IMG/VR virus record: IMGVR_UViG_3300045996_001806
Coordinates: 1-60,429 of that record
Reading direction: 5' to 3' (one strand)
DNA: 60,429 bases
Source: a virus
In this document: piece after piece, positions 1-60,429 of the stretch
How positions within the stretch are numbered: the first letter of the stretch is position 1
Layout: each line of letters begins with the position of its first letter
Position numbers and translations under genes: made by a program
Notes under the pieces: generated by a model
The model's database searches: none
What the model saw: the letters and a program-made list of their open reading frames with translations, nothing else
What the model was told of the DNA's origin: nothing

Positions 1-630
1 GCCCGCGTTTACTTGTCCGGACGAGTCGGGACAGGTGCGGACGGGTCATGTCCCGGGGCATATGCCTACGTGGCCCCGTTTACCTGTCCCCCCCTGTAAG
101 GGGGGCAGGTGCGGGACGGGTGCCACCCTCGAGGGCGGGGGAGGTGTCCCGTAGGCGGGACAGGTGGAAGGGCGGAAGGGCCGCGCCCGGATTCACTCTC
201 GCCCCCCTCGCGCGATTCCATGCCGCGGGCAGGTGCGGACCCCTGTCGCCCCTCGAGCGGCGGAGCGGGCCACGTACCGCGGCACGGGGCACGGGGGCAC
301 GGGCCGCCCGTGGCGGGGCACGGCGGGGCCAGGGCGGGCATGTGGCAGGGCGGGCGGGTCGACGGGTGGCGGGGCCGCGGCCGCCGTCCGGACTCAGTGC
401 CCCCGGGGCAGGGCCGAAACCGGGGCGCGACCCCCCGCTCACCGTAAGAAAAAACCCAACCCTGGGAGTCCTCGCGGCCCCAGATCTGTCACCATGCTGC
501 CCATGCCCGGCCTCGAGCCTCATTGCGAACCCTCGTCCGCGGCGCTCGAGCTCCATCGGTCGCGACCACAGGGTGCGCCGACGCCGAGGCCTGCACAAGG
601 TCTACGGACAGGCCGGACAGGTGTTCGCCA
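1..630. repeat. GC-rich left-end region with iterated CCTGTCC/GGACAGG motifs and hairpins
   Basis: No convincing gene is seen here: open frames exist on both strands, but their translations are Arg/Gly/Pro-rich composition artefacts. The motif GTTTACYTGTCC occurs at 7 and 78, and CAGGTGCGG followed by GACGGG or a close variant occurs near 30, 106 and 229. Two clear hairpins are present: 82-110 (ACCTG and a C-run against a G-run and CAGGT) and 145-162 (TGTCCCG, loop TAGG, CGGGACA). The only A-run is at 449-454. The region could hold a packaging site, an origin or a contig-end intergenic space; the sequence alone does not decide. Confidence 0.55.
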
Positions 631-888
631 GTGAGCGACGAGCACATTCGCTCGAGCGGCGGCTTCCTCGTGCCCGAGCTGTACCGCGAGCAGGTCGCCG
701 GTCAGATCCGCGATTCCCTGCCGACCTTCGAGGCGGCCCGAGGCGGCTTCGACTGGAACCGCGAGCCCGGAGCGCCTCCGTCCCGCTGGCAAAAGCGGAA
801 GTGGCGCTGGAGCGCGCGGCTGAACGCTCGTCGGCAGCGGCTGGCTCTGCGCATCGCGCCCTGGCTCGAGCGCGACCCCTGGGAGTGA
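631..888 (+). CDS. small basic protein of unknown function
   Basis: An 85-residue protein read from GTG. I prefer this start to longer in-frame ones because the upstream translation has no protein-like character. The C-terminal half is strongly basic and rich in Trp and Arg (KRKWRWSARLNARRQR), which suggests nucleic-acid contact, but no known domain is recognised. It is the first gene of a rightward run of small early-type genes. Function unknown. Confidence 0.55.
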   Translation: MSDEHIRSSGGFLVPELYREQVAGQIRDSLPTFEAARGGFDWNREPGAPPSRWQKRKWRWSARLNARRQRLALRIAPWLERDPWE

Positions 889-892
889 GCTC

Positions 893-1144
893 GTGGCGCT
901 TGTGCGACTGCCGACCAGGCTGCGAACATCCCCGGCCGTGACGTTCAGGCCCGAGCAGGAAGCGCAGGTGCGTGCGATCGTTCGCGAGGAGATCGCTTCT
1001 CTCGCCGGCAAGGCTCTTCGCCGCACGCAGGACCTCGAGTTCTCCCGTTCGCCGGAGCGCAACCTGGCCCTCGAGGTCGCCAACGAGCAGGCCGCGCAAC
1101 TGTGGGGCGAGGTGCTCGCCGAGTACCGCCGCGAAGAGTCCTGA
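893..1144 (+). CDS. small helical protein of unknown function
   Basis: An 83-residue protein starting with GTG four bases after the previous stop and ending in TGA that overlaps the next ATG (ATGA). It is predicted to be mostly helical, with alternating charged and hydrophobic residues from about residue 18 on (RPEQEAQVRAIVREEIASL). No family is recognised. The overlap places it in one translational unit with its neighbours. Confidence 0.6.
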   Translation: MALVRLPTRLRTSPAVTFRPEQEAQVRAIVREEIASLAGKALRRTQDLEFSRSPERNLALEVANEQAAQLWGEVLAEYRREES

Positions 1145-1383
1145 TGCATGGCACCCGCGTGGAGATGTGGGAGGAGCTGTTCGCCACACCCGGCGCGTAC
1201 ATGCGCAAGGCCGACGGCACGTGGATGGCGAACACGCCGAACGGTCATCTGGGCAGCCTCGGCAAGCACGACGTCGAGGAGCACGAGGACGGGACGATCA
1301 CGGTCTCGCCGTCGATCCTCGTCAGCGATCACACCGGCGAGCTCTACCACGGGTTCCTGAAGCGCGGAGTCTGGGATCCGTAG
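1144..1383 (+). CDS. DUF6527-like small protein
   Basis: A 79-residue protein whose ATG overlaps the previous stop. The middle and end carry the pattern of small phage proteins related to DUF6527: a GHLGSLGKH segment, then TITVSPSIL and the closing ELYHGFLKRGVW. In that family the pattern is usually H-x-W, then T-x-SPSI, then WHGyl-x-x-GvW. The biochemical role of the family is unknown. The assignment rests on motif likeness only. Confidence 0.6.
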   Translation: MHGTRVEMWEELFATPGAYMRKADGTWMANTPNGHLGSLGKHDVEEHEDGTITVSPSILVSDHTGELYHGFLKRGVWDP

Positions 1384-1400
1384 TGGCCTTCGTCCAGTGC

Positions 1401-1429
1401 TTGACATAGCGCCCGGATCTTCGTATCGT
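1401..1429 (+). promoter_or_regulatory. sigma-A-type promoter, near-leaderless
   Basis: TTGACA at 1401-1406, a 17-base spacer and TATCGT at 1424-1429. Transcription would begin at about 1436, only a few bases before the ATG at 1441, so the mRNA would be nearly leaderless. The same arrangement recurs at 42441 and 49795. Confidence 0.7.
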
Positions 1430-1440
1430 CCGCGACGACG

Positions 1441-1719
1441 ATGGCGCTAGACGACGGAAACGTCACCCTCTCTGAGATCTCGCTCGAGCTGCGCGGGCCT
1501 CTGGTCGCCTCCCCGCCTTCCGGCGTGAGCGAAGCCGAGCTCGAGTCGAGCGTCCGCACGATGGCTCGCGGTGGGATCGAGGGCGCGATCAACGCGGTCA
1601 ACATGGTTCTGCCCGCAGGCTACGAGTTGCGCTTCGCGCGCACCGAGTCTGCCGAGTGGCCTGTCCCTGCCGATTCGGTCTCGGTCGAGACCGTGCGCGA
1701 GGAGCTCGAGCGCGGGTGA
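1441..1719 (+). CDS. hypothetical protein behind a leaderless promoter
   Basis: A 92-residue protein. The ATG lies about 12 bases after a consensus-like -10 box, so it is probably translated from a leaderless message. The sequence mixes acidic and hydrophobic residues (IEGAINAVNMVLPAGYELRF) with no recognised domain; an acidic C-terminal helix ends in EELERG. The stop overlaps the GTG of the next gene. Confidence 0.65.
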   Translation: MALDDGNVTLSEISLELRGPLVASPPSGVSEAELESSVRTMARGGIEGAINAVNMVLPAGYELRFARTESAEWPVPADSVSVETVREELERG

Positions 1720-1958
1720 GTGGCCAGGTCCTTACCGACAGCTCAGTCGGCTACGGCGGCGACCCGCGCAATCCCCGCATTCGCGTCGAGCGCCTCGGCT
1801 TCGGGCGCTATCGCTACGAGGCCTGGGCCGACGGCGTTCGCCGCGGTGCCGGCCGGGCGCCGAGGAAGAACTGGGCGCACCGCCAGGCCCTGTGCGCGAT
1901 CGAGTGCCTGGGGATCCACACCGGCTCGGATCTGCGCTGGTGGAGATGGGTCCTCTGA
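1716..1958 (+). CDS. small basic hypothetical protein
   Basis: An 80-residue protein starting at GTG in a GTGA overlap with the previous gene. It is rich in Tyr, Trp and Arg; the segment RIRVERLGFGRYRYEAWADG resembles a beta-sheet mini-domain, and the C-terminus is Trp-rich (LRWWRWVL). No family is recognised. Translational coupling with both neighbours supports its reality. Confidence 0.55.
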   Translation: MSGQVLTDSSVGYGGDPRNPRIRVERLGFGRYRYEAWADGVRRGAGRAPRKNWAHRQALCAIECLGIHTGSDLRWWRWVL

Positions 1959-2050
1959 TGGGCGGCCTGCTCGCCGACGGGATCTACCTCTCGAGCGGAG
2001 CGATCGTGCTCATCATCGCCGTGATCCTCGTGATCTGGCTTCTGCGATGA
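1958..2050 (+). CDS. single-helix membrane peptide
   Basis: A 30-residue peptide consisting almost entirely of one hydrophobic helix (IVLIIAVILVIWLLR) behind a short polar N-terminus. An in-frame ATG at 1946 would add four residues. The start overlaps the previous TGA, and the stop overlaps the next ATG. It is likely inserted in the cytoplasmic membrane; its role is unknown. Confidence 0.55.
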   Translation: MGGLLADGIYLSSGAIVLIIAVILVIWLLR

Positions 2051-2418
2051 CGAGCGCCGTGGCGACGCCACAGCAGCACTGGCTCGTCGTGCTCACGATC
2101 GACAAAGAGCCGATCCGCGGTCTCATCGAGGGCGTCGTGCCGGCGGTCTACAAGCCGACCAGCGAGGCGCGCTGGTGCATGGTCAAGGCCGAGACCAAGG
2201 CGCGAGCGGTCGCGCTGGCCGAGGAGTCCTTCCGCCCCGAGCTCGCCGACGACGAATCGGTGTCCGCGGTCTCGGTCTCTGCGTGGTGCGAGTCCGAGGT
2301 CCTCGACGAGGCGGAGAAGCGCACGGATGTCCTGCGCGCGGTCGTCGCCGACTTCGACCGGCGCCGCTCGACGCGCTGGGGGCGCTTCCTGCTCTGGCTG
2401 CTGCGGAAGACCACGTGA
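2047..2418 (+). CDS. hypothetical protein
   Basis: A 123-residue protein in an ATGA overlap. It has a beta-rich start (HWLVVLTIDKEPIRG), a central alpha/beta part and a basic amphipathic C-terminal helix (RRSTRWGRFLLWLLRKTT) that could touch the membrane or nucleic acid. No domain is recognised. It lies between two single-helix membrane peptides, so a membrane-associated role is possible. Confidence 0.6.
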   Translation: MTSAVATPQQHWLVVLTIDKEPIRGLIEGVVPAVYKPTSEARWCMVKAETKARAVALAEESFRPELADDESVSAVSVSAWCESEVLDEAEKRTDVLRAVVADFDRRRSTRWGRFLLWLLRKTT

Positions 2419-2507
2419 TCGTCTGGGTCGCGAGCTTCGCCGGCGTCTACCTCGCGAGTCTCTGGTGGCTCGTCTACTGCGATCGCCAACGTGGCGAGAG
2501 GACGTGA
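2415..2507 (+). CDS. single-helix membrane peptide
   Basis: A 30-residue peptide from GTG overlapping the previous stop (GTGA). Residues 2-21 form one hydrophobic helix (IVWVASFAGVYLASLWWLVY), followed by a basic tail. It is probably a small inner-membrane protein. No further function can be read. Confidence 0.5.
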   Translation: MIVWVASFAGVYLASLWWLVYCDRQRGERT

Positions 2508-2530
2508 ACCGACGCATGTGGGAGGATCCG

Positions 2531-2779
2531 ATGAACCACAACCAGAAGGGGGATCACGATGCGCAAGCGCATCCTCGCGACGATCTTCGTGGCAGCGGTT
2601 CTGAGCGCGACAGCGGCTCAGGCTCAGAACGTCAAGACGTTCAAGGTGCAGCCGTACCCCGGCCCGACGGCGTACTCGGCAGGCGTCTCTCTCGCGCAGT
2701 AGACCCCGGCATCGCAGCCGCGCTCGACTCTGTGGCACGAGCGCGGCTCGAGCGGGCGTGGGAGTTCGAGCTGCGATGA
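2531..2779 (+). CDS. overlapping reading frame around the signal-peptide gene (alternative or nested gene)
   Basis: An 82-codon frame with ATG at 2531 behind a good ribosome site (GGGAGG at 2519-2524). Its first part is polar and unstructured and overlaps the signal-peptide gene in another frame. Its last 26 residues (GIAAALDSVARARLERAW) look like a real helix and extend past the inner gene. Either the two genes are nested, or the tail belongs to a small gene with a non-standard start (GTA at 2699). Confidence 0.35.
   Translation: MNHNQKGDHDAQAHPRDDLRGSGSERDSGSGSERQDVQGAAVPRPDGVLGRRLSRAVDPGIAAALDSVARARLERAWEFELR
2559..2702 (+). CDS. secreted microprotein with signal peptide
   Basis: A 47-residue protein. 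Residues 1-22 are a textbook Sec signal peptide: MRKR, a hydrophobic core (ILATIFVAAVLSATA) and an AQA cleavage site. Mature length would be about 24 residues (begins QNVKTFK). A ribosome site (AGAAGGGGG) lies just upstream. Export of such a small phage peptide suggests action at the cell wall or on another phage, but there is no direct evidence. It is nested inside another open frame. Confidence 0.6.
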   Translation: MRKRILATIFVAAVLSATAAQAQNVKTFKVQPYPGPTAYSAGVSLAQ

Positions 2780-2780
2780 C

Positions 2781-2864
2781 CTGGCGATTCCCGGCGTCTT
2801 CGTCGCCTGCATCGCGCTGGTCGCCCCCTTCCTGGGTGCGCTGACCTTCGGGAGATGGGAATGA
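2781..2864 (+). CDS. single-helix membrane peptide, apparent CTG start
   Basis: Twenty-seven codons forming one hydrophobic helix (AIPGVFVACIALVAPFLGAL) with a short FGRWE tail. The stop overlaps the next ATG in the usual ATGA junction, which supports translation. No ATG, GTG or TTG lies in frame after the previous in-frame stop; CTG at 2781, right behind the preceding gene's TGA, is the best candidate start. Confidence 0.4.
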   Translation: MAIPGVFVACIALVAPFLGALTFGRWE

Positions 2865-3046
2865 GCGCATCCGAGAAGCTGAAGGCGCTGGACGGCGAAG
2901 TCGAGTGGCGTGTGCTCCGCGAGCAGATCGTGGCGGTGGTGGAGGCGGCGCAAGACCTCGCTGCTTATGCTCACGACAGCGACAATACGGAGAAGGCTGA
3001 GCGGGTGGACGCCGCCCTCGCTGCTCTCGACGAGGCGCTGTCGTGA
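2861..3046 (+). CDS. small helical protein
   Basis: A 61-residue protein of alternating charged and hydrophobic residues, probably two helices (EWRVLREQIVAVVEAAQDL and AERVDAALAALDEAL). ATG 2861 is preferred over 2855 because of the ATGA junction and the better distance to GGGAG. The stop overlaps the next GTG. No family is recognised. Confidence 0.6.
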   Translation: MSASEKLKALDGEVEWRVLREQIVAVVEAAQDLAAYAHDSDNTEKAERVDAALAALDEALS

Positions 3047-3357
3047 GCCACGGAGCACCCGGATACCACTCGATGTCACCTGACCGCGCCCCGATGTCGC
3101 CGCCACCTGAGAACGACCCCCGCCTCGAAGCGATGGGCGACACGCCTAGATTCCTACTGGCTTACCATCCCGCCAGCGGGAAGATGTCTCGTGCTGAGGT
3201 CATCGACATCGCTCGCGATTATCTGGCCGACTTGGACGATGTACCTGACGAGGACTTCAAGGTCGTCTCGTCGCTACACCTACCTGCCGACGATCAGGTC
3301 TACGTCTTTGACGTGGCGCTCATCACTGACCTTTCGGGCGAACTGAGGCTGCGATGA
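3043..3357 (+). CDS. hypothetical protein with LGDTP-type N-terminal tag
   Basis: A 104-residue protein from GTG (GTGA overlap). Residues 26-35 read DPRLEAMGDT, almost the same as the start of the next protein (DERLTALGDT). The rest is a small alpha/beta domain (VIDIARDYLADLDDVPDEDF, then VYVFDVALITD). No function is recognised. The shared tag suggests local duplication or a common partner. Confidence 0.6.
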   Translation: MSHGAPGYHSMSPDRAPMSPPPENDPRLEAMGDTPRFLLAYHPASGKMSRAEVIDIARDYLADLDDVPDEDFKVVSSLHLPADDQVYVFDVALITDLSGELRLR

Positions 3358-3551
3358 ATGACGAACGCCTCACAGCCCTGGGCGACACGCCTGGTTCTGA
3401 CGGCTGTGGGTGTACGCGGGTGATGCTGGAGCAGGAGCGCGACTGGCAGCGTACTCGCGGTGAAGCTTACGACGATCTCGTCGTTCTCGGTCGCTGCCCG
3501 CATGGTGTTGATCTCGACCGCGAGTTCTGCCCGAAGGGGTGTCGTGTGTGA
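3354..3551 (+). CDS. small Cys-rich protein with LGDTP-type N-terminus
   Basis: A 65-residue protein in an ATGA overlap. After the DERLTALGDTP start it carries CGC near residue 18 and later C-x-x-H and C-x-x-x-C groups, so a small zinc site is possible. It shares its first ten residues in pattern with the preceding gene product. Function unknown. Confidence 0.6.
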   Translation: MNDERLTALGDTPGSDGCGCTRVMLEQERDWQRTRGEAYDDLVVLGRCPHGVDLDREFCPKGCRV

Positions 3552-4219
3552 CTGAGCCACCCAACACCGAGGCGCTGACGGAGGGGGAGGCTGTGTCGAG
3601 GCGTAAAGTCGCCGGGCTGTCCCCCTCCGTGAGCGTCGAGGCTGCGCTGGCGACGGTGCGGGAGGATTTACTCGGCCACCGCAAGCTCGCGCGGCAGCTA
3701 TTCCAGATGATCCCGCGTGAGGTTTGGCGCGACCACGGCGGTGACGACGGGCAGGGCCACTATGAGGGCGAGTACCACGCGGAGCAGATCGAGCAGAGCC
3801 TCGTCGGGGACGACCTGCCCTCGGTCGCCGCCCTCGACGCCATCGCCTCCGAGCTAGAGCGGCAGCGGCGTGAGTGCGAGATGTTGACGGCCGAGAAGTC
3901 GGGGCAGAACGAGATCACCCGCCGTGAGATCGACCGCGCCGAGGCAGCCGAGGCCGAGCTAGAGCGAGTGCGCGAACGACTCGACGCTGAACAGAAGGAG
4001 CATGGCGAGACGCTGGCCGAGCTAGAGCGGGTGCGAGCGGAGCGGGATGGCGCTGAACTGATGCTGCGGGACGTACGCCGCGACTTGCAGGCCCACCTCG
4101 ACAGGGCGGTGGGGGCGCTGCGGGAGATCGCGGGGCCGTTCGGGGCGGAGTGGCCGGACGCTCAGGATCGCGCCCGCGCTGCCCTGGCCGAGATCGAGGA
4201 GTCCGATGTACCGCGGTGA
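3548..4219 (+). CDS. coiled-coil protein
   Basis: A 223-residue protein; GTG 3548 is chosen because it makes the usual GTGA junction. Residues about 1-80 are globular (LARQLFQMIPREVWRDHGG), and about 85-190 are a long charged coiled coil (EAELERVRERLDAEQKEHGE). It ends in a helical AALAEIEE stretch and overlaps the next gene by 14 bases. No family is recognised; a scaffold or oligomerising role is plausible. Confidence 0.65.
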   Translation: MTEPPNTEALTEGEAVSRRKVAGLSPSVSVEAALATVREDLLGHRKLARQLFQMIPREVWRDHGGDDGQGHYEGEYHAEQIEQSLVGDDLPSVAALDAIASELERQRRECEMLTAEKSGQNEITRREIDRAEAAEAELERVRERLDAEQKEHGETLAELERVRAERDGAELMLRDVRRDLQAHLDRAVGALREIAGPFGAEWPDAQDRARAALAEIEESDVPR

Positions 4220-4406
4220 GGTTTGCGAGGACTGCGGCTTTCCGGTGGCGTTCTTCGTGAGCTCGTACTGGACGGCTCCTGACGAGTTGTGGCTCGCGGT
4301 CATGGGCACGGACGCGGGGATTCTCTGTCCGCCATGCTTCACCGGCAGGGCGAGGGACCAGGGCAAGTATGTGTCGTGGCGGGCCGAGATCGAGGAGTCC
4401 GGGTGA
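4206..4406 (+). CDS. zinc-ribbon protein
   Basis: A 66-residue protein with two Cys pairs: C-x-x-C at the start (VCEDCG) and C-x-x-C near residue 41 (LCPPCF). This is a classic zinc ribbon around a hydrophobic beta core. Proteins of this size in actinophages have no assigned role. The stop overlaps the next GTG. Confidence 0.65.
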   Translation: MYRGEVCEDCGFPVAFFVSSYWTAPDELWLAVMGTDAGILCPPCFTGRARDQGKYVSWRAEIEESG

Positions 4407-4525
4407 CATCCGCCCCCCTCACGATTCTGCACTCCGTGCGCTGGAACCTGGCGAAGATCATCGCGCTGCTTGCCTGCGTGGTCTTCTGGGTGATCGTGCT
4501 CGAGCTCGCGTTTCGGGTCTTCTGA
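4403..4525 (+). CDS. single-helix membrane peptide
   Basis: A 40-residue peptide (GTG, GTGA overlap) with a hydrophobic helix at about residues 18-36 (KIIALLACVVFWVIVLELAF). Orientation cannot be fixed. It is one of four such peptides between 1958 and 4641, which hints at a membrane-directed group of early genes. Confidence 0.5.
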   Translation: MTSAPLTILHSVRWNLAKIIALLACVVFWVIVLELAFRVF

Positions 4526-4641
4526 TGGATCTCTCCAACCCCATGATCTTCCTCTCGGCGTGCTGCGCCGGGATTCCGCTGCTCGTCGGCTGGGTCAAGC
4601 TCAAGATCTGGGACCTGCGCCGCGAGCGCGGCCTGCCGTGA
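4525..4641 (+). CDS. single-helix membrane peptide
   Basis: A 38-residue peptide directly following the previous stop (TGATG). Residues 6-27 are hydrophobic (PMIFLSACCAGIPLLVGWV), followed by a basic cytoplasmic-type tail (KIWDLRRERG). Likely a small membrane protein; function unknown. Confidence 0.5.
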   Translation: MDLSNPMIFLSACCAGIPLLVGWVKLKIWDLRRERGLP

Positions 4642-5201
4642 TCCCGACGATCACCTGGCACCTGCCGCGCCCGCCGAAGTCGCGCTATCGCGGCGGCTTC
4701 CCGCTCCACTTCGAGGACAACCTGATCCAGCTACTCGGCTACCCCGAGCAGATCCTCCAGCCCTTCGGCGGGCGCGCCGAGCACGGGATTCGCGTCGACC
4801 TCGACCCGCTGACCGAACCCGATGTCGTGGCCGACGCGCACGAGCTCCCCTTCGCCGACGAGTCCTTCGACTGCGTGATCCTCGACCCGCCCTACTCCGA
4901 CGAGGAGGCGCTCGAGTTGTACGGGATCACCCGGCGCCTCGAGCCGGCGAAGTTCGTCGCCGAGGCCGTGCGCGTGCTTCGCCCCGGCGGCGATCTCGTC
5001 ATCTACACAGACCGCGAGCCTCGCCGCCCACCGCGCTGCAATCATCGCTGCCGGATCATGGTCACGCTTCGCCCCGGGCACTCACCGCGGGTGTGCATGG
5101 TCTTCCAGAAGCGAAAGCCCGGGATGCCGTTCTACGGGTCCGAGGCTGGCGAGGAGTTGCCGGACGCCGAGCCTTCTGTCATCCTCGGGGCCGCGCCGTA
5201 G
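4638..5201 (+). CDS. class I SAM-dependent methyltransferase with DPPY motif
   Basis: A 187-residue protein from GTG (GTGA overlap). The catalytic signature DPPY is at residues 83-86 after a hydrophobic strand (CVILDPPY), and a typical AVRVLRPGG strand-helix follows at about 117. DPPY is the motif IV of amino-methylating enzymes (N6-adenine or N4-cytosine DNA methyltransferases), but the protein is short and the target domain is small, so an RNA or nucleotide substrate is not excluded. The stop codon lies inside the downstream tRNA. Confidence 0.7.
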   Translation: MIPTITWHLPRPPKSRYRGGFPLHFEDNLIQLLGYPEQILQPFGGRAEHGIRVDLDPLTEPDVVADAHELPFADESFDCVILDPPYSDEEALELYGITRRLEPAKFVAEAVRVLRPGGDLVIYTDREPRRPPRCNHRCRIMVTLRPGHSPRVCMVFQKRKPGMPFYGSEAGEELPDAEPSVILGAAP

Positions 5202-5265
5202 AGCAGTCCGGTAGCTCGCCTGGTTCATTGCCAGGAGGTCGCGGGTTCGAATCCCGCCGGCGCTA
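5192..5265 (+). tRNA. tRNA with CAT anticodon, initiator-like
   Basis: All cloverleaf parts can be drawn: acceptor 5192-5198 with 5258-5264, D-arm GAGC/GCTC, anticodon stem CCTGG/CCAGG with loop TTCATTG, five-base variable loop, T-arm GCGGG-TTCGAAT-CCCGC, discriminator A; no encoded CCA. The anticodon is CAT. Position 1 and 72 form a C:U mismatch, and the D-stem has A11:U24; an unpaired 1:72 and A11:U24 are marks of bacterial initiator tRNA. Against this, the anticodon stem has only two of the three G:C pairs, and position 37 is T. The 5' end overlaps the stop of the methyltransferase gene. Confidence 0.85.
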
Positions 5266-5266
5266 T

Positions 5267-5365
5267 GTGATCCGCCGAATCTACATCCACATCATGCGGC
5301 ACCGTGGCAGGCATGTCCTGGCCGAGGACTGCTGGTGCAAGCCGCGCGTCGAGCGAGTGCCTTGA
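5267..5365 (+). CDS. short Cys/His peptide
   Basis: A 32-residue peptide from GTG one base after the tRNA, or about 23 residues from ATG 5294. It is basic with a RHRGRHVLAEDCWCKPRVERV core; small actinophage proteins with a similar His-rich, CWCxP ending occur, but I do not know their role. The stop is part of the TTGACA box of the next promoter. Confidence 0.45.
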   Translation: MIRRIYIHIMRHRGRHVLAEDCWCKPRVERVP

Positions 5366-5390
5366 CATCGCGCTCGAGATGCCCTAGAGT
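5362..5390 (+). promoter_or_regulatory. sigma-A-type promoter for the terminase operon
   Basis: TTGACA at 5362-5367, exactly 17 bases, then TAGAGT at 5385-5390. It starts a leader of about 125 bases before the small terminase gene. This is the only clear promoter before the morphogenesis genes. Confidence 0.7.
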
Positions 5391-5420
5391 CCCCGACCTG
5401 CTCGAGTAGGTTGATGCGAC

Positions 5421-5477
5421 GCCCTTCGGGGCCTAGCGGACGAAAGAGCAGCCGGCAGGGCCTCCTTCGGGAGGCTC
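5421..5477 (+). promoter_or_regulatory. two UUCG-loop hairpins in the terminase leader
   Basis: GCCC-TTCG-GGGC at 5421-5432 and GCCTCC-TTCG-GGAGGC at 5460-5475 follow the promoter. The second is followed by CTCTCGTCGTTTGT, a weak terminator-like tail. They may attenuate or stabilise the late transcript. There is no clear ribosome site before ATG 5523. Confidence 0.5.
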
Positions 5478-5522
5478 TCGTCGTTTGTGGGGCGCCGATT
5501 CGCACGCTACGCTCGCGCCCAC

Positions 5523-6137
5523 ATGGCCAAGTGGGACTTTCCCTCGGAGGAGCAGCAGGAGCGCTTCCTCGCCGAGATCGCCGACGGGAAGACCCGCCAG
5601 GAGGCCGCGGAGATCGTCGGCTCGAGCTCGACCAAGTTCCGCACGCTGATGAACTCGCAGAAGCCCGAGGGCCTCGCGTTCGCCGCGCGCTACCTGGAGG
5701 TGCTCGAGGAGGTCGGCAAGTCTCCGAGCCCGCTCGCCGGGCGCATCCGCGAGATGGAGGGCGTGCAACTTGCCCACCGCGCGCTCGACGAGTTCATCAT
5801 GCGCGCCCTGGACGCCGAGCGCGGCAAGGCCTCGCCCTCGGGCAACCGGATGCTCTACCAACTCTCCCTGCTCAAGGTCGAGGACTTCAAGCCGCTGCTC
5901 GAGGCCCGGACCCGGCACATCCACGAGGGTGCGGTCGGGATCTACCAGATGCCGCAGATCGACACGGCCAAGTGGTCGCTCGAGCAGCACCGCGAGTTCG
6001 TCGCGCTGCGCAAGCGTCTCTCGGAGCTCGTCGCGCTCGCTCAGCCCGACAGCGCCCAGCCGCCGCGCGAGTTGCCGGTCGGCGCTGACGACATCGAGGG
6101 CGAGGCCGTCGAGATCGAGGACGCGGCGGTCGCCTAG
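5523..6137 (+). CDS. terminase small subunit (probable)
   Basis: A 204-residue protein directly upstream of, and overlapping by one base, the large terminase. Residues about 18-45 form a helix-turn-helix (GKTRQEAAEIVGSSSTKFRT), as expected for the DNA-recognising small subunit that chooses the packaging site. The rest is helical and acidic at the end (DDIEGEAVEIED). ATG 5523 is chosen; GTG 5487 would add a basic stretch unlike the rest. Identification is by position and HTH, not by a diagnostic family motif. Confidence 0.7.
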   Translation: MAKWDFPSEEQQERFLAEIADGKTRQEAAEIVGSSSTKFRTLMNSQKPEGLAFAARYLEVLEEVGKSPSPLAGRIREMEGVQLAHRALDEFIMRALDAERGKASPSGNRMLYQLSLLKVEDFKPLLEARTRHIHEGAVGIYQMPQIDTAKWSLEQHREFVALRKRLSELVALAQPDSAQPPRELPVGADDIEGEAVEIEDAAVA

Positions 6138-7765
6138 TGCTCATCGACGCGCATGACGACGCCATCGAGGCGGACCTCGAGCGGCGCGAGCAGGGCCTGT
6201 CGCTGATCGACGAGGGCGCCGAGCTCTCGAAGAGCCTCTTTCCCTTCGTCCGCGCCTCCTGGCACGTGCTTCGCCCAGACGACGCCTTCGTCAACAACTG
6301 GCACCTGGGCGCGATGTCTGAGGTGCTCGAGGCCATCACTGACGGCGAGCTCGATCGGGTGTTCATCTGGGTGCCTCCCGGCTCGATGAAGACGATCGAG
6401 GTCGACGTCTGCTGGCCTGCCTGGGAGTGGACGAAGCGACCGAGCCTGCGCTACCTGACCTGCTCCTACGACCAGGAGATCCAGATCGAGCAGGGCATGA
6501 TCCCGTCGCGCGATCTCATCCTCTCGGACTGGTACCAGCAGCGCTGGCCGCACGTGGTCCTGAAAGAGACCCGCCGTGCCGCGTACACGAACACCCGCGG
6601 AGGCGCGCGCTGGGCCGCGGCGCCGAACGCGAAGAAGGTCACGGGCCGACACGTGCACCGGATCATCCTCGACGACCCCAACGATGCGAACTCCGCCGAG
6701 GGCGACTCCGACGCCGAGATGCAGCGGATCAACGACTGGCACGACTCGACGCTCGGCACCCGTCTACTCAAGGGCGGCGCGAAGGTCGTCATCCAGCAGC
6801 GCCTACACGAGAACGATCTCTCCGGCCACCTGCTCGAAAAGGACGAGGGCCGCTGGTACAAGCTCTGCCTCCCCGAGCGCTACGACCCCAAGCACCAGTT
6901 CGTGTGGCCCGAGGATCCCCGCACCGAGGAGGGCGAGCTTCTGTGGCCGACGCTCTTCGACTCTCAGCGCCACGAAGAGCGCGTCTCGATCATGGGTGCG
7001 CGTCGCGCGTCGGGGCAGCTTCAGCAGGAGCCCTCTCCGCGTGTCGGCGAGATCCTCAAGCGCACGGGCTGGCGCTACTACCTGCCCGAGCACCTCGAGC
7101 TGATCGAAGAGGGCGCCTTCGACGATCTGCCCGCCGAATCGCCCTTCCGCCGCCTGCGCATGATCCTGATCTCCTGGGACACCTCGCTGAAGGAGCTCAA
7201 CTCTTCCGACGACGCGGCCGGCGGGATCTGGGGAATCCTCGAAGGCGATCGCTTCCTGCTCAAGACCCGGGTCGACAAGATGAACAAGTCGTCCACGAAG
7301 ACCGCGATGCTCGAGCAGCGCGAGTGGGCGCTCGCTCGCTTCCCGCACGCAGCGCACCGCCTGCTCATCGAGAAGAAGTCGAACGGGGTCGAGATCATCG
7401 CCGACTTCCGGCGCACTGTCCCTGGTCTAGCGGTATACAACCCCGGCGACCTGGACAAGATCGCGCGCGCCAAGAACGCCGAGGGCGACTTCGATTCGGG
7501 CAACGTCTGGATCTGCGGCGCGCCCAACGGAGACGGCACCGACTACGACCCCGCGCGCACTCCAGCCTGGGCTCAGAAGGTGATCGAGCAGTGCGCGAAG
7601 TTCCCCAAGGGCCGTGAGGACGATCTCGTCGACATGACGACGCAGGCGATCAACTGGGTGCGCTTCAAGGGCCAGCGCAGGGCCACCATGCACTCGCCCG
7701 AGGAGGTCCTGCTGCCGGCGCTGGCGGGTATCCCCTCCGGAGCCGGTTCTATAGTGCGCGCGTGA
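6137..7765 (+). CDS. terL: terminase large subunit
   Basis: A 542-residue packaging motor. It has Walker A VPPGSMKT at 79-86, Walker B IILDD at 176-180, and a coupling segment VVIQQRLHENDLSGHLL near 217-233. The C-terminal RNase H-like nuclease starts with ISWDTS (Asp348), continues with IEKKSNG (Glu412) and ends with an Asp-rich segment near 508. These are the ATPase that pumps DNA into the prohead and the nuclease that cuts the concatemer. GTG start in a TAGTG junction. The family resembles the psiM2 ORF9-type terminases. Confidence 0.95.
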   Translation: MLIDAHDDAIEADLERREQGLSLIDEGAELSKSLFPFVRASWHVLRPDDAFVNNWHLGAMSEVLEAITDGELDRVFIWVPPGSMKTIEVDVCWPAWEWTKRPSLRYLTCSYDQEIQIEQGMIPSRDLILSDWYQQRWPHVVLKETRRAAYTNTRGGARWAAAPNAKKVTGRHVHRIILDDPNDANSAEGDSDAEMQRINDWHDSTLGTRLLKGGAKVVIQQRLHENDLSGHLLEKDEGRWYKLCLPERYDPKHQFVWPEDPRTEEGELLWPTLFDSQRHEERVSIMGARRASGQLQQEPSPRVGEILKRTGWRYYLPEHLELIEEGAFDDLPAESPFRRLRMILISWDTSLKELNSSDDAAGGIWGILEGDRFLLKTRVDKMNKSSTKTAMLEQREWALARFPHAAHRLLIEKKSNGVEIIADFRRTVPGLAVYNPGDLDKIARAKNAEGDFDSGNVWICGAPNGDGTDYDPARTPAWAQKVIEQCAKFPKGREDDLVDMTTQAINWVRFKGQRRATMHSPEEVLLPALAGIPSGAGSIVRA

Positions 7766-8094
7766 GTGTGGCCAACGCGGGAGTTGTCTTCATCTGCGAT
7801 GACGGTGAGGATGGCTGCGGCGCCAGCTTCGTAGCAAAGCGGCGCTACGCGGACTACATCCGCCGGGGTGTCCATAGACAGCTCTGCCGCCGCTGCGCTC
7901 GAGATGCCCTTCGCACCAAGCCGAAAGAGCCGCCGACAGAGGCCGACCTGATCTTCTGGCTCGAGCGCTTCGACGACGAGGACATCGCGCTCTTCGTCAT
8001 CGCGTTCTTCTCCGACGCCGAGTTCGACCCAGAGCCGATCGCGCTTCGCCGCGCCGAGCTCATGGGCGCGAACGTTCTCGCCGCGACAGGATGA
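7762..8094 (+). CDS. zinc-ribbon protein with acidic tail
   Basis: A 110-residue protein. Residues 12-46 hold four Cys (FICDDGEDGCG and LCRRCARD) forming a probable zinc ribbon; the C-terminal part is helical and acidic (WLERFDDEDIALFVIAFF). GTG start overlaps the terminase stop. It precedes the sugar-modification genes. Role unknown. Confidence 0.65.
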   Translation: MSVANAGVVFICDDGEDGCGASFVAKRRYADYIRRGVHRQLCRRCARDALRTKPKEPPTEADLIFWLERFDDEDIALFVIAFFSDAEFDPEPIALRRAELMGANVLAATG

Positions 8095-8786
8095 TCGCCG
8101 TCGTCATCCCGGTGCTCGGGCGCCCCGAGGCTGTTCTTCGTGTCGCCGATTCGCTCGAGCACATGACCCACGGCGCCTATCGCCTGTTCTTCCTGTGCTC
8201 GCCTGGCGACGATGCCGCGATCGAGGCTGTGGAGCGAACCGGCGCGGACTACCGCGTCGTCATGTGGCATCCGGACAAGGCCGACTTCGCGATGAAGACG
8301 AACCTCGGCTTCCGTCTCACCAACGAACCCTACGTCTTCCTTGGAGCGACGGACCTACGCTTCCACGTGAGTTGGGATCTGCACGTGCTCCTGGTCGCGC
8401 AGGAGACCGGCGCCGGCGTTATCGGCACCGACGACATGGGCAACCCGCTCGTTCGCCGTGGCAAGCATGCCACCCACGCGCTCGTTCGCCGCACGTACAT
8501 CGAAGAGTGCGGGGGCACCTTCGACGAGGAGCCGGGAGTCGTGTACGCCGAGTGCTACGACCACCAGTGCGTCGACAACGAGCTCGTCTTCGTCGCGCAG
8601 GAGCGCGGCCAGTGGGCGTTCGCGGCCAACTCGAAGGTCGAGCACCTGCACCCGCTCTGGCGCAAGGGCACGATGGATCCGGTCTACCAGAAGGCACTCG
8701 CTCGAGGTCAGGCCGACATCCGGATCTTCGCGTCGCGGCGAGCCGACTGGACAGCGAGGCGAGGGCGTACTAAAGTCGGCGCCTGA
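8091..8786 (+). CDS. GT-A fold glycosyltransferase, actinophage type
   Basis: A 231-residue protein opening with the Rossmann-like strand IAVVIPVLGRPE. It contains FLGATDLRFHVSWD (the sugar-nucleotide and metal site region), then GKHATHALVRRTYIEECGG and SKVEHLHPLWRKG, a combination I know from glycosyltransferases encoded beside head genes in actinophages. It should transfer a sugar from a nucleotide donor to a phage or host acceptor. First of five glycosyltransferase-like genes before the portal gene. ATG in an ATGA overlap. Confidence 0.8.
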   Translation: MIAVVIPVLGRPEAVLRVADSLEHMTHGAYRLFFLCSPGDDAAIEAVERTGADYRVVMWHPDKADFAMKTNLGFRLTNEPYVFLGATDLRFHVSWDLHVLLVAQETGAGVIGTDDMGNPLVRRGKHATHALVRRTYIEECGGTFDEEPGVVYAECYDHQCVDNELVFVAQERGQWAFAANSKVEHLHPLWRKGTMDPVYQKALARGQADIRIFASRRADWTARRGRTKVGA

Positions 8787-8873
8787 CGATGGCGCGACCT
8801 TCTCACGACGATGCCTTTCGGCCCGGCCGCTGACCTGCGCCATCGTCGTCGTATGTTGGCGGCCGGACCGAAG
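8785..8873 (+). promoter_or_regulatory. interleaved inverted repeats in a structured leader
   Basis: GACGATGGCGC (8785-8795) can pair with GCGCCATCGTC (8837-8847). ACGACGATG (8805-8813) can pair with the overlapping CATCGTCGT (8841-8849). A third stem of about 15 pairs joins 8815-8830 with 8859-8874. The stems are mutually exclusive or pseudoknotted, which looks like a switching 5' leader for the gene at 8889. A weak promoter (CTGACC, 16 bases, TATGTT at 8852-8857) lies inside. Confidence 0.5.
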
Positions 8874-8888
8874 GGCGAGAGGTAGACC

Positions 8889-9134
8889 ATGAAGCGGATT
8901 CACCACCAGGAGACGCCCTTCGGCCCGATCATGGTGGAGACGGTCGCGTGCGATCGCTGCGAGGCCGAGAAGGTGGCCGACGGTGCTCTCATGGGCTGGA
9001 TCCAGCTCGAGCCGATGGGCCTGCTGCGAACCCAGGCGATGCCGAGCGTTCTGCATTTCTGCTCCGACACCTGTGCTAGGGACTGGCTCAGCGAGGTGGG
9101 CTTGCGCCGCTTCGGACCCGGGCAGGTGCAGTGA
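8889..9134 (+). CDS. zinc-binding small protein
   Basis: An 81-residue protein with C-x-x-C at residues 21-24 (CDRCEAEK) and C-x-x-x-C near 58-62 (CSDTCARDWL), likely a treble-clef or zinc-ribbon module. A ribosome site (GAGAGG) lies before ATG 8889, behind the structured leader. It overlaps the deacetylase gene by four bases, so it may be a regulator or partner of the sugar genes. Confidence 0.7.
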   Translation: MKRIHHQETPFGPIMVETVACDRCEAEKVADGALMGWIQLEPMGLLRTQAMPSVLHFCSDTCARDWLSEVGLRRFGPGQVQ

Positions 9135-9694
9135 ACGGCTCTCTTCTCCTCGCTCCCCACAACGACGACGAGACGCTCTTCGCCTCCTACCTATGCCTCA
9201 TGCACAAGCCGCACGTCGTGGTCTGCCTGCGCTCGATGCGGATGGCCGACCCGAACTATCCCGGCGGGATGCCGATCGCCTACGAGATCCGCGAGCGCGA
9301 GACCCAGTGCGCGATGGAGGTGCTCGGCTGCACCTGGGAGCAGTGGATGATCTACGACAACTACCCGCTGAGCTGGGAGCGCGCGCTCGAGGAGCACATG
9401 CAGAACATCCGCCCCGTTCCCGAGCATGTCTTCGCGCCGGCGCCCGAGCTCGGCGGCCACGAGCAGCACAACACGGTCGGCGAGATGGCGCGGCGGATCT
9501 TCGGCGCGGGAAACGTCACCCACTACCTGACGTACACGGCCAAGGGTCGATCGACGAACGACACCCCGATCGAGTGTCCGGTCGGCTGGCTCGACATCAA
9601 GCGAACGGCGATGGCGTGCTACGCCTCGCAGGCAGCTCATCCGGCGACGCGCACGTGGTTCGAGCAGGACGATCTTCGCGAGTTCGCACTGTGA
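9131..9694 (+). CDS. PIG-L/LmbE-family N-acetylglucosamine deacetylase
   Basis: A 187-residue protein with the family's zinc motif PHNDDE (His10, Asp13) and the second metal/catalytic segment GGHEQHN (His110, His113). The family removes acetyl groups from GlcNAc-containing substrates (GlcNAc-PI, GlcNAc-Ins, bacillithiol precursors). In this cassette it would make a free amino sugar. GTG start in a GTGA overlap; it is coupled to the methyltransferase that follows. Confidence 0.85.
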   Translation: MNGSLLLAPHNDDETLFASYLCLMHKPHVVVCLRSMRMADPNYPGGMPIAYEIRERETQCAMEVLGCTWEQWMIYDNYPLSWERALEEHMQNIRPVPEHVFAPAPELGGHEQHNTVGEMARRIFGAGNVTHYLTYTAKGRSTNDTPIECPVGWLDIKRTAMACYASQAAHPATRTWFEQDDLREFAL

Positions 9695-10257
9695 GTGTTC
9701 TCGGCCCAGACGGAACGCGCTGGCCGCCCGGGACCCTGCGTGCGCTCGAGCACGAGTCGATCCGCGGCTTCGTCTACCAGGCTGCTTGCGATGAGTACCT
9801 CTCTGGCCGAGTGCTCGACTGGGGCTGCGGCAAGAAGCCCTATCGCGAGATGATCGAGAAGGCAGGCGGCCACTACGAAGGCTACGACCTGGCCGAGTTT
9901 CCGGCCAACGTGTCGGGCGAGGACGTCGGCAGCGAGCTCTTCTGGGACGCGAACGCCTGGGACGCGATCCTCTGCACGCAGGTTGTCCAGTACGTGCCGT
10001 TCCCGGAGTTGATCGAGTTGCTCGCTGACTTCCGCGACCGTCTCTTCGACGATGGTCATCTCGTGATGACCTACCCGACGAACTGGCCCGAGGTCGAAGG
10101 CGCGGATCTCCATCGCTTCACGAAGGCGGGCATGGAGCGGATGCTCACTGAAGCCAGGTTCGAGATCCTCGAGCACGAGTGCCGCGGCATCGGTGCCGTC
10201 TCACTCTCCGGCGACGAGTTCGCCGTCGGCTACGGGGTGATCGCGCGCCGTGGCTAA
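9691..10257 (+). CDS. class I SAM-dependent methyltransferase
   Basis: A 188-residue protein with the SAM-binding loop VLDWGCGKKP at 41-50, an acidic strand end (YEGYDL) and the post-motif WDAILCTQVVQYVP. The C-terminal part (FTKAGMERMLTEARF) is like Methyltransf_11-type small-molecule enzymes. No DNA-methylation motif. Position among sugar genes suggests methylation of a sugar or its carrier. GTG start. Confidence 0.8.
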   Translation: MSVLGPDGTRWPPGTLRALEHESIRGFVYQAACDEYLSGRVLDWGCGKKPYREMIEKAGGHYEGYDLAEFPANVSGEDVGSELFWDANAWDAILCTQVVQYVPFPELIELLADFRDRLFDDGHLVMTYPTNWPEVEGADLHRFTKAGMERMLTEARFEILEHECRGIGAVSLSGDEFAVGYGVIARRG

Positions 10258-10465
10258 GCCGCGAAACGAGATCACGAACGTCCCGCCACAGTGCCCGCGC
10301 TGTGGGAACAAGAGCTTCAAGCCCGGGACGCTTTACCGCTCGTTCAAGACGTTCCGCTCCGAGAAGCTCATCCTCGAGTGCACCGAGTGCGAGCTCAAGT
10401 TCGACGGCTCTGGCTGGTGGGACGAGGCGGGCGCGGAGTGGACGATGGCGGAGTCAGGCACGTGA
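10250..10465 (+). CDS. zinc-ribbon protein
   Basis: A 71-residue protein with CPRCG at about 15-19 and CTECE at about 44-48, the two knuckles of a zinc ribbon, and a Trp-rich end (GSGWWDEAGAEW). GTG start overlapping the methyltransferase by eight bases. It lies inside the sugar cassette; its role is unknown. Confidence 0.65.
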   Translation: MAKPRNEITNVPPQCPRCGNKSFKPGTLYRSFKTFRSEKLILECTECELKFDGSGWWDEAGAEWTMAESGT

Positions 10466-11169
10466 AGAACGCCGTCATCGTCGTTCCCTACCGCGGCTCG
10501 AGCGCCTGGCGCGAGGCTGGCGAGACGCGCCGGCGCAACTGGGAGTACGCGCGCGCCTGGTGGTCGGAGCTCGGGCTGCCGATCTTCATCGGCGACTCGC
10601 CGGCGAACGCGCGCTTCGACGTCACGAAGGCGCGCAACGCCGCGCTCGCCTTGGCGACTCAGATGAACCCTGACTGGGACGTCGCGCTGATGACGGACGC
10701 CGATGCCGTGCTCGGTTCGCTGAACCAGGCCAAGGCCGCGCTCGGTGTCGCGTTCGCGACGCGCGGCTACGTCGCTGCGCACAGCGAGCTTCGCTACCTG
10801 AGTCCTCGGGGCGCTGCGTATGCCGAGCGCGGCTATGCGATCACGGAGGCCGCCGTCGAGATGACGATCGCCGAGACCTGGGAGACGGTTTTTGCCTTTC
10901 CGCGGGATCTGTGGGAGGAGATCGGCGGCTTTGACCCGCGCTTCAGCGGCTTCGGGCATCAGGTCGAGGCGTTCTTCCACGCTGCAACGACGCTGCGCGG
11001 CAACGACCGCATCACGGGTCCCTGCTACCACTTCTGGCATCCCTACAGCGCGGACTCGCCGCACCCTGCGCTCAAGGCGAACCGCGCGCTCGTCGAGCGC
11101 TATTGGGAAGCCGCCGACAACGAGGCCGCGATGCGCGAGCTGGTCTCCGAGTACGTGGTGGCCGTATGA
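10462..11169 (+). CDS. glycosyltransferase (GT-A fold)
   Basis: A 235-residue protein. It opens with AVIVVPYRGS, has MTDADAVL (the DxD-type donor and metal motif) near 73-80, and the acceptor-side segment FAFPRDLWEEIGGFDPRFSGFG, typical of GT2/GT7-like polypeptide or glycan transferases. GTG start in a GTGA overlap. Second glycosyltransferase of the cassette. Confidence 0.8.
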   Translation: MKNAVIVVPYRGSSAWREAGETRRRNWEYARAWWSELGLPIFIGDSPANARFDVTKARNAALALATQMNPDWDVALMTDADAVLGSLNQAKAALGVAFATRGYVAAHSELRYLSPRGAAYAERGYAITEAAVEMTIAETWETVFAFPRDLWEEIGGFDPRFSGFGHQVEAFFHAATTLRGNDRITGPCYHFWHPYSADSPHPALKANRALVERYWEAADNEAAMRELVSEYVVAV

Positions 11170-11411
11170 AGCGCCTCCTTCGCAGCGCATGGCTTCGATC
11201 GCGGCCGCTTCTGTATGGGCCGCCAAACTGGCTCGTGGACAAGTTCGACTCCGAGGATCGGCGCATGTTCGGCTTCTGGACGATCATCCTGGCCGCAGTT
11301 GGAGCCGTGTTCTTCGGGCGTGAAGTGCTGTATGTGACCATCCTCAGCATCATCGCGTTGATCCCCAACTACGCGAGCGAGACGCCTGTGGAGACCGAGG
11401 ACGAGGAATGA
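11166..11411 (+). CDS. membrane protein
   Basis: An 81-residue protein with two probable transmembrane helices at about 37-50 and 55-67 (WTIILAAVGAVFF, VLYVTILSIIALIP), a basic N-terminus and a very acidic tail (ETPVETEDEE). In the middle of the sugar cassette it may anchor the enzymes to the membrane, where lipid-linked sugars are made; this is inference. Confidence 0.6.
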   Translation: MKRLLRSAWLRSRPLLYGPPNWLVDKFDSEDRRMFGFWTIILAAVGAVFFGREVLYVTILSIIALIPNYASETPVETEDEE

Positions 11412-11686
11412 CACTCTCGCTCGAGCAGGAGCTCGAAGGGCTGATCGAGAGCACGGACTACCAAGTGGTCGTGGCGCACGTGAGCGACAACTATCTGCGC
11501 CTGCGGATTTTGTACCTACCTCATCTCGTCGTGCGCGGCGAAGGTGCGTTCTCCTACGTCGCCACCGGACTCATCGGCGACAAGTCGTTCATGGGCCGCC
11601 GACGGTGGAAGAAGGCGCGCAAGTGGGTCAAGGAGCAGATCGCCGAGCATCGAGAACTGCTGGCGATGGGAGTCAAGGTCTGGTGA
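11408..11686 (+). CDS. hypothetical protein
   Basis: A 92-residue protein in an ATGA overlap. Beta-rich N-terminal half (YQVVVAHVSDNYLRLRILYL), then a basic helix (RRRWKKARKWVKEQIAEH). No family is recognised. Strict coupling with the FkbM gene behind it suggests it is expressed with the sugar enzymes. Confidence 0.6.
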   Translation: MTLSLEQELEGLIESTDYQVVVAHVSDNYLRLRILYLPHLVVRGEGAFSYVATGLIGDKSFMGRRRWKKARKWVKEQIAEHRELLAMGVKVW

Positions 11687-12234
11687 CGGTGGTCATCGAC
11701 ATCGGCTGCGCGCGCTACGGCGGCGACTACTCGATCGAGAGACTCCTGGAGGAGTTCAAGCCGGTGACGATGCTGTACGGCTTCGACCCCAACGGAGAGA
11801 TCGTCGCGTCGGCCCCAGAAGGCGCATCGCGTATCAGCCCTACCCGGTGGCAGATGCCCGATGGGGCCGGCGTGGCGCTCGAGCAGAAGGCGGCCTGGAC
11901 CTACGACGGCGAGATCGGCTACCTGTCGGACGGTCTGAACTCGTGCCTGACCGAGCGCAACGACGTCACGCAGGTGGAGTGCTTCGACCTCGCGCGCTTC
12001 ATCGTCGAGCGCTCGCAGCGTGCCGATCAGGCGGGCGGTCTCGACATCGTGCTCAAGATGGACGCTGAGGGATCTGAGTACGACCTGCTCGACCACCTGA
12101 TCGCGGCGGGCGGCGACGCGCTGCTCAAGCTCGCCTGGGTCGAGTGGCACCCGAAGCGGATCGTGAACGCCGCGCAGCGGCGGAAGAACATCGAGGATCG
12201 GATCGCGTGCGAACTCGCGGAGTGGCGCTGGTGA
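11683..12234 (+). CDS. FkbM-type methyltransferase
   Basis: A 183-residue protein. VIDIGCARYGG is the SAM loop, YGFDPN the following acidic strand end, and KMDAEGSEYDLLDHLI (about 126-140) with AWVEWHP is the signature of FkbM-family O-methyltransferases that act on sugars or polyketides. It would methylate a hydroxyl on the glycan made by the neighbouring transferases. GTG start. Confidence 0.85.
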   Translation: MTVVIDIGCARYGGDYSIERLLEEFKPVTMLYGFDPNGEIVASAPEGASRISPTRWQMPDGAGVALEQKAAWTYDGEIGYLSDGLNSCLTERNDVTQVECFDLARFIVERSQRADQAGGLDIVLKMDAEGSEYDLLDHLIAAGGDALLKLAWVEWHPKRIVNAAQRRKNIEDRIACELAEWRW

Positions 12235-12824
12235 GAGTCTCTGCGGTCATCGTCACCCGCGGCGACGTCAACCTCGACCGGATCATCGAGGGGCCGTGGC
12301 CGGAGCCGTTCACCGAGATCGTCGTCTGGGACAACTCCGTCGAGACGGACATGAAGGTCTACGGGCGCTACGCCGCAATCAAGAAGGCGAGCCATCCGGT
12401 GATCTACGTCCAGGACGACGACTGCATCCTCCCGCTCCAGTCGCTGCAGACGCTCGTCGATGCCTACGAGCCGGGGCGCCTGGTCGCGAACATGCCTCGC
12501 TCGCGCTGGGAGGGCTACCCGGATTCGTCGCTCCTCGGCTGGGGTGCCATCTTCGACGCGCACCTTCCGCGCGAGTCCTTCGGGAAGCTCCCGCATCTCT
12601 TCGTCAGGGAGGACGATCGCGAGTGGTTCCACCTCACCTGTGACGTCGCCTTCTCGGCGCTGAGTCGGCGAACGGTCATCGACGTGCCGTTCGTGCACCT
12701 GCCCTGGGCTGAAGGGCCTGACCGCATGTTCACGGGCCGCCCGACACACTCCGAAGAGCGCGAGCGGATGCTCGAGCTGTGCCGGTCCGTCCGCGGCGAA
12801 GACGATGACAGGAGGGACTGGTGA
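12231..12824 (+). CDS. glycosyltransferase (GT2-like)
   Basis: A 197-residue protein starting VRVSAVIVTRGD, with IVVWDNS and the metal-binding YVQDDDCILP near 62-71, the DxD site of GT-A enzymes. Later FHLTCDVAFSALSRRTV resembles the acceptor loop. Third glycosyltransferase of the cassette; GTG in a GTGA overlap. Confidence 0.8.
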   Translation: MRVSAVIVTRGDVNLDRIIEGPWPEPFTEIVVWDNSVETDMKVYGRYAAIKKASHPVIYVQDDDCILPLQSLQTLVDAYEPGRLVANMPRSRWEGYPDSSLLGWGAIFDAHLPRESFGKLPHLFVREDDREWFHLTCDVAFSALSRRTVIDVPFVHLPWAEGPDRMFTGRPTHSEERERMLELCRSVRGEDDDRRDW

Positions 12825-13618
12825 TTCCCGAAGCAGCGACGATCGACATCCTCTACGTCGCGTTCAACCGGCTCGAGATGACGCGCGAGAGCTTCGGCGC
12901 GCTCCTGCGGAACACGCACTGGGATCACGTCGACACGCTGTACGTGGTCGACGACGCCTCGACGGACGGCACGAGCGAGTGGCTCTACGACCAGCAGATG
13001 CTGTGGAAGAGCGACAACGGCCCGCAAGCGGACTACGGGACGGACTTCATTCTCTCCGACCGCAAGCTCGGCGGACCGGTCGCTGCGATGAACTGGTACC
13101 TCGACGCGACGCGCGACCAGGAGCACCCGGACACCTTCGCGAAGATCGACAACGACTTCGTGGTCTGCCCGGGCTGGATGGATATCGCGCTGCGGCTGCA
13201 TTACCTGGGATCGAACATCGACATCATCGGCTTCGAGCCCATGAGCGGGCGACCGCAGATGGTTCGCAAGGACAACCACGCCGAGTGGCGCTTGAACGAG
13301 GCCAATCACATCGGCGGAAAGGGCCTCATCCGCAAGCGCGCCTTCGAGCGCTCGGGCTGCCGCCCGCACCCGCACGGCAAGCACGGTTACCAGGGCTTCA
13401 CCCAATGGCAGCGCAAGCACCCCGACGTCATCAAGGCCTGGATCAGCCCCGATCTGTGCTGCTTCGGCCTCGACCAGCTCCCCTTCGAGCCGTGGAACTC
13501 GCTGACGACGAGCTACGTGCAGAAGCGCTGGCAGCGCCGTTGGGGTCCATACGACTCGCTCGACACGACGTACTGGCAGTGGTGGCTCGATGAGGATGAA
13601 TCGCGGATGGCCGCGTGA
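12821..13618 (+). CDS. glycosyltransferase family 2
   Basis: A 265-residue protein with the GT2 hallmarks: DILYVAFNRLEMTRES, LYVVDDASTDGTSEWL (donor site) and FAKIDNDFVVCPGW (the metal DxD region). The C-terminal half carries a His-rich and Trp-rich acceptor part (HPHGKHGYQGF, WQWWLDED). Fourth glycosyltransferase of the cassette. Strict GTGA coupling on both sides. Confidence 0.85.
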   Translation: MIPEAATIDILYVAFNRLEMTRESFGALLRNTHWDHVDTLYVVDDASTDGTSEWLYDQQMLWKSDNGPQADYGTDFILSDRKLGGPVAAMNWYLDATRDQEHPDTFAKIDNDFVVCPGWMDIALRLHYLGSNIDIIGFEPMSGRPQMVRKDNHAEWRLNEANHIGGKGLIRKRAFERSGCRPHPHGKHGYQGFTQWQRKHPDVIKAWISPDLCCFGLDQLPFEPWNSLTTSYVQKRWQRRWGPYDSLDTTYWQWWLDEDESRMAA

Positions 13619-14397
13619 AGCTCGTCGCCTCCCTCGTCGTCCGCAATGAGCTTTCGCGTTACCTCGAGCCCTGCGTCGCCAGCCTGCTCGAATTCTGTGA
13701 CGAGATTCGCGTGCTCGACGACTGCTCGGACGATGGCACCCTGGGTTGGCTGGGAAAGAAGTGGGTGAGTGAGCGGGTCTTCGTGGCGACGACGCAAGAG
13801 CGCTCGTTCTATGTTCACGAGGGCCGGATCCGTCAACAACTGCTCGAGTGGACGCTCAAAGCGGAGCCGACACACATACTCGCGATCGACGCCGACGAGT
13901 TCGTCGCTGACGGTCGGATGCTCCGCAAGGGCCTCACGAACCAGCCGCAGCAGGAGGTCTGGACACTCGGGATGCAGGAGATCTGGAAGGCCGACGAGAA
14001 CGCGCTGTGGATCCGCTCGGACGGCGGTTGGCGCGCGCACGAGACGACGGCGCTCTACCGCGTGCCGCCCGAACTCCCGCACAGCTTCGCGATCGTCGAC
14101 CGCGCGCTCGCCTGCGGCCGCGAACCCCAGTATGTGCGGCGCCAGTACCGGCAGGCTCTTCGGACCGGGACCGAAATCCTCCACTTCGGCTGGACGAACG
14201 TGTCCGAGCGGCGAGTGCGCTACGACCGCTACGTCGTCGCCGACGGTGGTCGCTTCCACGCATCAGCCCACCTGCAGAGCATCCTCTTCGAGGATCGCCG
14301 GGTGCGGCTACGCAAGCGCGAGTGGCCCGCTGAGCTCGCCGCCTACAAGGACGTACTCCTCGAGAAAGTGAGGCACGAACGATGGCAACCCGCGTAG
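13615..14397 (+). CDS. glycosyltransferase family 2
   Basis: A 260-residue protein with LVASLVVRNELSRYL, IRVLDDCSDDGTLGWL and ILAIDADEFVADG, the ordered motifs of GT2 enzymes of the SunS/WaaE-like glycan type. The middle has RAHETTALYRVPPE and ILHFGWTNVSERRVR. Fifth glycosyltransferase of the cassette. It overlaps the next gene by 16 bases. Confidence 0.85.
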   Translation: MKLVASLVVRNELSRYLEPCVASLLEFCDEIRVLDDCSDDGTLGWLGKKWVSERVFVATTQERSFYVHEGRIRQQLLEWTLKAEPTHILAIDADEFVADGRMLRKGLTNQPQQEVWTLGMQEIWKADENALWIRSDGGWRAHETTALYRVPPELPHSFAIVDRALACGREPQYVRRQYRQALRTGTEILHFGWTNVSERRVRYDRYVVADGGRFHASAHLQSILFEDRRVRLRKREWPAELAAYKDVLLEKVRHERWQPA

Positions 14398-14597
14398 TGC
14401 TCCTCGGCTGGAATGTCCATGTCGAGAAGGTCAAGCAGACGGTCAAGGGCGACAACGGCTTGCCGAAGGAGGAGGACGCCTACAAGCTCGTGTTCTCCGA
14501 GGTCGACACCGACAACACGATCGTCTTCATGCACGCCAAGCACGTCGCCGACTACCTCGTGCGCGAATACACCGGAGTGATCCTCCCGGGTCTGTGA
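14382..14597 (+). CDS. hypothetical protein
   Basis: A 71-residue protein with an extended, beta-rich pattern (VVLLGWNVHVEKVKQTV, NTIVFMHAKHVADYL). No family is recognised. The stop overlaps the DUF1360 gene, so it belongs to the same operon. Confidence 0.6.
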   Translation: MATRVVLLGWNVHVEKVKQTVKGDNGLPKEEDAYKLVFSEVDTDNTIVFMHAKHVADYLVREYTGVILPGL

Positions 14598-14941
14598 ACG
14601 AGTACGTCCCCGAACCCTGGGCCTTCGCGCTTATTGCGCTCGGCGCCTGGCGTCTGTGGCTTCTGGTCGCTGATGACGTCATCCTCGAGAAGCCCGTCGA
14701 CATGCTGCTCCTGCGCATTCCCGCGCGCCATCGCGACTACTGGCGGAAGTTCCTCGAATGCCCGCGCTGTCTGGGTTTCTGGCTGTGCGGACTCGGCTAT
14801 GCGATCTGGCTGAGCGTGCTCGGCGATTGGCCTGACACCCTCGGCGAGAGCATTGCGGCGATTGGTGTGTGGTTCGCGCTGAGCGGCGTCGTCGCGCTTC
14901 TCGGCTCGATCTGGGAGACCCTCACGGACGTGCAGGACTAG
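14594..14941 (+). CDS. DUF1360-family membrane protein
   Basis: A 115-residue protein with three hydrophobic helices and the family's central pattern: ALGAWRLWLLVADDVILEKP followed by FLECPRCLGFWLCGLGYAIW. DUF1360 proteins are membrane proteins of phages and Bacillus spores with unknown biochemical role. GTG start in a GTGA overlap. Confidence 0.8.
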   Translation: MNEYVPEPWAFALIALGAWRLWLLVADDVILEKPVDMLLLRIPARHRDYWRKFLECPRCLGFWLCGLGYAIWLSVLGDWPDTLGESIAAIGVWFALSGVVALLGSIWETLTDVQD

Positions 14942-15002
14942 ACGAACTGCCACGGCGCGCTCTATCGTCGGGACCCGTCGCGACATCGACGAAGGAGCCA
15001 TC

Positions 15003-15071
15003 GTGTGCAACTGCGGGAAGAAGAAGGCCCAGACCCAACAGCCGCCAGCACCCCAGCCCGAATCGAAGTAG
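15003..15071 (+). CDS. CNCGKK-type micropeptide
   Basis: A 22-residue peptide (starts VCNCGKKKAQTQQPP) with a good ribosome site (GAAGGAG). Tiny proteins starting with MC-x-CGKK occur before portal genes of other actinophages, which supports it. A metal-binding or lipid-modified Cys pair is possible. Function unknown. Confidence 0.6.
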   Translation: MCNCGKKKAQTQQPPAPQPESK

Positions 15072-15077
15072 GCCTGA

Positions 15078-16889
15078 GTGCCGCTCTTCGGTAGGGGTAG
15101 ACGTGCCTCTAGCCGCTCTCCTGCCGACGTAGAGATCGAGGTCCTGCAGGCGGCCGCGGCTGAGGTGCGGCTGAAGGACGGGCGGGACTACCGGCGCTCG
15201 CTGCCCGCGTGGCAGCGGCAGGCGCTCGAGTTCTACGACCTGCTCGGCGAGTCGTGGTACCCGGCGCAGTTCTACGCCAGGATGCTCTCGAGGGTTCGCC
15301 TGCATCCGGCGATCGAGCTCCCCAACGGCGAGTACGAGGAGATCGAGGACGAGCAGGCCCAGACCATCCTGAAGCGCATCCAGTACCGCCGCTGGGGCGG
15401 CACTTTCGGGCAACTCCAGGCGCTCGTTGGCGACGGCTATCTCGCCGTCTACCTGGACGACGATCAGAGCGAGCGCTGGGACTACTTCTCGCCCGCCGAG
15501 CTCACCGTGCAGGAGACGACGTACCTGCGGCGCATGGGCGACGGCGTGCCGGATCGCGAATACACGAAGGTCGGCTCGATCGGCGAGAACGGTCCCGGGG
15601 AGGGCGAGATGAAGGCCTGGCGCCTGTGGAACCGTCATCCGACGCACTCGGAGATGGCGGACGCGCCGATGAAGGCAGTCCTCGATCGCCTGTCCTACCT
15701 GATGCACCTGGACAAGGCCGCGCTCGCGGCGGCGCTCTCGAGGATCGCGGGCGCGGGCCTGTTCGTGGTCGACGAGCGGATCACGATCCCGCCGAGCGAG
15801 GCAGAGGCCGCCGACGATGATCTGCACGACGACCCCTTCATGCGGCGGCTCCTGAACTACATGGTGAAGCCGATCTCCACCCCGGGCTCCGCTGCGCAGC
15901 AGGCCCCGCTGGTCGCGCGCGTCGAGCCTCCCGAGGGCATGTCCGTGAAGGACATGACGGACTGGATTCGCTTCCACGACCCCAACCAGACGACCGACTG
16001 GGACTCGAAGGTCGAGAAGACGATCCAGCGCATCGCCATGTCGCTCGACATGCCGCCGGCCGAGCTGCTCGGACTCGAGAACGCGAACCAGTGGGTCGGC
16101 TGGCTGATCGGCGAGGACAAGTGGAAGGCCCACGGCGAGCCGGTCATCATCCGGCTCTGCGACGACGTGACGCGCGGCTACTACCGACCTGCGTGTATCG
16201 CCGCCAAGGTAGAGCGAGCGGAGGAGCTCGTCGTCTGGTTCGACCCCGCGCAGGTCGTCGTTCATCCCGACCACGGCAAGGCGGCCGAAGAGGTACACGA
16301 TCGTGGCGCCCTATCGGACAAGGCCCTGCGCGCGGCCCACAACTTCTCCGAGAGCGCGGCGCCGTCGGCGGTAGAGCGAGAGGCCTGGGAGATCATCAAG
16401 ATGAAGCAGCGGGATCGCCCGCAGGATCCCTCCGAGGCTGACGCCCGAGGAAGCGGCTCGCACGTCGAGCCGGGCGCGCCCGAGAACAACGGCAATCGCA
16501 CGAACCAGCCTTCGCCGCAGGGCGACAATCAGCAGCTTCGGATTCTCGGCGCCGCCGAGATCACCTTCGACAAGCTCCGCGAGCGCGCCGGCACGTTCCT
16601 GTGGACGAAGCGGATGCAGTGCGAGGGCTGCTTCACCGGCATGGAGACGGTGCCGCGCGGCGAGCTCGCAGCGACGGCCGGCAAGAACATCGTGAGGATG
16701 CTCGACATTCATTCCGAGCTCGCGCTGATCGCCGGTGGCGCCGACCACTTCGCCGTGAAACTGCACAAGCAGTACGGCTACGACGAGGAACGCGCGCAAG
16801 TCATCGCGAAGGTCCTCGAGCGGCTGGCTGCGGAGTCGCTGTACGAGTCAGAGGCCTCGCTGCCAGAGGACTTCGTGGAGGTGCTCTAG
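15078..16889 (+). CDS. portal protein
   Basis: A 603-residue protein in the place of the portal, the dodecameric ring at the unique head vertex through which DNA enters and leaves. Portal-like features are the N-terminal DYRRSLPAWQRQALEFYDLL, the long wing and stem region with SLDMPPAELLGLENANQWVGWLI (the PPxLLG-type segment common in actinophage portals) and a disordered Pro/Asn/Gln-rich stretch at about 460-490. GTG start seven bases after the micropeptide gene. Confidence 0.85.
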   Translation: MPLFGRGRRASSRSPADVEIEVLQAAAAEVRLKDGRDYRRSLPAWQRQALEFYDLLGESWYPAQFYARMLSRVRLHPAIELPNGEYEEIEDEQAQTILKRIQYRRWGGTFGQLQALVGDGYLAVYLDDDQSERWDYFSPAELTVQETTYLRRMGDGVPDREYTKVGSIGENGPGEGEMKAWRLWNRHPTHSEMADAPMKAVLDRLSYLMHLDKAALAAALSRIAGAGLFVVDERITIPPSEAEAADDDLHDDPFMRRLLNYMVKPISTPGSAAQQAPLVARVEPPEGMSVKDMTDWIRFHDPNQTTDWDSKVEKTIQRIAMSLDMPPAELLGLENANQWVGWLIGEDKWKAHGEPVIIRLCDDVTRGYYRPACIAAKVERAEELVVWFDPAQVVVHPDHGKAAEEVHDRGALSDKALRAAHNFSESAAPSAVEREAWEIIKMKQRDRPQDPSEADARGSGSHVEPGAPENNGNRTNQPSPQGDNQQLRILGAAEITFDKLRERAGTFLWTKRMQCEGCFTGMETVPRGELAATAGKNIVRMLDIHSELALIAGGADHFAVKLHKQYGYDEERAQVIAKVLERLAAESLYESEASLPEDFVEVL

Positions 16890-18931
16890 TGCCCTGGTCT
16901 GTCGGAAAGCGCGGGAGCAAGTGGTGCGTCGTCAAGGACGACGATGGCAAGGTCGAGGGTTGTCACGATTCGAGCGCCGCTGCGATCAAGCAGCAGAGGG
17001 CGCTCTACGCGAGTGAGTCGATGGCCGCCAACGGGGATGGCCCCGATACGGCCGAGCTCGCGATGGTCGCGCTCTACCCGCGTCTGGAGGAGGCCGAAGC
17101 ACTCGCCGTCGAGGGCGGTCTCGAGGTCGACGATCTGCACGTGACGCTCATCTTCCTCGGCGAGGTGGGAACCTTCGATGAGGAGGCGCTGCCCGAGGCC
17201 GTCGGCCGAGTAGCCATGTCACACAGCCCGCTCGAGGGAGTGGTTGGCGGCACCGGCTACTTCAGCGCGAACGAGGACGGCGTGCCCGTGATCCTGCTCC
17301 CCGACGTTCCCGGTCTGAGCCGCGTGCGCGAAGACATCGTGGGCGAGTTGCGCGCGCAGGGCATCGAGTCACCCTCCGAGCACGGATTCCTTCCACACAT
17401 GACCCAGATCTACGTCGATTCCGTCGACGACGCTCCGCCTCGAGAGAACCCTCTCGGCCAGGCACTCCACTTCGATGCGGTCTCCGTCGTCATCGGCGAC
17501 CGTCGCCAGGACTACCCTCTCGGAGGTGAAGAGATGAGCACCAACACCGTCACCGTCAAGATCATCCCGGACTTCAGCGAGTGGGATGCCGCGCTCGCGC
17601 AGCGAATCGACATCCTGCCGGGGACGGCTGCGAACGCGGCCGCGGGCGCCATGTGGGAGCTCGCTGCAGGCGCCGTCGCCGCCGTCGAGGCAGGGCAGCA
17701 GTGGGAGGGCATCCTCGCCTTCGAGGCCTACCCCTCCGACGGTGATGGCGGTCTCAAGCGCTACCTGATGACGCCTCTCGGGCATCGCGAGCTGCCGCTG
17801 TCTCTCATGGCGCAGTTCGTGAACGAGGAGGGCCACAAGAAGGCGGGGATCGCCGGCCGCATCGACACGATCGAGCGCATCCCCGCCTCGGAGTTCGCCC
17901 ACGAGGGCTTCGATCTTCCAGACGACCTGCCCGAGGACGCTTTCGTGCACTTCGGGACTGGCGTCTTCGACACGGGAGAGGTTGGCGCCGAGGCTGCGCG
18001 GCTCGTCGAGGCGAAGATGCTGCGAGGCGTCTCCGTCGATCTTTCCGGGACGAAGTGGGTCCCGCTCGATGCCGAGACCTTCCAGGAGATCGAGCAGAAC
18101 GAGATGGGCATGGAGCGGATGCTGCGCGGCGTGCTCGCTGGCGGGAAGAACTCGAAGATCGCCGGCGCCACGATCGTCGCGCATCCCTCGTTCGGCCATG
18201 CGCGCGTCGATCTCGTCGCCTGCGCGTTCGCATCGGCGGAGATCCGCCTGGTGCACGAGGAGGATCTCGTCGCCTGCGCCGCTGGCCCGATCGCGCCGCC
18301 CGCGGAGTGGTTCGCGAACCCGCAGTTCAAGCAGCAGACGCCGGTCACGGTCACGGGCGACGGGCGGGTCTCCGGCCACATCGCGACCTGGGACTGCCAC
18401 ATGGGCTACGAGAACATGTGCATGACGGCCAAGCCGTCCCGCGACGGCTACGCGCGCTTCCACACGGGGACGCTCATCACCGACGACGGCACTCCGGTGA
18501 AGATCGGCCGCATCTCGGTTGCGCCGCACGCGCCGAAGCGCATGTCGCCCGAGCAGGTCATGGCGTACTACTCGGACGCGAAGAAGGTCGCCGCGTTCGT
18601 CTGCCTGTACGAGGACCGCTTCGGGATCGCGTGCGCTGGCGTGACGCGCTCGGATGCGCCGCGCGAGCTCCTGCGCGACTTCCTCGCCAATCCGCCGTCG
18701 GGCGAGTGGCGCCGCGGGGAGTTGCTCGGGATCTCGTCGGTGCCTCTGCCGGGTCTCCCGGTGGTCGCTCCCGAGGCGTACTTCGTGGCGTCCGCCGACG
18801 GCGGTGATGTCACGCCCGAGATGCTGATCCTGCCGCCAGTCGAAGCGCCGGAGCCGACGGAGGACGAGATGGTCCTCGCGGCGGCGGCTGCCGGGGGCGC
18901 GGAGACGCTCCTCGGAGTCATCGCCGGCTGA
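16889..18931 (+). CDS. 2H phosphoesterase domain fused to capsid maturation protease
   Basis: A 680-residue protein with three parts. Residues 1-42 match a small phage N-terminal module (W..V...DDGKVEGCHDS..AA..Q..ALYAS). Residues 55-205 form a 2H phosphoesterase with both catalytic H-x-T motifs: HVT at 84-86 and HMT at 170-172. From about 220 on is the prohead-protease part, with RGVSVDLSG near 380 as the likely Ser-containing active segment. An internal ATG at 17534 sits behind a perfect GGAGGTGA, so a second product containing only the protease is likely. GTG start in a TAGTG junction. Confidence 0.8.
   Translation: MPWSVGKRGSKWCVVKDDDGKVEGCHDSSAAAIKQQRALYASESMAANGDGPDTAELAMVALYPRLEEAEALAVEGGLEVDDLHVTLIFLGEVGTFDEEALPEAVGRVAMSHSPLEGVVGGTGYFSANEDGVPVILLPDVPGLSRVREDIVGELRAQGIESPSEHGFLPHMTQIYVDSVDDAPPRENPLGQALHFDAVSVVIGDRRQDYPLGGEEMSTNTVTVKIIPDFSEWDAALAQRIDILPGTAANAAAGAMWELAAGAVAAVEAGQQWEGILAFEAYPSDGDGGLKRYLMTPLGHRELPLSLMAQFVNEEGHKKAGIAGRIDTIERIPASEFAHEGFDLPDDLPEDAFVHFGTGVFDTGEVGAEAARLVEAKMLRGVSVDLSGTKWVPLDAETFQEIEQNEMGMERMLRGVLAGGKNSKIAGATIVAHPSFGHARVDLVACAFASAEIRLVHEEDLVACAAGPIAPPAEWFANPQFKQQTPVTVTGDGRVSGHIATWDCHMGYENMCMTAKPSRDGYARFHTGTLITDDGTPVKIGRISVAPHAPKRMSPEQVMAYYSDAKKVAAFVCLYEDRFGIACAGVTRSDAPRELLRDFLANPPSGEWRRGELLGISSVPLPGLPVVAPEAYFVASADGGDVTPEMLILPPVEAPEPTEDEMVLAAAAAGGAETLLGVIAG
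17522..17536 (+). promoter_or_regulatory. strong internal ribosome binding site and in-frame ATG
   Basis: GGAGGTGA at 17522-17529 precedes ATG 17534 in the same frame as the fusion gene. It lies exactly at the border between the phosphoesterase and protease domains and would allow a shorter protein of 465 residues to be made. Confidence 0.7.
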
Positions 18932-19542
18932 GCGTTTCGTTCTGCATCCAGCACCACCCAGCGCGGGCGCATCTCACCTCGAGGATCCTCGAGCGCGTCG
19001 GTGGGGCTGAGCTCGTCACCGACCCCGATCCGGATGGCGAGCGCAGCCCCTTCCGCACCTACCAGGAGTGCCTGCGTCGCACGCCTGAAGGCGTAACGCA
19101 TCGCTGCGTGGTCCAGGACGACGTGCTCTTCTGCGACAACTTCCGTGAGCGCGCAGAGGCGGCGATCGCAGAGCACCCGACGGCCCTCATGGCGTTCTTC
19201 GTCCCCGGGATCTCGTCCTGCGGAAGCCAGCGGGTCATGTACGCGCTGCAGAAGCGGGAGCCCTACGCGAACATCAGCGGAGCGACCACGATCCCGGTCG
19301 TCGCGCTGGCCTGGCCGGTCGAACAGATCCCACCATTCCTGCGCTATTGCTCGCTCCCGCGCTGGGCGAATCAGCGTGGCGACGACACCGTAGTCGGCTA
19401 CTTCGTGAAGACGAATCGGCTGACAGTTCTGGCAACAGTGCCCTCGCTCGTCGAGCATCCTGACATCGAACCGAGCCTGGTCAGAGGCCAGAACTTCAAC
19501 GGGAAGAGCCGCATTCGCAAGGCCGCGTATTTCGCTGGCTGA
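18928..19542 (+). CDS. glycosyltransferase-like protein with apparent CTG start
   Basis: A 204-residue protein in the GT-A style: LSVSFCIQHHPARAHLTSR at the start, TYQECLRR, then VVQDDVLFCDNFRE (the metal site) and FFVPGISSCGS. No ATG, GTG or TTG exists in frame before GTG 19108, and starting there would delete the first strand and the helices before the metal site. CTG at 18928 forms a CTGA overlap with the protease stop, exactly like the GTGA and ATGA junctions elsewhere. Sixth glycosyltransferase-like gene of the genome. Confidence 0.7.
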   Translation: MSVSFCIQHHPARAHLTSRILERVGGAELVTDPDPDGERSPFRTYQECLRRTPEGVTHRCVVQDDVLFCDNFRERAEAAIAEHPTALMAFFVPGISSCGSQRVMYALQKREPYANISGATTIPVVALAWPVEQIPPFLRYCSLPRWANQRGDDTVVGYFVKTNRLTVLATVPSLVEHPDIEPSLVRGQNFNGKSRIRKAAYFAG

Positions 19543-19543
19543 C

Positions 19544-19573
19544 TTGCGCGACTGCGAGCGACGCGGATACAAC
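19544..19573 (+). promoter_or_regulatory. possible promoter for the capsid gene
   Basis: TTGCGC at 19544-19549, 18 bases, TACAAC at 19568-19573, in a 119-base gap before the capsid gene. A separate promoter is plausible because capsid protein is needed in excess, but the match is weak. Confidence 0.35.
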
Positions 19574-19661
19574 CTTCCCTCGACGGCCGCGTAGGCAGCC
19601 GACCAAGCCGAGACCGTAGGGACCCGGCGCTGATGTTTTCGACCAGCGAAGGAGTCCCAGG

Positions 19662-21479
19662 ATGCTTTTCCCACAGGTTCCCGAGGATCTCTCGGCCGTC
19701 GATCCCGACGAGCTGCGCGGACTCCTCGACACGTTCACGTCCACCGCCGCGAGCCTGATCGCCGACATGCGTCGGCCGGTCGAGGAGCGGCAGGTCGACA
19801 TCGGAGACATGAGCGCCGCCGATCTTCTCGAGGCACTCAAGGCCGCCGCGACCGACCGCAAGCGGATCGAGGACCATCTCGCCGGACTCGCGGAGTCCGA
19901 GCAGAACTTCCTCACCGAACTCGCGTCCGTCGCTGGCGACCTCGGCGTTGTCGAGGCGAGCGCCGAGTTGGTCGCCGAGACCGAACCCGAGCCCGCTCCC
20001 GAGCCGGAGCCCGCTCCCGAGCCGAGCGAGCCGGAGCCGAGCGAGCCGGAGCCGGAGGCAGCCGCCGAGCCGGTGGCGGCCGCGCCCGCGCTCGCCGTCG
20101 CCGAGGCAACGCCGGAGCCGGAACCCGAGCCGGAGCCCGCTGCCGTCCGCAACCTCTCGATCCCGAGGGGACCGGCGGCGATGGAGCCGCGGCCGACGAT
20201 GGCCGATGGCCAGCCCGCGCAACTCGTCGCGTCGGCGGGTCTCGGCCGCATCGCCCTCCGCGAGGGCCTCGTGCTGGATCGGCTCACGTTCTCCGAGGCC
20301 GTCCGCGACCTCGCGCGCGATCTCGGGCCGCCCAAGCACGTCCGGGGCGGAACCCGCGACTTCTACCCCGTCGCCAAGACCGAGTTCCGGTTCCCGGAGG
20401 AGTTCACGCTCGGCGTCGGCGGCGAGGCGGAACTCGACAAGATCCGCGCCGTCTCGTACCAGTTCCTCGGTCTGCCGGAGGGCGCGTCGATCGACGACGT
20501 GTTCCAGGCGGCCGGCGGAATCTGCGCCCCGCCCACGCCCTTCTACGACGTCCCGAGCTTCGCGTCGCGTGAGCGGCCGGTGCGCGGCGCGCTGCCGAGC
20601 TTCTTCGCGGCACGTGGCGGCGTCTCGCTCCCGTCGGTCTCGACGATCGACCGGGCAGACGAGGGCGTCACGGTCATCGAGGAGTCCGAGGACGCGCAGG
20701 GCGGAACCTTCTCCGCGAAGTCCTGCCGCCGCGTCGAGTGCGCGACGTGGACGGAGACGTTCGTCGGGATCATCTCGCACTGCCTCGAGGTCGGAACGCT
20801 CAACGCCCGGACGTGGCCCGAGGGCATCGCGCTCGAGGAGGACAACCAGATGGCGGCTCACGCCGGCATCGCGGAGGCACGCCTCCTCAACCGCATCAAG
20901 GCCCTCTCGATCCAGCCGTCCAGCTACGGCCAGCCCTACAACGGCGTGCACGGCTTCATCTACGCGCTCGCCAGGGCGAAGGCCGCGATCCGGAACCGCC
21001 TGCGGGCGGCTTCGGGGGCGACGTACACGGCCCTACTCCCCGAATGGGTCCAGGAGTTCCTGGTCGCCGACCTCGCCGCGCAGTCGCAGAACGACGATCG
21101 CTACGTCTCGCTCGCAGCGGTCCAGCGGTTCTTCGAGCAGCTCGGCGTGACGCCGGTCTGGTACAAGGACTCGCCCACCACGGGTCCCGTCCAGAACTTC
21201 ACGGCCGAGGTCGGCGGCACCCCGCTCGACGACTTCCCGGACAACGTGCAGTGGGCGCTGTTCATCAACGGCACCTTCCTCCACCTCGACGGGGGCTCGC
21301 TCGAGCTCGGACTCGTCCGCGACTCGACGCTCAACCACCAGAACGACCACGAGCTGTTCGGGGAGTCGTTCGAGAACGTGGCCCGGGTTGGTCCGGAGCA
21401 GTCGGCTCTGTGGCTGACGAACGCAATCTGCCCGTCGGGCGTCTTCCCGCCGGCAGCGTCCGCGGCCCTGACCTGCTGA
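19662..21479 (+). CDS. major capsid protein with fused N-terminal scaffold-like domain
   Basis: A 605-residue protein. Residues 1-95 are helical (ADLLEALKAAATDRKRIEDHL), residues 106-165 are a low-complexity linker of Glu-Pro repeats, and from about 190 on is a shell domain ending in WALFINGTFLHLDGGSLELG and LWLTNAICPSG, the layout of large HK97-fold capsid proteins. The helical and linker parts probably act as the delta/scaffold segment and are removed by the upstream protease. A ribosome site (GAAGGAG) precedes ATG 19662. Confidence 0.85.
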   Translation: MLFPQVPEDLSAVDPDELRGLLDTFTSTAASLIADMRRPVEERQVDIGDMSAADLLEALKAAATDRKRIEDHLAGLAESEQNFLTELASVAGDLGVVEASAELVAETEPEPAPEPEPAPEPSEPEPSEPEPEAAAEPVAAAPALAVAEATPEPEPEPEPAAVRNLSIPRGPAAMEPRPTMADGQPAQLVASAGLGRIALREGLVLDRLTFSEAVRDLARDLGPPKHVRGGTRDFYPVAKTEFRFPEEFTLGVGGEAELDKIRAVSYQFLGLPEGASIDDVFQAAGGICAPPTPFYDVPSFASRERPVRGALPSFFAARGGVSLPSVSTIDRADEGVTVIEESEDAQGGTFSAKSCRRVECATWTETFVGIISHCLEVGTLNARTWPEGIALEEDNQMAAHAGIAEARLLNRIKALSIQPSSYGQPYNGVHGFIYALARAKAAIRNRLRAASGATYTALLPEWVQEFLVADLAAQSQNDDRYVSLAAVQRFFEQLGVTPVWYKDSPTTGPVQNFTAEVGGTPLDDFPDNVQWALFINGTFLHLDGGSLELGLVRDSTLNHQNDHELFGESFENVARVGPEQSALWLTNAICPSGVFPPAASAALTC

Positions 21480-21506
21480 AGCGGTAGGTAGCGAGGAGGA
21501 GACCCG

Positions 21507-21596
21507 ATGTTGAGCGATATGGCACAGCCAGTGCTCTTCATCGGGTCTCCGTTCGCTCGAACTGCCGAGCCCCACGACCAGAGGCCCTACCTCTAG
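21507..21596 (+). CDS. micropeptide behind the capsid gene
   Basis: A 29-residue peptide (begins MLSDMAQPVLFIG) with a very strong ribosome site (GAGGAGGAG). It lies alone between two structural genes. There is no homology to judge from; the strong ribosome site is the main argument that it is made. Confidence 0.5.
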   Translation: MLSDMAQPVLFIGSPFARTAEPHDQRPYL

Positions 21597-21608
21597 GAGG
21601 ACTGAACC

Positions 21609-22268
21609 TTGGCGAACGTTTGTCCGACTCCCATCTTCGCCTGTCTCGCCAGGGCCACCCGGCTCAATGCGACGACGGGCGCGGTCGTCGGCGGCGCTGA
21701 TGGAGGCGCCGTTACCGACGGCATGGTCACGATCCAATTCACGCCCGACATCGAGGAGGGCACGGAGTCGATCCTCAAGAACGGCTGCGGTCGCATCCTC
21801 GCTCAGTCGAAGACGCCGGACCGGATGAAGCGCTGGAACATGGTCCTCACGATGGGCGAGTGGAACACGGCTTTCGTCGAGATCCTGACCGGGCACGAGC
21901 CAGTCCTCGACGGCGCCGATCTCGTCGGGATCATCGGCAAGGACGAGTTCGCCGACGACTTCGAGGAGTCGCTCGCCGCGCTCGAGATCTGGGCCGAGGC
22001 CTACGAGGGCGACGCGCCGGATTCGGCGCGGCCGTACTTCTACGGACTCATCACCGCGTCGACCTGGCGCATCGGCGACTTCACGCTCGGCGAGGAAGCC
22101 GCGACCATCCCGCTCAACGGCTTCTCGCGCACGAACTCCATGTGGGGCAACGGGCCTTACGACGACACCGGGATCGCGAATCAGGTCAGGACGTGGATGT
22201 TCGCGTCGACCGACACCGCCGGACCCACGGCGTCGTGCGGCTACATCTCCGTCACGGCTGGCAGCTAG
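21609..22268 (+). CDS. virion structural protein
   Basis: A 219-residue protein read from TTG with a strong AGGAGG. It is beta-rich with an acidic middle (DEFADDFEESLAALEIWAEAY) and ends with TASCGYISVTAGS. Placement behind the capsid gene and the strong ribosome site suggest an abundant virion protein, perhaps head decoration or tail tube. I cannot assign it to a family. Confidence 0.65.
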   Translation: MANVCPTPIFACLARATRLNATTGAVVGGADGGAVTDGMVTIQFTPDIEEGTESILKNGCGRILAQSKTPDRMKRWNMVLTMGEWNTAFVEILTGHEPVLDGADLVGIIGKDEFADDFEESLAALEIWAEAYEGDAPDSARPYFYGLITASTWRIGDFTLGEEAATIPLNGFSRTNSMWGNGPYDDTGIANQVRTWMFASTDTAGPTASCGYISVTAGS

Positions 22269-22285
22269 GCCGAGGAGGCTGAGGA

Positions 22286-23137
22286 ATGCCCGGCATCGCG
22301 GTCTCCGGACTGATTACCGCCACCAGTCCGCCTCCGCAGGAGCGGATGCACAGCCTGCTCACGGTTCCCGGGGTCAACCTCGGAGATCCGGGGGGCCGGT
22401 GGGAGATGGGCGTCAACATCTGGGGCTACCCGACCGCGGTGCCGGATCTGTGGGCGCCTTGCGCCGACGAGGGCACCATGCGGGAGAAGGAGTCCGACAG
22501 CGAGCAGCCGCAGGCTGGCTTCGAGGGCTTCGAGATGTACGTGCCCGTCTTCTGTTCAGCGCGCGGGAACGCCCGTGAGCTCGCCGAGCGCGCCCTGGCC
22601 GTCCTTCGAGCGACACAGGCATGGGGTGTCGAGAAGGCCTTGGCGCACGGGATCGTCGGGATGTCGAACAAGCATCTCGTCGATTCGGATCTGACATCGC
22701 TAGCCACGGGTGTCTCCGCGCGTGTCGGGATCAGCTACCTCGAGAAAGCGATCGCCGCGACTGGCCGCCAGGGTCTGATCCACATCACGCCGTCGGTCGC
22801 GGACGCGGCGGATGGTGCGCTCATGGAACCCAGCCAGGCGAGCGATCCGGTCTACACCCAGGCGGGCACGCCCGTCGCAATCGGCGCGGGCTACGTCGGT
22901 GCGGATCCCTCCATCGACCAGCCTGCCCTGTCGGCCCCAGGAGCGACGACCGACTGGATCTTCGCCACGGGTCCCGTCGAGGTGCGCATCGAGGACGATC
23001 CGCGGCAACTTCCCGAGGACATCGCCGAAGCACTCGATCGCACGAACAACGATCTCGTGTATCGCGCTGAGAAGACCGCCGTGGTCGGCTGGGACACGGC
23101 GCTGCAGGTCGGAGTCCTCGTCAATTGGGCGAGCTGA
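22286..23137 (+). CDS. capsid-associated structural protein
   Basis: A 283-residue protein with features of capsid-type proteins: ELAERALAVLRATQAWGVEKAL (long helix), GLIHITPSVADAA, TPVAIGAGYVG and DWIFATGPVEVRIEDDP, ending VGWDTALQVGVLVNW. In related phages such proteins sit next to the main capsid gene. It may be a minor capsid or vertex protein. ATG with AGGAGGCTGAGGA just upstream. Confidence 0.65.
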   Translation: MPGIAVSGLITATSPPPQERMHSLLTVPGVNLGDPGGRWEMGVNIWGYPTAVPDLWAPCADEGTMREKESDSEQPQAGFEGFEMYVPVFCSARGNARELAERALAVLRATQAWGVEKALAHGIVGMSNKHLVDSDLTSLATGVSARVGISYLEKAIAATGRQGLIHITPSVADAADGALMEPSQASDPVYTQAGTPVAIGAGYVGADPSIDQPALSAPGATTDWIFATGPVEVRIEDDPRQLPEDIAEALDRTNNDLVYRAEKTAVVGWDTALQVGVLVNWAS

Positions 23138-23189
23138 CGATGATCGTTGGCGCGACTGCCAAGGCCCTATCTAGCGTAGGAGGCCGCTG

Positions 23190-23453
23190 ATGCCCGTCTA
23201 CCACTTCAGGCTCACGGACACGGAGACCGGAGAATTCCGGAACGTGTCCGTAGCGGCCGACTCCAAGGAAGAGGCCGAAGAGACCGTCATGCGTCAGGAG
23301 ATGAAGAAGGTCAACTTCGAGGAGGACGCCGTGACGGTCAAGGACCTCGAAGAGCGCATGAAGTCCGGGACGCTCTCGGGTCGCGACAAGGCCCGCCTCC
23401 TCGCCCATCGGCAGGAGAAGCCATATTCGATCGCGAAGGCGAAGGAGGGCTAG
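23190..23453 (+). CDS. small charged protein
   Basis: An 87-residue protein: an N-terminal beta part (YHFRLTDTETGEFRNVSV), then a highly charged helix (DSKEEAEETVMRQEMKKVNF) and a basic tail. A good ribosome site (TAGGAGG) precedes the ATG. It lies between structural genes; possibly a virion accessory protein. No family is recognised. Confidence 0.65.
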   Translation: MPVYHFRLTDTETGEFRNVSVAADSKEEAEETVMRQEMKKVNFEEDAVTVKDLEERMKSGTLSGRDKARLLAHRQEKPYSIAKAKEG

Positions 23454-23456
23454 ACG

Positions 23457-23951
23457 ATGCGCGGCTTGCACATGCAGACGAGCTTTCGCGAGCTCGTCAA
23501 TCACGCCATCACGGTCGCGTTCTACGGCCTGACGATGGAGAAGATCGCCGAGCAGGTCGGAAACGACGTGAACTACCTGACCGGCACGGCCAAGCTCTCC
23601 CTGCACACGAACACGTATGCGCCGAACCGCGACACCGACGACTTCTTCAACGACGCGACGAACGAAGTCGCAGCGGGCAACGGCTACAACGCCGGCGGAG
23701 AGACGCTCGGCGGCAAGACCATCACCTATGACTCCGCCTCGGATCAGGTGCGCTGGGATGCCAACGACGTGACCTGGACGTTCACCGCCGGCAAGACCTG
23801 GCGGAACGGGGTCATGTATATCGACACGGCGGGCGCGTCCTCGACCGACCCGCTCTACGCGGTGCTCGTCTGGGATTCGGATCAGACGGTCTCGACGTCG
23901 TACACGTTGCAGTGGGACGCGGCCGGGATCCTCTTCATCGACACGACGTAG
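23457..23951 (+). CDS. virion protein, NEVA-type family, paralogue of the protein at 33017
   Basis: A 164-residue protein with the segment ATNEVAAGNGYNAGGETLGG followed by a beta-sandwich (TITYDSASDQVRWDANDVTW). The protein encoded at 33017 has the same ATNEVA...GY pattern and beta layout, so the two are paralogues. Such proteins occur repeatedly in actinophage structural modules and probably decorate head or tail. Confidence 0.7.
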   Translation: MRGLHMQTSFRELVNHAITVAFYGLTMEKIAEQVGNDVNYLTGTAKLSLHTNTYAPNRDTDDFFNDATNEVAAGNGYNAGGETLGGKTITYDSASDQVRWDANDVTWTFTAGKTWRNGVMYIDTAGASSTDPLYAVLVWDSDQTVSTSYTLQWDAAGILFIDTT

Positions 23952-23963
23952 CAGCCATCTGCG

Positions 23964-26273
23964 ATGGCGTCGCAGGGACCGAATTTCCCGTCCACCGCGA
24001 CTGCAGTTGCCAGCGGAGACGCGAACGAAGTCACCTGGACGAACCCCGGGAACGTAGGGGCGGACGACGGCACTCAGGCTGAGGTCACGGCTGCCACGTT
24101 CGACTCGCCCGATCCGACCTTCTACCTGTATGCGCGTGGATTCGGCTTCACGATTCCTGCTGGTTCGACTATCGACGGAATCGTGGTCGAGATCGACCGA
24201 CGCTCGATCACCGCGGGCGGAGGTATCGACCGCGAGCTTCGACTGTCGGACGCAAATGGAGCCTTGATCGGGGACTCCAAGCACGACGCTGTGACTGTGT
24301 GGCCGCAGCCCTCCACCATCAAGACCTACGGCGGGACGACGGACACCTGGAACACGGGCCTGTCGGCCGCGAACCTTCTGGCAATGGTGAACGATCCCGA
24401 CTTCGGGGTCTACTTCCAGGCGCAGGCAAACATCGCGAACGCCGACATCGGCGTTGACTTCATCCGCATCACCGTCCATTACACCGAGACTGCGGTACCA
24501 CCTACTCCTGGCGGTGGGATTGCGGGAGGCGCGGCACCAACCGCTCTGACGAGCCCGGCATCCAGCGGAGCCGCCGCCGCGGGCAGCACGCCCTCCCCAC
24601 AGGCACTAGTTACCGCAAGCGGAGCCGCAGGCGCGGGCGTTGCGCCCGCAGCGATCGCGCTCGTAGCTATAGGTGGTGCGACGGCAGGCGGCGTAGCACC
24701 TACGGAATCGAGCGGTGTCTTCGAGACTCCGACCTTCGGAGGCGCGAGTGCAGGCGGCGTAGAGCCAAAGGCGATTGCCTCCGGGATTCACGGCGCGCTG
24801 TGGCCGCCGCCTCTTCTCGACAGCTTCACCGGAACTGACGGTGACATCGACGGGCGAGTTGCCGGCGACCGAATCTGGGAGTCGCCGGGCATCTCGGGAT
24901 CGGCGGCCGCGCAGATTGGGACGAATCGCTTTGCCGGCAGCGCCGGCGCAAACCGCTCGGCTGCCCTCGTCGGCGAGCAGGGGGAGGGTCAGCAGGCGGC
25001 GGCGACGATCGTAGGCACTCCGACCTCGAACAATGTCTACATCTACCTGCGCGCGGGCTCGGGCGGGACGCTCCCGCTCGCGAGCCTGAGCGGCCATTAC
25101 CGAGCTGTGCCGATCATCGGCGCGGGCGCGAGCGATGACGAGTTGCGGATCACTCGCAACATCGGCGGCTCCGATGTCGTCGTCCTGAACGCGACTGGCA
25201 CGGGATTCGACTGGGCCGACGGAGACGCCTTCGGCATGTCGCTCGTCGAGGAGGGCGGGGCGACCATGGTGCGTGCCTACCGCAAGCCCTCCGGCGGATC
25301 GTGGGGGTTGATCGGGAGTTTCGCCGACACGACCGGCTCGAGGCCGATGGACGGCTTCGCGATTATCCGGCTGCAATTCACGGCGGTCTCACTCGACGAC
25401 CTGCTATTCGCCTTCACGACGCAAGCTGCGAGTGCCTTTGGCACGAGCCCGAACCCGAGCGCCTCCGTCCCTGCTGGCGGCGCTGCCGCGCTCGGCACGA
25501 GTCCGAACCCGAGCGCTCCCGTCCCTGCTGGCGGCGCTGCCGCGCTCGGCACGAGCCCGAGTGTGCGCGTCGGGGTCACGCCGGGAGGAGCGACCGCTGG
25601 CGGCGTCGCGCCGACCGAGGGCGCTGTAACCGAGACGCCGGTGCCAGGCGGCGGGATCGCAGGCGGCACGAGCCCGACCGCCCGAGTCGCGGTCAGCCCC
25701 GGCGGAGCGCTCGCCGGCGGAACGGCTCCGAGCTCGCCGCTCATAGAGACGCCCACCCCGGGTGGTGCCATCGCAGGCGGAGCAGGACCAGCGGCGACCG
25801 CGACAAGTGGACAAGGTGGGACGACCGCTTCGTCCTTCACGGTCAGTCCGACCATCACGATCACGTCCGGTGGCGCGGTCTCCGGAGGCAATGCGCCCAG
25901 CGCGCCCATGCTCGAGACGCCCATATTCGGTGGGGCGATCGCAGGTGGCGCCGGGCCGGCGTCAGCAGCAGTGGCGAACCAAGGCGGCTCGCTGGCATCG
26001 GACTTCATTGCGACTGCGGGCGTCACGATCAGCCTCGGTGGAGCTACCACGGGTGGTCTCGAACCCTCAGCGCCGCTGACGGAGATCCCTATCCCTGGCG
26101 TGGCGATCGCCGGCGGATTCCCTCCGCTCGAGATCGGTCTCACTCGCTACGGCTCCGCACTGGGCGGCGATCGGTCTCGCGCGGGCGTGCGCGGTGGCGA
26201 TTTCGCTCGAGGAGGCGCACGTGGAGGCGACCGAGCAAGGCAGTACGCTACTGGCGGCGACAGGAGGAGCTAA
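23964..26273 (+). CDS. large Gly/Ala/Pro repeat fibre protein with LamG-like domain
   Basis: A 769-residue protein. Residues 1-175 are a beta-sandwich ending VDFIRITVHY. Residues about 180-275 and 485-735 are repeats of the type GGATAGGVAPT and GGAIAGGAGP, including a perfect-period 18-residue unit. Between them, about 280-480, is a lectin/LamG-like domain (LLDSFTGTDGDID...GSADW type). The C-terminus is Arg/Gly-rich (RGGDFARGGARGGDR). It is probably a flexible virion surface fibre. The repeats recur in the protein at 37447. Confidence 0.7.
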   Translation: MASQGPNFPSTATAVASGDANEVTWTNPGNVGADDGTQAEVTAATFDSPDPTFYLYARGFGFTIPAGSTIDGIVVEIDRRSITAGGGIDRELRLSDANGALIGDSKHDAVTVWPQPSTIKTYGGTTDTWNTGLSAANLLAMVNDPDFGVYFQAQANIANADIGVDFIRITVHYTETAVPPTPGGGIAGGAAPTALTSPASSGAAAAGSTPSPQALVTASGAAGAGVAPAAIALVAIGGATAGGVAPTESSGVFETPTFGGASAGGVEPKAIASGIHGALWPPPLLDSFTGTDGDIDGRVAGDRIWESPGISGSAAAQIGTNRFAGSAGANRSAALVGEQGEGQQAAATIVGTPTSNNVYIYLRAGSGGTLPLASLSGHYRAVPIIGAGASDDELRITRNIGGSDVVVLNATGTGFDWADGDAFGMSLVEEGGATMVRAYRKPSGGSWGLIGSFADTTGSRPMDGFAIIRLQFTAVSLDDLLFAFTTQAASAFGTSPNPSASVPAGGAAALGTSPNPSAPVPAGGAAALGTSPSVRVGVTPGGATAGGVAPTEGAVTETPVPGGGIAGGTSPTARVAVSPGGALAGGTAPSSPLIETPTPGGAIAGGAGPAATATSGQGGTTASSFTVSPTITITSGGAVSGGNAPSAPMLETPIFGGAIAGGAGPASAAVANQGGSLASDFIATAGVTISLGGATTGGLEPSAPLTEIPIPGVAIAGGFPPLEIGLTRYGSALGGDRSRAGVRGGDFARGGARGGDRARQYATGGDRRS
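25440..25560 (+). repeat. 54-bp tandem repeat inside the fibre gene
   Basis: Units start at 25440, 25494 and 25548 (period 54 bases) and encode GTSPNPSAxVPAGGAAAL. The first two full units differ at only a few bases, which points to recent duplication. Such tracts can change length by slippage or recombination. Confidence 0.8.
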
Positions 26274-27397
26274 TGGGGCAGTACCCCTACGGTCAGCAGG
26301 TCACGCTCTTTACCACGTTCCTCGACGAGAACGGATCACCGACTGATCCCACGACCGTCACCTTCAGAGTCGAGCGGCCGGACAACCTGATCGTCTCTTA
26401 CGACTTCGGCACGGACCCGGAGATCACGAATCCGAGCACGGGCTACTACGAACTCGCCTACGACCCGCCGAGCGCTGGCCACTACGACTACGAGATCGTC
26501 GGCGCGGGCGCGCTCGAGGCGATCTTCCCAGGCTCCTTCGACGTCACGCCATCCGCACTTGCCGCAGCGCCGATCCCGACGCACGGCCCCTGCGAGCCGT
26601 GGATCGACGATCAGGACGTCGCCGAGTGCTGCGGGGCCGACGTCGGCAGCGATACGTGGCTCTTCCACGCCTCCGCGATCTCATCGTCGAATCTCCTCTG
26701 GCGGCTCTCAGGACGCCAGTATTCGGGCATCTGCCAGCGCACCGTGCGGCCGTGCAATGACCGCGAGTGCGGCTTCCAGACGCTGCCGAGTGGCTACGTC
26801 ATCGACCACAACGCGCTCTGGCTCGGGCGCACGTGGTCGCCGGGGGTGTGCGGATGCGATCCGGTCTCGAAGATCGAACTCGCGAACTACCCCGTCATCG
26901 ACATCGTGGAGGTCAAGATCGCGGGCGTGGCGATCGACCCAAGCGAGTACGAGCTCCGGCGCCACCAGTACCTCATCCGCAAGCGCGACGCCGACGGCAA
27001 CCAGCAGTTCTGGCCCTCCTGTCAGATCCAGGACCTCGACGACACCGAGGAGGGCACCTTCTCGATCCGCTACCTGCACGGGATCAACCCGCCGCAGGAG
27101 GGGATCGACGCTGCCCGTCAGCTCGCGTGCGAGATCTACAAGTCGTGCCCGAACGCCGAGGCGCAGGCAGCAGCGGCGAACTGCGCTTTGCCGAAGAATG
27201 CGACCCGCGTGACCAAGCAGGGGATCACGATCGAGCTCGGCGCTCTGCGCTTCACCAAGAGCGAGGGCTGGAAGACCGGCATGAACCTCGTGGACGCCTT
27301 CCTCAACTCGGTGAACCCCTACGGCAAGCAGCGGCGCCCGGCGATCTGGTCGCCTGACGAACACCTGCCGGAGCCTGTCGCGTCGGTGGGTACCTAG
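26273..27397 (+). CDS. head-to-tail adaptor with N-terminal Ig-like domain
   Basis: A 374-residue protein. Residues 1-92 are a beta-sandwich (VTLFTTFLDENGSPTDPTTV) often seen as a separate small phage protein. From about 105 on it matches actinophage head-to-tail adaptors: CEPWIDDQDVAECCG, LLWRLSGRQYSGICQRTVRP and NGINPPQEG-like parts with many Cys. It would bind under the portal and close the head. ATG overlaps the previous TAA. Confidence 0.75.
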   Translation: MGQYPYGQQVTLFTTFLDENGSPTDPTTVTFRVERPDNLIVSYDFGTDPEITNPSTGYYELAYDPPSAGHYDYEIVGAGALEAIFPGSFDVTPSALAAAPIPTHGPCEPWIDDQDVAECCGADVGSDTWLFHASAISSSNLLWRLSGRQYSGICQRTVRPCNDRECGFQTLPSGYVIDHNALWLGRTWSPGVCGCDPVSKIELANYPVIDIVEVKIAGVAIDPSEYELRRHQYLIRKRDADGNQQFWPSCQIQDLDDTEEGTFSIRYLHGINPPQEGIDAARQLACEIYKSCPNAEAQAAAANCALPKNATRVTKQGITIELGALRFTKSEGWKTGMNLVDAFLNSVNPYGKQRRPAIWSPDEHLPEPVASVGT

Positions 27398-27922
27398 ATG
27401 TCCACGACGACACTTCAGAGCCTGACCGCCTACGCCGACGAGTTGGAGGCAGCCGCTGCGTCCGCGCTCGCGGACACCATCGGGGGGGCGATCGACCACT
27501 CGGGCCTCGTCGCCGGCTCTCCTTCGTTCGAGTGCGAGCGCCTCTCCGTCGAGGTGCGCACCCTCGGCGATGCCGCGCTGTCGTCTCTCTCGCCGCTCGG
27601 CGCCGGAAGCCGCCACATCGGCGGAGCCGTCGATCTCATCGGCTTCCGGATCACCGTGGTCCGCGACTGCGTGGCGACGATCGGCGAGAACGGCGAGTTT
27701 CCGACGATCGCCGAGGAGCGCGCCGACGCCATCCGGGTGCACGAGGACGTGTGGGCGATCTGGACACGCATCCGCACGCTCATCAACCGCGGCGAGATCT
27801 TCGGTGGGCGCTGCAAGAAGCTGTTTTTCGATGGAGCTCGGGCGCTGCCGATCGAGGGCGGTACCGCTGGCTGGGAGATCGACTTCCGCGTGAACATCCC
27901 GGGCTTCGCAAATGCCAGTTAG
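27398..27922 (+). CDS. head-tail connector protein
   Basis: A 174-residue protein directly after the adaptor and overlapping the next gene. The pattern AIRVHEDVWAIWTRIRTLINRG and the closing GWEIDFRVNIPGF are like actinophage neck proteins (stopper or tail terminator). Assigned by position and general features. Confidence 0.6.
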   Translation: MSTTTLQSLTAYADELEAAAASALADTIGGAIDHSGLVAGSPSFECERLSVEVRTLGDAALSSLSPLGAGSRHIGGAVDLIGFRITVVRDCVATIGENGEFPTIAEERADAIRVHEDVWAIWTRIRTLINRGEIFGGRCKKLFFDGARALPIEGGTAGWEIDFRVNIPGFANAS

Positions 27923-28289
27923 CGTCGCGCCATCCAGCTTCAGGATCGAGCAGGGCGGGTTCGATCGTGTCTTCAGAAGCCGAGGCGGCCCCGTCGGTGT
28001 CGACATTCAGGCACGAGCGCTGCGGGTGACTCGGCAGATGCAACAGAACGCCTCCGGTAGGCCAGGACCCCAGCAGCGGACGGGCAACCTCCACAGCGCA
28101 ATCGCGTTCCTGCGCTTCGGTGTCGACGGCACGGGGGTCTTTGCTCACGTCGGCCTGAACAACCACCGCATGATCCGCCGTGGCTACAACTACGCGCTCA
28201 TCCTCGAGGGCTTCTTCCCGCGCGGCGGAGCACCTCCCGACGGGCACTACCCGTTCATCGCGCGGTCGCTCGAGGCGGCGAAGAACTAG
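27912..28289 (+). CDS. HK97 gp10-like neck protein
   Basis: A 125-residue protein with the gp10-like course: QARALRVTRQMQQNASGRPGPQQRTGNLHSAI, then GYNYALILEGFFPRGG and a C-terminal helix (FIARSLEAAKN). Members of this family complete the head-tail junction. It overlaps the previous gene by 11 bases. Confidence 0.65.
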   Translation: MPVSVAPSSFRIEQGGFDRVFRSRGGPVGVDIQARALRVTRQMQQNASGRPGPQQRTGNLHSAIAFLRFGVDGTGVFAHVGLNNHRMIRRGYNYALILEGFFPRGGAPPDGHYPFIARSLEAAKN

Positions 28290-28342
28290 CCGGACTGCCG
28301 ACGACCGTCGTATTCTCCGGCCACCTACCGGAAGGAGTTGCA

Positions 28343-28798
28343 GTGAGCAAGAACTTCGACGAGGAGGTGCGCGCGGAACGCTTGACGCGCGACAACACCT
28401 TCGTCATCGGGGGCGAGGAGTTCGCATTCAGGCTGGACTTCACCCCCGAGCAATTCTCGGAGCTCACCGCGGACTACGCGGCGATGCAGATCGAGACGAT
28501 GAAGCCGGGCGAGGCGACGACGATCGTGGACGAGACGATCAAGGGCTTCCTGTACGACGACGAGAATCGCGAGCGTTGGGATGCTCTGCGCGCTCGAGCT
28601 GGCGGCGAAGAGGGCGTCGAGAACGCTGAAGACCTCGCCGTCACCGCCTACGACATGAGGCAGGTCATCCTCTTCCTCATCCAGGAGCAGACCGGCCGCC
28701 CTACGGAAGCGCCCTCCCGATCTGGGAACGGGCGCGAAAGCACTGGCCTGAGATCGACGGCGCCCTCCTCCTCGCAAGTGGTGGCCTCGGGGGGCTAG
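28343..28798 (+). CDS. tail assembly chaperone, short form (G-like)
   Basis: A 151-residue protein from GTG behind GGAAGGAG, just before the tape measure gene. The N-terminal part has FAFRLDFTPEQFSELTADYAAM and the core MRQVILFLIQEQTGRP, typical of tail chaperones. Its last 25 residues are Ser/Gly-rich and look unimportant, while a better protein continues in the -1 frame, so the gene is read by programmed frameshifting as in lambda G/GT. Confidence 0.8.
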   Translation: MSKNFDEEVRAERLTRDNTFVIGGEEFAFRLDFTPEQFSELTADYAAMQIETMKPGEATTIVDETIKGFLYDDENRERWDALRARAGGEEGVENAEDLAVTAYDMRQVILFLIQEQTGRPTEAPSRSGNGRESTGLRSTAPSSSQVVASGG

Positions 28799-29022
28799 GG
28801 AAGTTGTCGATCCCGGAGATCGTGAACGTGACGGAGGCGTACTTCCGCGAGCACGCTTCGCCTGAACGTGTCGCAGAGCTCGAGAGGGTGCTCGCTTCTA
28901 CGACGCCTCCCTCGACCTTCACGCCGCCGACCCCGAAGCGCCGGGAGCATCGTGGTAAGACTGTCGCCAACACCAATGCCCGCAACATCGCCATGTTGCG
29001 CGGCATGGTTCCGAAGGGCTAG
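28630..29022 (+). CDS. tail assembly chaperone, frameshift extension (T-like)
   Basis: The -1 frame encodes YGSALPIWERARKHWPEIDG, then LGKLSIPEIVNVTEAYFREH and a basic tail (RREHRGKTVANTNARNIAML). This runs through the end of the short form without a needed start codon, so it is the T part of a fused chaperone. An independent TTG at 28804 exists but would drop the first half. The open frame begins after the TGA at 28627. Confidence 0.7.
   Translation, partial: RPRRHRLRHEAGHPLPHPGADRPPYGSALPIWERARKHWPEIDGALLLASGGLGGLGKLSIPEIVNVTEAYFREHASPERVAELERVLASTTPPSTFTPPTPKRREHRGKTVANTNARNIAMLRGMVPKG
28697..28706 (+). other. candidate -1 frameshift site
   Basis: The zero-frame codons here are CGC CCT ACG. 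A Pro-tRNA on CCT could slip back to CCC, joining TGRP to YGSALPIWERA of the -1 frame. The -1 frame is open only from 28630 to 29022, so the slip must occur between 28630 and 28798. A second candidate is GGGAAC near 28723. Confidence 0.45.
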
Positions 29023-29025
29023 CGC

Positions 29026-31995
29026 GTGGCGGATCCGATCGCTGAAGCGTTCGTCGCGATCCGACCGGATCTCAGTCAGTTCGAAGGCGATCTGCAGAGA
29101 GGGATCACCCGCGCCCTCCGCGGCGTCACCATCCCGTCATCTGCGCAGCAGAACCTCGGCACCCAACTCTTCGGGCCGGGGTTCTTCTCGCAGGTGTCGA
29201 CCAGGACGACGCAGGCGGTCAGCGGCACGAAGATCCCGACGACGACACAAGCTGGACTCGCCCAGGCTCTCTTCGGCCCGGGCTTCCGCAACGAGACCGG
29301 CCGAGCGATTCAGGGCGCCCTGGTCGGTCTCGGAGGCGGGCAACTCGCCGCCCGCTTCGCCTTCTTCGGCGCCGGCGGAGCCGCGATCGCCGCGATCGCT
29401 AGCGGGTTCGTCGCTTCGGCGCAGGCCGCCGGCACATTCGAGCAGTCGCTCAATGTGCTGCAGGCGACGGCGGATGCGACCGACGAGCAACTCGAGCAGA
29501 TGGCGGAACTGGCCCGTGATCTGGGCGCGGATCTGACCCTCCCGGCCGTTACGGCACAGAACGCCGCCGATGCGATGACCGAGCTCGCTCGAGCCGGGCT
29601 CGACGTGAACGAGGTCATGGGCGCCGCTCGCGGGACCTTGCAGCTAGCGACGGCGGCGAACACGGATGTGGCGACCGCGGCGCGGATCGTGGCAACGTCG
29701 CTCAACGCTTTCAACCTCGCCGGCGAAGAGGCCACCAGGGTCGCCGACCTCCTGGCGGCGGCTTCGATCAATGCCTCGGGCGATATGCAGGACTTCGCAC
29801 TGGCAATCCAGCAGTCGGCGGCGGTCGCCGATCTCGCGGGCCTCACGATCGACCAGCTCGTCGGTGCGCTGACCCTGCTGGCAAACCGCGGCCTCATCGG
29901 ATCGGACGCAGGCACCTCGCTCCGCACGGCACTCCTGCGGCTCATACCGACGACTCGCGAGGCGGCGCAGTTCATGGAGGTCCTCGGGATCCAGATCGAC
30001 CGCACCCGCACGGTTGGGCAGCAGTTGCCGGACCTGCTCGATCAGTACCAGGCCTCTCTCGCCCGGCTCAACCCGACGCTCCGCCAGGCCGTGCTCGCGC
30101 AGATCGCCGGCCAAGACGCGGTGCGATCGCTCTCCTTCCTCATCGAGGGAGGCGGCGACGAGCTCGAGCGCTACATCGAACTGACGAGCCAGGGTGGAGA
30201 AGCCCAGCGGCTCACCGAGGCACGTACCGAGGGCTTCCTCGGAGCACTCCAAGGGCTGAACTCGCAGTTGCAGACGCTCTCCACCAATGTCGGCGGCCTC
30301 TTCATTCCCGTGCTGACGGAGGTGACGAGGGTCGTCACGGGACTCATCGCGCCGATCAACGAACTCTTCGAGGCGCTACGCAAGCTCGACGACCTCGACA
30401 TCAGCGTCGACATCGACTTCCCCGATCCTCCGGACTGGCTGGACGCGCCGTTCTTCGACGTCGATGACGTCATTCCGAGCGATCTCGCGGCTCTCCTCCG
30501 AGACAGGCTCAACCCGATTCCCATCTCGATCCGGGCGACTGTGACCGCAGCGCGCGAGCTACGCGGCGCGCTCGAGGACCTCGGCTTCGTGGACGCTGCG
30601 AATGAGGCTGAGGACTTGGCCGAACGCGCCGAGCGTCTGAACGAGGAACTCTTCGCAGCCGGCACAACTCGCGCTCGGCGCATCCAGATTCAGACCGAAC
30701 TGCGAGTGATCGCGCGCGAGCTCGATGATCTGAGCGCGACCGCAAAGCGGAGCGCCGATACCACCGCTGATGTGTTTACGACCGCCTTCGGACCACTCGC
30801 GGACGCTCTTCGGCCCCCGCTTCAGCAACTTGAGTCGCAACTCCAGGCTGCCGTCGATCCGAACGTTCTCGGCCGTCAGCTTCAGCGCGCGCTCGCTCTT
30901 CTCCAGCGTGGCGACATCTCCGACCAGGCCCGCGAAGCGGCCCGTGGTCTCGTCTCGAGCCTGATCGAGGAACTAGCCAGCCTCGGCCCGGAAGGCGAGC
31001 GTGTTCTCACGTCCCTCGGGGGCCGCCTGATGCAGGCGCTCGGAGATGGCATCACGGCAGAGGAGCAGGTGGCGATCAACGCTGCGCGGCGCGCTCTGGG
31101 GCAGGTCATACAGGAGGGCGAGCGACAGGTTCTGGAGGCCATCCGCTCGGCGCGCGGGAACCTCGAGTCTCTCGGCGAAGGCCTCGGCGACGACCTCGGC
31201 GAGATCATCGAGATCGGACCGATCGGCCAGGCCATCGACCGCATCGAGGAGGAACTCGACCGGCTGCAGGAGACCGTCACGCGCCGCCAGCTTCGTTTCG
31301 ACTTCCGCGAGGCGAAGAGGGACCTGCGTGACGCGAAGGAAGCGATCATCCAGGTCGGCGAGCTCACCCCGGCCCAGAAGCGCGCGCAGCAGGAGTTCCT
31401 CGAGCCGTTCCAGGAGAAGGTCAAGGATGCCAAGTCGTCTCTCCGGGAGTTCGACCTCACCGAGCAGCAGGAGCAACTCGAGGCGACCCGTGACGCTGCC
31501 ATCGACGCGGCCGACAAGGGCATACAGCGCCTGATCCTCAAGTTCGAGGAGGGCAAGCTGTCAGCCGGCGAGTTCGAGACCGCGCTTCGGCGCGAACTCG
31601 GGCCGGCCTTCGACATTCTCGGCTCGAAGGCGGCCTCGGCCCTGGATCCCTTCGTCGTCATCAACTTCCGGCGCGAGGTCGACGCGCTCATCGAGCAGGC
31701 CAAGGCGCTCTCGGCCTTCTTCCCGCTCGGAGGGAGCACGACGCCGGGCGCCACCGTCGTCAAGCCTGCTGAGACCCAGGCGCAGGTGAACCAGCGCATC
31801 GCCGAGTCGGCCGCGTCGCTCGCCCGGATCGAGGCCGACGCGAAGCGCCTTTCGGCGGAGGAGCAGGACAAGCAGCAAGCGGTGATCGGGATCCTGAAGC
31901 AGATCGCGAGGGCGCTCGGCGTCGGTGGCCCAGCCGGCGGTGGCAAGGCCTCCACGGTGCCGAGCAAGACCCCCACGATCCGAGGGGGTGACTGA
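29026..31995 (+). CDS. tape measure protein
   Basis: A 989-residue protein, the longest of the window. It begins AEAFVAIRPDLSQFEGDLQR, has a hydrophobic segment near 100-130 and the TMP domain (ARDLGADLTLPAVTAQNAAD, LLANRGLIGSDAGTSLRTAL), followed by long helical coils rich in Arg/Glu. It sets tail length and may form the DNA channel in the membrane. About 1 kb of coil would correspond to a tail of roughly 150 nm by the usual 1.5 angstrom per residue rule. Confidence 0.95.
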   Translation: MADPIAEAFVAIRPDLSQFEGDLQRGITRALRGVTIPSSAQQNLGTQLFGPGFFSQVSTRTTQAVSGTKIPTTTQAGLAQALFGPGFRNETGRAIQGALVGLGGGQLAARFAFFGAGGAAIAAIASGFVASAQAAGTFEQSLNVLQATADATDEQLEQMAELARDLGADLTLPAVTAQNAADAMTELARAGLDVNEVMGAARGTLQLATAANTDVATAARIVATSLNAFNLAGEEATRVADLLAAASINASGDMQDFALAIQQSAAVADLAGLTIDQLVGALTLLANRGLIGSDAGTSLRTALLRLIPTTREAAQFMEVLGIQIDRTRTVGQQLPDLLDQYQASLARLNPTLRQAVLAQIAGQDAVRSLSFLIEGGGDELERYIELTSQGGEAQRLTEARTEGFLGALQGLNSQLQTLSTNVGGLFIPVLTEVTRVVTGLIAPINELFEALRKLDDLDISVDIDFPDPPDWLDAPFFDVDDVIPSDLAALLRDRLNPIPISIRATVTAARELRGALEDLGFVDAANEAEDLAERAERLNEELFAAGTTRARRIQIQTELRVIARELDDLSATAKRSADTTADVFTTAFGPLADALRPPLQQLESQLQAAVDPNVLGRQLQRALALLQRGDISDQAREAARGLVSSLIEELASLGPEGERVLTSLGGRLMQALGDGITAEEQVAINAARRALGQVIQEGERQVLEAIRSARGNLESLGEGLGDDLGEIIEIGPIGQAIDRIEEELDRLQETVTRRQLRFDFREAKRDLRDAKEAIIQVGELTPAQKRAQQEFLEPFQEKVKDAKSSLREFDLTEQQEQLEATRDAAIDAADKGIQRLILKFEEGKLSAGEFETALRRELGPAFDILGSKAASALDPFVVINFRREVDALIEQAKALSAFFPLGGSTTPGATVVKPAETQAQVNQRIAESAASLARIEADAKRLSAEEQDKQQAVIGILKQIARALGVGGPAGGGKASTVPSKTPTIRGGD

Positions 31996-32831
31996 TGCCT
32001 CTTCTGCAGTGGGACACGACGATGACCATCATCTCGCCCTACGCGACGCTCTCGCTAAACACGGACATCGGTGGGGGCAGGAAGTACCTCGTCAACCATC
32101 GCAAGTCGGTTGGCCGCCGCCTCGTTCGTGCGCATACCGACAACGTTCCGCAAGGCGACGGCGAGATCTTCCACGAGCGCTATGCGACCGGGTACGAGAT
32201 GCAGGTCTGCGTGCGGTTCATGGACGGCGAGAACCCCGCGTGCGACGCGGCGCTGTGCGAGATGCGCGATGACCTCTACGGAGTCCTCTGGTCGCTGCTT
32301 CGACCTCCCGACGACGGCGGCCGGATCACGTGGGACTCGTGGTGCGGATCTGACCGGATGCTCGACGCCGTGCGACTTCTGTCCATCGCGGATCCCGAGG
32401 AAGACGCTGAGGAGGGTGCGACGGAGATCACGTTCGTGCTCGACTCGCCGTTTCCGTATGCGATCTCGGCGGCCGAGACTGTCGTCGGCCTGTCAGGGTC
32501 GGCGACACTTCCGAACAACGGGAACGTCGAGTTCTACCCCGTGTTCAAGGTCAACGGGCCGTCTGGGGCATGGTCGATCGAGAACAACGCGACCGGCGAG
32601 CTCTACCTCTACGACGGGTCGCGTCCGGGCGCTCAGGCCATTCCGGGAGGCAGCTACGCCGAGATCGACATGTTCCGCGGAGGTCTCATCTACCTGAACG
32701 GCGACCAGAACAATCTGAAGCCTGGAGTCGACGTCGAGGCCTCCGACATCCTGACCGTGGCGGCCGGCGGCACGAGCTACACGATCAACGGCGCCAGCGC
32801 CACGGTCCTGATGCACGACGCATGGGCCTAG
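31995..32831 (+). CDS. distal tail protein (Dit-like)
   Basis: A 278-residue protein immediately after the tape measure gene, the usual place of the distal tail hub. It has an N-terminal beta barrel (MTIISPYATLSLNTDIGGG) and a C-terminal beta-sandwich (FYPVFKVNGPSGAWSIENN, GGSYAEIDMFRGGLIYLNG) as in phage_tail / Dit proteins. ATG in a TGATG junction. Confidence 0.75.
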   Translation: MPLLQWDTTMTIISPYATLSLNTDIGGGRKYLVNHRKSVGRRLVRAHTDNVPQGDGEIFHERYATGYEMQVCVRFMDGENPACDAALCEMRDDLYGVLWSLLRPPDDGGRITWDSWCGSDRMLDAVRLLSIADPEEDAEEGATEITFVLDSPFPYAISAAETVVGLSGSATLPNNGNVEFYPVFKVNGPSGAWSIENNATGELYLYDGSRPGAQAIPGGSYAEIDMFRGGLIYLNGDQNNLKPGVDVEASDILTVAAGGTSYTINGASATVLMHDAWA

Positions 32832-32843
32832 AGAGGAGTCGAG

Positions 32844-32993
32844 ATGTCCCGAGGAGCAGTCCAGCCCGCAGTCGTGACGTTGAAGAAGCCGCTGCGCACG
32901 CAGCCGCAGCCAGTGATCCGCACAAGCGTCGTTCAGCGAGCGGCGATCACCCGGTACACGAGGCTCACGACCACGCCGAGTCCAGTCCGATGA
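32844..32993 (+). CDS. small basic peptide
   Basis: A 49-residue, strongly basic, acid-free peptide (AVVTLKKPLRTQPQPVIRTS) with a good ribosome site (GAGAGGAG). It lies between tail genes. Function unknown; perhaps a minor virion component. Confidence 0.55.
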   Translation: MSRGAVQPAVVTLKKPLRTQPQPVIRTSVVQRAAITRYTRLTTTPSPVR

Positions 32994-33016
32994 GCACCCA
33001 CTAGGAGGAGAGACCG

Positions 33017-33505
33017 ATGTCGGATGTGCAGAGCAACATCAGCTTGGGCCGCGAGGTCGAGCTCTACAACCGGGTCGACAGCAGCGATCCCACCAACGCG
33101 GCGTTCATCATGCTGATCCTCGCGCTGTCCGGGATCGTCAGCGATTCGGCACTCAAGGAGTACGACACCGTTTCGGACCTGCTCGCCGGGGCGACGAACG
33201 AGGTGGCGAACTCCGGCTACGCGCGGAAGACGCTCACGGACGCCAATCTCAGCGCGTATGTGGTCGATGACGTCAACGATCGCATCGTCCTGACGCTCCC
33301 GCTGCAGACGTTCGCGACGATCGGCGTCGGCGACGTGTGGGGAAAGGTCTGCGTGGCCTACGACCCAGACACGACTGTGGGCACCGACACGACGCTCGTG
33401 CCGATCAGCTATCACGACTGCCTCGACGATGACGGGGAGAACATCATCCCCAACGGCCTCGACATCGACGTCGACCTCTCGAGCGCATGGATCATCGCCA
33501 CGTAG
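33017..33505 (+). CDS. virion protein, NEVA-type family, paralogue of the protein at 23457
   Basis: A 162-residue protein with LILALSGIVSDSALKEYDT, then ATNEVANSGYARKTLTDANL and a beta part ending DLSSAWIIAT. The ATNEVA...GY pattern is shared with the protein at 23457. A strong ribosome site (AGGAGGAG) supports high expression. Probably a decoration or tail-surface protein. Confidence 0.7.
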   Translation: MSDVQSNISLGREVELYNRVDSSDPTNAAFIMLILALSGIVSDSALKEYDTVSDLLAGATNEVANSGYARKTLTDANLSAYVVDDVNDRIVLTLPLQTFATIGVGDVWGKVCVAYDPDTTVGTDTTLVPISYHDCLDDDGENIIPNGLDIDVDLSSAWIIAT

Positions 33506-33508
33506 GTC

Positions 33509-34741
33509 ATGCCGCGCTTCTACAAGCCCCCGAACTGGCGGTTCGTCGTAACCGATCTCGACTCGATCGCGGTGACATTCCTCGATCGCATCGCGGCCAA
33601 CCGGGTCATCGAGTACGACCTCAATACGCCGACCTCGATCGCGGGCGTCGTTCCCTCCACTACGCCGGAAGTGAACATCGCCCATACAGACGGCGACCCG
33701 TTCCTTGCGGAGGGAAACAGGCTCCTCTACGCCTTTCGCCGTGAGGGGCCTGTCGGCCAGCCGTGGGTGATCCGCGCCGCTGGAACGATCCTCGATGTCG
33801 ATGATCGCGGCGCCGAGCTCTTCTCGAGTACGACGTTCGGGGCGCTCGACCCCTGGGGCTATCTCTACTCCCGCCAGTGCGTCGATAACCAGGGCGAGTT
33901 GCCCGGCGAGCTCGGTCTCCAGTTCTTCGCCACCGAGGTCGGGGAGATCGCGTTGCAGTTGCTCAAGAACACGATCGCCGCGGCAGGGTCTGTTCGCCTG
34001 GACGCAGGGACCGCGTGGGGGGGCACGCTGAGCTATGACGGGTTCATCGCGACCACGCCGGCGATCGACTACAACGTCCAGCGCGGCAAGACGGTCGGAG
34101 AGGTCTGGGAGGATCTGTGTGCCACGGGCTTGCTCGATCTCGAGATCGTTCCGATCTACGACATCGACGAGCGGCCCGGCTACCTCGGCGAGCTCAACGT
34201 CTACTCGCAGCCACCCGACACAGGACAGCCGCGCGGCGTAGCGCGACCCACTGCGATCTTCGCCTGGGACAAACCGCCCAGGACGCTCGCTGGGATAGGT
34301 CGTCAGATCCGCGGCAACGAGCGCGCCAACTGGATCCAGTTCTACACGCGCTACGGCCAACTCGCCGCTGGTCTACTCGAAGACACGGCTTCGATCACGA
34401 AGTACGGCCAGCAGGAGTACGTGCAGTTCTTCCCGGACCAGATCGAGAAGGATCGCGTCGAGTCATGGGCCTCCTCGCAACTCGCGATTCGCAAGCGCGG
34501 TCTGCGCTCGGTATCTCCGCTGCCCTCGCAGCAGCAGCCGCCGCTTCTCTGGGATGAGTTCTTCGTTGGCGATCTCGTGCCCGTGTATGCGTCCAATCGC
34601 ATCCGCGAGGGGATCCCCGACTTCGATCAGCCCGACGTGTACCAGCGGGTCTACGGGATCACGATCAGCCTCGAGAACGCCGACGCGCTCGAGGTGATCT
34701 CCGACATTCGCGTGTCACAGGATGGAGCGCTGAGCGAGTGA
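33509..34741 (+). CDS. minor tail protein (tail hub / Gp37-like)
   Basis: A 410-residue protein after the Dit gene. The course FLDRIAANRVIEYDLNTPTS, FGALDPWGYLYSRQC and GNERANWIQFYTRYGQLA is typical of siphovirus tail-hub proteins of the ReqiPepy6 Gp37-like group, which form the baseplate ring that contacts the Dit. Ends with a strand pair (YGITISLENADALEVISDIR). Confidence 0.7.
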   Translation: MPRFYKPPNWRFVVTDLDSIAVTFLDRIAANRVIEYDLNTPTSIAGVVPSTTPEVNIAHTDGDPFLAEGNRLLYAFRREGPVGQPWVIRAAGTILDVDDRGAELFSSTTFGALDPWGYLYSRQCVDNQGELPGELGLQFFATEVGEIALQLLKNTIAAAGSVRLDAGTAWGGTLSYDGFIATTPAIDYNVQRGKTVGEVWEDLCATGLLDLEIVPIYDIDERPGYLGELNVYSQPPDTGQPRGVARPTAIFAWDKPPRTLAGIGRQIRGNERANWIQFYTRYGQLAAGLLEDTASITKYGQQEYVQFFPDQIEKDRVESWASSQLAIRKRGLRSVSPLPSQQQPPLLWDEFFVGDLVPVYASNRIREGIPDFDQPDVYQRVYGITISLENADALEVISDIRVSQDGALSE

Positions 34742-35799
34742 CCGCACGGCGCCGCCGACCCGAGCGCGTCTTTATGAAGAGCGCGGAGGCGATGTCGCAG
34801 GCGGATGACTTCCACCAGCGGATCCGCGCCCTCGAGGCCCTAGGCGGCGGCAATGCCGTCTACGCGATCGAGGTGTTCGAGGTCGATCGGGCGGTCGTGG
34901 CCGGAGACGAGGCCTTCGAGTGGGCCATCCCGGAGCATCTGGACGGCGCCGAGTTGGTCGCGATCGAGGCCTATGTCAACGACCCCTCGAGTTCGGGGTC
35001 GGTCCAGGTGCAGATCCACAACGAGACGCAGGGCCTCGACATGCTCTCGACCAAGGTGTCGATCGACGTAGGCGAGCTCGACTCCGCCAACGCGACCGTG
35101 CCTGTCGTCATCAACACCGCGAACTCTGTCGTCGCTCACAAAGACCACCTCCGCGTAGACGTCGATTCAGCGGGCGTTGGGGCGACTGGGCTCGGCCTCA
35201 TCCTCACCTTCCTGCCGTCGGTGAGTCTCAGGCTGCTCGTGCAAGGTGCGCAAGGGCCTGCGGGCGGAGTGACGACCTGGACGGGCGGCTGGCAAGGCGG
35301 GACGACCTACAACGAGGGCGACGCGGTATCGAACAACGGCTCCAGCTACGTCTCCATCGTCAACCACATCTCCGGTGCGACGAGCGAGCCGGGGGTCGGC
35401 GCCAACTGGGAGGACTTCTGGCAGCTCCTCAGCGAGCACCAGACGAACTCCGCCGTGACTCTCGTCATCAACGGGAACGGACTCGTCATCGACGTCGGGG
35501 TCAAGGGTCACATCGAGGTCCCGTTCACGTGCGAGATATGGGAGGTCGTTCTTCTCGCGGACCAGATCGGCTCCGTGGTCGTCGACGTCTGGAAGGAAAC
35601 GTATGCGAACTACCCGCCGATCAACGGCGACTCCATCACCGGGAGCTCGCCGCCGACTATCTCGAGCGCCCAGAAGTCCGTCGATTCCGTCCTAGCCGGA
35701 TGGACGACCACCATCAACGCCGGCGACATTCTCGCGTTCCACGTCGACTCCTGTTCGCTCATCACGCGACTCACGGTTGCTTTGAAAGTCAGGAGGTAG
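34738..35799 (+). CDS. tail fibre protein with carbohydrate-binding module
   Basis: A 353-residue protein. Residues 20-175 are a beta-sandwich; after GAQGPAGGV comes a small CBM5/12-type module with the signature GGWQGGTTYNEGDAVSNNG and WEDFWQLLSE; a C-terminal beta domain ends TVALKVRR. Such modules bind chitin-like or cell-wall sugars, so it may touch the host surface. GTG start. Confidence 0.7.
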   Translation: MTARRRRPERVFMKSAEAMSQADDFHQRIRALEALGGGNAVYAIEVFEVDRAVVAGDEAFEWAIPEHLDGAELVAIEAYVNDPSSSGSVQVQIHNETQGLDMLSTKVSIDVGELDSANATVPVVINTANSVVAHKDHLRVDVDSAGVGATGLGLILTFLPSVSLRLLVQGAQGPAGGVTTWTGGWQGGTTYNEGDAVSNNGSSYVSIVNHISGATSEPGVGANWEDFWQLLSEHQTNSAVTLVINGNGLVIDVGVKGHIEVPFTCEIWEVVLLADQIGSVVVDVWKETYANYPPINGDSITGSSPPTISSAQKSVDSVLAGWTTTINAGDILAFHVDSCSLITRLTVALKVRR

Positions 35800-35803
35800 G
35801 GAG

Positions 35804-36820
35804 ATGCTCCGTTTCGTCGACTCCGCCGACCACTACTCCTCGCTCGCGGACAAATACAACTCGTCGCAGAACGCAACGGTCGAGGCGCGCGGTCGCACGG
35901 GTCCGAACGCGCTCAACCTCAATCAGTGGGGGTCGGCGTCGACCATCAACAAGATCCTCGATCTTCAACCGACGTGGATCGTCGGGATTGCGTTCCGGAC
36001 GAATATCACGAGCAGCAACACGGCGACGCTTTTCAGGTTCACAGAGAACGCCGTCACAACTCACGTCTCACTCGACCTCACGACCGCTATGAAGCTGCGG
36101 CTCGTGCGCGGCGGCGTCCAACTCGGCTCCGACAGCGCGGTCACGATTGCGCTCAACACGTGGTACTACGTCGAGGTCAAGGTCACGATTCACGACTCCG
36201 CCGGCGTCGCCGGACTCAAGATAAACGGCGTCGATCAAGTCAACCTCACCGGCCAGGACACTCAGAATGGCGGGAGTGCGCAAGCCGACCTCATCACGTT
36301 TGGTGGGGCAGGTACCTCGGCGTTCGGGAATATCGACATCGACGACATCTATATGTGCGACGGCACCGGGTCGTCGCCAACGAACGACTATCTCGGAGAC
36401 GTTCGCGTCGACGCGCTCGACCCGAACGGGAACGGGAACTCCTCGCAATTCACCGGATCGGACGGTAACTCGGTCGACAACTACGCGCTCGTGGACGAGT
36501 CTCCTCCGAACGGCGACACGGACTACGTTGAGTCAGCGACCGTGGGAAACAAGGACACGTATGCATACGAGAATCATCCGCTCTCCGCGGGAACCGTCTA
36601 CGGCGTTCAGGTCAACGTGAACGCGCGCAAGACCGACGCCGGCACGAGGAAGATCGTTAGCGTCGCGAGGCTCTCTGGGACGGAGGTCGACTCCGCCGAG
36701 CATTCGCTCTCGAGCACGTATCAGTATTTCCGGGATATTCGCGAGACAAAGCCCGGAGGCGGGAGTTGGTCCATCGCGGACATCAACGGAGCGGAGTTCG
36801 GACAGAAAGTGAGTGCATAG
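35804..36820 (+). CDS. tail protein with lectin/LamG-like domain
   Basis: A 338-residue beta-rich protein. Residues 1-205 form a concanavalin/LamG-like fold (TWIVGIAFRTN, WYYVEVKVTIHDSAGV, NIDIDDIYMCDGTG). The second half (YALVDESPPNGDTDYVES...) is a domain of unknown type often following it in tail fibres. Likely receptor binding or virion surface. Confidence 0.7.
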   Translation: MLRFVDSADHYSSLADKYNSSQNATVEARGRTGPNALNLNQWGSASTINKILDLQPTWIVGIAFRTNITSSNTATLFRFTENAVTTHVSLDLTTAMKLRLVRGGVQLGSDSAVTIALNTWYYVEVKVTIHDSAGVAGLKINGVDQVNLTGQDTQNGGSAQADLITFGGAGTSAFGNIDIDDIYMCDGTGSSPTNDYLGDVRVDALDPNGNGNSSQFTGSDGNSVDNYALVDESPPNGDTDYVESATVGNKDTYAYENHPLSAGTVYGVQVNVNARKTDAGTRKIVSVARLSGTEVDSAEHSLSSTYQYFRDIRETKPGGGSWSIADINGAEFGQKVSA

Positions 36821-37405
36821 ATGGCGGATCTCAAGATCAGCGAGCTCGGCGCCGTCACTGACGTTCAGGACACGGACGAGTTCGTTCTAGCGCGAGCCGG
36901 CACGACGAAGAAGATCGACGGGGTAGACCTCCGGGCGGAAATGGGGGGAGGCGGCGGCCTGTTCGACGCATACGCGAAGCTCTCCGATCAGAAGACGACC
37001 GGGACAGGAGGAGGCTCCGCATCGGCGACTACCTGGAACGTCCGTACGTTGCAAACGGAGGACTCGGACGCCGATGGCATCGTCTCGCTCTCCTCGAATC
37101 AGTTCACCCTCCAGGCTGGGCGCTACCGCGTGTTCTGCCAAGCACCTGCGCACAACGTGGCCCAGCACAAGCTCCGCCTGCGCAACGTGACGGACAGCAC
37201 CACGGTGCTCAACGGCATCTCGCTCTACAACACAGGGGTGTCCAACATCGCGACCTGCGTCGGGGAATTCACGATCGCGTCAGCGAAGGCCTTCGAGCTG
37301 CAGCACTACACCGCGGGCGCGCAGGCGGGGAATGGACTCGGGACGGAGGTGGGCGGCGGCGAGGTGGAGGTCTACGCCGTTGTCGAGATCTGGAGGTTCG
37401 CGTGA
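36821..37405 (+). CDS. tail fibre protein with C1q/TNF-like jelly roll
   Basis: A 194-residue protein. Residues 1-42 are a fibre-attachment module: LKISELGAVTDVQDTDEFVL then TKKIDGVDLRAEM. Residues 48-194 look like a trimeric jelly roll (FTLQAGRYRVFCQAPAHNVA, FELQHYTAGAQAG, EVYAVVEIWRF). The N-terminal module recurs alone in the peptide at 49258. Confidence 0.75.
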   Translation: MADLKISELGAVTDVQDTDEFVLARAGTTKKIDGVDLRAEMGGGGGLFDAYAKLSDQKTTGTGGGSASATTWNVRTLQTEDSDADGIVSLSSNQFTLQAGRYRVFCQAPAHNVAQHKLRLRNVTDSTTVLNGISLYNTGVSNIATCVGEFTIASAKAFELQHYTAGAQAGNGLGTEVGGGEVEVYAVVEIWRFA

Positions 37406-37446
37406 GCGCACCTACCCTCCCCGGTCTTTCGTAGGGCGGTAGCCCG

Positions 37447-37896
37447 TTGCCCGACTACCTCGTCCAAGAGGAGGACGGCTCATCGCGTCTCACGCTTGAG
37501 GAGGGCGGAGGGTCCCTCCTCCTCGAAGAGTCCGGGACCGAAGTCGCGTCCATCGGCGGGGCGACGGCCGGTGGGTTCTCACCACGAGCGGTGGCAACCT
37601 CTGGCGTCACCGGCGCAACTGCCGGCGGCCCGAGCCCGAAGGCGGTCGTTCCGGTATCCCCGGGCGGTGCAACTGCCGATGGCTTTGAGCCGAATGACTC
37701 ACTCGACCCCCCGGCGCGAATCACTCAGAACGTCGTTGAGGTCGTCGCTCTCCCGACTACCCAGGCGGCTCGTGTAACTCAGAACGTCGTCGAGGTCATC
37801 CTGCTACCGGAAGGTCCGGCTCGTGTAACTCAGAACGTCGTCGAGGTAATCATCCGCAAGACGTATGAGGACGTGTTCCTCGCGGTGATCGACTGA
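37447..37896 (+). CDS. repeat fibre protein with GGATAGG and TQNVVEV repeats
   Basis: A 149-residue protein, TTG start. Residues 3-29 read DYLVQEEDGSSRLTLEEGG, a motif common in tail proteins. Then come three GGATAGG-type units like those of the large fibre at 23964, and three copies of ARxTQNVVEV with period about 17-18 residues. It ends with KTYEDVFLAVID. Confidence 0.65.
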   Translation: MPDYLVQEEDGSSRLTLEEGGGSLLLEESGTEVASIGGATAGGFSPRAVATSGVTGATAGGPSPKAVVPVSPGGATADGFEPNDSLDPPARITQNVVEVVALPTTQAARVTQNVVEVILLPEGPARVTQNVVEVIIRKTYEDVFLAVID

Positions 37897-37897
37897 T

Positions 37898-38575
37898 ATG
37901 GCAGATATCCGACAGTCGCCTCTCCTCGACGACTTCAACCGGCCGGACGAGGACCCGCTCTCGTTCGACGGCCGGTGGACGAATCACGAGACCCTCGGAG
38001 GCGTTATGAGGCTGGAGAGTGGCCGCGCCGAAGTTCATGCCGTCACCGGCGGATCGGTCGTCTCGTCGCTCTGGACGGGACAACGGCGCGAGGCGTTCTT
38101 TACCGGCGACCAAGAAGTGTGGGGTCACGTCACTGGTAGCCATGACATTACGGAGGGGATTCGGATGTTCCTGTGCGTTCAGCGACCGGGGGCAACGGGG
38201 ATCGGACGGGGATACAACGGATACCTTGCGCGTTGGATCGACCCGATCGGTTCACCGGCATGGGAGCTACTGCGTGTTGACGAGTCCTCACTCTCATCGC
38301 TCGACAGTCTTCTTACGTCGTTCCCAACCGCCGATGGCTGGGTGCTCATGCGACGCAACGGTGACGATGTAGAGGTCTGGACGGCGAACGGCACCGGTGG
38401 GGCAACGTCGCCGCCTGGAGACCCCTGGACCCTGGTGCTGAGCGCAACCGACACCACGTACCGGTTCGGCTATGGCGGCATCGGAACCTCGCAAGACGAC
38501 GATAACCCGGCGTGGGACGCATTCGGAGGCGGCGAGCTCCGCCGCACCCAGATCTACCGCTACGTGAGCAACTGA
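37898..38575 (+). CDS. LamG-like tail protein
   Basis: A 225-residue protein that begins SPLLDDFNRPDEDPLSFDGRW and contains LARWIDPIGSPAWELLRVDE and FGYGGIGTSQDDDNPAWDAF, a lectin/LamG-type beta-sandwich. The first motif resembles the internal domain of the fibre at 23964 (LLDSFTGTDGDID), so the two are probably related. Last gene of the tail region. Confidence 0.7.
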   Translation: MADIRQSPLLDDFNRPDEDPLSFDGRWTNHETLGGVMRLESGRAEVHAVTGGSVVSSLWTGQRREAFFTGDQEVWGHVTGSHDITEGIRMFLCVQRPGATGIGRGYNGYLARWIDPIGSPAWELLRVDESSLSSLDSLLTSFPTADGWVLMRRNGDDVEVWTANGTGGATSPPGDPWTLVLSATDTTYRFGYGGIGTSQDDDNPAWDAFGGGELRRTQIYRYVSN

Positions 38576-38637
38576 GTTGGCCGAACTGCTGCCTATGCTC
38601 TGCAAAGCGACACTGCGGCAGATGGGAGGAGCGTGAG

Positions 38638-38859
38638 TTGGAGAGCGGTTCAGATCCACTGCTTCAGTGGCTTTCAAGCGCCGGCTCGCTCGGGATCCTC
38701 GCGGCCGCGTGTGTCGCTTTCCTGCGCGGGTGGATCGTCTCGGGCGCCGCACACATGCGCGTCATCGCCGAGCGCGACCGGGCGATGGATCTCGTCTACA
38801 AGCAGGCCGAGATCGCTCAGAAGGCGCTCGAGGCGGCAGAACAGAGGCGGCAGAAGTGA
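38638..38859 (+). CDS. membrane protein at the start of the lysis region
   Basis: A 73-residue protein, TTG start behind GGGAGGAG. One membrane helix (GILAAACVAFLRGWIVSGA) is followed by an amphipathic cytosolic helix (RVIAERDRAMDLVYKQAEI). Small proteins of this build are frequent next to endolysin genes and may be holin-like or regulate holin. GTG 38633 is in another frame. Confidence 0.65.
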   Translation: MESGSDPLLQWLSSAGSLGILAAACVAFLRGWIVSGAAHMRVIAERDRAMDLVYKQAEIAQKALEAAEQRRQK

Positions 38860-39026
38860 GGTTCTTCGGACGGCGGAAGCGCGCTGAGTCGATGGAGCAC
38901 CAGGAGGTCGTGAGGACGTTGCACGCCCACGAGAAGAAGCTGGCCGCTCACGAGAAGCGGCTGCAGCGCATCGAGCACTTGCGCCGCGAAGCCGACCTGC
39001 ACCGGCCCTCGAACGGGATGGCCTGA
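38856..39026 (+). CDS. small basic coiled-coil protein
   Basis: A 56-residue protein, GTG start in a GTGA overlap. It is rich in Arg, His and Glu and forms a single helix (RTLHAHEKKLAAHEKRLQRI). It is coupled with the membrane genes on both sides. Function unknown. Confidence 0.55.
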   Translation: MRFFGRRKRAESMEHQEVVRTLHAHEKKLAAHEKRLQRIEHLRREADLHRPSNGMA

Positions 39027-39445
39027 TGCTCGCCTTCCATCAGGTGTACGAGATTCCGTCCTGGGGCAGTTGGACGCTTATTGAGATCATCTGGCTCGCG
39101 ACAGGCCTCATCGCTCTGATGTTTTCGCTCGCACGCATCCGCTCTCTCGTCTGGGACTATCAGGATGCCGTCGCCGTCGGCGAGGACGACCTTCGCCTGA
39201 TCGCGCGGGCGCACCTACGACGCGAGGTAATCCGCATCGCGCAAGGTGTGGCGATCGTCGGCATCGGTCTTTACGTCGGGTTGCAGGAGCAGATGGTCCC
39301 GGGACCGGCCAGAGTGACAACGGGAGGCCTCGTCCTAACCGCTGGGCTGATCTGGATTGCAGCCGGCATCGCGCTGCAGAGTGCGCTCGACTGGCGGGCA
39401 CGCAGCCAGGTGATCGACATACTCCGGAGCTCGCGCCATGCTTGA
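39026..39445 (+). CDS. three-helix membrane protein
   Basis: A 139-residue protein with hydrophobic helices at about 17-37 ([20 protein letters not shown]), 70-88 ([17 protein letters not shown]) and 100-121 ([19 protein letters not shown]). Between the first two lies a charged loop. Could be a holin or a holin partner. Overlaps the next gene by eight bases. Confidence 0.65.
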
Positions 39446-40193
39446 CCCGAACCCGGAGGGCAAGCGCAGGCGTAGGACGAACGTTGTCACGATCGTCATC
39501 GTCGCGCTGTGGCTGATCGTTGCCGCCCTGCTGGGGTTGTCCGCCTGTCGCCAGCTCCAGACGGAGGGCGACGTCAACACGATCGAGCGGATCATCGAGA
39601 CCGGCGTGTGCGCGGGCCTCGATCGCGAGGTGTGCATCGAGCAACTCGAGACACGCTTCGCCGACCTCATCGAGAAGGGCGAGCAGGGTGAGGTCGGAGT
39701 CCGAGGCCCCGTTGGCCCACCTGGACCACCTGGCCCTGCGGGTCCAAAGGGCGAACCAGGCGATCCCGGTGGCCCGCGAGGAGCTACCGGCCCAGCCGGC
39801 CCGCGTGGGCCACGAGGATTGCGAGGTCTCCGCGGCTTCGGTGGCGCTGTCGGACCAGCCGGTCAGCCCGGCTCAGCAGGACCCGTCGGCCCCGCAGGAG
39901 CACCAGGCGCGCGCGGTCCTGGCGGTCCCGCGGGACCTGCCGGTCCACCCGGCGAAGGACGCCCTGGTCCTCCGGGGCCTCCGGGGCCAGGTGGACCTCC
40001 TGGACCCCCCGGGGGTGGAGGGCCGCCCGGGCCGCCTGGAGGTGGAGGGCCGCCCGGAGGGGGAGGCCCGCCCGGACCCCCAGGACCCCCAGGCCCTCCG
40101 GGTCCACCGGGACAATCCATACCACCCGAGTTGATGCAAGCCATCGTCGACTACTTCTGCGCGAACATACTTCCGCCCGGCTTCTGTAAATGA
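39438..40193 (+). CDS. collagen-like lipoprotein
   Basis: A 251-residue protein. Residues 1-36 are a lipoprotein-type signal ([20 protein letters not shown]) ending in the lipobox LSAC with Cys37. Residues about 86-228 are Gly-X-Y collagen repeats, mainly GPP, GPA and GGG types. The last 23 residues ([20 protein letters not shown]) look like a trimer cap. It should be lipid-anchored outside the host membrane as a triple helix. Its place among lysis genes is unusual. Confidence 0.75.
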
Positions 40194-40203
40194 GGAGGAT
40201 CCG

Positions 40204-40680
40204 ATGACTGACGCTGAACGAGCAAAGCGCGCAAAGCAACTTGCGCACGAGGCGCTCTTTCCCTATCGGCTTCGGCCGAACTCGCCTCGCTGGAACGAGT
40301 TTGACCGACTCATGGACGAGATCATCGTCGGCCAGCCTGATCCACCACCTCCGCCACCACCTCCGCCACCACCTCCGCCTCCGCCTCCGCCCCTGAAGTA
40401 CGCGCCGCGCTCGTACAACACGAGCTCGAGCGGCGATGCACGCTTCTGCATGAGTTCTCAGTACGGCGTCGTTCCTCATGGCGCTGGGTTTCGCGACGCG
40501 ATGGGCGTGACCTACGACATCGACGGCCGGGACCTTGGCGGCAGGACGAAGACGATCGTGCCTCAGTTGAAGCCATCGAACGAGATGGACGGCCGCGATC
40601 CGTGCGATCAGTACGTCGGGCCGACCGGAGCTACGATCGGCGGATCCGCTGGCTATCCCGCCCAGAGCTTCGAGCGCTGA
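40204..40680 (+). CDS. protein with 17-proline tract
   Basis: A 158-residue protein: a helical N-terminus (TDAERAKRAKQLAHEALFPY), 17 consecutive prolines at about 47-63, and a beta-rich, Cys-containing C-terminal part (ARFCMSSQYGVVPHGAGFRD). The polyproline tract is a stiff spacer, for example through the cell wall. AGGAGG precedes the ATG. Function unknown. Confidence 0.65.
   Translation: MTDAERAKRAKQLAHEALFPYRLRPNSPRWNEFDRLMDEIIVGQPDPPPPPPPPPPPPPPPPPLKYAPRSYNTSSSGDARFCMSSQYGVVPHGAGFRDAMGVTYDIDGRDLGGRTKTIVPQLKPSNEMDGRDPCDQYVGPTGATIGGSAGYPAQSFER
40342..40392 (+). repeat. proline-codon microsatellite
   Basis: Three direct copies of CCACCACCTCCG followed by CCTCCG units encode 17 prolines. 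Such a tract is prone to length change by slippage in steps of three or twelve bases. Confidence 0.85.
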
Positions 40681-40684
40681 GCTG

Positions 40685-41473
40685 ATGGCACTCACGCTCT
40701 CTCAGTTCCCGTACACAGGCCCGCTCTACGGCCCCTCGCATCCAGAGGGGCCAACGCTGAACCGCAGTTCGGTGAAGGGGATCAAGCGGGCGATGATTCG
40801 CCTGCGCTACCTCGACACGGATCTCGGCGACGAGACGGACGACTTCGGCGGCGAGCTCGAGCGCGCGCTCAAGGTCTACCAGCGCGAGGTCGGCCTCTCA
40901 GGCACCGGCCAGTACGGCCGTGGAACGTGGACCGCGCTTCGCTACGAGAAGCTCACCGCGGGGCCGAACAAGGGCCAGTACGCAGTCGACGCGCTCGCCC
41001 GGGAGTACGTCCAGCAGGACGCGCTGCGCAAGTGCCATCCGCACGAGGCCGGCGTCGACTCGAGCATCTGCCAGGGTCTGCATCAGACCTCCGGCCTGCT
41101 CGGCAACTGGGCGATCGACTTCTGCGCCGATGGCGGGACGAAGGTCGTCGCTGTCGAGGCGGCGAAGATCACGAAGCTCTCGGGCCGCGACCCAGCGCTC
41201 GGCGAGCTTCCGAACTCGCCCGGCATCTTCGGCTGGTCGATCCACTACGAGACGCCTTCCGGGTACCGCTACTTCTCGACGCACTACGGCTGGCGGGCCA
41301 ACCTGGCGATCGGCACGGCTGTCGACTGCGGCCAGGTGCTCGGGACGGTAGGCGACTGGCCGAACGATCCTCCGCGATCGCATACGCACCTCGGCGTCAC
41401 CTCGCCGCTCGGTACGGCGGACGCGAAGAAGAGGATCACCGAGATCTCGAAGGCCCCGCGCGTCGTCGTCTAG
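40685..41473 (+). CDS. endolysin, peptidoglycan-binding plus M23-type peptidase
   Basis: A 262-residue protein. Residues 28-88 match a PG_binding_1 domain (VKGIKRAMIRLRYLDTDLGD, ERALKVYQREVGL). Residues 135-245 match the M23/LytM fold: GNWAIDFCADGGT with Asp145, STHYG with His200, and the HxH motif HTHLG with His233 and His235. The usual first metal ligand His is Asn141 here. It cuts peptide cross-bridges of the cell wall at lysis. Confidence 0.85.
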   Translation: MALTLSQFPYTGPLYGPSHPEGPTLNRSSVKGIKRAMIRLRYLDTDLGDETDDFGGELERALKVYQREVGLSGTGQYGRGTWTALRYEKLTAGPNKGQYAVDALAREYVQQDALRKCHPHEAGVDSSICQGLHQTSGLLGNWAIDFCADGGTKVVAVEAAKITKLSGRDPALGELPNSPGIFGWSIHYETPSGYRYFSTHYGWRANLAIGTAVDCGQVLGTVGDWPNDPPRSHTHLGVTSPLGTADAKKRITEISKAPRVVV

Positions 41474-41541
41474 CCGCGAAATCCTCCGTCCCGCGGGTCG
41501 GGCATCCTGGGTGGCACTTCCCATCGCCGCCGGATCTCACT

Positions 41542-41766
41542 GTGTCGACTCGCCGACCCGACACTTCGCCAAGCCCAGAGCTCGTTCGCCTCGTCCAGGA
41601 GGTCTACCCGCTCGTGGCTGGACGGCATCGGTCGCGCGTGGCTTCACTCGCCCTCGCGCACGGACTGCTGACGCTCTACGCGCAGCGCATGGGCCATCAC
41701 GACGAGGACTGGCCGGACATGGCGCTGCGCGTGATGCTCGAGTATGAGCGCGAAGGCACCCCTTGA
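41542..41766 (+). CDS. small helical protein
   Basis: A 74-residue protein from GTG with no visible ribosome site. Mostly helical (PELVRLVQEVYPLVAGRHRS, ALAHGLLTLYAQRMGHHDED). The stop overlaps the TTG of the HTH gene. No family is recognised. Confidence 0.55.
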   Translation: MSTRRPDTSPSPELVRLVQEVYPLVAGRHRSRVASLALAHGLLTLYAQRMGHHDEDWPDMALRVMLEYEREGTP

Positions 41767-42005
41767 CGAGCAACAACCTCCCGACCTGGCTGCTGGAAGT
41801 CAAGGTCGAGGGGATTGCGCTGAGCCGACGGGAGCGGCAGGTTCTGCGACTGCTCGCCCGTGGACTAACGATGGAAGAGGCGGCTGCGGAGCTGGGTATA
41901 GCTCGCGAGACGGTCAGGACGCAGGCCCGCTATGCACGGGCGAAGCTCCGAGCGCGGAACATCACACACGCGGTCGCGATCGCGATCTCTCTCGATCTCA
42001 TCTAA
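41763..42005 (+). CDS. LuxR/GerE-type helix-turn-helix protein
   Basis: An 80-residue protein that is essentially one GerE domain: LSRRERQVLRLLARGLTMEE, AAAELGIARETVRTQARYAR, KLRARNITHAVAIAI. These are the four helices of LuxR-type DNA-binding domains. It has no input domain, so it may act as a late-gene regulator or compete with host LuxR proteins. TTG start overlapping the previous stop. Confidence 0.8.
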   Translation: MTSNNLPTWLLEVKVEGIALSRRERQVLRLLARGLTMEEAAAELGIARETVRTQARYARAKLRARNITHAVAIAISLDLI

Positions 42006-42056
42006 TCGTCCGACTCCGCGGCCAGTATCCAGGGGCTAGCTAGCGAAGGAGGGTCC

Positions 42057-42356
42057 TTGTCGGACTTCGAGATGTGGAGCCTGATCGTGGGCTTCGTGCT
42101 GCCGCCCGCTCTGGCGGTCATCCAGCAGAGCGGCTGGTCACAGCAGTTGAGGGCGATGGTGGCGTTTGTGGCTTGCGCTATCGCCGGAGCCGGCGTTGCC
42201 TACTTCCAGGGAGATCTCAATCTCGAGCGCTGGGTGGAGGCAGCACTCGTGGTGCTCGTGACCGCGGTCGCCACCTATCGCAACTTCTGGAAGCCCACCC
42301 AGATCGCGCCGGCGATCGAGTCGAAGACGAACCTTGGCGGGGACGGAGGAACGTAG
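42057..42356 (+). CDS. holin
   Basis: A 99-residue protein with three hydrophobic helices at about 6-23 (MWSLIVGFVLPPALAVIQQ), 31-50 (MVAFVACAIAGAGVAYF) and 59-80 (WVEAALVVLVTAVATYRNFW) and the C-terminal WKPTQIAPAIESKT, typical of actinophage holins. It forms the membrane lesions that release the endolysin. TTG start behind GAAGGAGG. Confidence 0.75.
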   Translation: MSDFEMWSLIVGFVLPPALAVIQQSGWSQQLRAMVAFVACAIAGAGVAYFQGDLNLERWVEAALVVLVTAVATYRNFWKPTQIAPAIESKTNLGGDGGT

Positions 42357-42400
42357 TACGATCGACGAACCCAGATCCTCCCCAGTACGTACCGCAGTGA

Positions 42401-42430
42401 GAAACGGCCCCACCCCCTCGGGGCCGTTTC
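42401..42430 (+). terminator. strong intrinsic terminator after the late genes
   Basis: GAAACGGCCCC (42401-42411) and GGGGCCGTTTC (42420-42430) form an 11-bp perfect stem with an eight-base loop, followed by CCTTTCC. It ends the rightward late transcript directly before the promoter at 42441. Confidence 0.85.
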
Positions 42431-42440
42431 CCTTTCCAGC

Positions 42441-42468
42441 TTGACACAGACCAGTACGGGTGTAACAT
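42441..42468 (+). promoter_or_regulatory. near-leaderless promoter for the early/replication genes
   Basis: TTGACA at 42441-42446, 16 bases, TAACAT at 42463-42468; start of transcription at about the ATG (42476). CCAGTACG is present in the spacer (42451-42458) and again at 42382-42389, a possible operator for the ribbon-helix-helix protein that is made first. Confidence 0.7.
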
Positions 42469-42475
42469 CCGTTCC

Positions 42476-42649
42476 ATGAGTACGAATGAACAGCAGGTAC
42501 CGATCATGCTCCGGGCTCGGCTGACCGAGACGGAGTGGGCCGAGATCCGCAAGCTGGCCATCGACGAGAAGGAGCACAACGCGGATCTCGTGGCCGATCT
42601 CATTCGCAGGGGCTTGGCCGCACGTAAGGCCGAAGCAGCCGCTGCCTGA
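42476..42649 (+). CDS. ribbon-helix-helix DNA-binding protein
   Basis: A 57-residue protein. VPIMLRARLTETEWAEIRKL is a beta strand and helix, and NADLVADLIRRGLAA the second helix, the layout of Arc/CopG-type ribbon-helix-helix repressors. The ATG lies at or next to the transcription start of the promoter at 42441, so the mRNA is leaderless. It is probably an autoregulator of the operon. Confidence 0.7.
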   Translation: MSTNEQQVPIMLRARLTETEWAEIRKLAIDEKEHNADLVADLIRRGLAARKAEAAAA

Positions 42650-42664
42650 CCGAAAGGGACCCAG

Positions 42665-43009
42665 ATGACGACTGGACTTCTCCTCACGTACCCCTTCTCC
42701 GACCGCGACGGCAAGGCCGCCGACATGGAAGAGGCCTGGGCGATCTGGCACGAGCGCGCTCTGCGCGAGCTGCGGTTCCGCGCGAGCCTCGACCAGGACG
42801 ACATGCTCGAGCTTCGGGAGGTCACGCTCACCGAGCGGGTGGCTGCACGAGATGCTGGCGATGTCTGCCACGTCTGCGGGGAACTCGTGACCTGGGTCGA
42901 CCACCTGCCCCCGCGTGATCCCTTCGGCGCCGTGCGCTGCTTCAAGAACGTGCGCACGCTGCAGCCGACGCAGATCGAAGTCATCGACATCCTCGGGAGG
43001 CAGGTCTGA
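42665..43009 (+). CDS. hypothetical protein with CxxC pair
   Basis: A 114-residue protein: an acidic N-terminal helix (KAADMEEAWAIWHERALREL), CHVCGELV at about 68-75, and a C-terminal strand (LQPTQIEVIDILGR). One Cys pair is too few for a complete zinc ribbon unless His residues help. ATG behind GAAAGGGACC; the stop overlaps the RecT gene. Confidence 0.6.
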   Translation: MTTGLLLTYPFSDRDGKAADMEEAWAIWHERALRELRFRASLDQDDMLELREVTLTERVAARDAGDVCHVCGELVTWVDHLPPRDPFGAVRCFKNVRTLQPTQIEVIDILGRQV

Positions 43010-44154
43010 TGAGCCAGGCACCAGCAGTCCGCGAGATGCCGGATCAGGCTGCTCCGGCGCTCCGTACCGAGAACACGCTCTCCAACGAGCAGATCCGCTA
43101 CATCGCGAACACGGAGATCGTGCCGAAGCACCTGCGCGGCAAGCCCGACGCGATGATCGCGGTCATCCTCAAGGGCCGCGCGCTCGGCCTCGACGACATC
43201 CATTCGCTGACGGCCGTCAACTTCATCGAGGGCAAGCCGACGCTCGCCGCCGAGACGATGGTCACGCTCGTGCGCCGACGCGGCCACTCGATCATGTGGG
43301 ACGCGAAGACCGGCGAGTCGTGCACGGTGACTGGCAAGCGCTCCGACACCGGGGACGAGGGTTCCGTCACGTGGACGATGAAGATGGCCAAGGACGCGGG
43401 CCTGATCGGCAAGGACAACTGGCGCCGCTACCCCGACACAATGCTCTTCTGGCGTGCGGTGTCGCAGCTTTGCCGGATGCTCTTCGCCGACGTCCTCATG
43501 GGCGCCTCGTACACCGAGGACGAGGCCCAGGAGGCAGCCGAGCGCGGCCGCGTCACTGAGGCGGTCTCCGGGCTTCCCGCGGTCGAGGAAGCGCACATCC
43601 GCCAGGAGCCGGTCGCCGGCCCCAGCGAGGCGCAGCTCAACCGCCTTGCTCGGCTCGAGGAGCGCTCGGGCGATGCCTACAAGGTCGTGCTGCGCGGCGT
43701 GTTCGGGGTCGAGATGTCCTCGCAACTCGACGCGAGCGCGGCAACCCAGTACGAGGCGATGCTGACGCAGGCATTGCCTCCAGAGGACTCGGCAGAGGGT
43801 CCACACGAGGGCACGCCCTCGGACGAGGACGAGCGTGGAGGCTCCTCACCTGACGGCGATGAGAAGAGCGACTCGTCCCCCTCTGCCGAGCTACCCGACG
43901 AACCCGCGCCGGAGGTCGACGAGGTGGTCAACGGCGAGATCGTCGAAGAGACGGACGAGCGCCTCATCGAGATCGCTGGCGAGACCGAGATCCCGATCGG
44001 CAGCTACCGCGGCAAGACGCTCGCCGAGATCCACGACGGCTGGATCAAGTACGGCCTCGAGAACACCGGGAAGCTCCCGGATGCGTTCGTCGAGGCCCTC
44101 GAGCTTTGGGCGCGCGAGCGCAAGCCCGAGATCTGGCAGCAGGTGCGCGGATGA
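43009..44154 (+). CDS. recT: RecT-family single-strand annealing protein
   Basis: A 381-residue protein. AVILKGRALGLDDIHSLTAV and FIEGKPTLAAETMVTLVRRR are the diagnostic RecT core, and WRRYPDTMLFWRAVSQLCRM follows. Residues about 255-310 are acidic and disordered; the last 50 residues (IPIGSYRGKTLAEIHDGWIK) resemble the small GK-x-x-x-I domain (DUF3820-like) found in exonucleases. It anneals complementary strands during replication-linked recombination, with the nuclease at 44564 as likely partner. Confidence 0.85.
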   Translation: MSQAPAVREMPDQAAPALRTENTLSNEQIRYIANTEIVPKHLRGKPDAMIAVILKGRALGLDDIHSLTAVNFIEGKPTLAAETMVTLVRRRGHSIMWDAKTGESCTVTGKRSDTGDEGSVTWTMKMAKDAGLIGKDNWRRYPDTMLFWRAVSQLCRMLFADVLMGASYTEDEAQEAAERGRVTEAVSGLPAVEEAHIRQEPVAGPSEAQLNRLARLEERSGDAYKVVLRGVFGVEMSSQLDASAATQYEAMLTQALPPEDSAEGPHEGTPSDEDERGGSSPDGDEKSDSSPSAELPDEPAPEVDEVVNGEIVEETDERLIEIAGETEIPIGSYRGKTLAEIHDGWIKYGLENTGKLPDAFVEALELWARERKPEIWQQVRG

Positions 44155-44567
44155 GCACCTACCGGAAGAAGCCGGTCAAGGTCGAGGCGGTCCAGCTTCG
44201 CGGCGGTTACACCCAGGAGATCAAGGACTTCATGGGCGAGCACCCGCATGAATGGGACGGCGCGGTGGGCCTGAAGATCCCGACGCTCGAGGGCGTCATG
44301 GTCGCCTCGCAGTACGACTGGATCATCCGCGGTGTGGAGGGAGAACTCTACCCCTGCAAGCCCGGCATCTTCGGAGCGACCTACGAGGAGGTCCTCGAGT
44401 TCGACGCCGAAGAGCAGACGGCCGAGTGCGAGCCGCACCTCGGGTGCGCGACGACGGCGCAGATGCTCCACGAGTTGACTGTGCGCGCGGAGATCGGCGG
44501 CTACGCCAACTACCGCACCGTGGATGGTCACGACGCACTCGAGAAGCCGGTCGACCTGCAGCCATGA
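44151..44567 (+). CDS. phage protein of the PGDYG-like family
   Basis: A 138-residue protein with KKPVKVEAVQLRGG at the start and IPTLEGVMVASQYDWIIRGV, then YPCKPGIFGATYEEV, the recurrent pattern of a widespread small phage protein family of unknown role. C-terminal 50 residues carry two Cys and a helical part. ATG in an ATGA overlap between the RecT and nuclease genes. Confidence 0.7.
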   Translation: MSTYRKKPVKVEAVQLRGGYTQEIKDFMGEHPHEWDGAVGLKIPTLEGVMVASQYDWIIRGVEGELYPCKPGIFGATYEEVLEFDAEEQTAECEPHLGCATTAQMLHELTVRAEIGGYANYRTVDGHDALEKPVDLQP

Positions 44568-45559
44568 GCGACACCGCCGAACGTCTCCGAGGCGCGACGC
44601 GCTGGTCGATGGCGTCGCGCTGCGCCCGGCAGGCGAGCTACGGCCTGCTCGGCGTCGAGCCGACTCCGCCGACTGCCCGGGAGTCCGGGCGCATGGCTCG
44701 AGGTCGCGACGCTGGTCAGTATTTCGCTCGCCAGATGGCCGCGAAGCACGGCGCCGAGAACGTCATCCCCGAGATGGGGATCCCGTGGCCCGCGCCTCCG
44801 GCCCTGCCCATCGGCGAGCTTCACATCGACGTCGGCCTCATCAAGGACCGGATCGCGATCGAAGCGAAGAACTCGATCTACGTCGACTCCATGTACGACT
44901 CGGCGGTCATCCAGCTCGCCGGCGCGCTGCACTTCGGGCGCGAGCACTTCGACTCCGGTCTCGTCGTCTTCCTCGACCGCGACTACCAGATCACGCACGA
45001 GTTCCCGGTCTTCCTGACGGACGAGCTCGTCGAGAGCGTCGAGACGATCGCCGCGGCCGTGATCGAGGCCGGGAAGAACGGCACGATCCCCGAGCGCGTC
45101 TGCAGCACTCCCGCGGATGGCAAGGGACGCTTCTGCCCGTTCATCGAGCACTGCTTCGAGGGCTGGGTGCCGCCGGATCCCGATGAGCGCGCCGACCTCT
45201 CGCAACTCGCGTCCGAGGGCTGGCTGATCCAGCGCGATCTGAAGGCCGCGCGCGGCAGCGAGAAGGAGTTGCAAGAGCGCTGGGACGAGTGGAAGGAGCG
45301 CATGGCGGCCGCGACCGAGGGGACGCCGCCCGGCGTCGAACTCCTGGCTGGCCCGGTGAAGATCAAGCGCATCGACGTCAAGGGCCGCGAGACCTTCTCG
45401 CTGGCCAAGGCGCGCACCGCTGGCGTCTGGGGTCCCGGCGACGAAGAGCGCTTCGGCCCCTTCACGAAGATCGGCGAGCCGTCTGTGCGCTTCGACCTCA
45501 TGCGCACCGAAGCGGGCGGAGATCTCGACATCGACTACGGCGAGGAGGCTCCGTTCTGA
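44564..45559 (+). CDS. Cas4/RecB-like PD-(D/E)XK nuclease with probable iron-sulfur cluster
   Basis: A 331-residue protein. LHIDVGLIKDRIAIEAKNS carries the D...ExK active site (Asp89, Glu100, Lys102). Cys20 together with Cys180, Cys191 and Cys197 gives the one-plus-three Cys pattern of Cas4/AddB iron-sulfur nucleases. It likely makes 3' single strands for RecT. The extreme C-terminus EEAPF is similar to the SSB tip. ATG in an ATGA overlap. Confidence 0.85.
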   Translation: MSDTAERLRGATRWSMASRCARQASYGLLGVEPTPPTARESGRMARGRDAGQYFARQMAAKHGAENVIPEMGIPWPAPPALPIGELHIDVGLIKDRIAIEAKNSIYVDSMYDSAVIQLAGALHFGREHFDSGLVVFLDRDYQITHEFPVFLTDELVESVETIAAAVIEAGKNGTIPERVCSTPADGKGRFCPFIEHCFEGWVPPDPDERADLSQLASEGWLIQRDLKAARGSEKELQERWDEWKERMAAATEGTPPGVELLAGPVKIKRIDVKGRETFSLAKARTAGVWGPGDEERFGPFTKIGEPSVRFDLMRTEAGGDLDIDYGEEAPF

Positions 45560-45822
45560 TGCCCAACGAGAAGCGCTACGTGATCGTGCAGGCGTCCAGC
45601 ATCGAAGAGTTCGCCATGCCATCTCCGCCGACAGCGAGCAGCGACCACGATCCGCGTGCGCGGCTGAACGTCAGTGCGATCCGCGAGATCGCGAAGGCCG
45701 ACGTCGTGATCGCGATGGACCCGTCGGGCGCCGCCATCGTCGTCTTCGATTCCGACCTCGAGGACGATCAGCAAGGCGCCTTCGTGACGACGATTTACTC
45801 GCAGCCGGTGCAGTGGGCATGA
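45559..45822 (+). CDS. hypothetical protein
   Basis: An 87-residue protein: strand-helix start (KRYVIVQASSIEEFAM), flexible middle, then a compact alpha/beta part (IREIAKADVVIAMDPSGAAI). No family is recognised. ATG in a TGATG junction with the nuclease gene. Confidence 0.6.
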   Translation: MPNEKRYVIVQASSIEEFAMPSPPTASSDHDPRARLNVSAIREIAKADVVIAMDPSGAAIVVFDSDLEDDQQGAFVTTIYSQPVQWA

Positions 45823-46259
45823 GCATCGTCGAGAGAGGGCAGGCGGAGATCGAGCAGCGCGAGCGCGAAGCTCAGGCCCGTAGGGAGCGCTGGTACGACG
45901 AGAACCGCCGACACACGATCTCGAGGTTCCGGCAGGACTTCTACAGGCATCTCTACATCCGCAATCCGGACAAACGCGCCTGGTCGCGCGTGATCCCCGG
46001 CCCGGACATGCCCGAAGTGACCGACTGGGATACCACTGGCCCTGGCGATACACGCGCGCCTTCCACCTTCATCTGCGAGGGCATCCGCTACGCCTGCCGC
46101 TGGGAATACAGGGGAGGCTCGGACCGCGCGGACTGGGATGACGGCTGGTGGCCCCAGTGGTTCGTTGTCGTCGAGCGGCCCAGGTTCTTCGGGCTGCTGC
46201 GTCGGCGCGAAGAGATCCAGGTGCACGGCCCTGCGCAGGTAGCGGAAGCGCTGGCATGA
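45819..46259 (+). CDS. hypothetical basic protein
   Basis: A 146-residue protein. A charged N-terminal helix (GQAEIEQREREAQARRERWY) leads into a Trp-rich beta part (GIRYACRWEYRGGSDRADWD, WWPQWFVVVERPRFFG). ATG 45819 is chosen for its ATGA overlap; GTG 45813 adds two residues. Function unknown. Confidence 0.6.
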   Translation: MSIVERGQAEIEQREREAQARRERWYDENRRHTISRFRQDFYRHLYIRNPDKRAWSRVIPGPDMPEVTDWDTTGPGDTRAPSTFICEGIRYACRWEYRGGSDRADWDDGWWPQWFVVVERPRFFGLLRRREEIQVHGPAQVAEALA

Positions 46260-47458
46260 GGATCATCACCCTCAAGGCCGAGAACGTGAAGCGGCTGAAG
46301 GCGGTCGAGATCTCACCCGACGGCGACGTCGTGGTCATCGCCGGCCGCAACGCACAGGGCAAGACAAGCGTGCTCGACGCGATCTGGATGGCGCTGGCAG
46401 GCGCCGCCGGAGCGAAGGAGACGAGCCGCCCGATCAGGGACGGCGAGAAACAGGCGAGCGTAGTGCTCGACCTCGGCGATCTCGTCGTCACCCGGAAGTG
46501 GACGGATGCGGGCACTTCGCTCGCCGTAGCTGCTGCTGATGGCGCGAAGTACCCCTCCCCGCAGTCCGTCCTCGATGGTCTGATCGGGCGGCTCACCTTC
46601 GACCCGCTCGCGTTCGCAGAGGCCTCGCAGAAGGACCAGCTTGCCACGCTGCTCTCGGTGGTCGAACTCCCCTTCGACCCGGCGAAGCTCGCGATGGAGC
46701 GGCAGGGCATCTTCGACCAGCGCACGGACGTGAACCGCGAGATCAAGCGGCTCGAGGGGGCAATCGGCGAGATCCCCGACTACCCCGATGGCACGCCGGA
46801 TGAAGAGGTCTCGGTCGCCGACATCGCCGAGGAACTCGCCCTAGCCGAGCGCCTGTCAGCGCAGTACGAGGCCATGAACGCGCAGCTTCAGCGCGACCAG
46901 GCACGTCTGCGGGAGATCGAAGAGGAGGCGCGGGTCCTTCGTGCTGCGATCGCATCGGGCAAGTCCGAACTCGAGAGGTACTCCATGCCGGATGCCGATG
47001 CGCTGCGCGAGCGCATGGCAAGCGCCGAGTCGGTCAACGCGCACGTGCGAGCACAGGCGGAGACTCGTCGGCTCGTGGGCCAGCGCGGAACGATGCTGAC
47101 GGAATCCGAGCGGCTCACCGCCAGGCTCGCTGAGATCGACCGCGGGAAGGCCGACGCTCTCGCCAAGGCGAAGATGCCGCTCGAGGGCCTCTCCTTCGAC
47201 GACGAGGGCGTGCTCTTCAACGGCGTGCCCTTCTCGCAGGTCTCGGACTCGGAGAAGCTTCGCGCGTCGATGGCGATCGCGATGGCGCTCAACCCGAAGA
47301 TCCGGGTCCTGCGGATCACGGACGGGTCGCTGCTCGACTCCGAGAACATGCGCCTCATCTCGGAGATGGCCGGCGAGCACGACTTCCAGGTCTGGATCGA
47401 GCGCGTCGACGAGTCGGGAGAGGTCGGCGTGACGATCGAGGATGGGGCAGTAGCATGA
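46256..47458 (+). CDS. RecF/SMC-like AAA ATPase
   Basis: A 400-residue protein. MRIITLKAENVKRLKAVEIS starts a RecF/SbcC-type N-terminus; Walker A is GRNAQGKTS at 30-38. The centre is coiled coil (about 160-300), and the C-terminal part has VSDSEKLRASMAIAMALNP (ABC-like signature) and IRVLRITDG (Walker B region). It probably binds DNA ends or gaps with the RecT and nuclease functions nearby. Confidence 0.8.
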   Translation: MRIITLKAENVKRLKAVEISPDGDVVVIAGRNAQGKTSVLDAIWMALAGAAGAKETSRPIRDGEKQASVVLDLGDLVVTRKWTDAGTSLAVAAADGAKYPSPQSVLDGLIGRLTFDPLAFAEASQKDQLATLLSVVELPFDPAKLAMERQGIFDQRTDVNREIKRLEGAIGEIPDYPDGTPDEEVSVADIAEELALAERLSAQYEAMNAQLQRDQARLREIEEEARVLRAAIASGKSELERYSMPDADALRERMASAESVNAHVRAQAETRRLVGQRGTMLTESERLTARLAEIDRGKADALAKAKMPLEGLSFDDEGVLFNGVPFSQVSDSEKLRASMAIAMALNPKIRVLRITDGSLLDSENMRLISEMAGEHDFQVWIERVDESGEVGVTIEDGAVA

Positions 47459-47616
47459 AAGGGGGTGAGCACAGGGCACGGCGGCCTTATCGCCACGAGG
47501 CTGAACGGTGGGTTCCCGTACCGGACTCGCAATTGAGCGTAGGTCTGACGGGACGCGAGGGTAGGCCGGCCATAGCGATGACCGCCCCCGGTTCCGTGTC
47601 CTGTGCTGACTCCTGA
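47455..47616 (+). CDS. small basic peptide
   Basis: A 53-residue protein whose ATG overlaps the ATPase stop (ATGA) and whose stop overlaps the next ATG (TGATG). Basic first half (HRARRPYRHEAERWVPV), Ala/Gly/Ser-rich end. No family is recognised; reality rests on the two tight junctions. Confidence 0.5.
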   Translation: MKGGEHRARRPYRHEAERWVPVPDSQLSVGLTGREGRPAIAMTAPGSVSCADS

Positions 47617-47777
47617 TGCGGAGGCTGCTCGGACGCTGGCTCTGCCGCCTTGGTCGTCACGACTGGCGCTACTACATCGGCCACGATTTCGGCGCTGGGC
47701 TGAGCACCGCTGTGGTCGCGCGCTGTCGTCGACGTTGCGGCATCCCTGACGAACTCATCGAGGTCGTGCGTGGCTGA
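47616..47777 (+). CDS. DUF1660-like small protein
   Basis: A 53-residue protein beginning RLLGRWLCRLGRHDWRYY and ending with CRRRCGIPDELIEV. A C-x-L-x-G-x-H-x-W start and a later C-x-x-x-C are the mark of the small phage DUF1660 group. Probably zinc-binding. ATG in a TGATG junction. Confidence 0.6.
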   Translation: MRRLLGRWLCRLGRHDWRYYIGHDFGAGLSTAVVARCRRRCGIPDELIEVVRG

Positions 47778-47779
47778 CA

Positions 47780-47956
47780 ATGCTGACCCAGCGTGACTAC
47801 CTCGAGATCGAACTGCAGGGCCTGGAACGACGTCTCGCTGACGTTACGGCCCCAGGCCGTCAAGTCGCACCGACCGAAGAAGGCCGGGCCTATCGCGAGA
47901 AGCTCGAAGACGACATCGCCGAGCTCCGGGAGCGACTGGCGTCCGAGGGGGGTTAG
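47780..47956 (+). CDS. small coiled-coil protein
   Basis: A 58-residue protein of two charged helices (TQRDYLEIELQGLERRLADV and AYREKLEDDIAELRERLASE). Starts two bases after the previous stop. Function unknown. An in-frame membrane-protein ORF follows directly behind its TAG. Confidence 0.6.
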   Translation: MLTQRDYLEIELQGLERRLADVTAPGRQVAPTEEGRAYREKLEDDIAELRERLASEGG

Positions 47957-48145
47957 ATACTCACGTCACTTCAGATAGCAGCCCTCGTCACGGTCATCGT
48001 GGTGGTCTCGGCTCTCTGGTTGTGCGTGTACCTCAAGGCCTCCGCGATGACGGAGCAAGCCCGCGCTCGTTTGGCAAGCGCGGAGGACCTGTCATCGGAC
48101 AAGGAGAAGGGATCATCTTTCGTGTTTTCGCAGGAGTCGTCATAG
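47957..48145 (+). CDS. membrane protein with apparent ATA start
   Basis: Sixty-two codons directly behind the TAG of the previous gene and in the same frame. The translation has a clear membrane helix (LQIAALVTVIVVVSALWLCV) and a charged tail (EQARARLASAEDLSSDKEKG). No ATG, GTG or TTG precedes the helix; ATA 47957 lies four bases behind GAGGGGGG. Alternatives are stop-codon readthrough or GTG 47999, which would cut the helix. Possibly a spanin- or holin-type protein. Confidence 0.5.
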   Translation: MLTSLQIAALVTVIVVVSALWLCVYLKASAMTEQARARLASAEDLSSDKEKGSSFVFSQESS

Positions 48146-48879
48146 CCGCCGCGGCCGCCATCGCTTTCGTAGGCTTCACGGGCTCGGGGGCCGCCGTGGG
48201 CGAGCACCCCTTTCGTGCTCAGGCCGTAACGGACCCCAGCGCGGTTGCAGCCGCGAAGTCGAGAGGGACTGTGCGGCGGTGCCCCGATGCCCGTGGGGGA
48301 TTGCGCTTCTATCGCGTGCGCTACTCGCACCACCGCGGGGTGCGTGGCCTAGATACGCCCTGGCCGGCGGGTCGCAAGCCTCGCAACTGCGCGGACGCTC
48401 GGTACCTGTCAAGCGACGTGTGGCCTGGCCGCGCGTACAAGGAGCGGTTGAGAACGCAGAAGTGGCTTCAGTTCCAACTGCCGGACGTGGCCTCCTGGCT
48501 CGTGGCTGTGCGAATCGTGCAGCGCTTCTTCCCAGGCACCGAGCGATGGATGCTCTCGTGCTCAGACGCCGAGGGCTACAACAAGGGCGACCCTACGCGC
48601 TGGGTCACTTACGGGGGCGATCCCTTTTCGATGGCCGCCTGGTTCGCCGACGAGGTAGGGGGTCCTCCGCAGTACCGGCCAAGCACGTTCCAGGGCCACT
48701 ACCGCAACGGTCTCGACTACATCGAGGCCCGTGGCTATCGCGCTCCAGACCACCTACGCGACCACTCGACGACGACCGCCTGGCGCTCGATGTTGGCACA
48801 GGCGATCGCGATGGGCTGGGCGAGGTTCACCGGCAACGACAACTCCCACTGGTCCGCGAGTTGGGGCAACGGCTGCTGA
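48112..48879 (+). CDS. secreted transglycosylase/lysozyme-like protein, apparent ATC start
   Basis: From ATC 48112 the protein has 255 residues. A signal or anchor helix (FAGVVIAAAAAIAFVGFTG) leads to an exported domain with WMLSCSDAEGYNKGDPTRWV, STFQGHY and WARFTGNDNSHWSASWGNGC, resembling transglycosylase-like phage domains (Glu in DAEG as candidate catalyst). The strong site AAGGAG (48101-48106) is followed by ATC ATC, not by a usual start. GTG 48022 is the only standard alternative and has no ribosome site and a 124-base overlap. Confidence 0.6.
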   Translation: MIFRVFAGVVIAAAAAIAFVGFTGSGAAVGEHPFRAQAVTDPSAVAAAKSRGTVRRCPDARGGLRFYRVRYSHHRGVRGLDTPWPAGRKPRNCADARYLSSDVWPGRAYKERLRTQKWLQFQLPDVASWLVAVRIVQRFFPGTERWMLSCSDAEGYNKGDPTRWVTYGGDPFSMAAWFADEVGGPPQYRPSTFQGHYRNGLDYIEARGYRAPDHLRDHSTTTAWRSMLAQAIAMGWARFTGNDNSHWSASWGNGC

Positions 48880-49100
48880 TGAATTACGGGCGAGGAGAGG
48901 TCATCCGAAAGCGCTGGCCTCTCCTCGCCATCCTGCTCGCGAACGCACTCGCGGCGATCACGCTCTTCTGGGCGGGCATGTGGGCCGCGGAGACGAACCG
49001 CTACGACGGATGTCAGTACGTCGATGTCGGGGCTCCGTCGTTCTGGGCGTGCCCCGCAGAGAGGTCTAGGCCAGCACCGCCGACCTCCGAGCAAACGTGA
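48879..49100 (+). CDS. small membrane-anchored protein
   Basis: A 73-residue protein: basic N-terminus, a membrane helix (PLLAILLANALAAITLFWAG) and an outer Cys-containing tail (RYDGCQYVDVGAPSFWACPA). ATG overlaps the previous stop. It may be a spanin-like or cell-envelope protein for lysis together with the gene before it; this is inference. Confidence 0.6.
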   Translation: MNYGRGEVIRKRWPLLAILLANALAAITLFWAGMWAAETNRYDGCQYVDVGAPSFWACPAERSRPAPPTSEQT

Positions 49101-49252
49101 GCGCTCCGGAGCCTCCATCTCGAGTCGTGGTTTGCACCCGCTGCGGCGAGGATGTGGAGGTCTTCGGGGCGCTCTCCCTCATACGGCATCCCTACGTGTG
49201 CGTGGCCTGCCTGGATCCGAGGCACAAGTCGACTCAGAGCCTGGAGGAATAG
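49097..49252 (+). CDS. zinc-ribbon peptide
   Basis: A 51-residue protein, GTG in a GTGA overlap. VCTRCGEDVEVFG and VCVACLDP are the two C-x-x-C knuckles. Typical small phage zinc ribbon without known role. Confidence 0.6.
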   Translation: MSAPEPPSRVVVCTRCGEDVEVFGALSLIRHPYVCVACLDPRHKSTQSLEE

Positions 49253-49257
49253 TGTTG

Positions 49258-49431
49258 ATGCGCTTTATCGACAAGGTGCTCGGCGTGTCGGAGCCTCCAC
49301 CGGAGGGCAAGACCATTGCGCAACTGCCAGTGGCAACCTCGCTGCGTCCCGATGACGTGATCCCGGTCATGCAGGGCGGAGTCACGAAGCAGATCACGGT
49401 TGCTCAGTTGCGGGAGGCGATGCGTGAATGA
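49258..49431 (+). CDS. detached tail-fibre attachment-type peptide
   Basis: A 57-residue protein that consists of the module TIAQLPVATSLRPDDVIPVM, GGVTKQITVAQLREAM. The same module forms the N-terminus of the fibre at 36821 (ISELGAVTDVQDTDEFVLAR, TKKIDGVDLRAEM). Here it has no fibre behind it. ATG 49258 has a good GGAGG ten bases upstream; GTG 49252 is an alternative. Confidence 0.6.
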   Translation: MRFIDKVLGVSEPPPEGKTIAQLPVATSLRPDDVIPVMQGGVTKQITVAQLREAMRE

Positions 49432-49763
49432 GCGACCAACTCTCCCTCGTCGGCCCGTCGACACCGCCGGACCTGAAGCTCACGAAGAGGCAGCGCTTCT
49501 CCCTCGAGTTCATCGCGCACCGGCCGCCCTCGAGCGAGGAGCTCGGCGCTGCCCTGCACGAGTACCGGATGCAGGGAGGCGGCCGCGGCCACCGGGCGGA
49601 GAACCGCTGCGACTGGTGCCAGGCCGAGGGCGCGCACATGGGCAACCGCCTGCGCCAGCTCAAGCTCGTGCGCTTCGCGCGCGGACTGGGCGTGTGGTAC
49701 CTCGCTGAGAGCGGCAAGCCGAAGGCCGTCAGCGGCTCCCAGTCGGACGACATCCCCTTCTAG
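49428..49763 (+). CDS. winged-helix-like protein with SSB-type tip
   Basis: A 111-residue protein. FSLEFIAHRPPSSEELGAAL and HMGNRLRQLKLVRFARGLGV look like a small winged helix with an inserted C-x-x-C (CDWCQAEG). The C-terminus is SQSDDIPF, the classical tip of bacterial SSB that recruits repair proteins. The same ending is found on the helicase at 53270. ATG in an ATGA overlap. Confidence 0.65.
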   Translation: MSDQLSLVGPSTPPDLKLTKRQRFSLEFIAHRPPSSEELGAALHEYRMQGGGRGHRAENRCDWCQAEGAHMGNRLRQLKLVRFARGLGVWYLAESGKPKAVSGSQSDDIPF

Positions 49764-49794
49764 GTGCCTGTGGCCCCGCTCCACCCCCGAGTCC

Positions 49795-49823
49795 TTGACA
49801 CCCGTTTTATAAAACGAAAGACT
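49795..49823 (+). promoter_or_regulatory. promoter of the XRE regulator with operator in the spacer
   Basis: TTGACA at 49795-49800 and a weak -10 (AAGACT, 49818-49823) at 17 bases. The spacer holds the perfect 14-bp palindrome CGTTTTATAAAACG (49803-49816), the most AT-rich site in this part. Start of transcription would be about 49830, close to TTG 49834. Confidence 0.65.
49803..49816. promoter_or_regulatory. palindromic operator CGTTTTATAAAACG
   Basis: A perfect 14-bp inverted repeat between -35 and -10. A dimeric HTH protein bound here would block RNA polymerase. The gene it controls encodes such an HTH protein, so autorepression is the simplest reading. Confidence 0.65.
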
Positions 49824-49833
49824 GGCATTCTCG

Positions 49834-50085
49834 TTGCCACGTGTCAGTCCGTATCTCGCTCTTCAGATCGTCCCTCGTTTTCGTGAGATCCGTGGCACTC
49901 GCAGACTCCTTGCGATGAACGAGCTCACGCAGATCCGCGACTACCCGAAAGGAATTCCCGTGGCGACCCTCTCACAGATCGAGCATGGCCATCGCATTCC
50001 GCGCCCAGAGGAGATGGACCGCCTCGAGCGCGCCTATGGCCATCGCGATCGCTGGTACGCGGTCGAGTTGCGGATCGTCGGATGA
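49834..50085 (+). CDS. Cro/C1-type (XRE) helix-turn-helix regulator
   Basis: An 83-residue protein. FREIRGTRRLLAMNELTQIR, then ATLSQIEHGHRIPRPEEMDR is the HTH_3 pattern: helix 2-turn-helix 3 with SQIEHG as the recognition part. The insert DYPKGIP between the helices is slightly longer than usual. TTG start, probably leaderless. It is likely the regulator of its own operon. Confidence 0.75.
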   Translation: MPRVSPYLALQIVPRFREIRGTRRLLAMNELTQIRDYPKGIPVATLSQIEHGHRIPRPEEMDRLERAYGHRDRWYAVELRIVG

Positions 50086-50699
50086 GCGGCTACGCAGACC
50101 TGCGCGAGCTCGGCGTCGCGTTCGTGCCGCCCGATGGCCCGATGCCTCCGGCGCTCAACCGCGTCCCCCAGTTCAGCGCGTCGTGGTCGCAGACCGTCGA
50201 GCTTCTCGCTCGCGAGCTTCGACACCTGGACGCAAAGGGAATCTCGATCGAGCTCGACATGGAGGCGCGCATGTTCCGGCAGGACGGCCTGCCGCGCTCG
50301 GACGCGCGCTCGCGCTCCGACGCCGTGCGGATCTCCTTCACCTCGCGCTTCGGGCCGCTGCGCTACGAGACGGGGGAGTTCCGGGCCAGCCCGTACTACC
50401 GCTCGTCGCTGGCGGGCTGGCAGAACAACCTGCGCGCGATCGCGCTCTCGCTCGAGGCGTTGCGCAAGGTCGACCGCTATGGCGTGTCCAAGCGCGGCGA
50501 GCAGTACCGCGGCTGGCGGGCGCTGCCTACTGGCACGGACCCGGCCGACGCGATCGCGACACCGGAGATCGCGCGTGCGTTCCTGGCGCAGTGGGGAGGC
50601 GACTGGAAGACCGCCGTGAAGGCTACGCACCCCGACGCCGGCGGCGATCCGACCGAGTACCGCAAGGTCATTCGGGCCAAGGAGCTCGTCGGCGCCTGA
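50082..50699 (+). CDS. J-domain-like protein
   Basis: A 205-residue protein. Residues 28-130 are a helical domain of unknown type. Near the C-terminus ATHPDAGGDPTEYRKVIRAK contains the HPD tripeptide (183-185) and the following helix of J domains, which activate Hsp70 ATPase. A lambda P or DnaJ-like role in loading the helicase is possible. ATG in an ATGA overlap. Confidence 0.7.
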   Translation: MSGYADLRELGVAFVPPDGPMPPALNRVPQFSASWSQTVELLARELRHLDAKGISIELDMEARMFRQDGLPRSDARSRSDAVRISFTSRFGPLRYETGEFRASPYYRSSLAGWQNNLRAIALSLEALRKVDRYGVSKRGEQYRGWRALPTGTDPADAIATPEIARAFLAQWGGDWKTAVKATHPDAGGDPTEYRKVIRAKELVGA

Positions 50700-51220
50700 T
50701 GTACGCGGGCATCGACTACGACACGAACACGGTGCACGTCGTGCTGCTACCCGAGGAGGAGCCGCCGCGCTACCTGCCCTTCGTGATGCATGGCCATGAT
50801 TCTTTCGAGCGCGCGCGCGCGGTGCGAGAAGTGATGCCTCCGCGCGGCTGGTGGGACGATGAGGGTGTGATCGCGATCGGTATCGAGGACCCGATGCAGA
50901 AAGGACCCGCGAGTCGCACCTTCCTGCCGAAGCTCAAGATGATCCAGGGTGCCATCCTGGCCTGCCTGCCGCCCGGCACCCTGGTTCAACCCTTCGTAGC
51001 GACGTCGTGGCGGAAGGAGGTCGGCCTCTCTGGGCGCGCGACGAAGGAGGACATCGCCGACTTCGTGTACGACGCTCAGAACCAGGGCGATGCGCGCGAG
51101 GGCGACGTTCTCGAGCTTGACACGCGCGCCTTCTGGGACGCGCAGTGGCCGCAGGACGCCTGCGATGCGTACTGCCTCGCGCTCTGCGTCGAGAAGCTGA
51201 CCGAGCCGATGGCAGCCTGA
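50699..51220 (+). CDS. RuvC-like Holliday junction resolvase
   Basis: A 173-residue protein. YAGIDYDTNTVHVVLL (Asp6), AIGIEDP (Glu63) and WPQDACDAYCLALC (Asp153, Asp156) are the acidic residues of the RuvC/RNase H fold. It would resolve branched DNA made by recombination and replication before packaging. ATG follows the J-domain stop (TGATG). Confidence 0.8.
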   Translation: MYAGIDYDTNTVHVVLLPEEEPPRYLPFVMHGHDSFERARAVREVMPPRGWWDDEGVIAIGIEDPMQKGPASRTFLPKLKMIQGAILACLPPGTLVQPFVATSWRKEVGLSGRATKEDIADFVYDAQNQGDAREGDVLELDTRAFWDAQWPQDACDAYCLALCVEKLTEPMAA

Positions 51221-51990
51221 TGCCACAGCCCGGTCTTCGCGGGAACCGCGCGCGGAACTACCGCAAGGTGAAGCGGCTGCGCGACAAGGGCTACTACCAC
51301 CGGGAGATCGCGTACCTCACGGGCCTCTCACGTTCCTATGTCGCCTGCCTTCTCAGCGATCCCGATGGCAGGGCCGATCGTGTCCGCAAGGCGAGCTACG
51401 CGGGTACGTGCGGTCGCTGCGGAGGTCCCACCGATGGCAGCAACGGGCGCGCGCAAGCGCCGGACTACTGCGCTACGTGCCATCCAATCGTCATGCGCAA
51501 GTGGACACGCGAGCGCGTGGTCGAGGCTGTCCGAGAATGGGCGCGGCGCCGTGGACGTGCTCCTACCGCGAATGAGTGGATCGCCAGGGTGGTCGATCCC
51601 GACGGCTACGAGTTCCCGCCTCGCACCGCGGTGTACGACTCCGGCAATCACTACCTGCGACCGAACTTCGACTCGTGGGCGGACGCGATCGAGGCGGCTG
51701 GATTCCCGCACCCGGGATCGAGCCGCAACTACATCGACAAGGACGAATGGAGGGTGGAGAACATGGGTGACGTGAAGCTCACCAGGCAGTACGTCGTCTT
51801 CAAGGTTGGAGAAGACGGCGAGCTCGAGGTCCTCGACCAGCACGTCGAGGCCTCGACGCTCAACGGCGCCGTCGAATCTGTGGCGGTCTCCGGTCACGCG
51901 AAGTACGCGGCCATTCCGCGATCGCAGGTCATCGAGTTCAGCGCTCAGCCGAGGTTCGTCGCCTCGAGAAACGGGAGGGATGATGGTTAG
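51220..51990 (+). CDS. HTH protein with zinc module and homing-endonuclease-associated repeat
   Basis: A 256-residue protein in four parts: an HTH (GYYHREIAYLTGLSRSYVAC), two Cys pairs (CGRCGG and CATCHP), a repeat of the type found with homing endonucleases (VVEAVREWARRRGRAPTANE ... FDSWADAIEAAGFPHPG) and a C-terminal beta part (YVVFKVGEDGELEVLDQHV). It is followed closely by an HNH gene. It may be the DNA-recognition partner of that nuclease or a solitary regulator. Confidence 0.65.
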   Translation: MPQPGLRGNRARNYRKVKRLRDKGYYHREIAYLTGLSRSYVACLLSDPDGRADRVRKASYAGTCGRCGGPTDGSNGRAQAPDYCATCHPIVMRKWTRERVVEAVREWARRRGRAPTANEWIARVVDPDGYEFPPRTAVYDSGNHYLRPNFDSWADAIEAAGFPHPGSSRNYIDKDEWRVENMGDVKLTRQYVVFKVGEDGELEVLDQHVEASTLNGAVESVAVSGHAKYAAIPRSQVIEFSAQPRFVASRNGRDDG

Positions 51991-52294
51991 GCCACGCAGT
52001 AGACGCAGGGTGCAGATGTCCCTGTACGAGTCGGACGTCACCGAGCACCACCCCGATCTCGTAAAGGCACTCAACCATCGGCAGGCGATGTCCGAAGCGC
52101 TGTCGACGGCGAAGCAGAACTACGACACCGCGCACAAGGCGTGCGAGCCGCTCATCGCGAAGCTCGAGCTGGGCGAGGACGCCGCGGTGCGGGTGGGCGA
52201 CTTCGTGATCTCGCAGAAGCTCGGCAAGTCCGCGCACGTGGAGTTCGAGCGGAAGTCGTCACTGCGCACGAGGATCCGCAAGCTCGATGAGTGA
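51983..52294 (+). CDS. small helical protein
   Basis: A 103-residue protein: basic start (RPRSRRRVQM), helices (HHPDLVKALNHRQAMSEALS), then a strand region (AAVRVGDFVISQKLGKSAHV). ATG 51983 fits GGGAGG best; ATG 51980 and ATG 52016 are possible. No family is recognised. It overlaps the HNH gene by eight bases. Confidence 0.55.
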   Translation: MVRPRSRRRVQMSLYESDVTEHHPDLVKALNHRQAMSEALSTAKQNYDTAHKACEPLIAKLELGEDAAVRVGDFVISQKLGKSAHVEFERKSSLRTRIRKLDE

Positions 52295-52829
52295 CGCGAT
52301 CCTCCGGATCTACAACCCCGAGGAGTGCCAACTCACGGGGTACCCGGCGGCGTGGGACCACGACTCGTTCATCGGGGCCGATCGCTTCCCGGCGATCAAG
52401 CACTACGTGCGGATGCTCGCCGGCGATCGCTGCGAGCGCTGCGGGCATCCGTACAGGGTCGGCCAGTCGGAGCCTCAGTGGTCGGCCTGCGACGAGCAGT
52501 GCGTACACGACGGACCCGTGAAGAAGGTGATTAGCGACGGCATCGAGTTCGAGCTCGTGCTGGCGAAGTGGCGCGTTCTCACCGTCCACCACCTGAACGG
52601 CGTCAAGTACGACTGCCGCTGGTGGAACCTCGCTGCTCTCTGCCAGCGCTGCCACCTCTCGATCCAGGGCCGGGTCGTCATGGAGCGCGCGTTCATTTTC
52701 GAGCACTCCGACTGGTTCAAGTCGCACGCGGCAGGCTGGTACGCCGACAAGTACCTCGGCGAGGACCTGAGTCGGGAGGAGACGTTCGCGCGCATGGACG
52801 AGCTCCTCGCGCTCGAGCAGCTCGCATGA
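52287..52829 (+). CDS. HNH endonuclease
   Basis: A 180-residue protein. LTVHHLNGVKYDCRWWNLAA carries the catalytic His pair (101-102) and the Asn114 of the HNH motif; CERCG (49-53) and CQRCH (119-123) hold the structural zinc. The lysine-tryptophan rich rest is typical of phage HNH enzymes that help terminase or act as homing enzymes. Distance from the terminase genes favours the second. Confidence 0.8.
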   Translation: MSDAILRIYNPEECQLTGYPAAWDHDSFIGADRFPAIKHYVRMLAGDRCERCGHPYRVGQSEPQWSACDEQCVHDGPVKKVISDGIEFELVLAKWRVLTVHHLNGVKYDCRWWNLAALCQRCHLSIQGRVVMERAFIFEHSDWFKSHAAGWYADKYLGEDLSREETFARMDELLALEQLA

Positions 52830-53035
52830 CGCTCTCGGAGAGACAGCGCCGCGCGCTCATCGTGCTGCGCAGCCACGGCAACTGGATGAGTTCGGGCCAC
52901 TTTGGCGTGAGAACGAACACCCTCGACTCGCTCCAGAAGAAGGGTCTCGTCGAGATGCGGACGCGCTACCACTCGCTCGACTTCGAGTACCGCATCATCG
53001 ACGACGGCCGGCGCCTACTGGCGTCCCTCGAATGA
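52826..53035 (+). CDS. winged-helix-like small protein
   Basis: A 69-residue protein: LSERQRRALIVLRSHGNWMS, VRTNTLDSLQKKGLVEMRTR, then a wing (YHSLDFEYRIIDDGRRLLAS). This is the course of a small winged helix such as those in host-takeover regulators. ATG in an ATGA overlap. It precedes the control region of the helicase. Confidence 0.7.
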   Translation: MTLSERQRRALIVLRSHGNWMSSGHFGVRTNTLDSLQKKGLVEMRTRYHSLDFEYRIIDDGRRLLASLE

Positions 53036-53076
53036 GGTATTTCGCGCTCGAAGCGACAGGCCCGGATCGTTGGCCC

Positions 53077-53105
53077 TTGTAAGACGTCGGGTATGCCGTT
53101 AGGCT
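53077..53105 (+). promoter_or_regulatory. promoter for the helicase gene
   Basis: TTGTAA at 53077-53082, 17 bases, TAGGCT at 53100-53105. Transcription would start near 53112, at the palindrome 53113-53123. It lies in the 234-base gap before the helicase. Confidence 0.5.
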
Positions 53106-53112
53106 CGTCGTT

Positions 53113-53241
53113 CTCGTGACGAGCTCTCTCTATAGGCCTGGGCAGTACCACCCGGGGTCGGTGCTCGTGGCGAAGGCGGGATCTGCTGCGGCGGATCCAG
53201 CCGCTCGCTCGTCACGAGGAGCCGCGAGCACCGTCCCGGGG
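53113..53241. promoter_or_regulatory. paired palindromes and long hairpin before the helicase
   Basis: CTCGTGACGAG at 53113-53123 and its reverse complement CTCGTCACGAG at 53208-53218 are both odd palindromes, fit for a dimeric protein. A 17-base arm at 53151-53167 pairs with 53225-53241 at 15 positions. The second palindrome lies in the loop of this hairpin, so pairing of the two palindromes would be interleaved with it. Confidence 0.55.
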
Positions 53242-53269
53242 TGGGGCTGAGTTCTGGTAGGGCGGTCCG

Positions 53270-54895
53270 ACGTCTTCGCCTGCGCTAGAGCCGTATAACC
53301 TCGAGGCCGAAGAGACCGTACTCGGTGCGTGTCTCCTGTCGGGCTCGGCGATCGACGTCGCGAGCGAGTACCTCGAGCCATCGACGTTCTATCGCGATAC
53401 GCACGGCGCGATCTACGGCGCCCTGCAGGCGCTTCGCTCTCGCGAGCAACCCACAGAGCCGCTTGCCGTCGCGGCAGAACTAGAACGTCAGGGCAAGCTC
53501 GCGGCGGTCGGCGGAAAGGCTCGCCTGGCCGAGCTCGCGGCGCTGGTGCCGGCGACGGGCAACGTCGGCCACTACGCAGCGATGGTGCTCGAGATCCATC
53601 GCTCGCGGGTCCTCTGCCGTGCAGCCGTTGCGATCCAGGCTGCAGCACAGAACGGCGGCGTCTCGCTGCATCCCGAGCTGCTCGACGAGATGCAGGAGGC
53701 GATGGACGCGGCCCGCGCGCTTCCCGGCGAGCCTTCGCTCCCGCCGGGTCCGATCTTCATCACCGCTCACGAGTTCGCGGCGTCGCACTTCGAGCCGCCG
53801 GAGCCGTTGCTCGGGACCACCGAGACGGCGATCCTGGCGGCGGGAAGCTTGAACCTCCTCGCGGGGCGTCCGGGCACCGGCAAGACGACCACCGTGCTCG
53901 ACCTCTGCTGCCATCTCGCTGCAGGTCTTCCCTGGCCTCCAGTCGACCCGGCCAACACGAAAGCTCCGCAGTCGTGGCCGTGCCCCCGCCCCCTTCGCTG
54001 CGCGATCATCGTGAACGAGGGTCCGCAGGAGATGTTCCGGGCCAAGGTGCAGGACAAGCTCACGAAGTTCCCGCACTCGATTGAGGACGCCGGCGGCGGA
54101 CTCTTTATCCAGTCGCTGAACTGGGGCGCGTTCTCTTTCCGCGACCGCTCGATCTTCGAACGCCTGCGCGACGAGCTCGACAGCCGCGACGTTGACCTTG
54201 TGGTCGGAGACCCGCTCGGCTCGCTCGGCCTCGAGGGCGTCGGCTCTCCAGCCGAGACGCTCGACTTCGTGAACCTGCTGAAGCCCCTCGGACTCGGCAC
54301 GCGCAGGGCCTTCCTTTTCCTCCACCACTTCCGCGAGCGAGTCGAGAAGGGAGAGGACGAGGTAGCGCGCCTGTCGGGAGCCTGGGGCGGCCATCTCGAC
54401 ACGCTCATCACGCTCGCCGCCGGGTCGCAGACCGACCAATCGCGCCTCGCCTATCCGAAGTTGCGCTGGAACACCCGAGAAAATCCAAGTCCCATCGTCC
54501 TCGCGCGCATCCGGAACACCCGCAGCGTCGAGGTCATCGGCGAGGAGTCCGACCACACCCTGCTCGAGCCTCAGATCCACGCCTACCTCGAGCGCTCGCG
54601 AGAGACCAAGGCGGATACCCAAGGCTGGCAGACCACGGACCAGATCCGGGCGGGCATCGAGGCTCGCCGCGTGGCCGTGCAGAAGGCCCTCGAGGGCGCT
54701 CCGCATCTCTTCGTCATGGTCACAGGCGACGAGGCCAAGAACCTCGGCGCGAAGTCGAAGGCCGCAAAGCTCTGGGGCCTGCGCGAATGGACAGAGGGCG
54801 AAGACTGGCGCGCCGAGCTCGAGGAGGATTCCTTCGGCAAGGCCGACGAGCAGGCCCGCTTCACGGATCGCGGCTCAGACGACATCCCGTTCTAG
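53270..54895 (+). CDS. DnaB-like replicative helicase with apparent ACG start and SSB-type tip
   Basis: From ACG the protein has 541 residues. It begins SSPALEPYNLEAEETVLGAC, a typical DnaB N-terminal domain with YGALQALRSRE and VGGKARLAELAALVP. The RecA-like motor follows with Walker A GRPGTGKTT near 199 and VGDPLG as Walker B region. The last residues are SDDIPF. The frame is closed by TAG at 53258-53260, and no ATG, GTG or TTG occurs before GTG 53546, which would remove the whole N-terminal domain. ACG 53270 has AGGG about six bases upstream. Confidence 0.75.
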   Translation, partial: TSSPALEPYNLEAEETVLGACLLSGSAIDVASEYLEPSTFYRDTHGAIYGALQALRSREQPTEPLAVAAELERQGKLAAVGGKARLAELAALVPATGNVGHYAAMVLEIHRSRVLCRAAVAIQAAAQNGGVSLHPELLDEMQEAMDAARALPGEPSLPPGPIFITAHEFAASHFEPPEPLLGTTETAILAAGSLNLLAGRPGTGKTTTVLDLCCHLAAGLPWPPVDPANTKAPQSWPCPRPLRCAIIVNEGPQEMFRAKVQDKLTKFPHSIEDAGGGLFIQSLNWGAFSFRDRSIFERLRDELDSRDVDLVVGDPLGSLGLEGVGSPAETLDFVNLLKPLGLGTRRAFLFLHHFRERVEKGEDEVARLSGAWGGHLDTLITLAAGSQTDQSRLAYPKLRWNTRENPSPIVLARIRNTRSVEVIGEESDHTLLEPQIHAYLERSRETKADTQGWQTTDQIRAGIEARRVAVQKALEGAPHLFVMVTGDEAKNLGAKSKAAKLWGLREWTEGEDWRAELEEDSFGKADEQARFTDRGSDDIPF

Positions 54896-55960
54896 CAATC
54901 TGCGGCCGATCCACTCAGCCACGTTGACGGTCACGGCGTCGCCGATCGCGGCGTAGCGCTTCGTGTCGGCGCCGGGAAGGGTCCAGTTGTCGGGGAGTCC
55001 CTGCAGCCGCTCGCACTCGATGGGCATGAGCCGGCGCACGGTCATCCCCTGGCGAACGGTCGAGTAGCCCTGCCCAGGCTTCCCGCCGCCCGCCGTCAGT
55101 TGGTGAGCATACGGCGTCTCGAGCACCTCGGCGCGCTGGTTCTCGGACACGGCGTAGGCGCCGATCACGTCAACGTCAGTTGTCCGGAATCCTCCGTCGG
55201 CGAGGGACCCGAAGGTTCCGGCGACCCGGCTAGAGAGATCAGGGCGACCTTCAAGAACGGCGGCAACGTCTTCCCCCTCTTCGTCGCTCGCGCCAGAATG
55301 CCGGCTGCAGCTCGCGTTGAGAGCAAGTACGTCTCCGGCACGTTCTGCGGCGGCTCGAGGATCTCCGTCAGCATGGGCTCCGAGGATGAACACCCGTCTT
55401 CGTCGCTGCGGCACTCCGAAGAAGCGGCTGTTGACAGTCCGCCAAGCCATGCCATACCCGAGGTCGGCCAGCGTGCCAAGGACTGCTCCGAAGTCCCGAC
55501 CGCCATGTGAAGAGAAGAGACCCGGAACGTTCTCGACAAGGACCCATCGAGGTCGAACAGACTCGGCGACTCGAGCGAACTCGAAGAAGAGTCCGGACTC
55601 GTCTCCGGCGAGGCCTGCGCGCTTTCCGGCGACGGAGACGTCGGTGCAGGGGAAGCCTCCGGCGAGGAGTCCGGGGAGGTCTCCTCGATCGCCACGAGGA
55701 GCTGCGGGTTCCCCGGGTAGCGCAGGTCCATCGGCGTCAGCGTCGGAGCCACCGGGGTCTCCGTCCAGATGTCCGCCTCGCGGCTCGAGCCCCTGTGCGA
55801 CTTCTCGAACGTCCGCGTAGACAATGCATCCGGGGAAGCGCTCGCGGAGGATGCTTCGTCTCCATCCGTCTTTCTCGCAGAGGAGGGTGTGGGTGAGTCC
55901 GGCTCGCCGGAGGCCCTCGTCGAGTCCCCCGATCCCGGAGAAGAGTGACCAGACATTCAC
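54875..55960 (-). CDS. DNA (cytosine-5) methyltransferase
   Basis: A 361-residue enzyme. WSLFSGIGGLDEGLRRA is motif I, GFPCTDVSVAGKRAGL motif IV with the catalytic Cys105, and LVENVPGLFSS motif VI (Glu143). QRRRRVFILGA is motif VIII, and AIGDAVTVNVAEWIG motif X. It methylates C5 of cytosine in double-stranded DNA, protecting phage DNA from restriction. A Gly/Pro/Asp-rich insert of about 40 residues lies before motif IV. Its end overlaps the helicase end by 21 bases in convergent orientation. Confidence 0.9.
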   Translation of the reverse strand: MNVWSLFSGIGGLDEGLRRAGLTHTLLCEKDGWRRSILRERFPGCIVYADVREVAQGLEPRGGHLDGDPGGSDADADGPALPGEPAAPRGDRGDLPGLLAGGFPCTDVSVAGKRAGLAGDESGLFFEFARVAESVRPRWVLVENVPGLFSSHGGRDFGAVLGTLADLGYGMAWRTVNSRFFGVPQRRRRVFILGAHADGDPRAAAERAGDVLALNASCSRHSGASDEEGEDVAAVLEGRPDLSSRVAGTFGSLADGGFRTTDVDVIGAYAVSENQRAEVLETPYAHQLTAGGGKPGQGYSTVRQGMTVRRLMPIECERLQGLPDNWTLPGADTKRYAAIGDAVTVNVAEWIGRRLLERDVV

Positions 55961-56169
55961 CCCAACACTCCGCGTTCCTGCTGCCGCTCGAAAACTCTCG
56001 CTTCGCGCTCCTCGCGGGCACGTCGCCGAGCTGCGCGCTCCTCATACGTCTGCCGCTCGTGATGATGGCAGCGGGTACGCACGCGGACGCCGGACGGGAG
56101 GCTCGGGAGCTTTATCCCGCAGTCCCTCCCGTCCGCCGTCACGCCGTCGCAGAAGTTGCGCCCGTTCAT
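55957..56169 (-). CDS. zinc-binding small protein
   Basis: A 70-residue protein with CDGVTADGRDCG and CHHHERQ, likely one zinc site, then a strongly charged helix (ERAARRRAREEREARVFERQ). Its stop overlaps the methyltransferase ATG. Small proteins of this type are common in actinophages without known role. Confidence 0.65.
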   Translation of the reverse strand: MNGRNFCDGVTADGRDCGIKLPSLPSGVRVRTRCHHHERQTYEERAARRRAREEREARVFERQQERGVLG

Positions 56170-56513
56170 TTCGCTTCGCGGGCGAGGATGTTGTAGACCG
56201 TCTGCCTCGTCACGCCCGTCTCGCGGGACATCGCCCGCCGGGGCACGCCCGCCTTGTCGGCGGCGACGATGGCGACCGCGAGTGCCCTGTCGGCCACCTC
56301 GAGCGCCGAGACGGCGACCTGGCGATTCCTGCCGGCGGCCCGCAGCACCTCGAGCGGATCGTCCGAGTCGCTAGAAAACCCAGGCTCCGGAGTGCTCGCG
56401 GGCTGCTCCTCTGGCGCCGCCCACGGCTCGGGCTCAGCCTCGGCGTCTAGCTCAACGACAGGCTCCTCGTTGAACTCCTGCCCTGCGGTGTCGTGTACGC
56501 GCACAGTCGGCAT
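56166..56513 (-). CDS. HTH protein with shared STPEPGFSS segment
   Basis: A 115-residue protein. Residues 17-52 are acidic and disordered and contain ASTPEPGFSSDSDD; the C-terminal half is a helix-turn-helix (RRAMSRETGVTRQTVYNILA) like resolvase/transposase-type HTH. GGAGGAG precedes the ATG. The STPEPGFSS part is coded by an exact 33-base repeat also present in the gene at 57199. Confidence 0.65.
   Translation of the reverse strand: MPTVRVHDTAGQEFNEEPVVELDAEAEPEPWAAPEEQPASTPEPGFSSDSDDPLEVLRAAGRNRQVAVSALEVADRALAVAIVAADKAGVPRRAMSRETGVTRQTVYNILAREAK
56369..56401. repeat. 33-bp direct repeat, copy 1
   Basis: Identical over 33 bases to 57501-57533 and in the same reading frame. The repeat codes for ASTPEPGFSS and uses codons rare for this genome (TTT, TCT, AGC). 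It contains CTAG and TCCGGA. Confidence 0.9.
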
Positions 56514-56969
56514 CTACTCCTCCGTTCCCTCGAGCTTGTGGGCCAGGCCCATCAGACGCTCGTAGTCGGTGTTTTCGCCCGCGTCGATCTCGGCGAGCGT
56601 CTTCAGCATGTCAGCGGCGAAGGCCGCGTCTTCCGGGCTGAGAGTCGCCTCGGCAAGGCCGCGCGCTCGCCACCCGATGTAGAGACCGTCGTAGTAGCAG
56701 GCCTGAAAGACGATGTGCGCGGCCCGCTCGAGCGGATCTAGGGCGACCATTTCCGGCGTCGTGGTCGACAGGATCGCGGGAGTGAATCCCGGTCTCTGCT
56801 GCAGTACGACGCGAAGCGCGCGCTGGTCAGCGATGTGCTGGTACTCCTCGGTGTTTATGCCCTGCCGCCGCAGGGTCTCGAAGAGGTCCGTCTCCTCCGC
56901 GTCGGCGTCGCCATAGCGGGCCGCCACGCGCCAAGCGGAGTGCGGCCCGTCCTGCGTATGGCGGCTCAT
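56514..56969 (-). CDS. hypothetical protein
   Basis: A 151-residue helical protein (ALRVVLQQRPGFTPAILSTT, ERAAHIVFQACYYDGLYIGW, AAFAADMLKTLAEIDAGENT). No family is recognised. Overlaps its upstream neighbour by four bases (ATGA). Part of the leftward operon. Confidence 0.65.
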   Translation of the reverse strand: MSRHTQDGPHSAWRVAARYGDADAEETDLFETLRRQGINTEEYQHIADQRALRVVLQQRPGFTPAILSTTTPEMVALDPLERAAHIVFQACYYDGLYIGWRARGLAEATLSPEDAAFAADMLKTLAEIDAGENTDYERLMGLAHKLEGTEE

Positions 56970-57196
56970 CGAGCGAGCATGGTCTCGAGGGACGGGAGCA
57001 CCCGGTCCTCGAGGACCGATGCAACCGTGTCCATTGACTGCGCGATGGCGAGGCTCGCGTGCACCTCGGCCATCCGCAGGTTGTGTGTCACGAGACTCTC
57101 GCGGGCCTCGGCACTCATGCCGTCGCGGTTCGCGTAGCTGTCAGCGTTGTCCAGGTACGCGCGCGCTTCGGCGGCGTGGTCGATATGGCGTGGCAT
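56966..57196 (-). CDS. hypothetical helical protein
   Basis: A 76-residue protein from ATG 57196, which has GAAAGGGG seven bases upstream; ATG 57202 would add two residues and overlap the previous stop. Mostly helical (AAEARAYLDNADSYANRDGM, AQSMDTVASVLEDRVLPSLE). No family is recognised. Confidence 0.6.
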   Translation of the reverse strand: MPRHIDHAAEARAYLDNADSYANRDGMSAEARESLVTHNLRMAEVHASLAIAQSMDTVASVLEDRVLPSLETMLAR

Positions 57197-57198
57197 GA

Positions 57199-57693
57199 TC
57201 ATTCCCCTTTCGCTTGTCGGTACTCGGCCAGGATGGCCCCTGCGTCGAGCATGGCTTCCTGTCGTGCCTCGCGGCGCAGCGCTTCCCGCTCAGTTTCTGC
57301 CGGCGGCCGACTCGCGCCCATGTCGGCGAGGTGATCGCTCATCTCGAACCATCGCCCGTCGACCTCGTGGCGCGTCCACCCGCACGAGCACACGGGCGGC
57401 ATTCCGGCGGGGCCGGGGTTCGCGACGTGCTCGCCCTCGAAATGCTCCGGCGGAGTGATCGGCTGTCCGTAGAAATTGCGCTCGAGCTCCTCCTCCTCGC
57501 CGCTAGAAAACCCAGGCTCCGGAGTGCTCGCGGTGATCCTCGCAGGCGTGCCGCAGGAGACGCAGGCCTGTGAGACCCGTCCGAAGGTGTGCCGCCCGCT
57601 CGCGCTCAGGCATGGCAGGGGCCATGTCACCTCCGCGTAGATTCCCGGGCCGACGTGATCGTTGACGCGCAGCCGCTCGGTGTAGCCGCTCAT
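57199..57693 (-). CDS. Cys-containing protein with shared STPEPGFSS segment
   Basis: A 164-residue protein from ATG 57693 behind GAAAGGGG. A C-x-x-C (ACVSCGTP) at about 43-46 is followed by ITASTPEPGFSSGEEEELER, then CSCGWTRHEVDGRWFEMSDH, a typical small metal-binding pattern of actinophage proteins. C-terminal helix. The middle is coded by the 33-base repeat. Confidence 0.65.
   Translation of the reverse strand: MSGYTERLRVNDHVGPGIYAEVTWPLPCLSASGRHTFGRVSQACVSCGTPARITASTPEPGFSSGEEEELERNFYGQPITPPEHFEGEHVANPGPAGMPPVCSCGWTRHEVDGRWFEMSDHLADMGASRPPAETEREALRREARQEAMLDAGAILAEYRQAKGE
57501..57533. repeat. 33-bp direct repeat, copy 2
   Basis: Second exact copy of the 33-base element (first at 56369-56401), 1.1 kb away in another gene but in the same frame relative to the codons. 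Confidence 0.9.
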
Positions 57694-57977
57694 GTCTCGC
57701 CCCTTTCGTTTGAGAGAAGCCACGCGGGCAGGGCGACAGGCTCGCCGCCCTCCACGTAGCGGAACAGAATCCCCTCCTCGGTCAGTTCCACCCGGAACAC
57801 ACGGTCTCGCCCGACGAGCTTGGCTAGCTGCGCGGGAACGTTGAGATGCGCCGTGCCCTTCTCGCCTGCCTGCGAGAATTGCAGGCGAGCCATTCCTCGA
57901 GGGAGGAGGTAGCGGCCCGTCGCACCCTTGCGGTGCGGACCTCCCGGGCCACTACGCACCTTCTCCTCGGCGCTCAC
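57690..57977 (-). CDS. AbrB/SpoVT-like small protein
   Basis: A 95-residue protein, GTG start. HLNVPAQLAKLVGRDRVFRV followed by TEEGILFRYVEGG resembles the swapped-hairpin DNA-binding fold of AbrB/MazE proteins, but the match is by eye only. Overlaps the next gene by four bases. Confidence 0.5.
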   Translation of the reverse strand: MSAEEKVRSGPGGPHRKGATGRYLLPRGMARLQFSQAGEKGTAHLNVPAQLAKLVGRDRVFRVELTEEGILFRYVEGGEPVALPAWLLSNERGET

Positions 57978-58225
57978 GAGAACGCATCCCCGTCACGCTC
58001 GCCCCGGTAGTTGGCCAGGGCGACCCGCGCGACGACCTCGGCAAGCGGCTCGGCCGCCTCGGCATCGGTCAGCGTGTCGCAGTAGTGGAGGATGTCGGTT
58101 AGGACGTCGACCGCGTTGCCGATGGCGTCGTCGGAGTAGACGGCGGACATGGAGCGGGCGACGTGACCCATCGCCCGCATCCCCTGCTCCGCCCGTGTCG
58201 CGTTTCGCTCCTCGAGCGCGCTCAT
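57974..58225 (-). CDS. hypothetical helical protein
   Basis: An 83-residue protein from ATG 58225 in an ATGA overlap with the gene before it. Helical (RNATRAEQGMRAMGHVARSM, AIGNAVDVLTDILHYCDTLT). The longer frames upstream overlap another gene and are not used. Function unknown. Confidence 0.6.
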   Translation of the reverse strand: MSALEERNATRAEQGMRAMGHVARSMSAVYSDDAIGNAVDVLTDILHYCDTLTDAEAAEPLAEVVARVALANYRGERDGDAFS

Positions 58226-58752
58226 CGGAGGGCCGCCAGTAGTTCCGGCACGTCGTGATCCGGCTCGTCCTCGAGCCGATCCTCTTTCCATGCCTCGAAC
58301 TCGTTGAGGTAGACGGACTGCAGCATCTGATACGGGATGTCCGCGGCCTCGGCCTTGGCGAAGCGCTCGAACCGCCGCCACTTGGCCAGGTCGACCGCGT
58401 TCCACTCATCCACGTCGCCGATCCCGGAGACGACTGCCCAGCCGCCGGAGCGGCCTTCGGCGTATACCTTCACGCCGTAGAAGGGCCAGATCTCCTCGGC
58501 GAGACCCTGCAGGTACTCGAAGCCGTGCTCGCAGCACATATGGAACAGGTGCATCCAGTCGTCCTCGGACACCCGCTCCTCGACCCACTCCCGCGTGAAG
58601 CGCGGATCGTGATCGTCCCCCTGGTACTTCTCGAAGTCGGCCCACCCCTCGCGGTCGACGGCTCCGTACACCTTCACGTTGGCCATCGGCAGGCCGCTCG
58701 ACCCCTGATGGTAGGAGCGCTGAACGTCGTCCTTGCGATAGCCCCTAGGCAT
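58222..58752 (-). CDS. hypothetical protein
   Basis: A 176-residue protein from ATG 58752, which has GAGGGG nine bases upstream; GTG 58761 is possible. Acidic and aromatic (WADFEKYQGDDHDPRFTREW, DDWMHLFHMCCEHGFEYLQG, IGDVDEWNAVDLAKWRRFER). No known fold recognised. It overlaps its upstream neighbour by eight bases. Confidence 0.65.
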   Translation of the reverse strand: MPRGYRKDDVQRSYHQGSSGLPMANVKVYGAVDREGWADFEKYQGDDHDPRFTREWVEERVSEDDWMHLFHMCCEHGFEYLQGLAEEIWPFYGVKVYAEGRSGGWAVVSGIGDVDEWNAVDLAKWRRFERFAKAEAADIPYQMLQSVYLNEFEAWKEDRLEDEPDHDVPELLAALR

Positions 58753-59338
58753 CCGACTCACCCCTCGAGACCTGCGCGTACACCTCGTAGTTGGTCACGA
58801 CCATGCCGAGGAGGTTGGCCCGCTCCGGGTGCCGCCCCTCCGCCGTGTAGCGGTAGATGGGCGACATCTCCGGGTCATCCCGGGCGACGTCGCGCGGATC
58901 CGCGAATCCCTCCGAGATGGAGTAGCCCGCGAGCGCGTCGACCGGGCAGGTGGCATCGAACTCCGCCATCCCGATCCCGTTGTAGGCGTCCACGATCTCG
59001 TAGCGGATCACGGGCGGTGCGTCCTCGGCGTCGTGCACGGGGCACGTGTCGTCGTGCTCGAGCCGCCCGGGAACGCCGCCATCCCGGGTGCCCGTGCAGC
59101 GGCCCTCGGAGAAGGCGAGAAGGGCCGGACTGTTCACGGCCATCATCCGGACAAACTGCTCGAAGGTCTCTTTCAACTGCTCCTGCTCCCCCGGCATGAC
59201 GTCGCCATAGACGGGTCCGTAGCCCGCGGTCTCGAGCCGGGAGCAGATGAGCGCGAAGGCCGCTTGCAGCGCGTCCTCGGCGATGTCCTCGACGTTGACG
59301 TCGGCGGGGAGGTACTCGACGGTGTGAAGTGAAAGCAT
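58745..59338 (-). CDS. hypothetical protein
   Basis: A 197-residue protein with a good ribosome site (GAAAGGGG). Helical start (EDIAEDALQAAFALICSRLE) and a C-terminal alpha/beta part (IRYEIVDAYNGIGMAEFDAT, NLLGMVVTNYEVYAQVSRG). No family is recognised. Confidence 0.65.
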   Translation of the reverse strand: MLSLHTVEYLPADVNVEDIAEDALQAAFALICSRLETAGYGPVYGDVMPGEQEQLKETFEQFVRMMAVNSPALLAFSEGRCTGTRDGGVPGRLEHDDTCPVHDAEDAPPVIRYEIVDAYNGIGMAEFDATCPVDALAGYSISEGFADPRDVARDDPEMSPIYRYTAEGRHPERANLLGMVVTNYEVYAQVSRGESDA

Positions 59339-59340
59339 GA

Positions 59341-59544
59341 CTAGCCCCTTTCGCTAGTAGGTGCGGCCGCGGTGCGCGGCGCGTACAGGTAGATGGGCAC
59401 GGACGGGAAGGCCTCCTGATGAGCCTTCGCGCAGGATGCGCAGGACGGGAGGAGGCACCCGTCCTCGGCGGGGATGGCATGAGTCGTCGGTGCGTCACAG
59501 ACGCTGCACGTGGCCATCCCGAAGGGCGACAGGGCGAGGGACAT
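59341..59544 (-). CDS. zinc-ribbon protein
   Basis: A 67-residue protein from ATG 59544. CSVCDAPTTHAIPA and SCASCAKAHQEAFPS give two C-x-x-C pairs, a zinc ribbon. The start overlaps the stop of the gene before it. Role unknown. Confidence 0.6.
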   Translation of the reverse strand: MSLALSPFGMATCSVCDAPTTHAIPAEDGCLLPSCASCAKAHQEAFPSVPIYLYAPRTAAAPTSERG

Positions 59545-60128
59545 CAGAAGTCCCGCGTGTCGCCCTTGCGGGCACGGTCGATGAGTGTCTGGACCATCTC
59601 GCCCACCTTGGCGGGGGGCACGTTGTCGGGACTGCACCATCCCTCGCAGTCGTGATCGAGGCACGCGCCGAAGGTGGCGTCCGGCTCCTCGGCGGGGTCC
59701 GGGATGCTCGCGTCGTCGGCGACCATGATGTCGTGCTCCACGCCGTCGATGTCGATGACGGCGCCGATGCAGAAGCACCCGCCGCCCGTGTGCCATACGC
59801 CGACGCTCTCCGGGCGGACGCCCTCGAGGGCCTTCAGCGCGGCGTGAATCTCCGGCCAGTGCTCATCCTGCGTGCGGCCCACGTAGAAGCACCCGCGGCA
59901 GAAGTCGACGTCCGGCTTGGTCGACTGAATCTCGGCGCCGCAGTAGCGGCAGGGCCGAGACTCACGCTCGACCTCCACGATCTCGAGGTACTCCTCGCCA
60001 ATCAGGACGCGGCCATCGGAGTACGTCTTGGTCCGGTTTACCATCGCCTCGACTGCCTCCCCGTGCGTGCGGAAGTAGTCGGTGAGCGCGGTGGTCTCGG
60101 GATGCTCCTTGTCGATGAGTGCGTACAT
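59544..60128 (-). CDS. Cys-rich hypothetical protein
   Basis: A 194-residue protein with a strong ribosome site (GGAAAGGAG). CRYCGAEIQ and FCRGCFYVG form a zinc ribbon near 60-82; later CFCIGAVIDIDGVEHDIM and ACLDHDCEGWCSPD add more Cys and His. The N-terminus (TDYFRTHGEAVEAMVNRTKT) is helical. No family is recognised. Confidence 0.65.
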   Translation of the reverse strand: MYALIDKEHPETTALTDYFRTHGEAVEAMVNRTKTYSDGRVLIGEEYLEIVEVERESRPCRYCGAEIQSTKPDVDFCRGCFYVGRTQDEHWPEIHAALKALEGVRPESVGVWHTGGGCFCIGAVIDIDGVEHDIMVADDASIPDPAEEPDATFGACLDHDCEGWCSPDNVPPAKVGEMVQTLIDRARKGDTRDF

Positions 60129-60131
60129 GGT

Positions 60132-60429
60132 CTACAACTCCTTTCCGAAGTCGGGCAGAGCAGTTCGCAGGTGCTCGAGCGTCGTGATGTCCGTGCCCAC
60201 GTAGGGAGCGTTCGGATGGCCGACGACTCCGAACTCCGGATCGGCATCGGACGCTTCGCCCTGGACGATCGCCTCGCCCGCCAGGTAGTCGATCTCGTCC
60301 TCGGTCAGTCCGGTGACGTCGTAGGCGACGATGAGAATCTGGCCGGGAGTCGCATCCGACGAGGAACCCCTGGCGATGAGAAGGCCGGAGCCGTCATCGG
60401 GCAGGAACTCGGTTGCGTCCTCTTCGGAG
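60132..60429 (-). CDS. partial hypothetical protein, runs off the window
   Basis: About 99 codons read leftward, open to the right edge. The C-terminal half reads ILIVAYDVTGLTEDEIDYLA, then EFGVVGHPNAPYVGTDITTL. The N-terminus lies outside the window. Joining the right edge to base 1 gives an in-frame TAA after four codons and no start, so the two ends are not simply adjacent in a circle. Function unknown. Confidence 0.55.
   Translation of the reverse strand, partial: SEEDATEFLPDDGSGLLIARGSSSDATPGQILIVAYDVTGLTEDEIDYLAGEAIVQGEASDADPEFGVVGHPNAPYVGTDITTLEHLRTALPDFGKEL

Follow-up and report, generated by a model that had tools for sequence, protein, structure and literature searches.

An initiator-class tRNA with an altered anticodon loop in a phage genome, and its place among virus-associated position 37/38 variants

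The purpose of phage tRNAs is a long-standing question, and the locus described here raises it for an initiator. Internal-codon usage cannot explain an initiator tRNA, and a lone phage copy therefore points to initiation control or to escape from a defence. The window, that is, the whole stretch of DNA that was analysed, is a linear virus record of 60,429 bases from IMG/VR with no host named, which encodes portal, major head, tape-measure, terminase large subunit and RecT-like genes. ARAGORN, run on the whole 60,429-nt record, calls a tRNA-Met(cat) at exactly 5192-5265 (+), and this is the sole tRNA that it finds there. What kind of tRNA is it, and why would a phage keep it? The features that define it are as follows.

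5192-5265, + strand: tRNA gene of the initiator class, anticodon CAU, with C1·U72 and A11:U24 (sequence reading, ARAGORN, Rfam, covariance models, folding)
5224-5230, + strand: anticodon loop TTCATTG (T32 at 5224, T37 at 5229, G38 at 5230)
5226-5228, + strand: anticodon CAT (ARAGORN), starting at tRNA base 35

The gene matches RF00005 of Rfam with 56.6 bits (E=1.4e-9), and its cloverleaf folds with a minimum free energy of -34.9 kcal/mol (z=-2.5). The acceptor stem reads CGCGCCG/CGGCGCT, with C1·U72 unpaired, and the D stem GAGC/GCTC, with A11:U24; the anticodon stem CCUGG/CCAGG contains U29:A41, G30:C40 and G31:C39 and carries the loop UUCAUUG (U32 U33 C34 A35 U36 U37 G38). The variable loop is AGGUC, the T arm GCGGG-UUCGAAU-CCCGC and the discriminator position A73, after which CCA is not templated, the next bases being TGT. 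The structural details given by the sequence-only reading (cloverleaf, CAT, C1:U72, A11:U24 and T37) all proved correct when the sequence was read again; it was silent on U32, on G38, on the absent CCA and on an overlap of 10 nt with a methyltransferase ORF.

The assignment to the initiator class, also made in that reading, was checked by comparing initiator, elongator Met and Ile2 isotypes, not with tRNAscan-SE but with our own covariance models, built from cellular CAU tRNAs (10 initiators, 7 Ile2 and 12 elongator Met), and it held. The phage tRNA scores 79.3 bits with the initiator model, 66.4 with elongator Met and 59.7 with Ile2, so that neither competing model scores higher and the initiator model leads by 12.9 and 19.6 bits, respectively. 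As controls, E. coli metZWV, metU and ileX each scored best with their own model, some E. coli sequences being part of the training sets. The named determinants of formylation, the 1:72 mismatch, 2:71, 3:70 and 11:24 (PMC11231383), are all present, as C1·U72, G2:C71, C3:G70 and A11:U24, and a C:U at 1:72 is also found in other viral initiators. The initiator anticodon stem is represented by G30:C40 and G31:C39, and G29:C41 is absent. The earlier remark that only two of the three G:C pairs are present is thus true, the third being U29:A41, but this is not unusual, as cellular initiators often lack G29:C41: A29:U41 is common among the Pseudomonadota initiators listed, many of which have the stem UCAGG/CCUGA, and it is the commonest form at 29:41 in viral initiators. 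Since many cellular initiators have A29:U41, G29:C41 does not define the class, and we rejected the missing pair as a special feature.

Compared with E. coli metZWV tRNAfMet, the phage tRNA has the same CAU, 1:72 mismatch, G2:C71, C3:G70 and A11:U24, as well as the same whole D stem, G30:C40, G31:C39, AGGUC and A73. It differs in having C1·U72 instead of C1·A72, in U29:A41, in the loop UUCAUUG instead of CUCAUAA, and in that CCA is not templated. An elongator tRNA-Met, or an Ile2 tRNA after lysidine modification of C34, could perceivably be mistaken for an initiator, given that the anticodon CAU is common to all three classes and that U32 and the off-consensus 37/38 bases are not typical of initiators. 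However, both models score well below the initiator one, the 1:72 mismatch and A11:U24 speak against an elongator, and U37/G38 are unlike the A37/A38 of the collected Ile2 and elongator sets, for which the search pattern had TCATAA fixed. Both identities are rejected by the model scores and we consider such a mix-up very improbable; the gene is supported, by its sequence, as encoding a tRNA of the initiator class.

The true oddity of this tRNA is its loop, in which UUCAUUG, with U32, U37 and G38, replaces CUCAUAA. The latter, with its A37, is near-universal in cells, where U37 is so rare that we class the phage tRNA as an initiator variant. A pattern search met U37 initiators in 3 of 84,980 cellular genomes; two of these three matches fall on contigs that resemble prophages, having terminase and head genes, and the third lies on a contig with adjoining type IV pilus-type genes. 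This third tRNA (L146:959-1035) comes from an Agitococcus MAG that has a normal initiator copy on another contig, and it possibly sits on a conjugative element. Of the initiators listed as matches in 200 Pseudomonadota genomes, two had a loop other than CTCATAA, both in genomes that also carry a CTCATAA copy, and A37 with a base other than A38 was seen in 1 of 399 Pseudomonadota genomes, as an extra copy beside the CTCATAA one. In IMG/VR, initiators with both U32 and U37 occur on 10 contigs, those without A37 on 22 and those with A37 but without A38 on 61, and positions 37/38 were changed in 8 of the 121 matches of our first viral sample. This comparison, which is one of pattern-fitting initiators and covers phyla other than Pseudomonadota in the 84,980-genome U37 count only, shows the position 37/38 variants (22 + 61 contigs) to be a strongly virus-associated set, to which the tRNA of this record belongs. 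The set is a concrete and testable one, offering the same body with different loops, and it bears on how much departure from A37 an initiator tolerates before it ceases to work.

The presence of an initiator tRNA alone is not news, because initiator-type tRNAs are widespread in phages. The initiator pattern of D arm, anticodon and variable loop is found on at least 120 IMG/VR contigs, and a BLAST comparison adds hundreds of reference phages with tRNAs of this type, mostly labelled 'tRNA-Met' or unannotated. Many of the IMG/VR matches stand at the end of a contig, where they probably represent host tRNA genes that serve as attachment sites; internal matches abound as well. The same tRNA class occurs in mycobacteriophages (Koguma), Caulobacter CcrSC, Mesyanzhinovviridae Donnerlittchen and Sinorhizobium phiLM21. 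In the small phages that were read it is usually alone and near terminase genes, as in this record, whereas in large phages it is found inside multi-tRNA clusters. The other sampled viral copies mostly have CTCATAA, in contrast to the U37 and G38 seen here; that normal loop is present in 84 of 144 distinct viral initiator sequences, a set enriched for variants, so the loop alteration is not universal. In full-text literature searches, no work treating phage initiator tRNAs as a class came up. The phage initiator-type tRNA is therefore best described as a known kind, little discussed, of which the loop change is the unusual part.

Do the loop-altered initiators look like working tRNAs? In 30 distinct sequences (29 viral ones and that of the bacterial contig L146), 96% of the stem-pair cells are paired and 128 show a double change, against a shuffled mean of 30 and 5-22 in slid controls; the set had been limited beforehand to sequences whose acceptor and T stems were mostly paired, a choice that inflates the percentage of paired cells without adding to the number of double changes. 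All stem pairs except 1:72 are always formed, conservation of the D arm, G30/G31 and the variable loop being partly by construction as the search pattern fixed them; the acceptor stem, the T stem and positions 27-29 were free in the pattern, and it is there that covariation is seen. Position 1:72, on the other hand, is unpaired in 24 of the 30. Taken with the strong stem covariation, this makes the loop-altered set look functional rather than decayed, and the substitution pattern shows stem pairing in this class to be under selection.

The closest relative of the phage tRNA (L392:1526-1599, - strand, on IMG/VR contig 3300037478_000109) is consistent with this. It is 89% identical over 74 nt and differs in 8 bases, which comprise two compensatory stem changes (29:41, UA/AU, and 49:65, GC/AU), loop positions 37 and 38, a single D-loop base and a single T-loop base. 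Like the tRNA studied here, it is lone, has the acceptor stem CGCGCCG/CGGCGCT with C1·U72 and lacks CCA, whereas its loop is UUCAUAC (A37, C38) instead of UUCAUUG. It lies immediately before a terminase small subunit gene (phrog_1482) that is unrelated in sequence to the probable TerS of this record.

These observations bear on the suggestion that the gene has lost its function and is the decaying remnant of an initiator gene from a host, such as a former attachment site. In favour of such a relic, CCA is not encoded, the loop departs from the consensus, and the many contig-end matches are what prophages inserted into host tRNA genes would produce. However, the gene is complete and its stems are intact, and the changes relative to the closest relative are compensatory. 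It is also internal, 5 kb into the record, and no integrase was found among the ORFs scanned in that record, on which grounds the attachment-site version is rejected. A relic of any kind is, in our view, improbable.

We therefore favour, with a probability of about one half, a functional initiator tRNA that adds to or replaces the host pool and whose loop was most likely selected against anticodon-loop nucleases. During infection the phage genome would be transcribed to give this tRNA, the CCA-adding enzyme of the host would complete it, and host MetRS and Fmt would charge and formylate it. The tRNA would then enter the P site and initiate translation, thus supplementing or replacing the host's initiators; that it could supply initiation, as proposed before, is supported as an inference. 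With U32/U37/G38, the phage initiator would stay usable while VapC-type nucleases attack the CUCAUAA initiator of the host. In enteric bacteria, VapC cleaves tRNAfMet at the A38/C39 junction (PMC4105405), and bases 37 and 38, both changed here, lie at or next to this cut site. For other phage tRNAs, loop mutation has been proposed as a means of VapC evasion (PMC10264068), and there too loop bases at or near the cut site are changed while the anticodon is kept; the main cases of that study (van den Berg et al. 2023) are, however, mycobacteriophage tRNAs facing known host nucleases, as opposed to the initiator considered here. A point against the escape reading is that enteric-host phages as a rule do not encode tRNA-fMet if it is a VapC target (PMC10264068); loop-altered initiators would be the missing case beside this avoidance. 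Such a loop may come at a price, since A37 is found in practically all cellular initiators and U37 may thus weaken decoding.

The sequence-only reading had instead raised relaxed start-codon choice, for which we find no support: the anticodon is a plain CAU, and the start calls (ATG 27, GTG 14, TTG 3, from a crude Shine-Dalgarno heuristic) give no sign of altered initiation. Escape from loop-cutting nucleases would explain the loop more simply. Alternatively, a functional initiator might only raise the supply of fMet-tRNA, its loop drifting because constraint is weak and having nothing to do with nucleases. The firm initiator class indicated by the model scores suits this, most phage initiators have a normal loop, which means that supply alone may suffice as a reason, and a single copy beside the packaging module would suit late-protein demand; the variation at 37/38 could likewise be drift under relaxed constraint. 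Against this, tight covariation of the stems goes together with variability at 37/38, positions that hardly ever vary in cellular copies. Plain drift is further disfavoured because other unpaired sites would be expected to change equally. We regard supply without nuclease escape as possible, if rather unlikely. Returning to nuclease escape, its extension to many phage lineages, each with a nuclease-proof initiator in which 37/38 are rewritten and the body is conserved, often at the packaging module, and with initiation continuing on phage tRNA through a host shutdown brought about by cutting of tRNAfMet, is put forward only tentatively.

The position of the gene raises a further question, for which the following neighbours are needed.

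4560-5201, + strand: DNA methyltransferase-like ORF (phrog_11619, 3.7e-13; PF08241, 1.7e-8)
5362-5390, + strand: promoter-like TTGACA-17-TAGAGT between the tRNA and TerS (1 found against 0.1 expected)
5457-5478, + strand: terminator-like hairpin after the promoter-like site (2 overlapping found against 0.5 expected)
5523-6137, + strand: probable terminase small subunit (TerS), named by its position before TerL, with no profile match
6137-7765, + strand: terminase large subunit (TerL; phrog_38, 2.1e-58)

Lone initiator-type tRNAs adjoin terminase genes in this record, in Clavibacter CN1A, Micromonospora pMLP1 and Sinorhizobium phiLM21, and likewise in Rhizobium RHph_TM3_3_3 and the Mesyanzhinovviridae Elanor, PaMx74, DoCa5 and Donnerlittchen; in a family of Bacteroidota prophages an initiator tRNA with a U37 loop stands beside terminase genes. 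A counter-example is ct7L0027, where the initiator tRNA precedes the major capsid gene. With broad TerL seeds in IMG/VR, TerL lies within 2.5 kb of 14 of 56 lone initiator loci as compared with 2 of 43 elongator-tRNA loci (p=0.005), and of 11 of 53 once near-duplicates are removed (p=0.02). PHROGs/Pfam applied to the same locus sets find about 4 in the elongator control and hence a smaller gap, and in the loop-altered set alone the figure is 8 of 55, which is not significant (p=0.10). The association is suggestive, a lead and not a result. The stretches examined around ten TerL relatives (L127-L136, 29-42% identity) contain no tRNA, so this TerL lineage does not always come with the tRNA gene. 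In Elanor (L122:4041-4116), PaMx74 (L123:3359-3434) and DoCa5 (L124:1656-1731), the initiator-type tRNAs directly after terL are unannotated; a passage in PMC11236537, citing Turner 2023, describes Mesyanzhinovviridae members as being without tRNAs.

Recurrence beside terminase genes in unrelated phages would be expected if the tRNA-shaped RNA acted mainly in cis or in packaging, be it as an RNase P point at an early/late operon border or as a terminase RNA element. The stop codon of the methyltransferase ORF (TAG, 5199-5201) coincides with tRNA nt 8-10, and through this 10-nt overlap tRNA processing would cut the methyltransferase mRNA, as such a role would have it. Yet the terminase side and the orientation vary between lineages, the excess relative to elongator tRNAs is modest and changes with the detection method, and a role in cis would not need initiator identity. 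We hold it to be very unlikely.

RNase P processing of the tRNA would strip the methyltransferase mRNA of its stop codon. As the tRNA lies upstream of the promoter-like site, its transcription probably takes place together with that of the methyltransferase side of the locus. Ahead of TerS, the region 5362-5490 (+) holds the promoter-like site followed by GC-rich hairpins and the terminator-like stem, and is possibly a candidate small RNA of ~90 nt; the region preceding TerL in the relative L127 showed no such promoter- or terminator-like sites. Around the packaging module there are glycosyltransferase-like ORFs at 8091-8786, 12821-13618 and 13615-14397 (all +), and at 54875-55960 (-) a C5 cytosine DNA methyltransferase (PF00145, 4.7e-54), the second methyltransferase of this phage. 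Finally, the product of 16601-18931 (+) contains, at about residues 137-308, the HxT motifs HVT and HMT ahead of a head/portal/protease-like domain. Two HxT motifs are typical of 2H phosphoesterases (LigT type). The same product matches an RNA ligase in PHROGs (1.2e-19), and its best PDB match is an RNA 2',3'-cyclic phosphodiesterase (E 0.035).

Follow-up and report, generated by a model that had tools for sequence, protein, structure and literature searches.

A compact block of sugar-modifying genes lies between the terminase and portal genes of an uncultivated phage, and we give a probability of about 0.74 to the reading that it is a virion-protein glycosylation system, a more elaborate variant of the type known from a few mycobacteriophages. 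About nine enzymes are encoded, and together they would probably assemble a glycan on the virion, remove acetyl groups from it and methylate it, and gene homology and placement suggest that a virion protein is most likely the target. As judged from gene content, the cassette is not a one-off: it is a conserved set in at least two phage lineages. The predicted PIG-L and methyltransferase steps and the spread of the cassette are the new parts. The conserved gene set suggests that virion glycosylation is common among uncultivated phages, spans two or more lineages and involves a richer chemistry than chain extension by glycosyltransferases would give, and it names a candidate initiator, extenders, a deacetylase, methyl caps and acceptors.

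Gene content of the cassette

The window, that is the whole stretch of DNA analysed, is the entire linear virus record IMGVR_UViG_3300045996_001806 of IMG/VR (60,429 bases). Pfam and PHROGs searches recovered everything that the original prediction had placed at 8091-14397, namely five glycosyltransferases (GTs), all of GT-A type, a PIG-L deacetylase and two methyltransferases, one of class I and one weakly FkbM-like, as well as the additional GT gene at 18928, outside the block (Table 1). Adjacent genes in the block overlap by 4-8 bases, the sole exception being a 102-base gap at 8787-8888, and four small genes in it (g023, g026, g028 and g029) show no recognized enzyme domain. A gene of the g035 type also lies upstream of the portal gene in 3/3 cultured actinophages checked. 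No DNA similarity to GenBank phages was found for positions 6000-20000. The GenBank relatives of the portal protein are nearly all from actinophages, yet the phage-like contig with the related locus L034 belongs to a Gemmatimonadetes MAG.

Table 1. Features of the cassette, its borders and the candidate acceptors in the window.
Feature	Coordinates	Strand	Evidence
Terminase large subunit, left cassette border	6137..7765	+	phrog_38 2e-58; relatives found in viral contigs
g022 GT-A glycosyltransferase, first cassette gene	8091..8786	+	phrog_14945 glycosyltransferase 7.6e-6
g023 small Cys-rich (zinc-ribbon-like) protein	8889..9134	+	cysteine pairs in translation; Pfam: no match
g024 PIG-L family deacetylase	9131..9694	+	Pfam PF02585 1.9e-12, 48.2 bits vs cut-off 28.2
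g025 class-I SAM methyltransferase	9691..10257	+	Pfam Methyltransf_23 2.5e-8
g026 small Cys-rich (zinc-ribbon-like) protein	10250..10465	+	CPRCG...CTEC in translation; Pfam: no match
g027 glycosyltransferase, Che8 gp109 homologue	10462..11169	+	phrog_1721 galactosyl transferase 1.1e-20
g028 small membrane protein	11166..11411	+	hydropathy max 2.01 over 19 residues
g029 small protein	11408..11686	+	codon-based gene model; Pfam: no match
g030 FkbM-like methyltransferase	11683..12234	+	Pfam PF05050 0.0063, below cut-off
g031 glycosyltransferase-like	12231..12824	+	Pfam GT2 1.6e-4, just below cut-off
g032 glycosyltransferase	12821..13618	+	Pfam GT2 5.2e-6
g033 glycosyltransferase, polypeptide-GT-like, candidate initiator	13615..14397	+	Pfam Glyco_tranf_2_4 1.8e-7
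g035 membrane protein, conserved, just before portal	14594..14941	+	phrog_781 2.4e-11
Portal protein, right cassette border	15078..16889	+	phrog_776 1.9e-70
g038 glycosyltransferase, homologue of Che8 gp110 and Myrna gp238	18928..19542	+	phrog_854 glucosyltransferase 1.3e-15
Major head protein, putative glycan acceptor	19662..21479	+	phrog_777 4.7e-51
Major tail protein, putative glycan acceptor	21609..22268	+	phrog_792 1.5e-35, residues 2-191 of 219

The g024 protein exceeds the curated PF02585 cut-off, and its residues P9, H10, D12, D13, E14 and H113, which we take to include the zinc-site His/Asp residues of the PIG-L motif, are invariant across 18 aligned sequences. Its profile matched PIG-L deacetylases of the PDB at 1.7e-9 to 9.2e-6, NCBIfam placed it weakly nearest BshB1 (0.00062, far below the cut-off), and no match to it was found in 50,697 GenBank phage records. 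An amino sugar, which had been put forward as a possibility, is plausible given this motif, kept in 18/18 aligned relatives, and the GNAT acyltransferase additionally present in some cassette relatives. As for the methyltransferase predicted to be FkbM, the gene stands and so does the D-x-E-G-x-E motif, presumably that of the FkbM family, which occurs in the window protein and in 10/10 g030 relatives listed. PF05050 is matched by 8/10 aligned members of the g030 family (best 2.2e-4), but the window member falls short of the cut-offs of both PF05050 (17.1 bits vs 22.7) and NCBIfam (18.4 vs 37.7), and for this reason we call it FkbM-like only.

The g033 profile matched GmaR best (2.7e-14), followed by ThuS and SunS, and a profile limited to lineage A (see below) still matched GmaR at 5.5e-8, the match being restricted to the GT-A half. 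Structure prediction, which had been proposed as a check, returned a GT-A fold for both proteins modelled, g033 and g022. For the g033 model (pLDDT 89.2), the top five Foldseek rows were all SunS/ThuS, and VIA-align was led by ThuS (Z 16.4, 3.1 A, 194 residues) and SunS (Z 15.4, 3.0 A, 195 residues). With GmaR, SunS and ThuS as its nearest profile and fold neighbours, g033 is most likely the polypeptide GT that would initiate the glycan. The g022 model (pLDDT 85.3, best Z 18.9) gave matches that are not specific to one GT, so we draw no acceptor from its fold. PDB sequences gave no match to the window g033 alone as query, to the g031 profile or to the FkbM-like profile; the g031, g033 and FkbM-like labels are therefore taken from Pfam/PHROGs, motifs or folds.

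Two of the other GTs are remote homologues of Che8 proteins, at about 23% identity. An HMM of g027 proteins (window and locus L021) matched Che8 gp109 at 6.6e-17; tblastn with g027 found matches in 197 phage records, of which 193 are from Mycobacterium phages, and no relative was confirmed when viral contigs were searched with the window g027. The g038 protein belongs by sequence homology to the Che8 gp110 family of virion GTs: it matched gp110 at 1.8e-9 by blastp and 6.8e-11 by HMM, its HMM matched Myrna gp238 at 2.3e-4, and gp110 and gp238, which are 35% identical, form one family. Matches to g038 were found by tblastn in 96 phage records. A QDDD metal-site-like motif is invariant in 13 g031 sequences and a KID motif in 10 g032 sequences, and the g032 profile matched chondroitin synthase at 6.8e-7.

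Recurrence among uncultivated phages

Nine same-record duplicates and near-copies of at least 90% identity were removed before counting, and locus L076 was merged with L016, which reduced 95 loci to 82; all counts rest on HMMs built partly from loci that were then counted. In lineage A, the cassette sits between terminase and portal genes, and each of the nine records in which both flanks are visible carries at least three cassette families and g022. Lineage B has another backbone, in which cassette families lie beside capsid/connector genes. In the g032 tree, a single branch (SH-aLRT 93, short search) separates lineage A, with 17 rows, from lineage B, with 29, and no horizontal exchange of g032 between them was seen. 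The order g031-g032-g033 is conserved in 22/22 records and that of g025-g031-g032 in all 21 records where these genes co-occur; the position of PIG-L relative to g025 and g031 is variable (same order in 15/23). Locus L077 has neither PIG-L nor g031. This recurrence of families and gene order in independent phages argues that the block is more than a chance assembly, and since the relatives are far apart its function may have drifted. In lineage B and locus L032, the acceptor could differ.

Because loci found with a g032 query favour the cassette, a separate count was made with PIG-L as the only query. At least one cassette-type GT lay within 8 kb in 31 of 42 dereplicated loci, and 20 of the 42 have both a GT and a methyltransferase; the other 11 lack any cassette-type GT, partly because contigs end. 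Cassette enzymes were found in none of nine terminase relatives (L003-L011) and in none of three cultured actinophage regions with the same backbone, where unrelated small genes occupy the region used by the cassette.

Probable glycan target and alternative explanations

The original prediction allowed for a complex sugar on either the virion or the host surface. Three observations point to the virion, namely the homology to Che8/Myrna GTs, the polypeptide-GT-like g033 and the placement in virion gene blocks of two lineages; the recurrence with the PIG-L query, the cassette-free relatives and the GTs without membrane helices lend further support. During late gene expression, a polypeptide GT, most likely g033, would put the first sugar, probably an N-acetylhexosamine, on a virion protein at a Ser, Thr or Cys residue. 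The putative acceptors are the major head protein and the major tail protein, in the latter of which Ser and Thr make up 30% of the C-terminal 30 residues. The cytoplasmic GTs g022, g027, g031, g032 and g038 would then lengthen or branch the chain using host-made sugar nucleotides; among donor-sugar genes, Epimerase was found in 4/32 records, the window being negative, and NTP_transferase in 0/32. PIG-L would strip N-acetyl groups to leave a free amine, and g025 and g030 would cap hydroxyls or the amine. Such a glycan might alter adsorption or shield the particle. A more ambitious reading, in which a widespread, self-contained phage pathway is started on an N-acetylhexosamine by a GmaR/SunS-like GT, extended by the other GTs and finished by PIG-L and the methyltransferases as a de-N-acetylated, amine-bearing, methylated glycan, strikes us as possible though doubtful.

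The cassette could instead change a host-surface glycan during infection, masking receptors or excluding superinfection. Serotype-conversion (gtr-type) cassettes belong to temperate phages with an integrase and a membrane GT or flippase, whereas the record, which may be incomplete, holds no tyrosine or serine integrase (PF00589, PF00239) and none of its GTs has a predicted membrane helix, helices in the cassette region being confined to the small g028 and g035. Phage GTs that change the host serotype are known (PMC12619734), but the late placement among virion genes and the Che8 GT homologues speak against this explanation; we found nothing in favour of the host-surface half of the earlier claim and consider it unlikely. 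Alternatively, the GTs might decorate a hydroxylated base, with PIG-L and the methyltransferases tailoring the DNA-bound sugar against restriction. Phage GTs that act on DNA are known (PMC12619734, which cites a 2024 study by Pyle), and the window does encode a C5-cytosine methyltransferase (54875-55960, minus strand). However, that gene occurs in just 8/32 records, a thymidylate-synthase/hydroxymethylase-type gene (PF00303) in 0/32 with positive controls, and the GTs have protein GTs as their kin and lie among virion rather than replication genes, which makes DNA hypermodification quite improbable. Tet_JBP (PF12851) was found in 0/24 records in a search run without a positive control.

A looser view, that accessory genes have simply gathered in a variable region rather than forming a single pathway, draws on the unrelated small genes of the cultured relatives and the shifting position of PIG-L (15/23), but the fixed orders of g031-g032-g033 (22/22) and g025-g031-g032 (21/21) and the return of the set in a second lineage with a different backbone render it very unlikely. 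Least credible, in our view, is a small-molecule pathway in which PIG-L works with a GT and a methyltransferase to yield a glycosylated metabolite or a compound akin to mycothiol or bacillithiol. The faint resemblance of g024 to BshB1 favours it, but such a route has no need of at least five GTs of the polymer or protein type, no ligase-like gene was recognized among the cassette proteins searched, and the NTP_transferase and Epimerase counts above also tell against it.

Comparison with known systems

Virion-protein glycosylation remains the preferred reading, and if PIG-L acts on the particle, these phages would carry free amino sugars, with a bearing on adsorption and on sticking to soil and cells; a truly de-N-acetylated glycan would give a particle with positively charged amino sugars. 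In literature searches that covered subscription papers thinly, positively charged amino sugars on phage virions were not described, and no phage paper was found combining PIG-L, FkbM and glycosyltransferase, or LmbE, glycosyltransferase, terminase and portal protein.

Among PIG-L deacetylases (BshB-type, diacetylchitobiose deacetylase and LmbE-related), g024 shares the Pfam family and PDB profile matches, but it differs in its PHNDDE form of the motif, its length of 187 residues and its place among GTs in phage virion operons. Profile and structure comparisons place g033 closest to GmaR and to the glycocin GTs SunS and ThuS, all of them polypeptide GTs, although identity to SunS/ThuS is just 12-18%. 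GmaR adds GlcNAc to the flagellin of Listeria and is described with TPR and antirepressor domains (PMC9638930), for which g033 is too short at 260 residues. Caudovirales GX15bay (MK557849) carries several annotated GTs and a methyltransferase in a block upstream of the terminase gene; one of its proteins matched the g033 HMM (1.1e-33), but the HMMs for PIG-L, g031, g032 and the methyltransferases found no match among ten proteins checked.

To our knowledge, virion glycosylation has been described experimentally for few mycobacteriophages only, and Freeman et al. in 2023 is said to be the study behind the cases of Che8, Corndog and Myrna. Virion glycosylation in these three phages is reported in PMC12363180, PMC12619734 and PMC11256854, and according to the first of these, glycosylation of the Che8 capsid requires gp110. 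Three annotated GT genes lie near the right end of Che8, whereas the window encodes six GTs, five of them between terminase and portal, together with PIG-L and two methyltransferases. What it has in common with Che8 and Myrna are phage-encoded GTs, g038 resembling Che8 gp110 and Myrna gp238, and g027 resembling Che8 gp109.

A conserved cassette upon a known phage backbone

The window is one complete linear IMG/VR virus record in which a codon-based gene model and the ORF table place a late operon running left to right. The original prediction of an enzyme block between terminase and portal held: five glycosyltransferases (GTs), a PIG-L family deacetylase, and class-I and FkbM-like methyltransferases account for eight of its twelve genes, and a sixth GT (g038) lies downstream.

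Late-operon features of the window
Feature	Position	Remark
Terminase	6137-7765	left of cassette
Cassette block	8091-14397	twelve genes, overlapping or near-adjacent
GT g022	start 8091	
PIG-L	start 9131	
Class-I methyltransferase g025	start 9691	
GT g027	start 10462	
FkbM-like methyltransferase	start 11683	
GT g031	start 12231	
GT g032	start 12821	
GT g033	start 13615	
Small gene, then membrane protein g035	between 14397 and portal	
Portal	15078-16889	
Head maturation protease-like gene	16889-18931	
GT g038	18928-19542	
Major head protein	19662-21479	
Major tail protein	21609-22268	

These enzymes form a conserved cassette. Related loci (L002-L117) were gathered by scans with terminase, PIG-L (single sequence and profile) and g032 (profile) queries, gene strings were drawn for each using one HMM per family, and 95 viral loci became 82 once same-record loci and near-copies were merged. 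Counting PIG-L-query loci only, at least one of the GTs lay within 8 kb in 31/42, at least two were found in 26/42 and a GT plus a methyltransferase in 20/42; the other 11/42 had none of the GTs within 8 kb. Among bacterial genome contigs, 2 of 11 PIG-L relatives had such GTs nearby (L034 and L035), and L034 resembles a phage contig. One 56,785-base record carries cassette halves at its opposite ends (L016 and L076) and is therefore probably a permuted circle cut within the cassette.

The cassette is an accessory load upon a known backbone. Portal kin occur in 838 GenBank records, nearly all actinophages, with Mycobacterium phages (460) the most numerous, ahead of Gordonia (197) and Microbacterium (129) phages. 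In RobsFeet, DSL-LC01 and Racecar, all three of the retrieved regions carried the portal with an upstream g035-like ORF (E 1e-4 to 1.7e-8), and none of the 760 ORFs tested there was a cassette enzyme; these enzymes were also absent from nine terminase relatives (L003-L011). Among 50,697 GenBank phage records, PIG-L (two queries), g022, g031 and g032 had no match, and g033 had a single one, in GX15bay, a phage with a GT block of its own adjoining its terminase.

Arrangement in two phage lineages

In lineage A, which includes the window, the order is terminase, g022, PIG-L, further enzymes, g031, g032, g033, g035, portal. In the nine records of this lineage where both borders are visible, g022, g032 and g033 were present in 9/9, PIG-L and g031 each in 8/9 (L077 lacks both), the FkbM-like gene in 5/9 and g025 in 4/9; a g038-family GT followed the portal in 5/9, some loci ending before that point. 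Some members carry extra genes for a DUF6625 protein, a GNAT acyltransferase and a Methyltransf_24 protein (3.7e-31, 4.5e-13 and 1.2e-13, respectively, in L021). Two window proteins outside the block have relatives inside other cassettes: a DPPY-bearing methyltransferase (4638-5201, its gene end overlapped by tRNA-Met at 5192-5265) in L021 at 13003-13503, and the 50699-51220 protein in L018 at 2426-2926 (31.5% identity).

Lineage B differs in terminase, portal, protease and capsid, and has g025, g031, g032, g033 and often PIG-L adjoining genes for capsid and connector proteins (head genes were listed at 22 loci). The orders g031-g032-g033 (22/22) and g025-g031-g032 (21/21) were constant; PIG-L placement relative to g025 and g031 varied, with the same order in 15/23. 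Since one branch of the g032 tree splits the two lineages (SH-aLRT 93, short search), that tree gives no sign of recent exchange of g032 between them.

Predicted chemistry and target of the cassette

The g033 profile matches the polypeptide GT GmaR at 2.7e-14, as well as ThuS and SunS, and a lineage-A-only profile still matches GmaR at 5.5e-8; the GmaR match is limited to one half of the protein and, unlike the profile, window g033 as a single query had no match among PDB sequences. Structure models of g033 (pLDDT 89.2) and g022 (pLDDT 85.3) have predicted GT-A folds, with SunS and ThuS, which act on polypeptide acceptors, as nearest folds to the g033 model. The putative zinc motif of PIG-L is kept in 18/18 aligned sequences. 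On the window sequence by itself the FkbM assignment is weak (0.0063, below cut-off), but 8/10 members of its family match PF05050 at 0.01 or better. PIG-L is fused with a methyltransferase domain in L020, and a g025-type methyltransferase (L029:7199-8506) bears a long fused C-terminal part with no Pfam match.

Glycosylation of the virion is the favoured reading. By homology, two window GTs tie to experimentally studied mycobacteriophage enzymes: g038 to Che8 gp110 and Myrna gp238, and g027 to Che8 gp109. PMC12363180 describes glycosylated proteins in Che8, Corndog and Myrna and calls Che8 gp110 and Corndog gp38 essential for capsid glycosylation; according to PMC12619734 the capsid and tail-tube subunits carry the glycans at their C-terminal ends, and according to PMC9638930 GmaR transfers GlcNAc onto flagellin. 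The Ser/Thr-rich C-terminus of the major tail protein, outside its family profile, is only a lead as a glycan site. Two late proteins (23964-26273 and 37447-37896) share Gly/Ala/Thr-rich GGATAGG-like stretches, the former reaching the highest Ser+Thr density (0.47 over 30 residues) anywhere in the window, and are possible candidate acceptors. Because the C-terminal half of Che8 gp108 (L118:4172-5347) resembles a methyltransferase domain by eye, GT activity and methyl transfer may be coupled in Che8 as well.

We propose that g033 would prime a candidate virion protein with hexosamine, the remaining GTs would extend the chain, PIG-L would free an amine and the methyltransferases would cap the glycan. 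Sugar donors would be supplied by the host, because NTP_transferase was found in 0/32 records and Epimerase in 4/32, the window being negative. In a 117-kb phage record (L032:8460-16780), PIG-L, DUF6625-like and g031-like genes adjoin kinase-, phosphatase- and cupin-like genes resembling, by eye, heptose-nucleotide synthesis genes, so some relatives may make their own donors.

The original prediction had named virion or host surface as the target; the Che8/Myrna homologies and the nearness of g033 to polypeptide GTs support the former, and modification of a host-surface glycan is unlikely, as neither an integrase in the record nor a GT with a predicted membrane helix was found. Hypermodification of phage DNA by the cassette enzymes is a shade less plausible: a full-length C5-cytosine DNA methyltransferase is encoded in the window (54875-55960, minus strand, with a long ORF in a different frame lying across it), but such genes occur in only 8/32 records, the window among them, thymidylate-synthase-type genes were found in 0/32 with positive controls, and TET/JBP in 0/24 in a search without one. 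That the block is a loose collection brought together by chance seems very improbable, and a small-molecule pathway more improbable still.

The head maturation protease-like protein has an N-terminal 2'-5' RNA ligase/2H phosphoesterase domain (PF13563 3.2e-6; phrog_2659 RNA ligase, 9.6e-20). Since anti-CBASS proteins are found among 2H phosphoesterases, a possible counter-defence carried in the virion merits attention.

Systems of this type are already known from phages; new here are the predicted PIG-L and methyl tailoring, the presence of six GTs and the conserved occurrence of the cassette across uncultivated phages.
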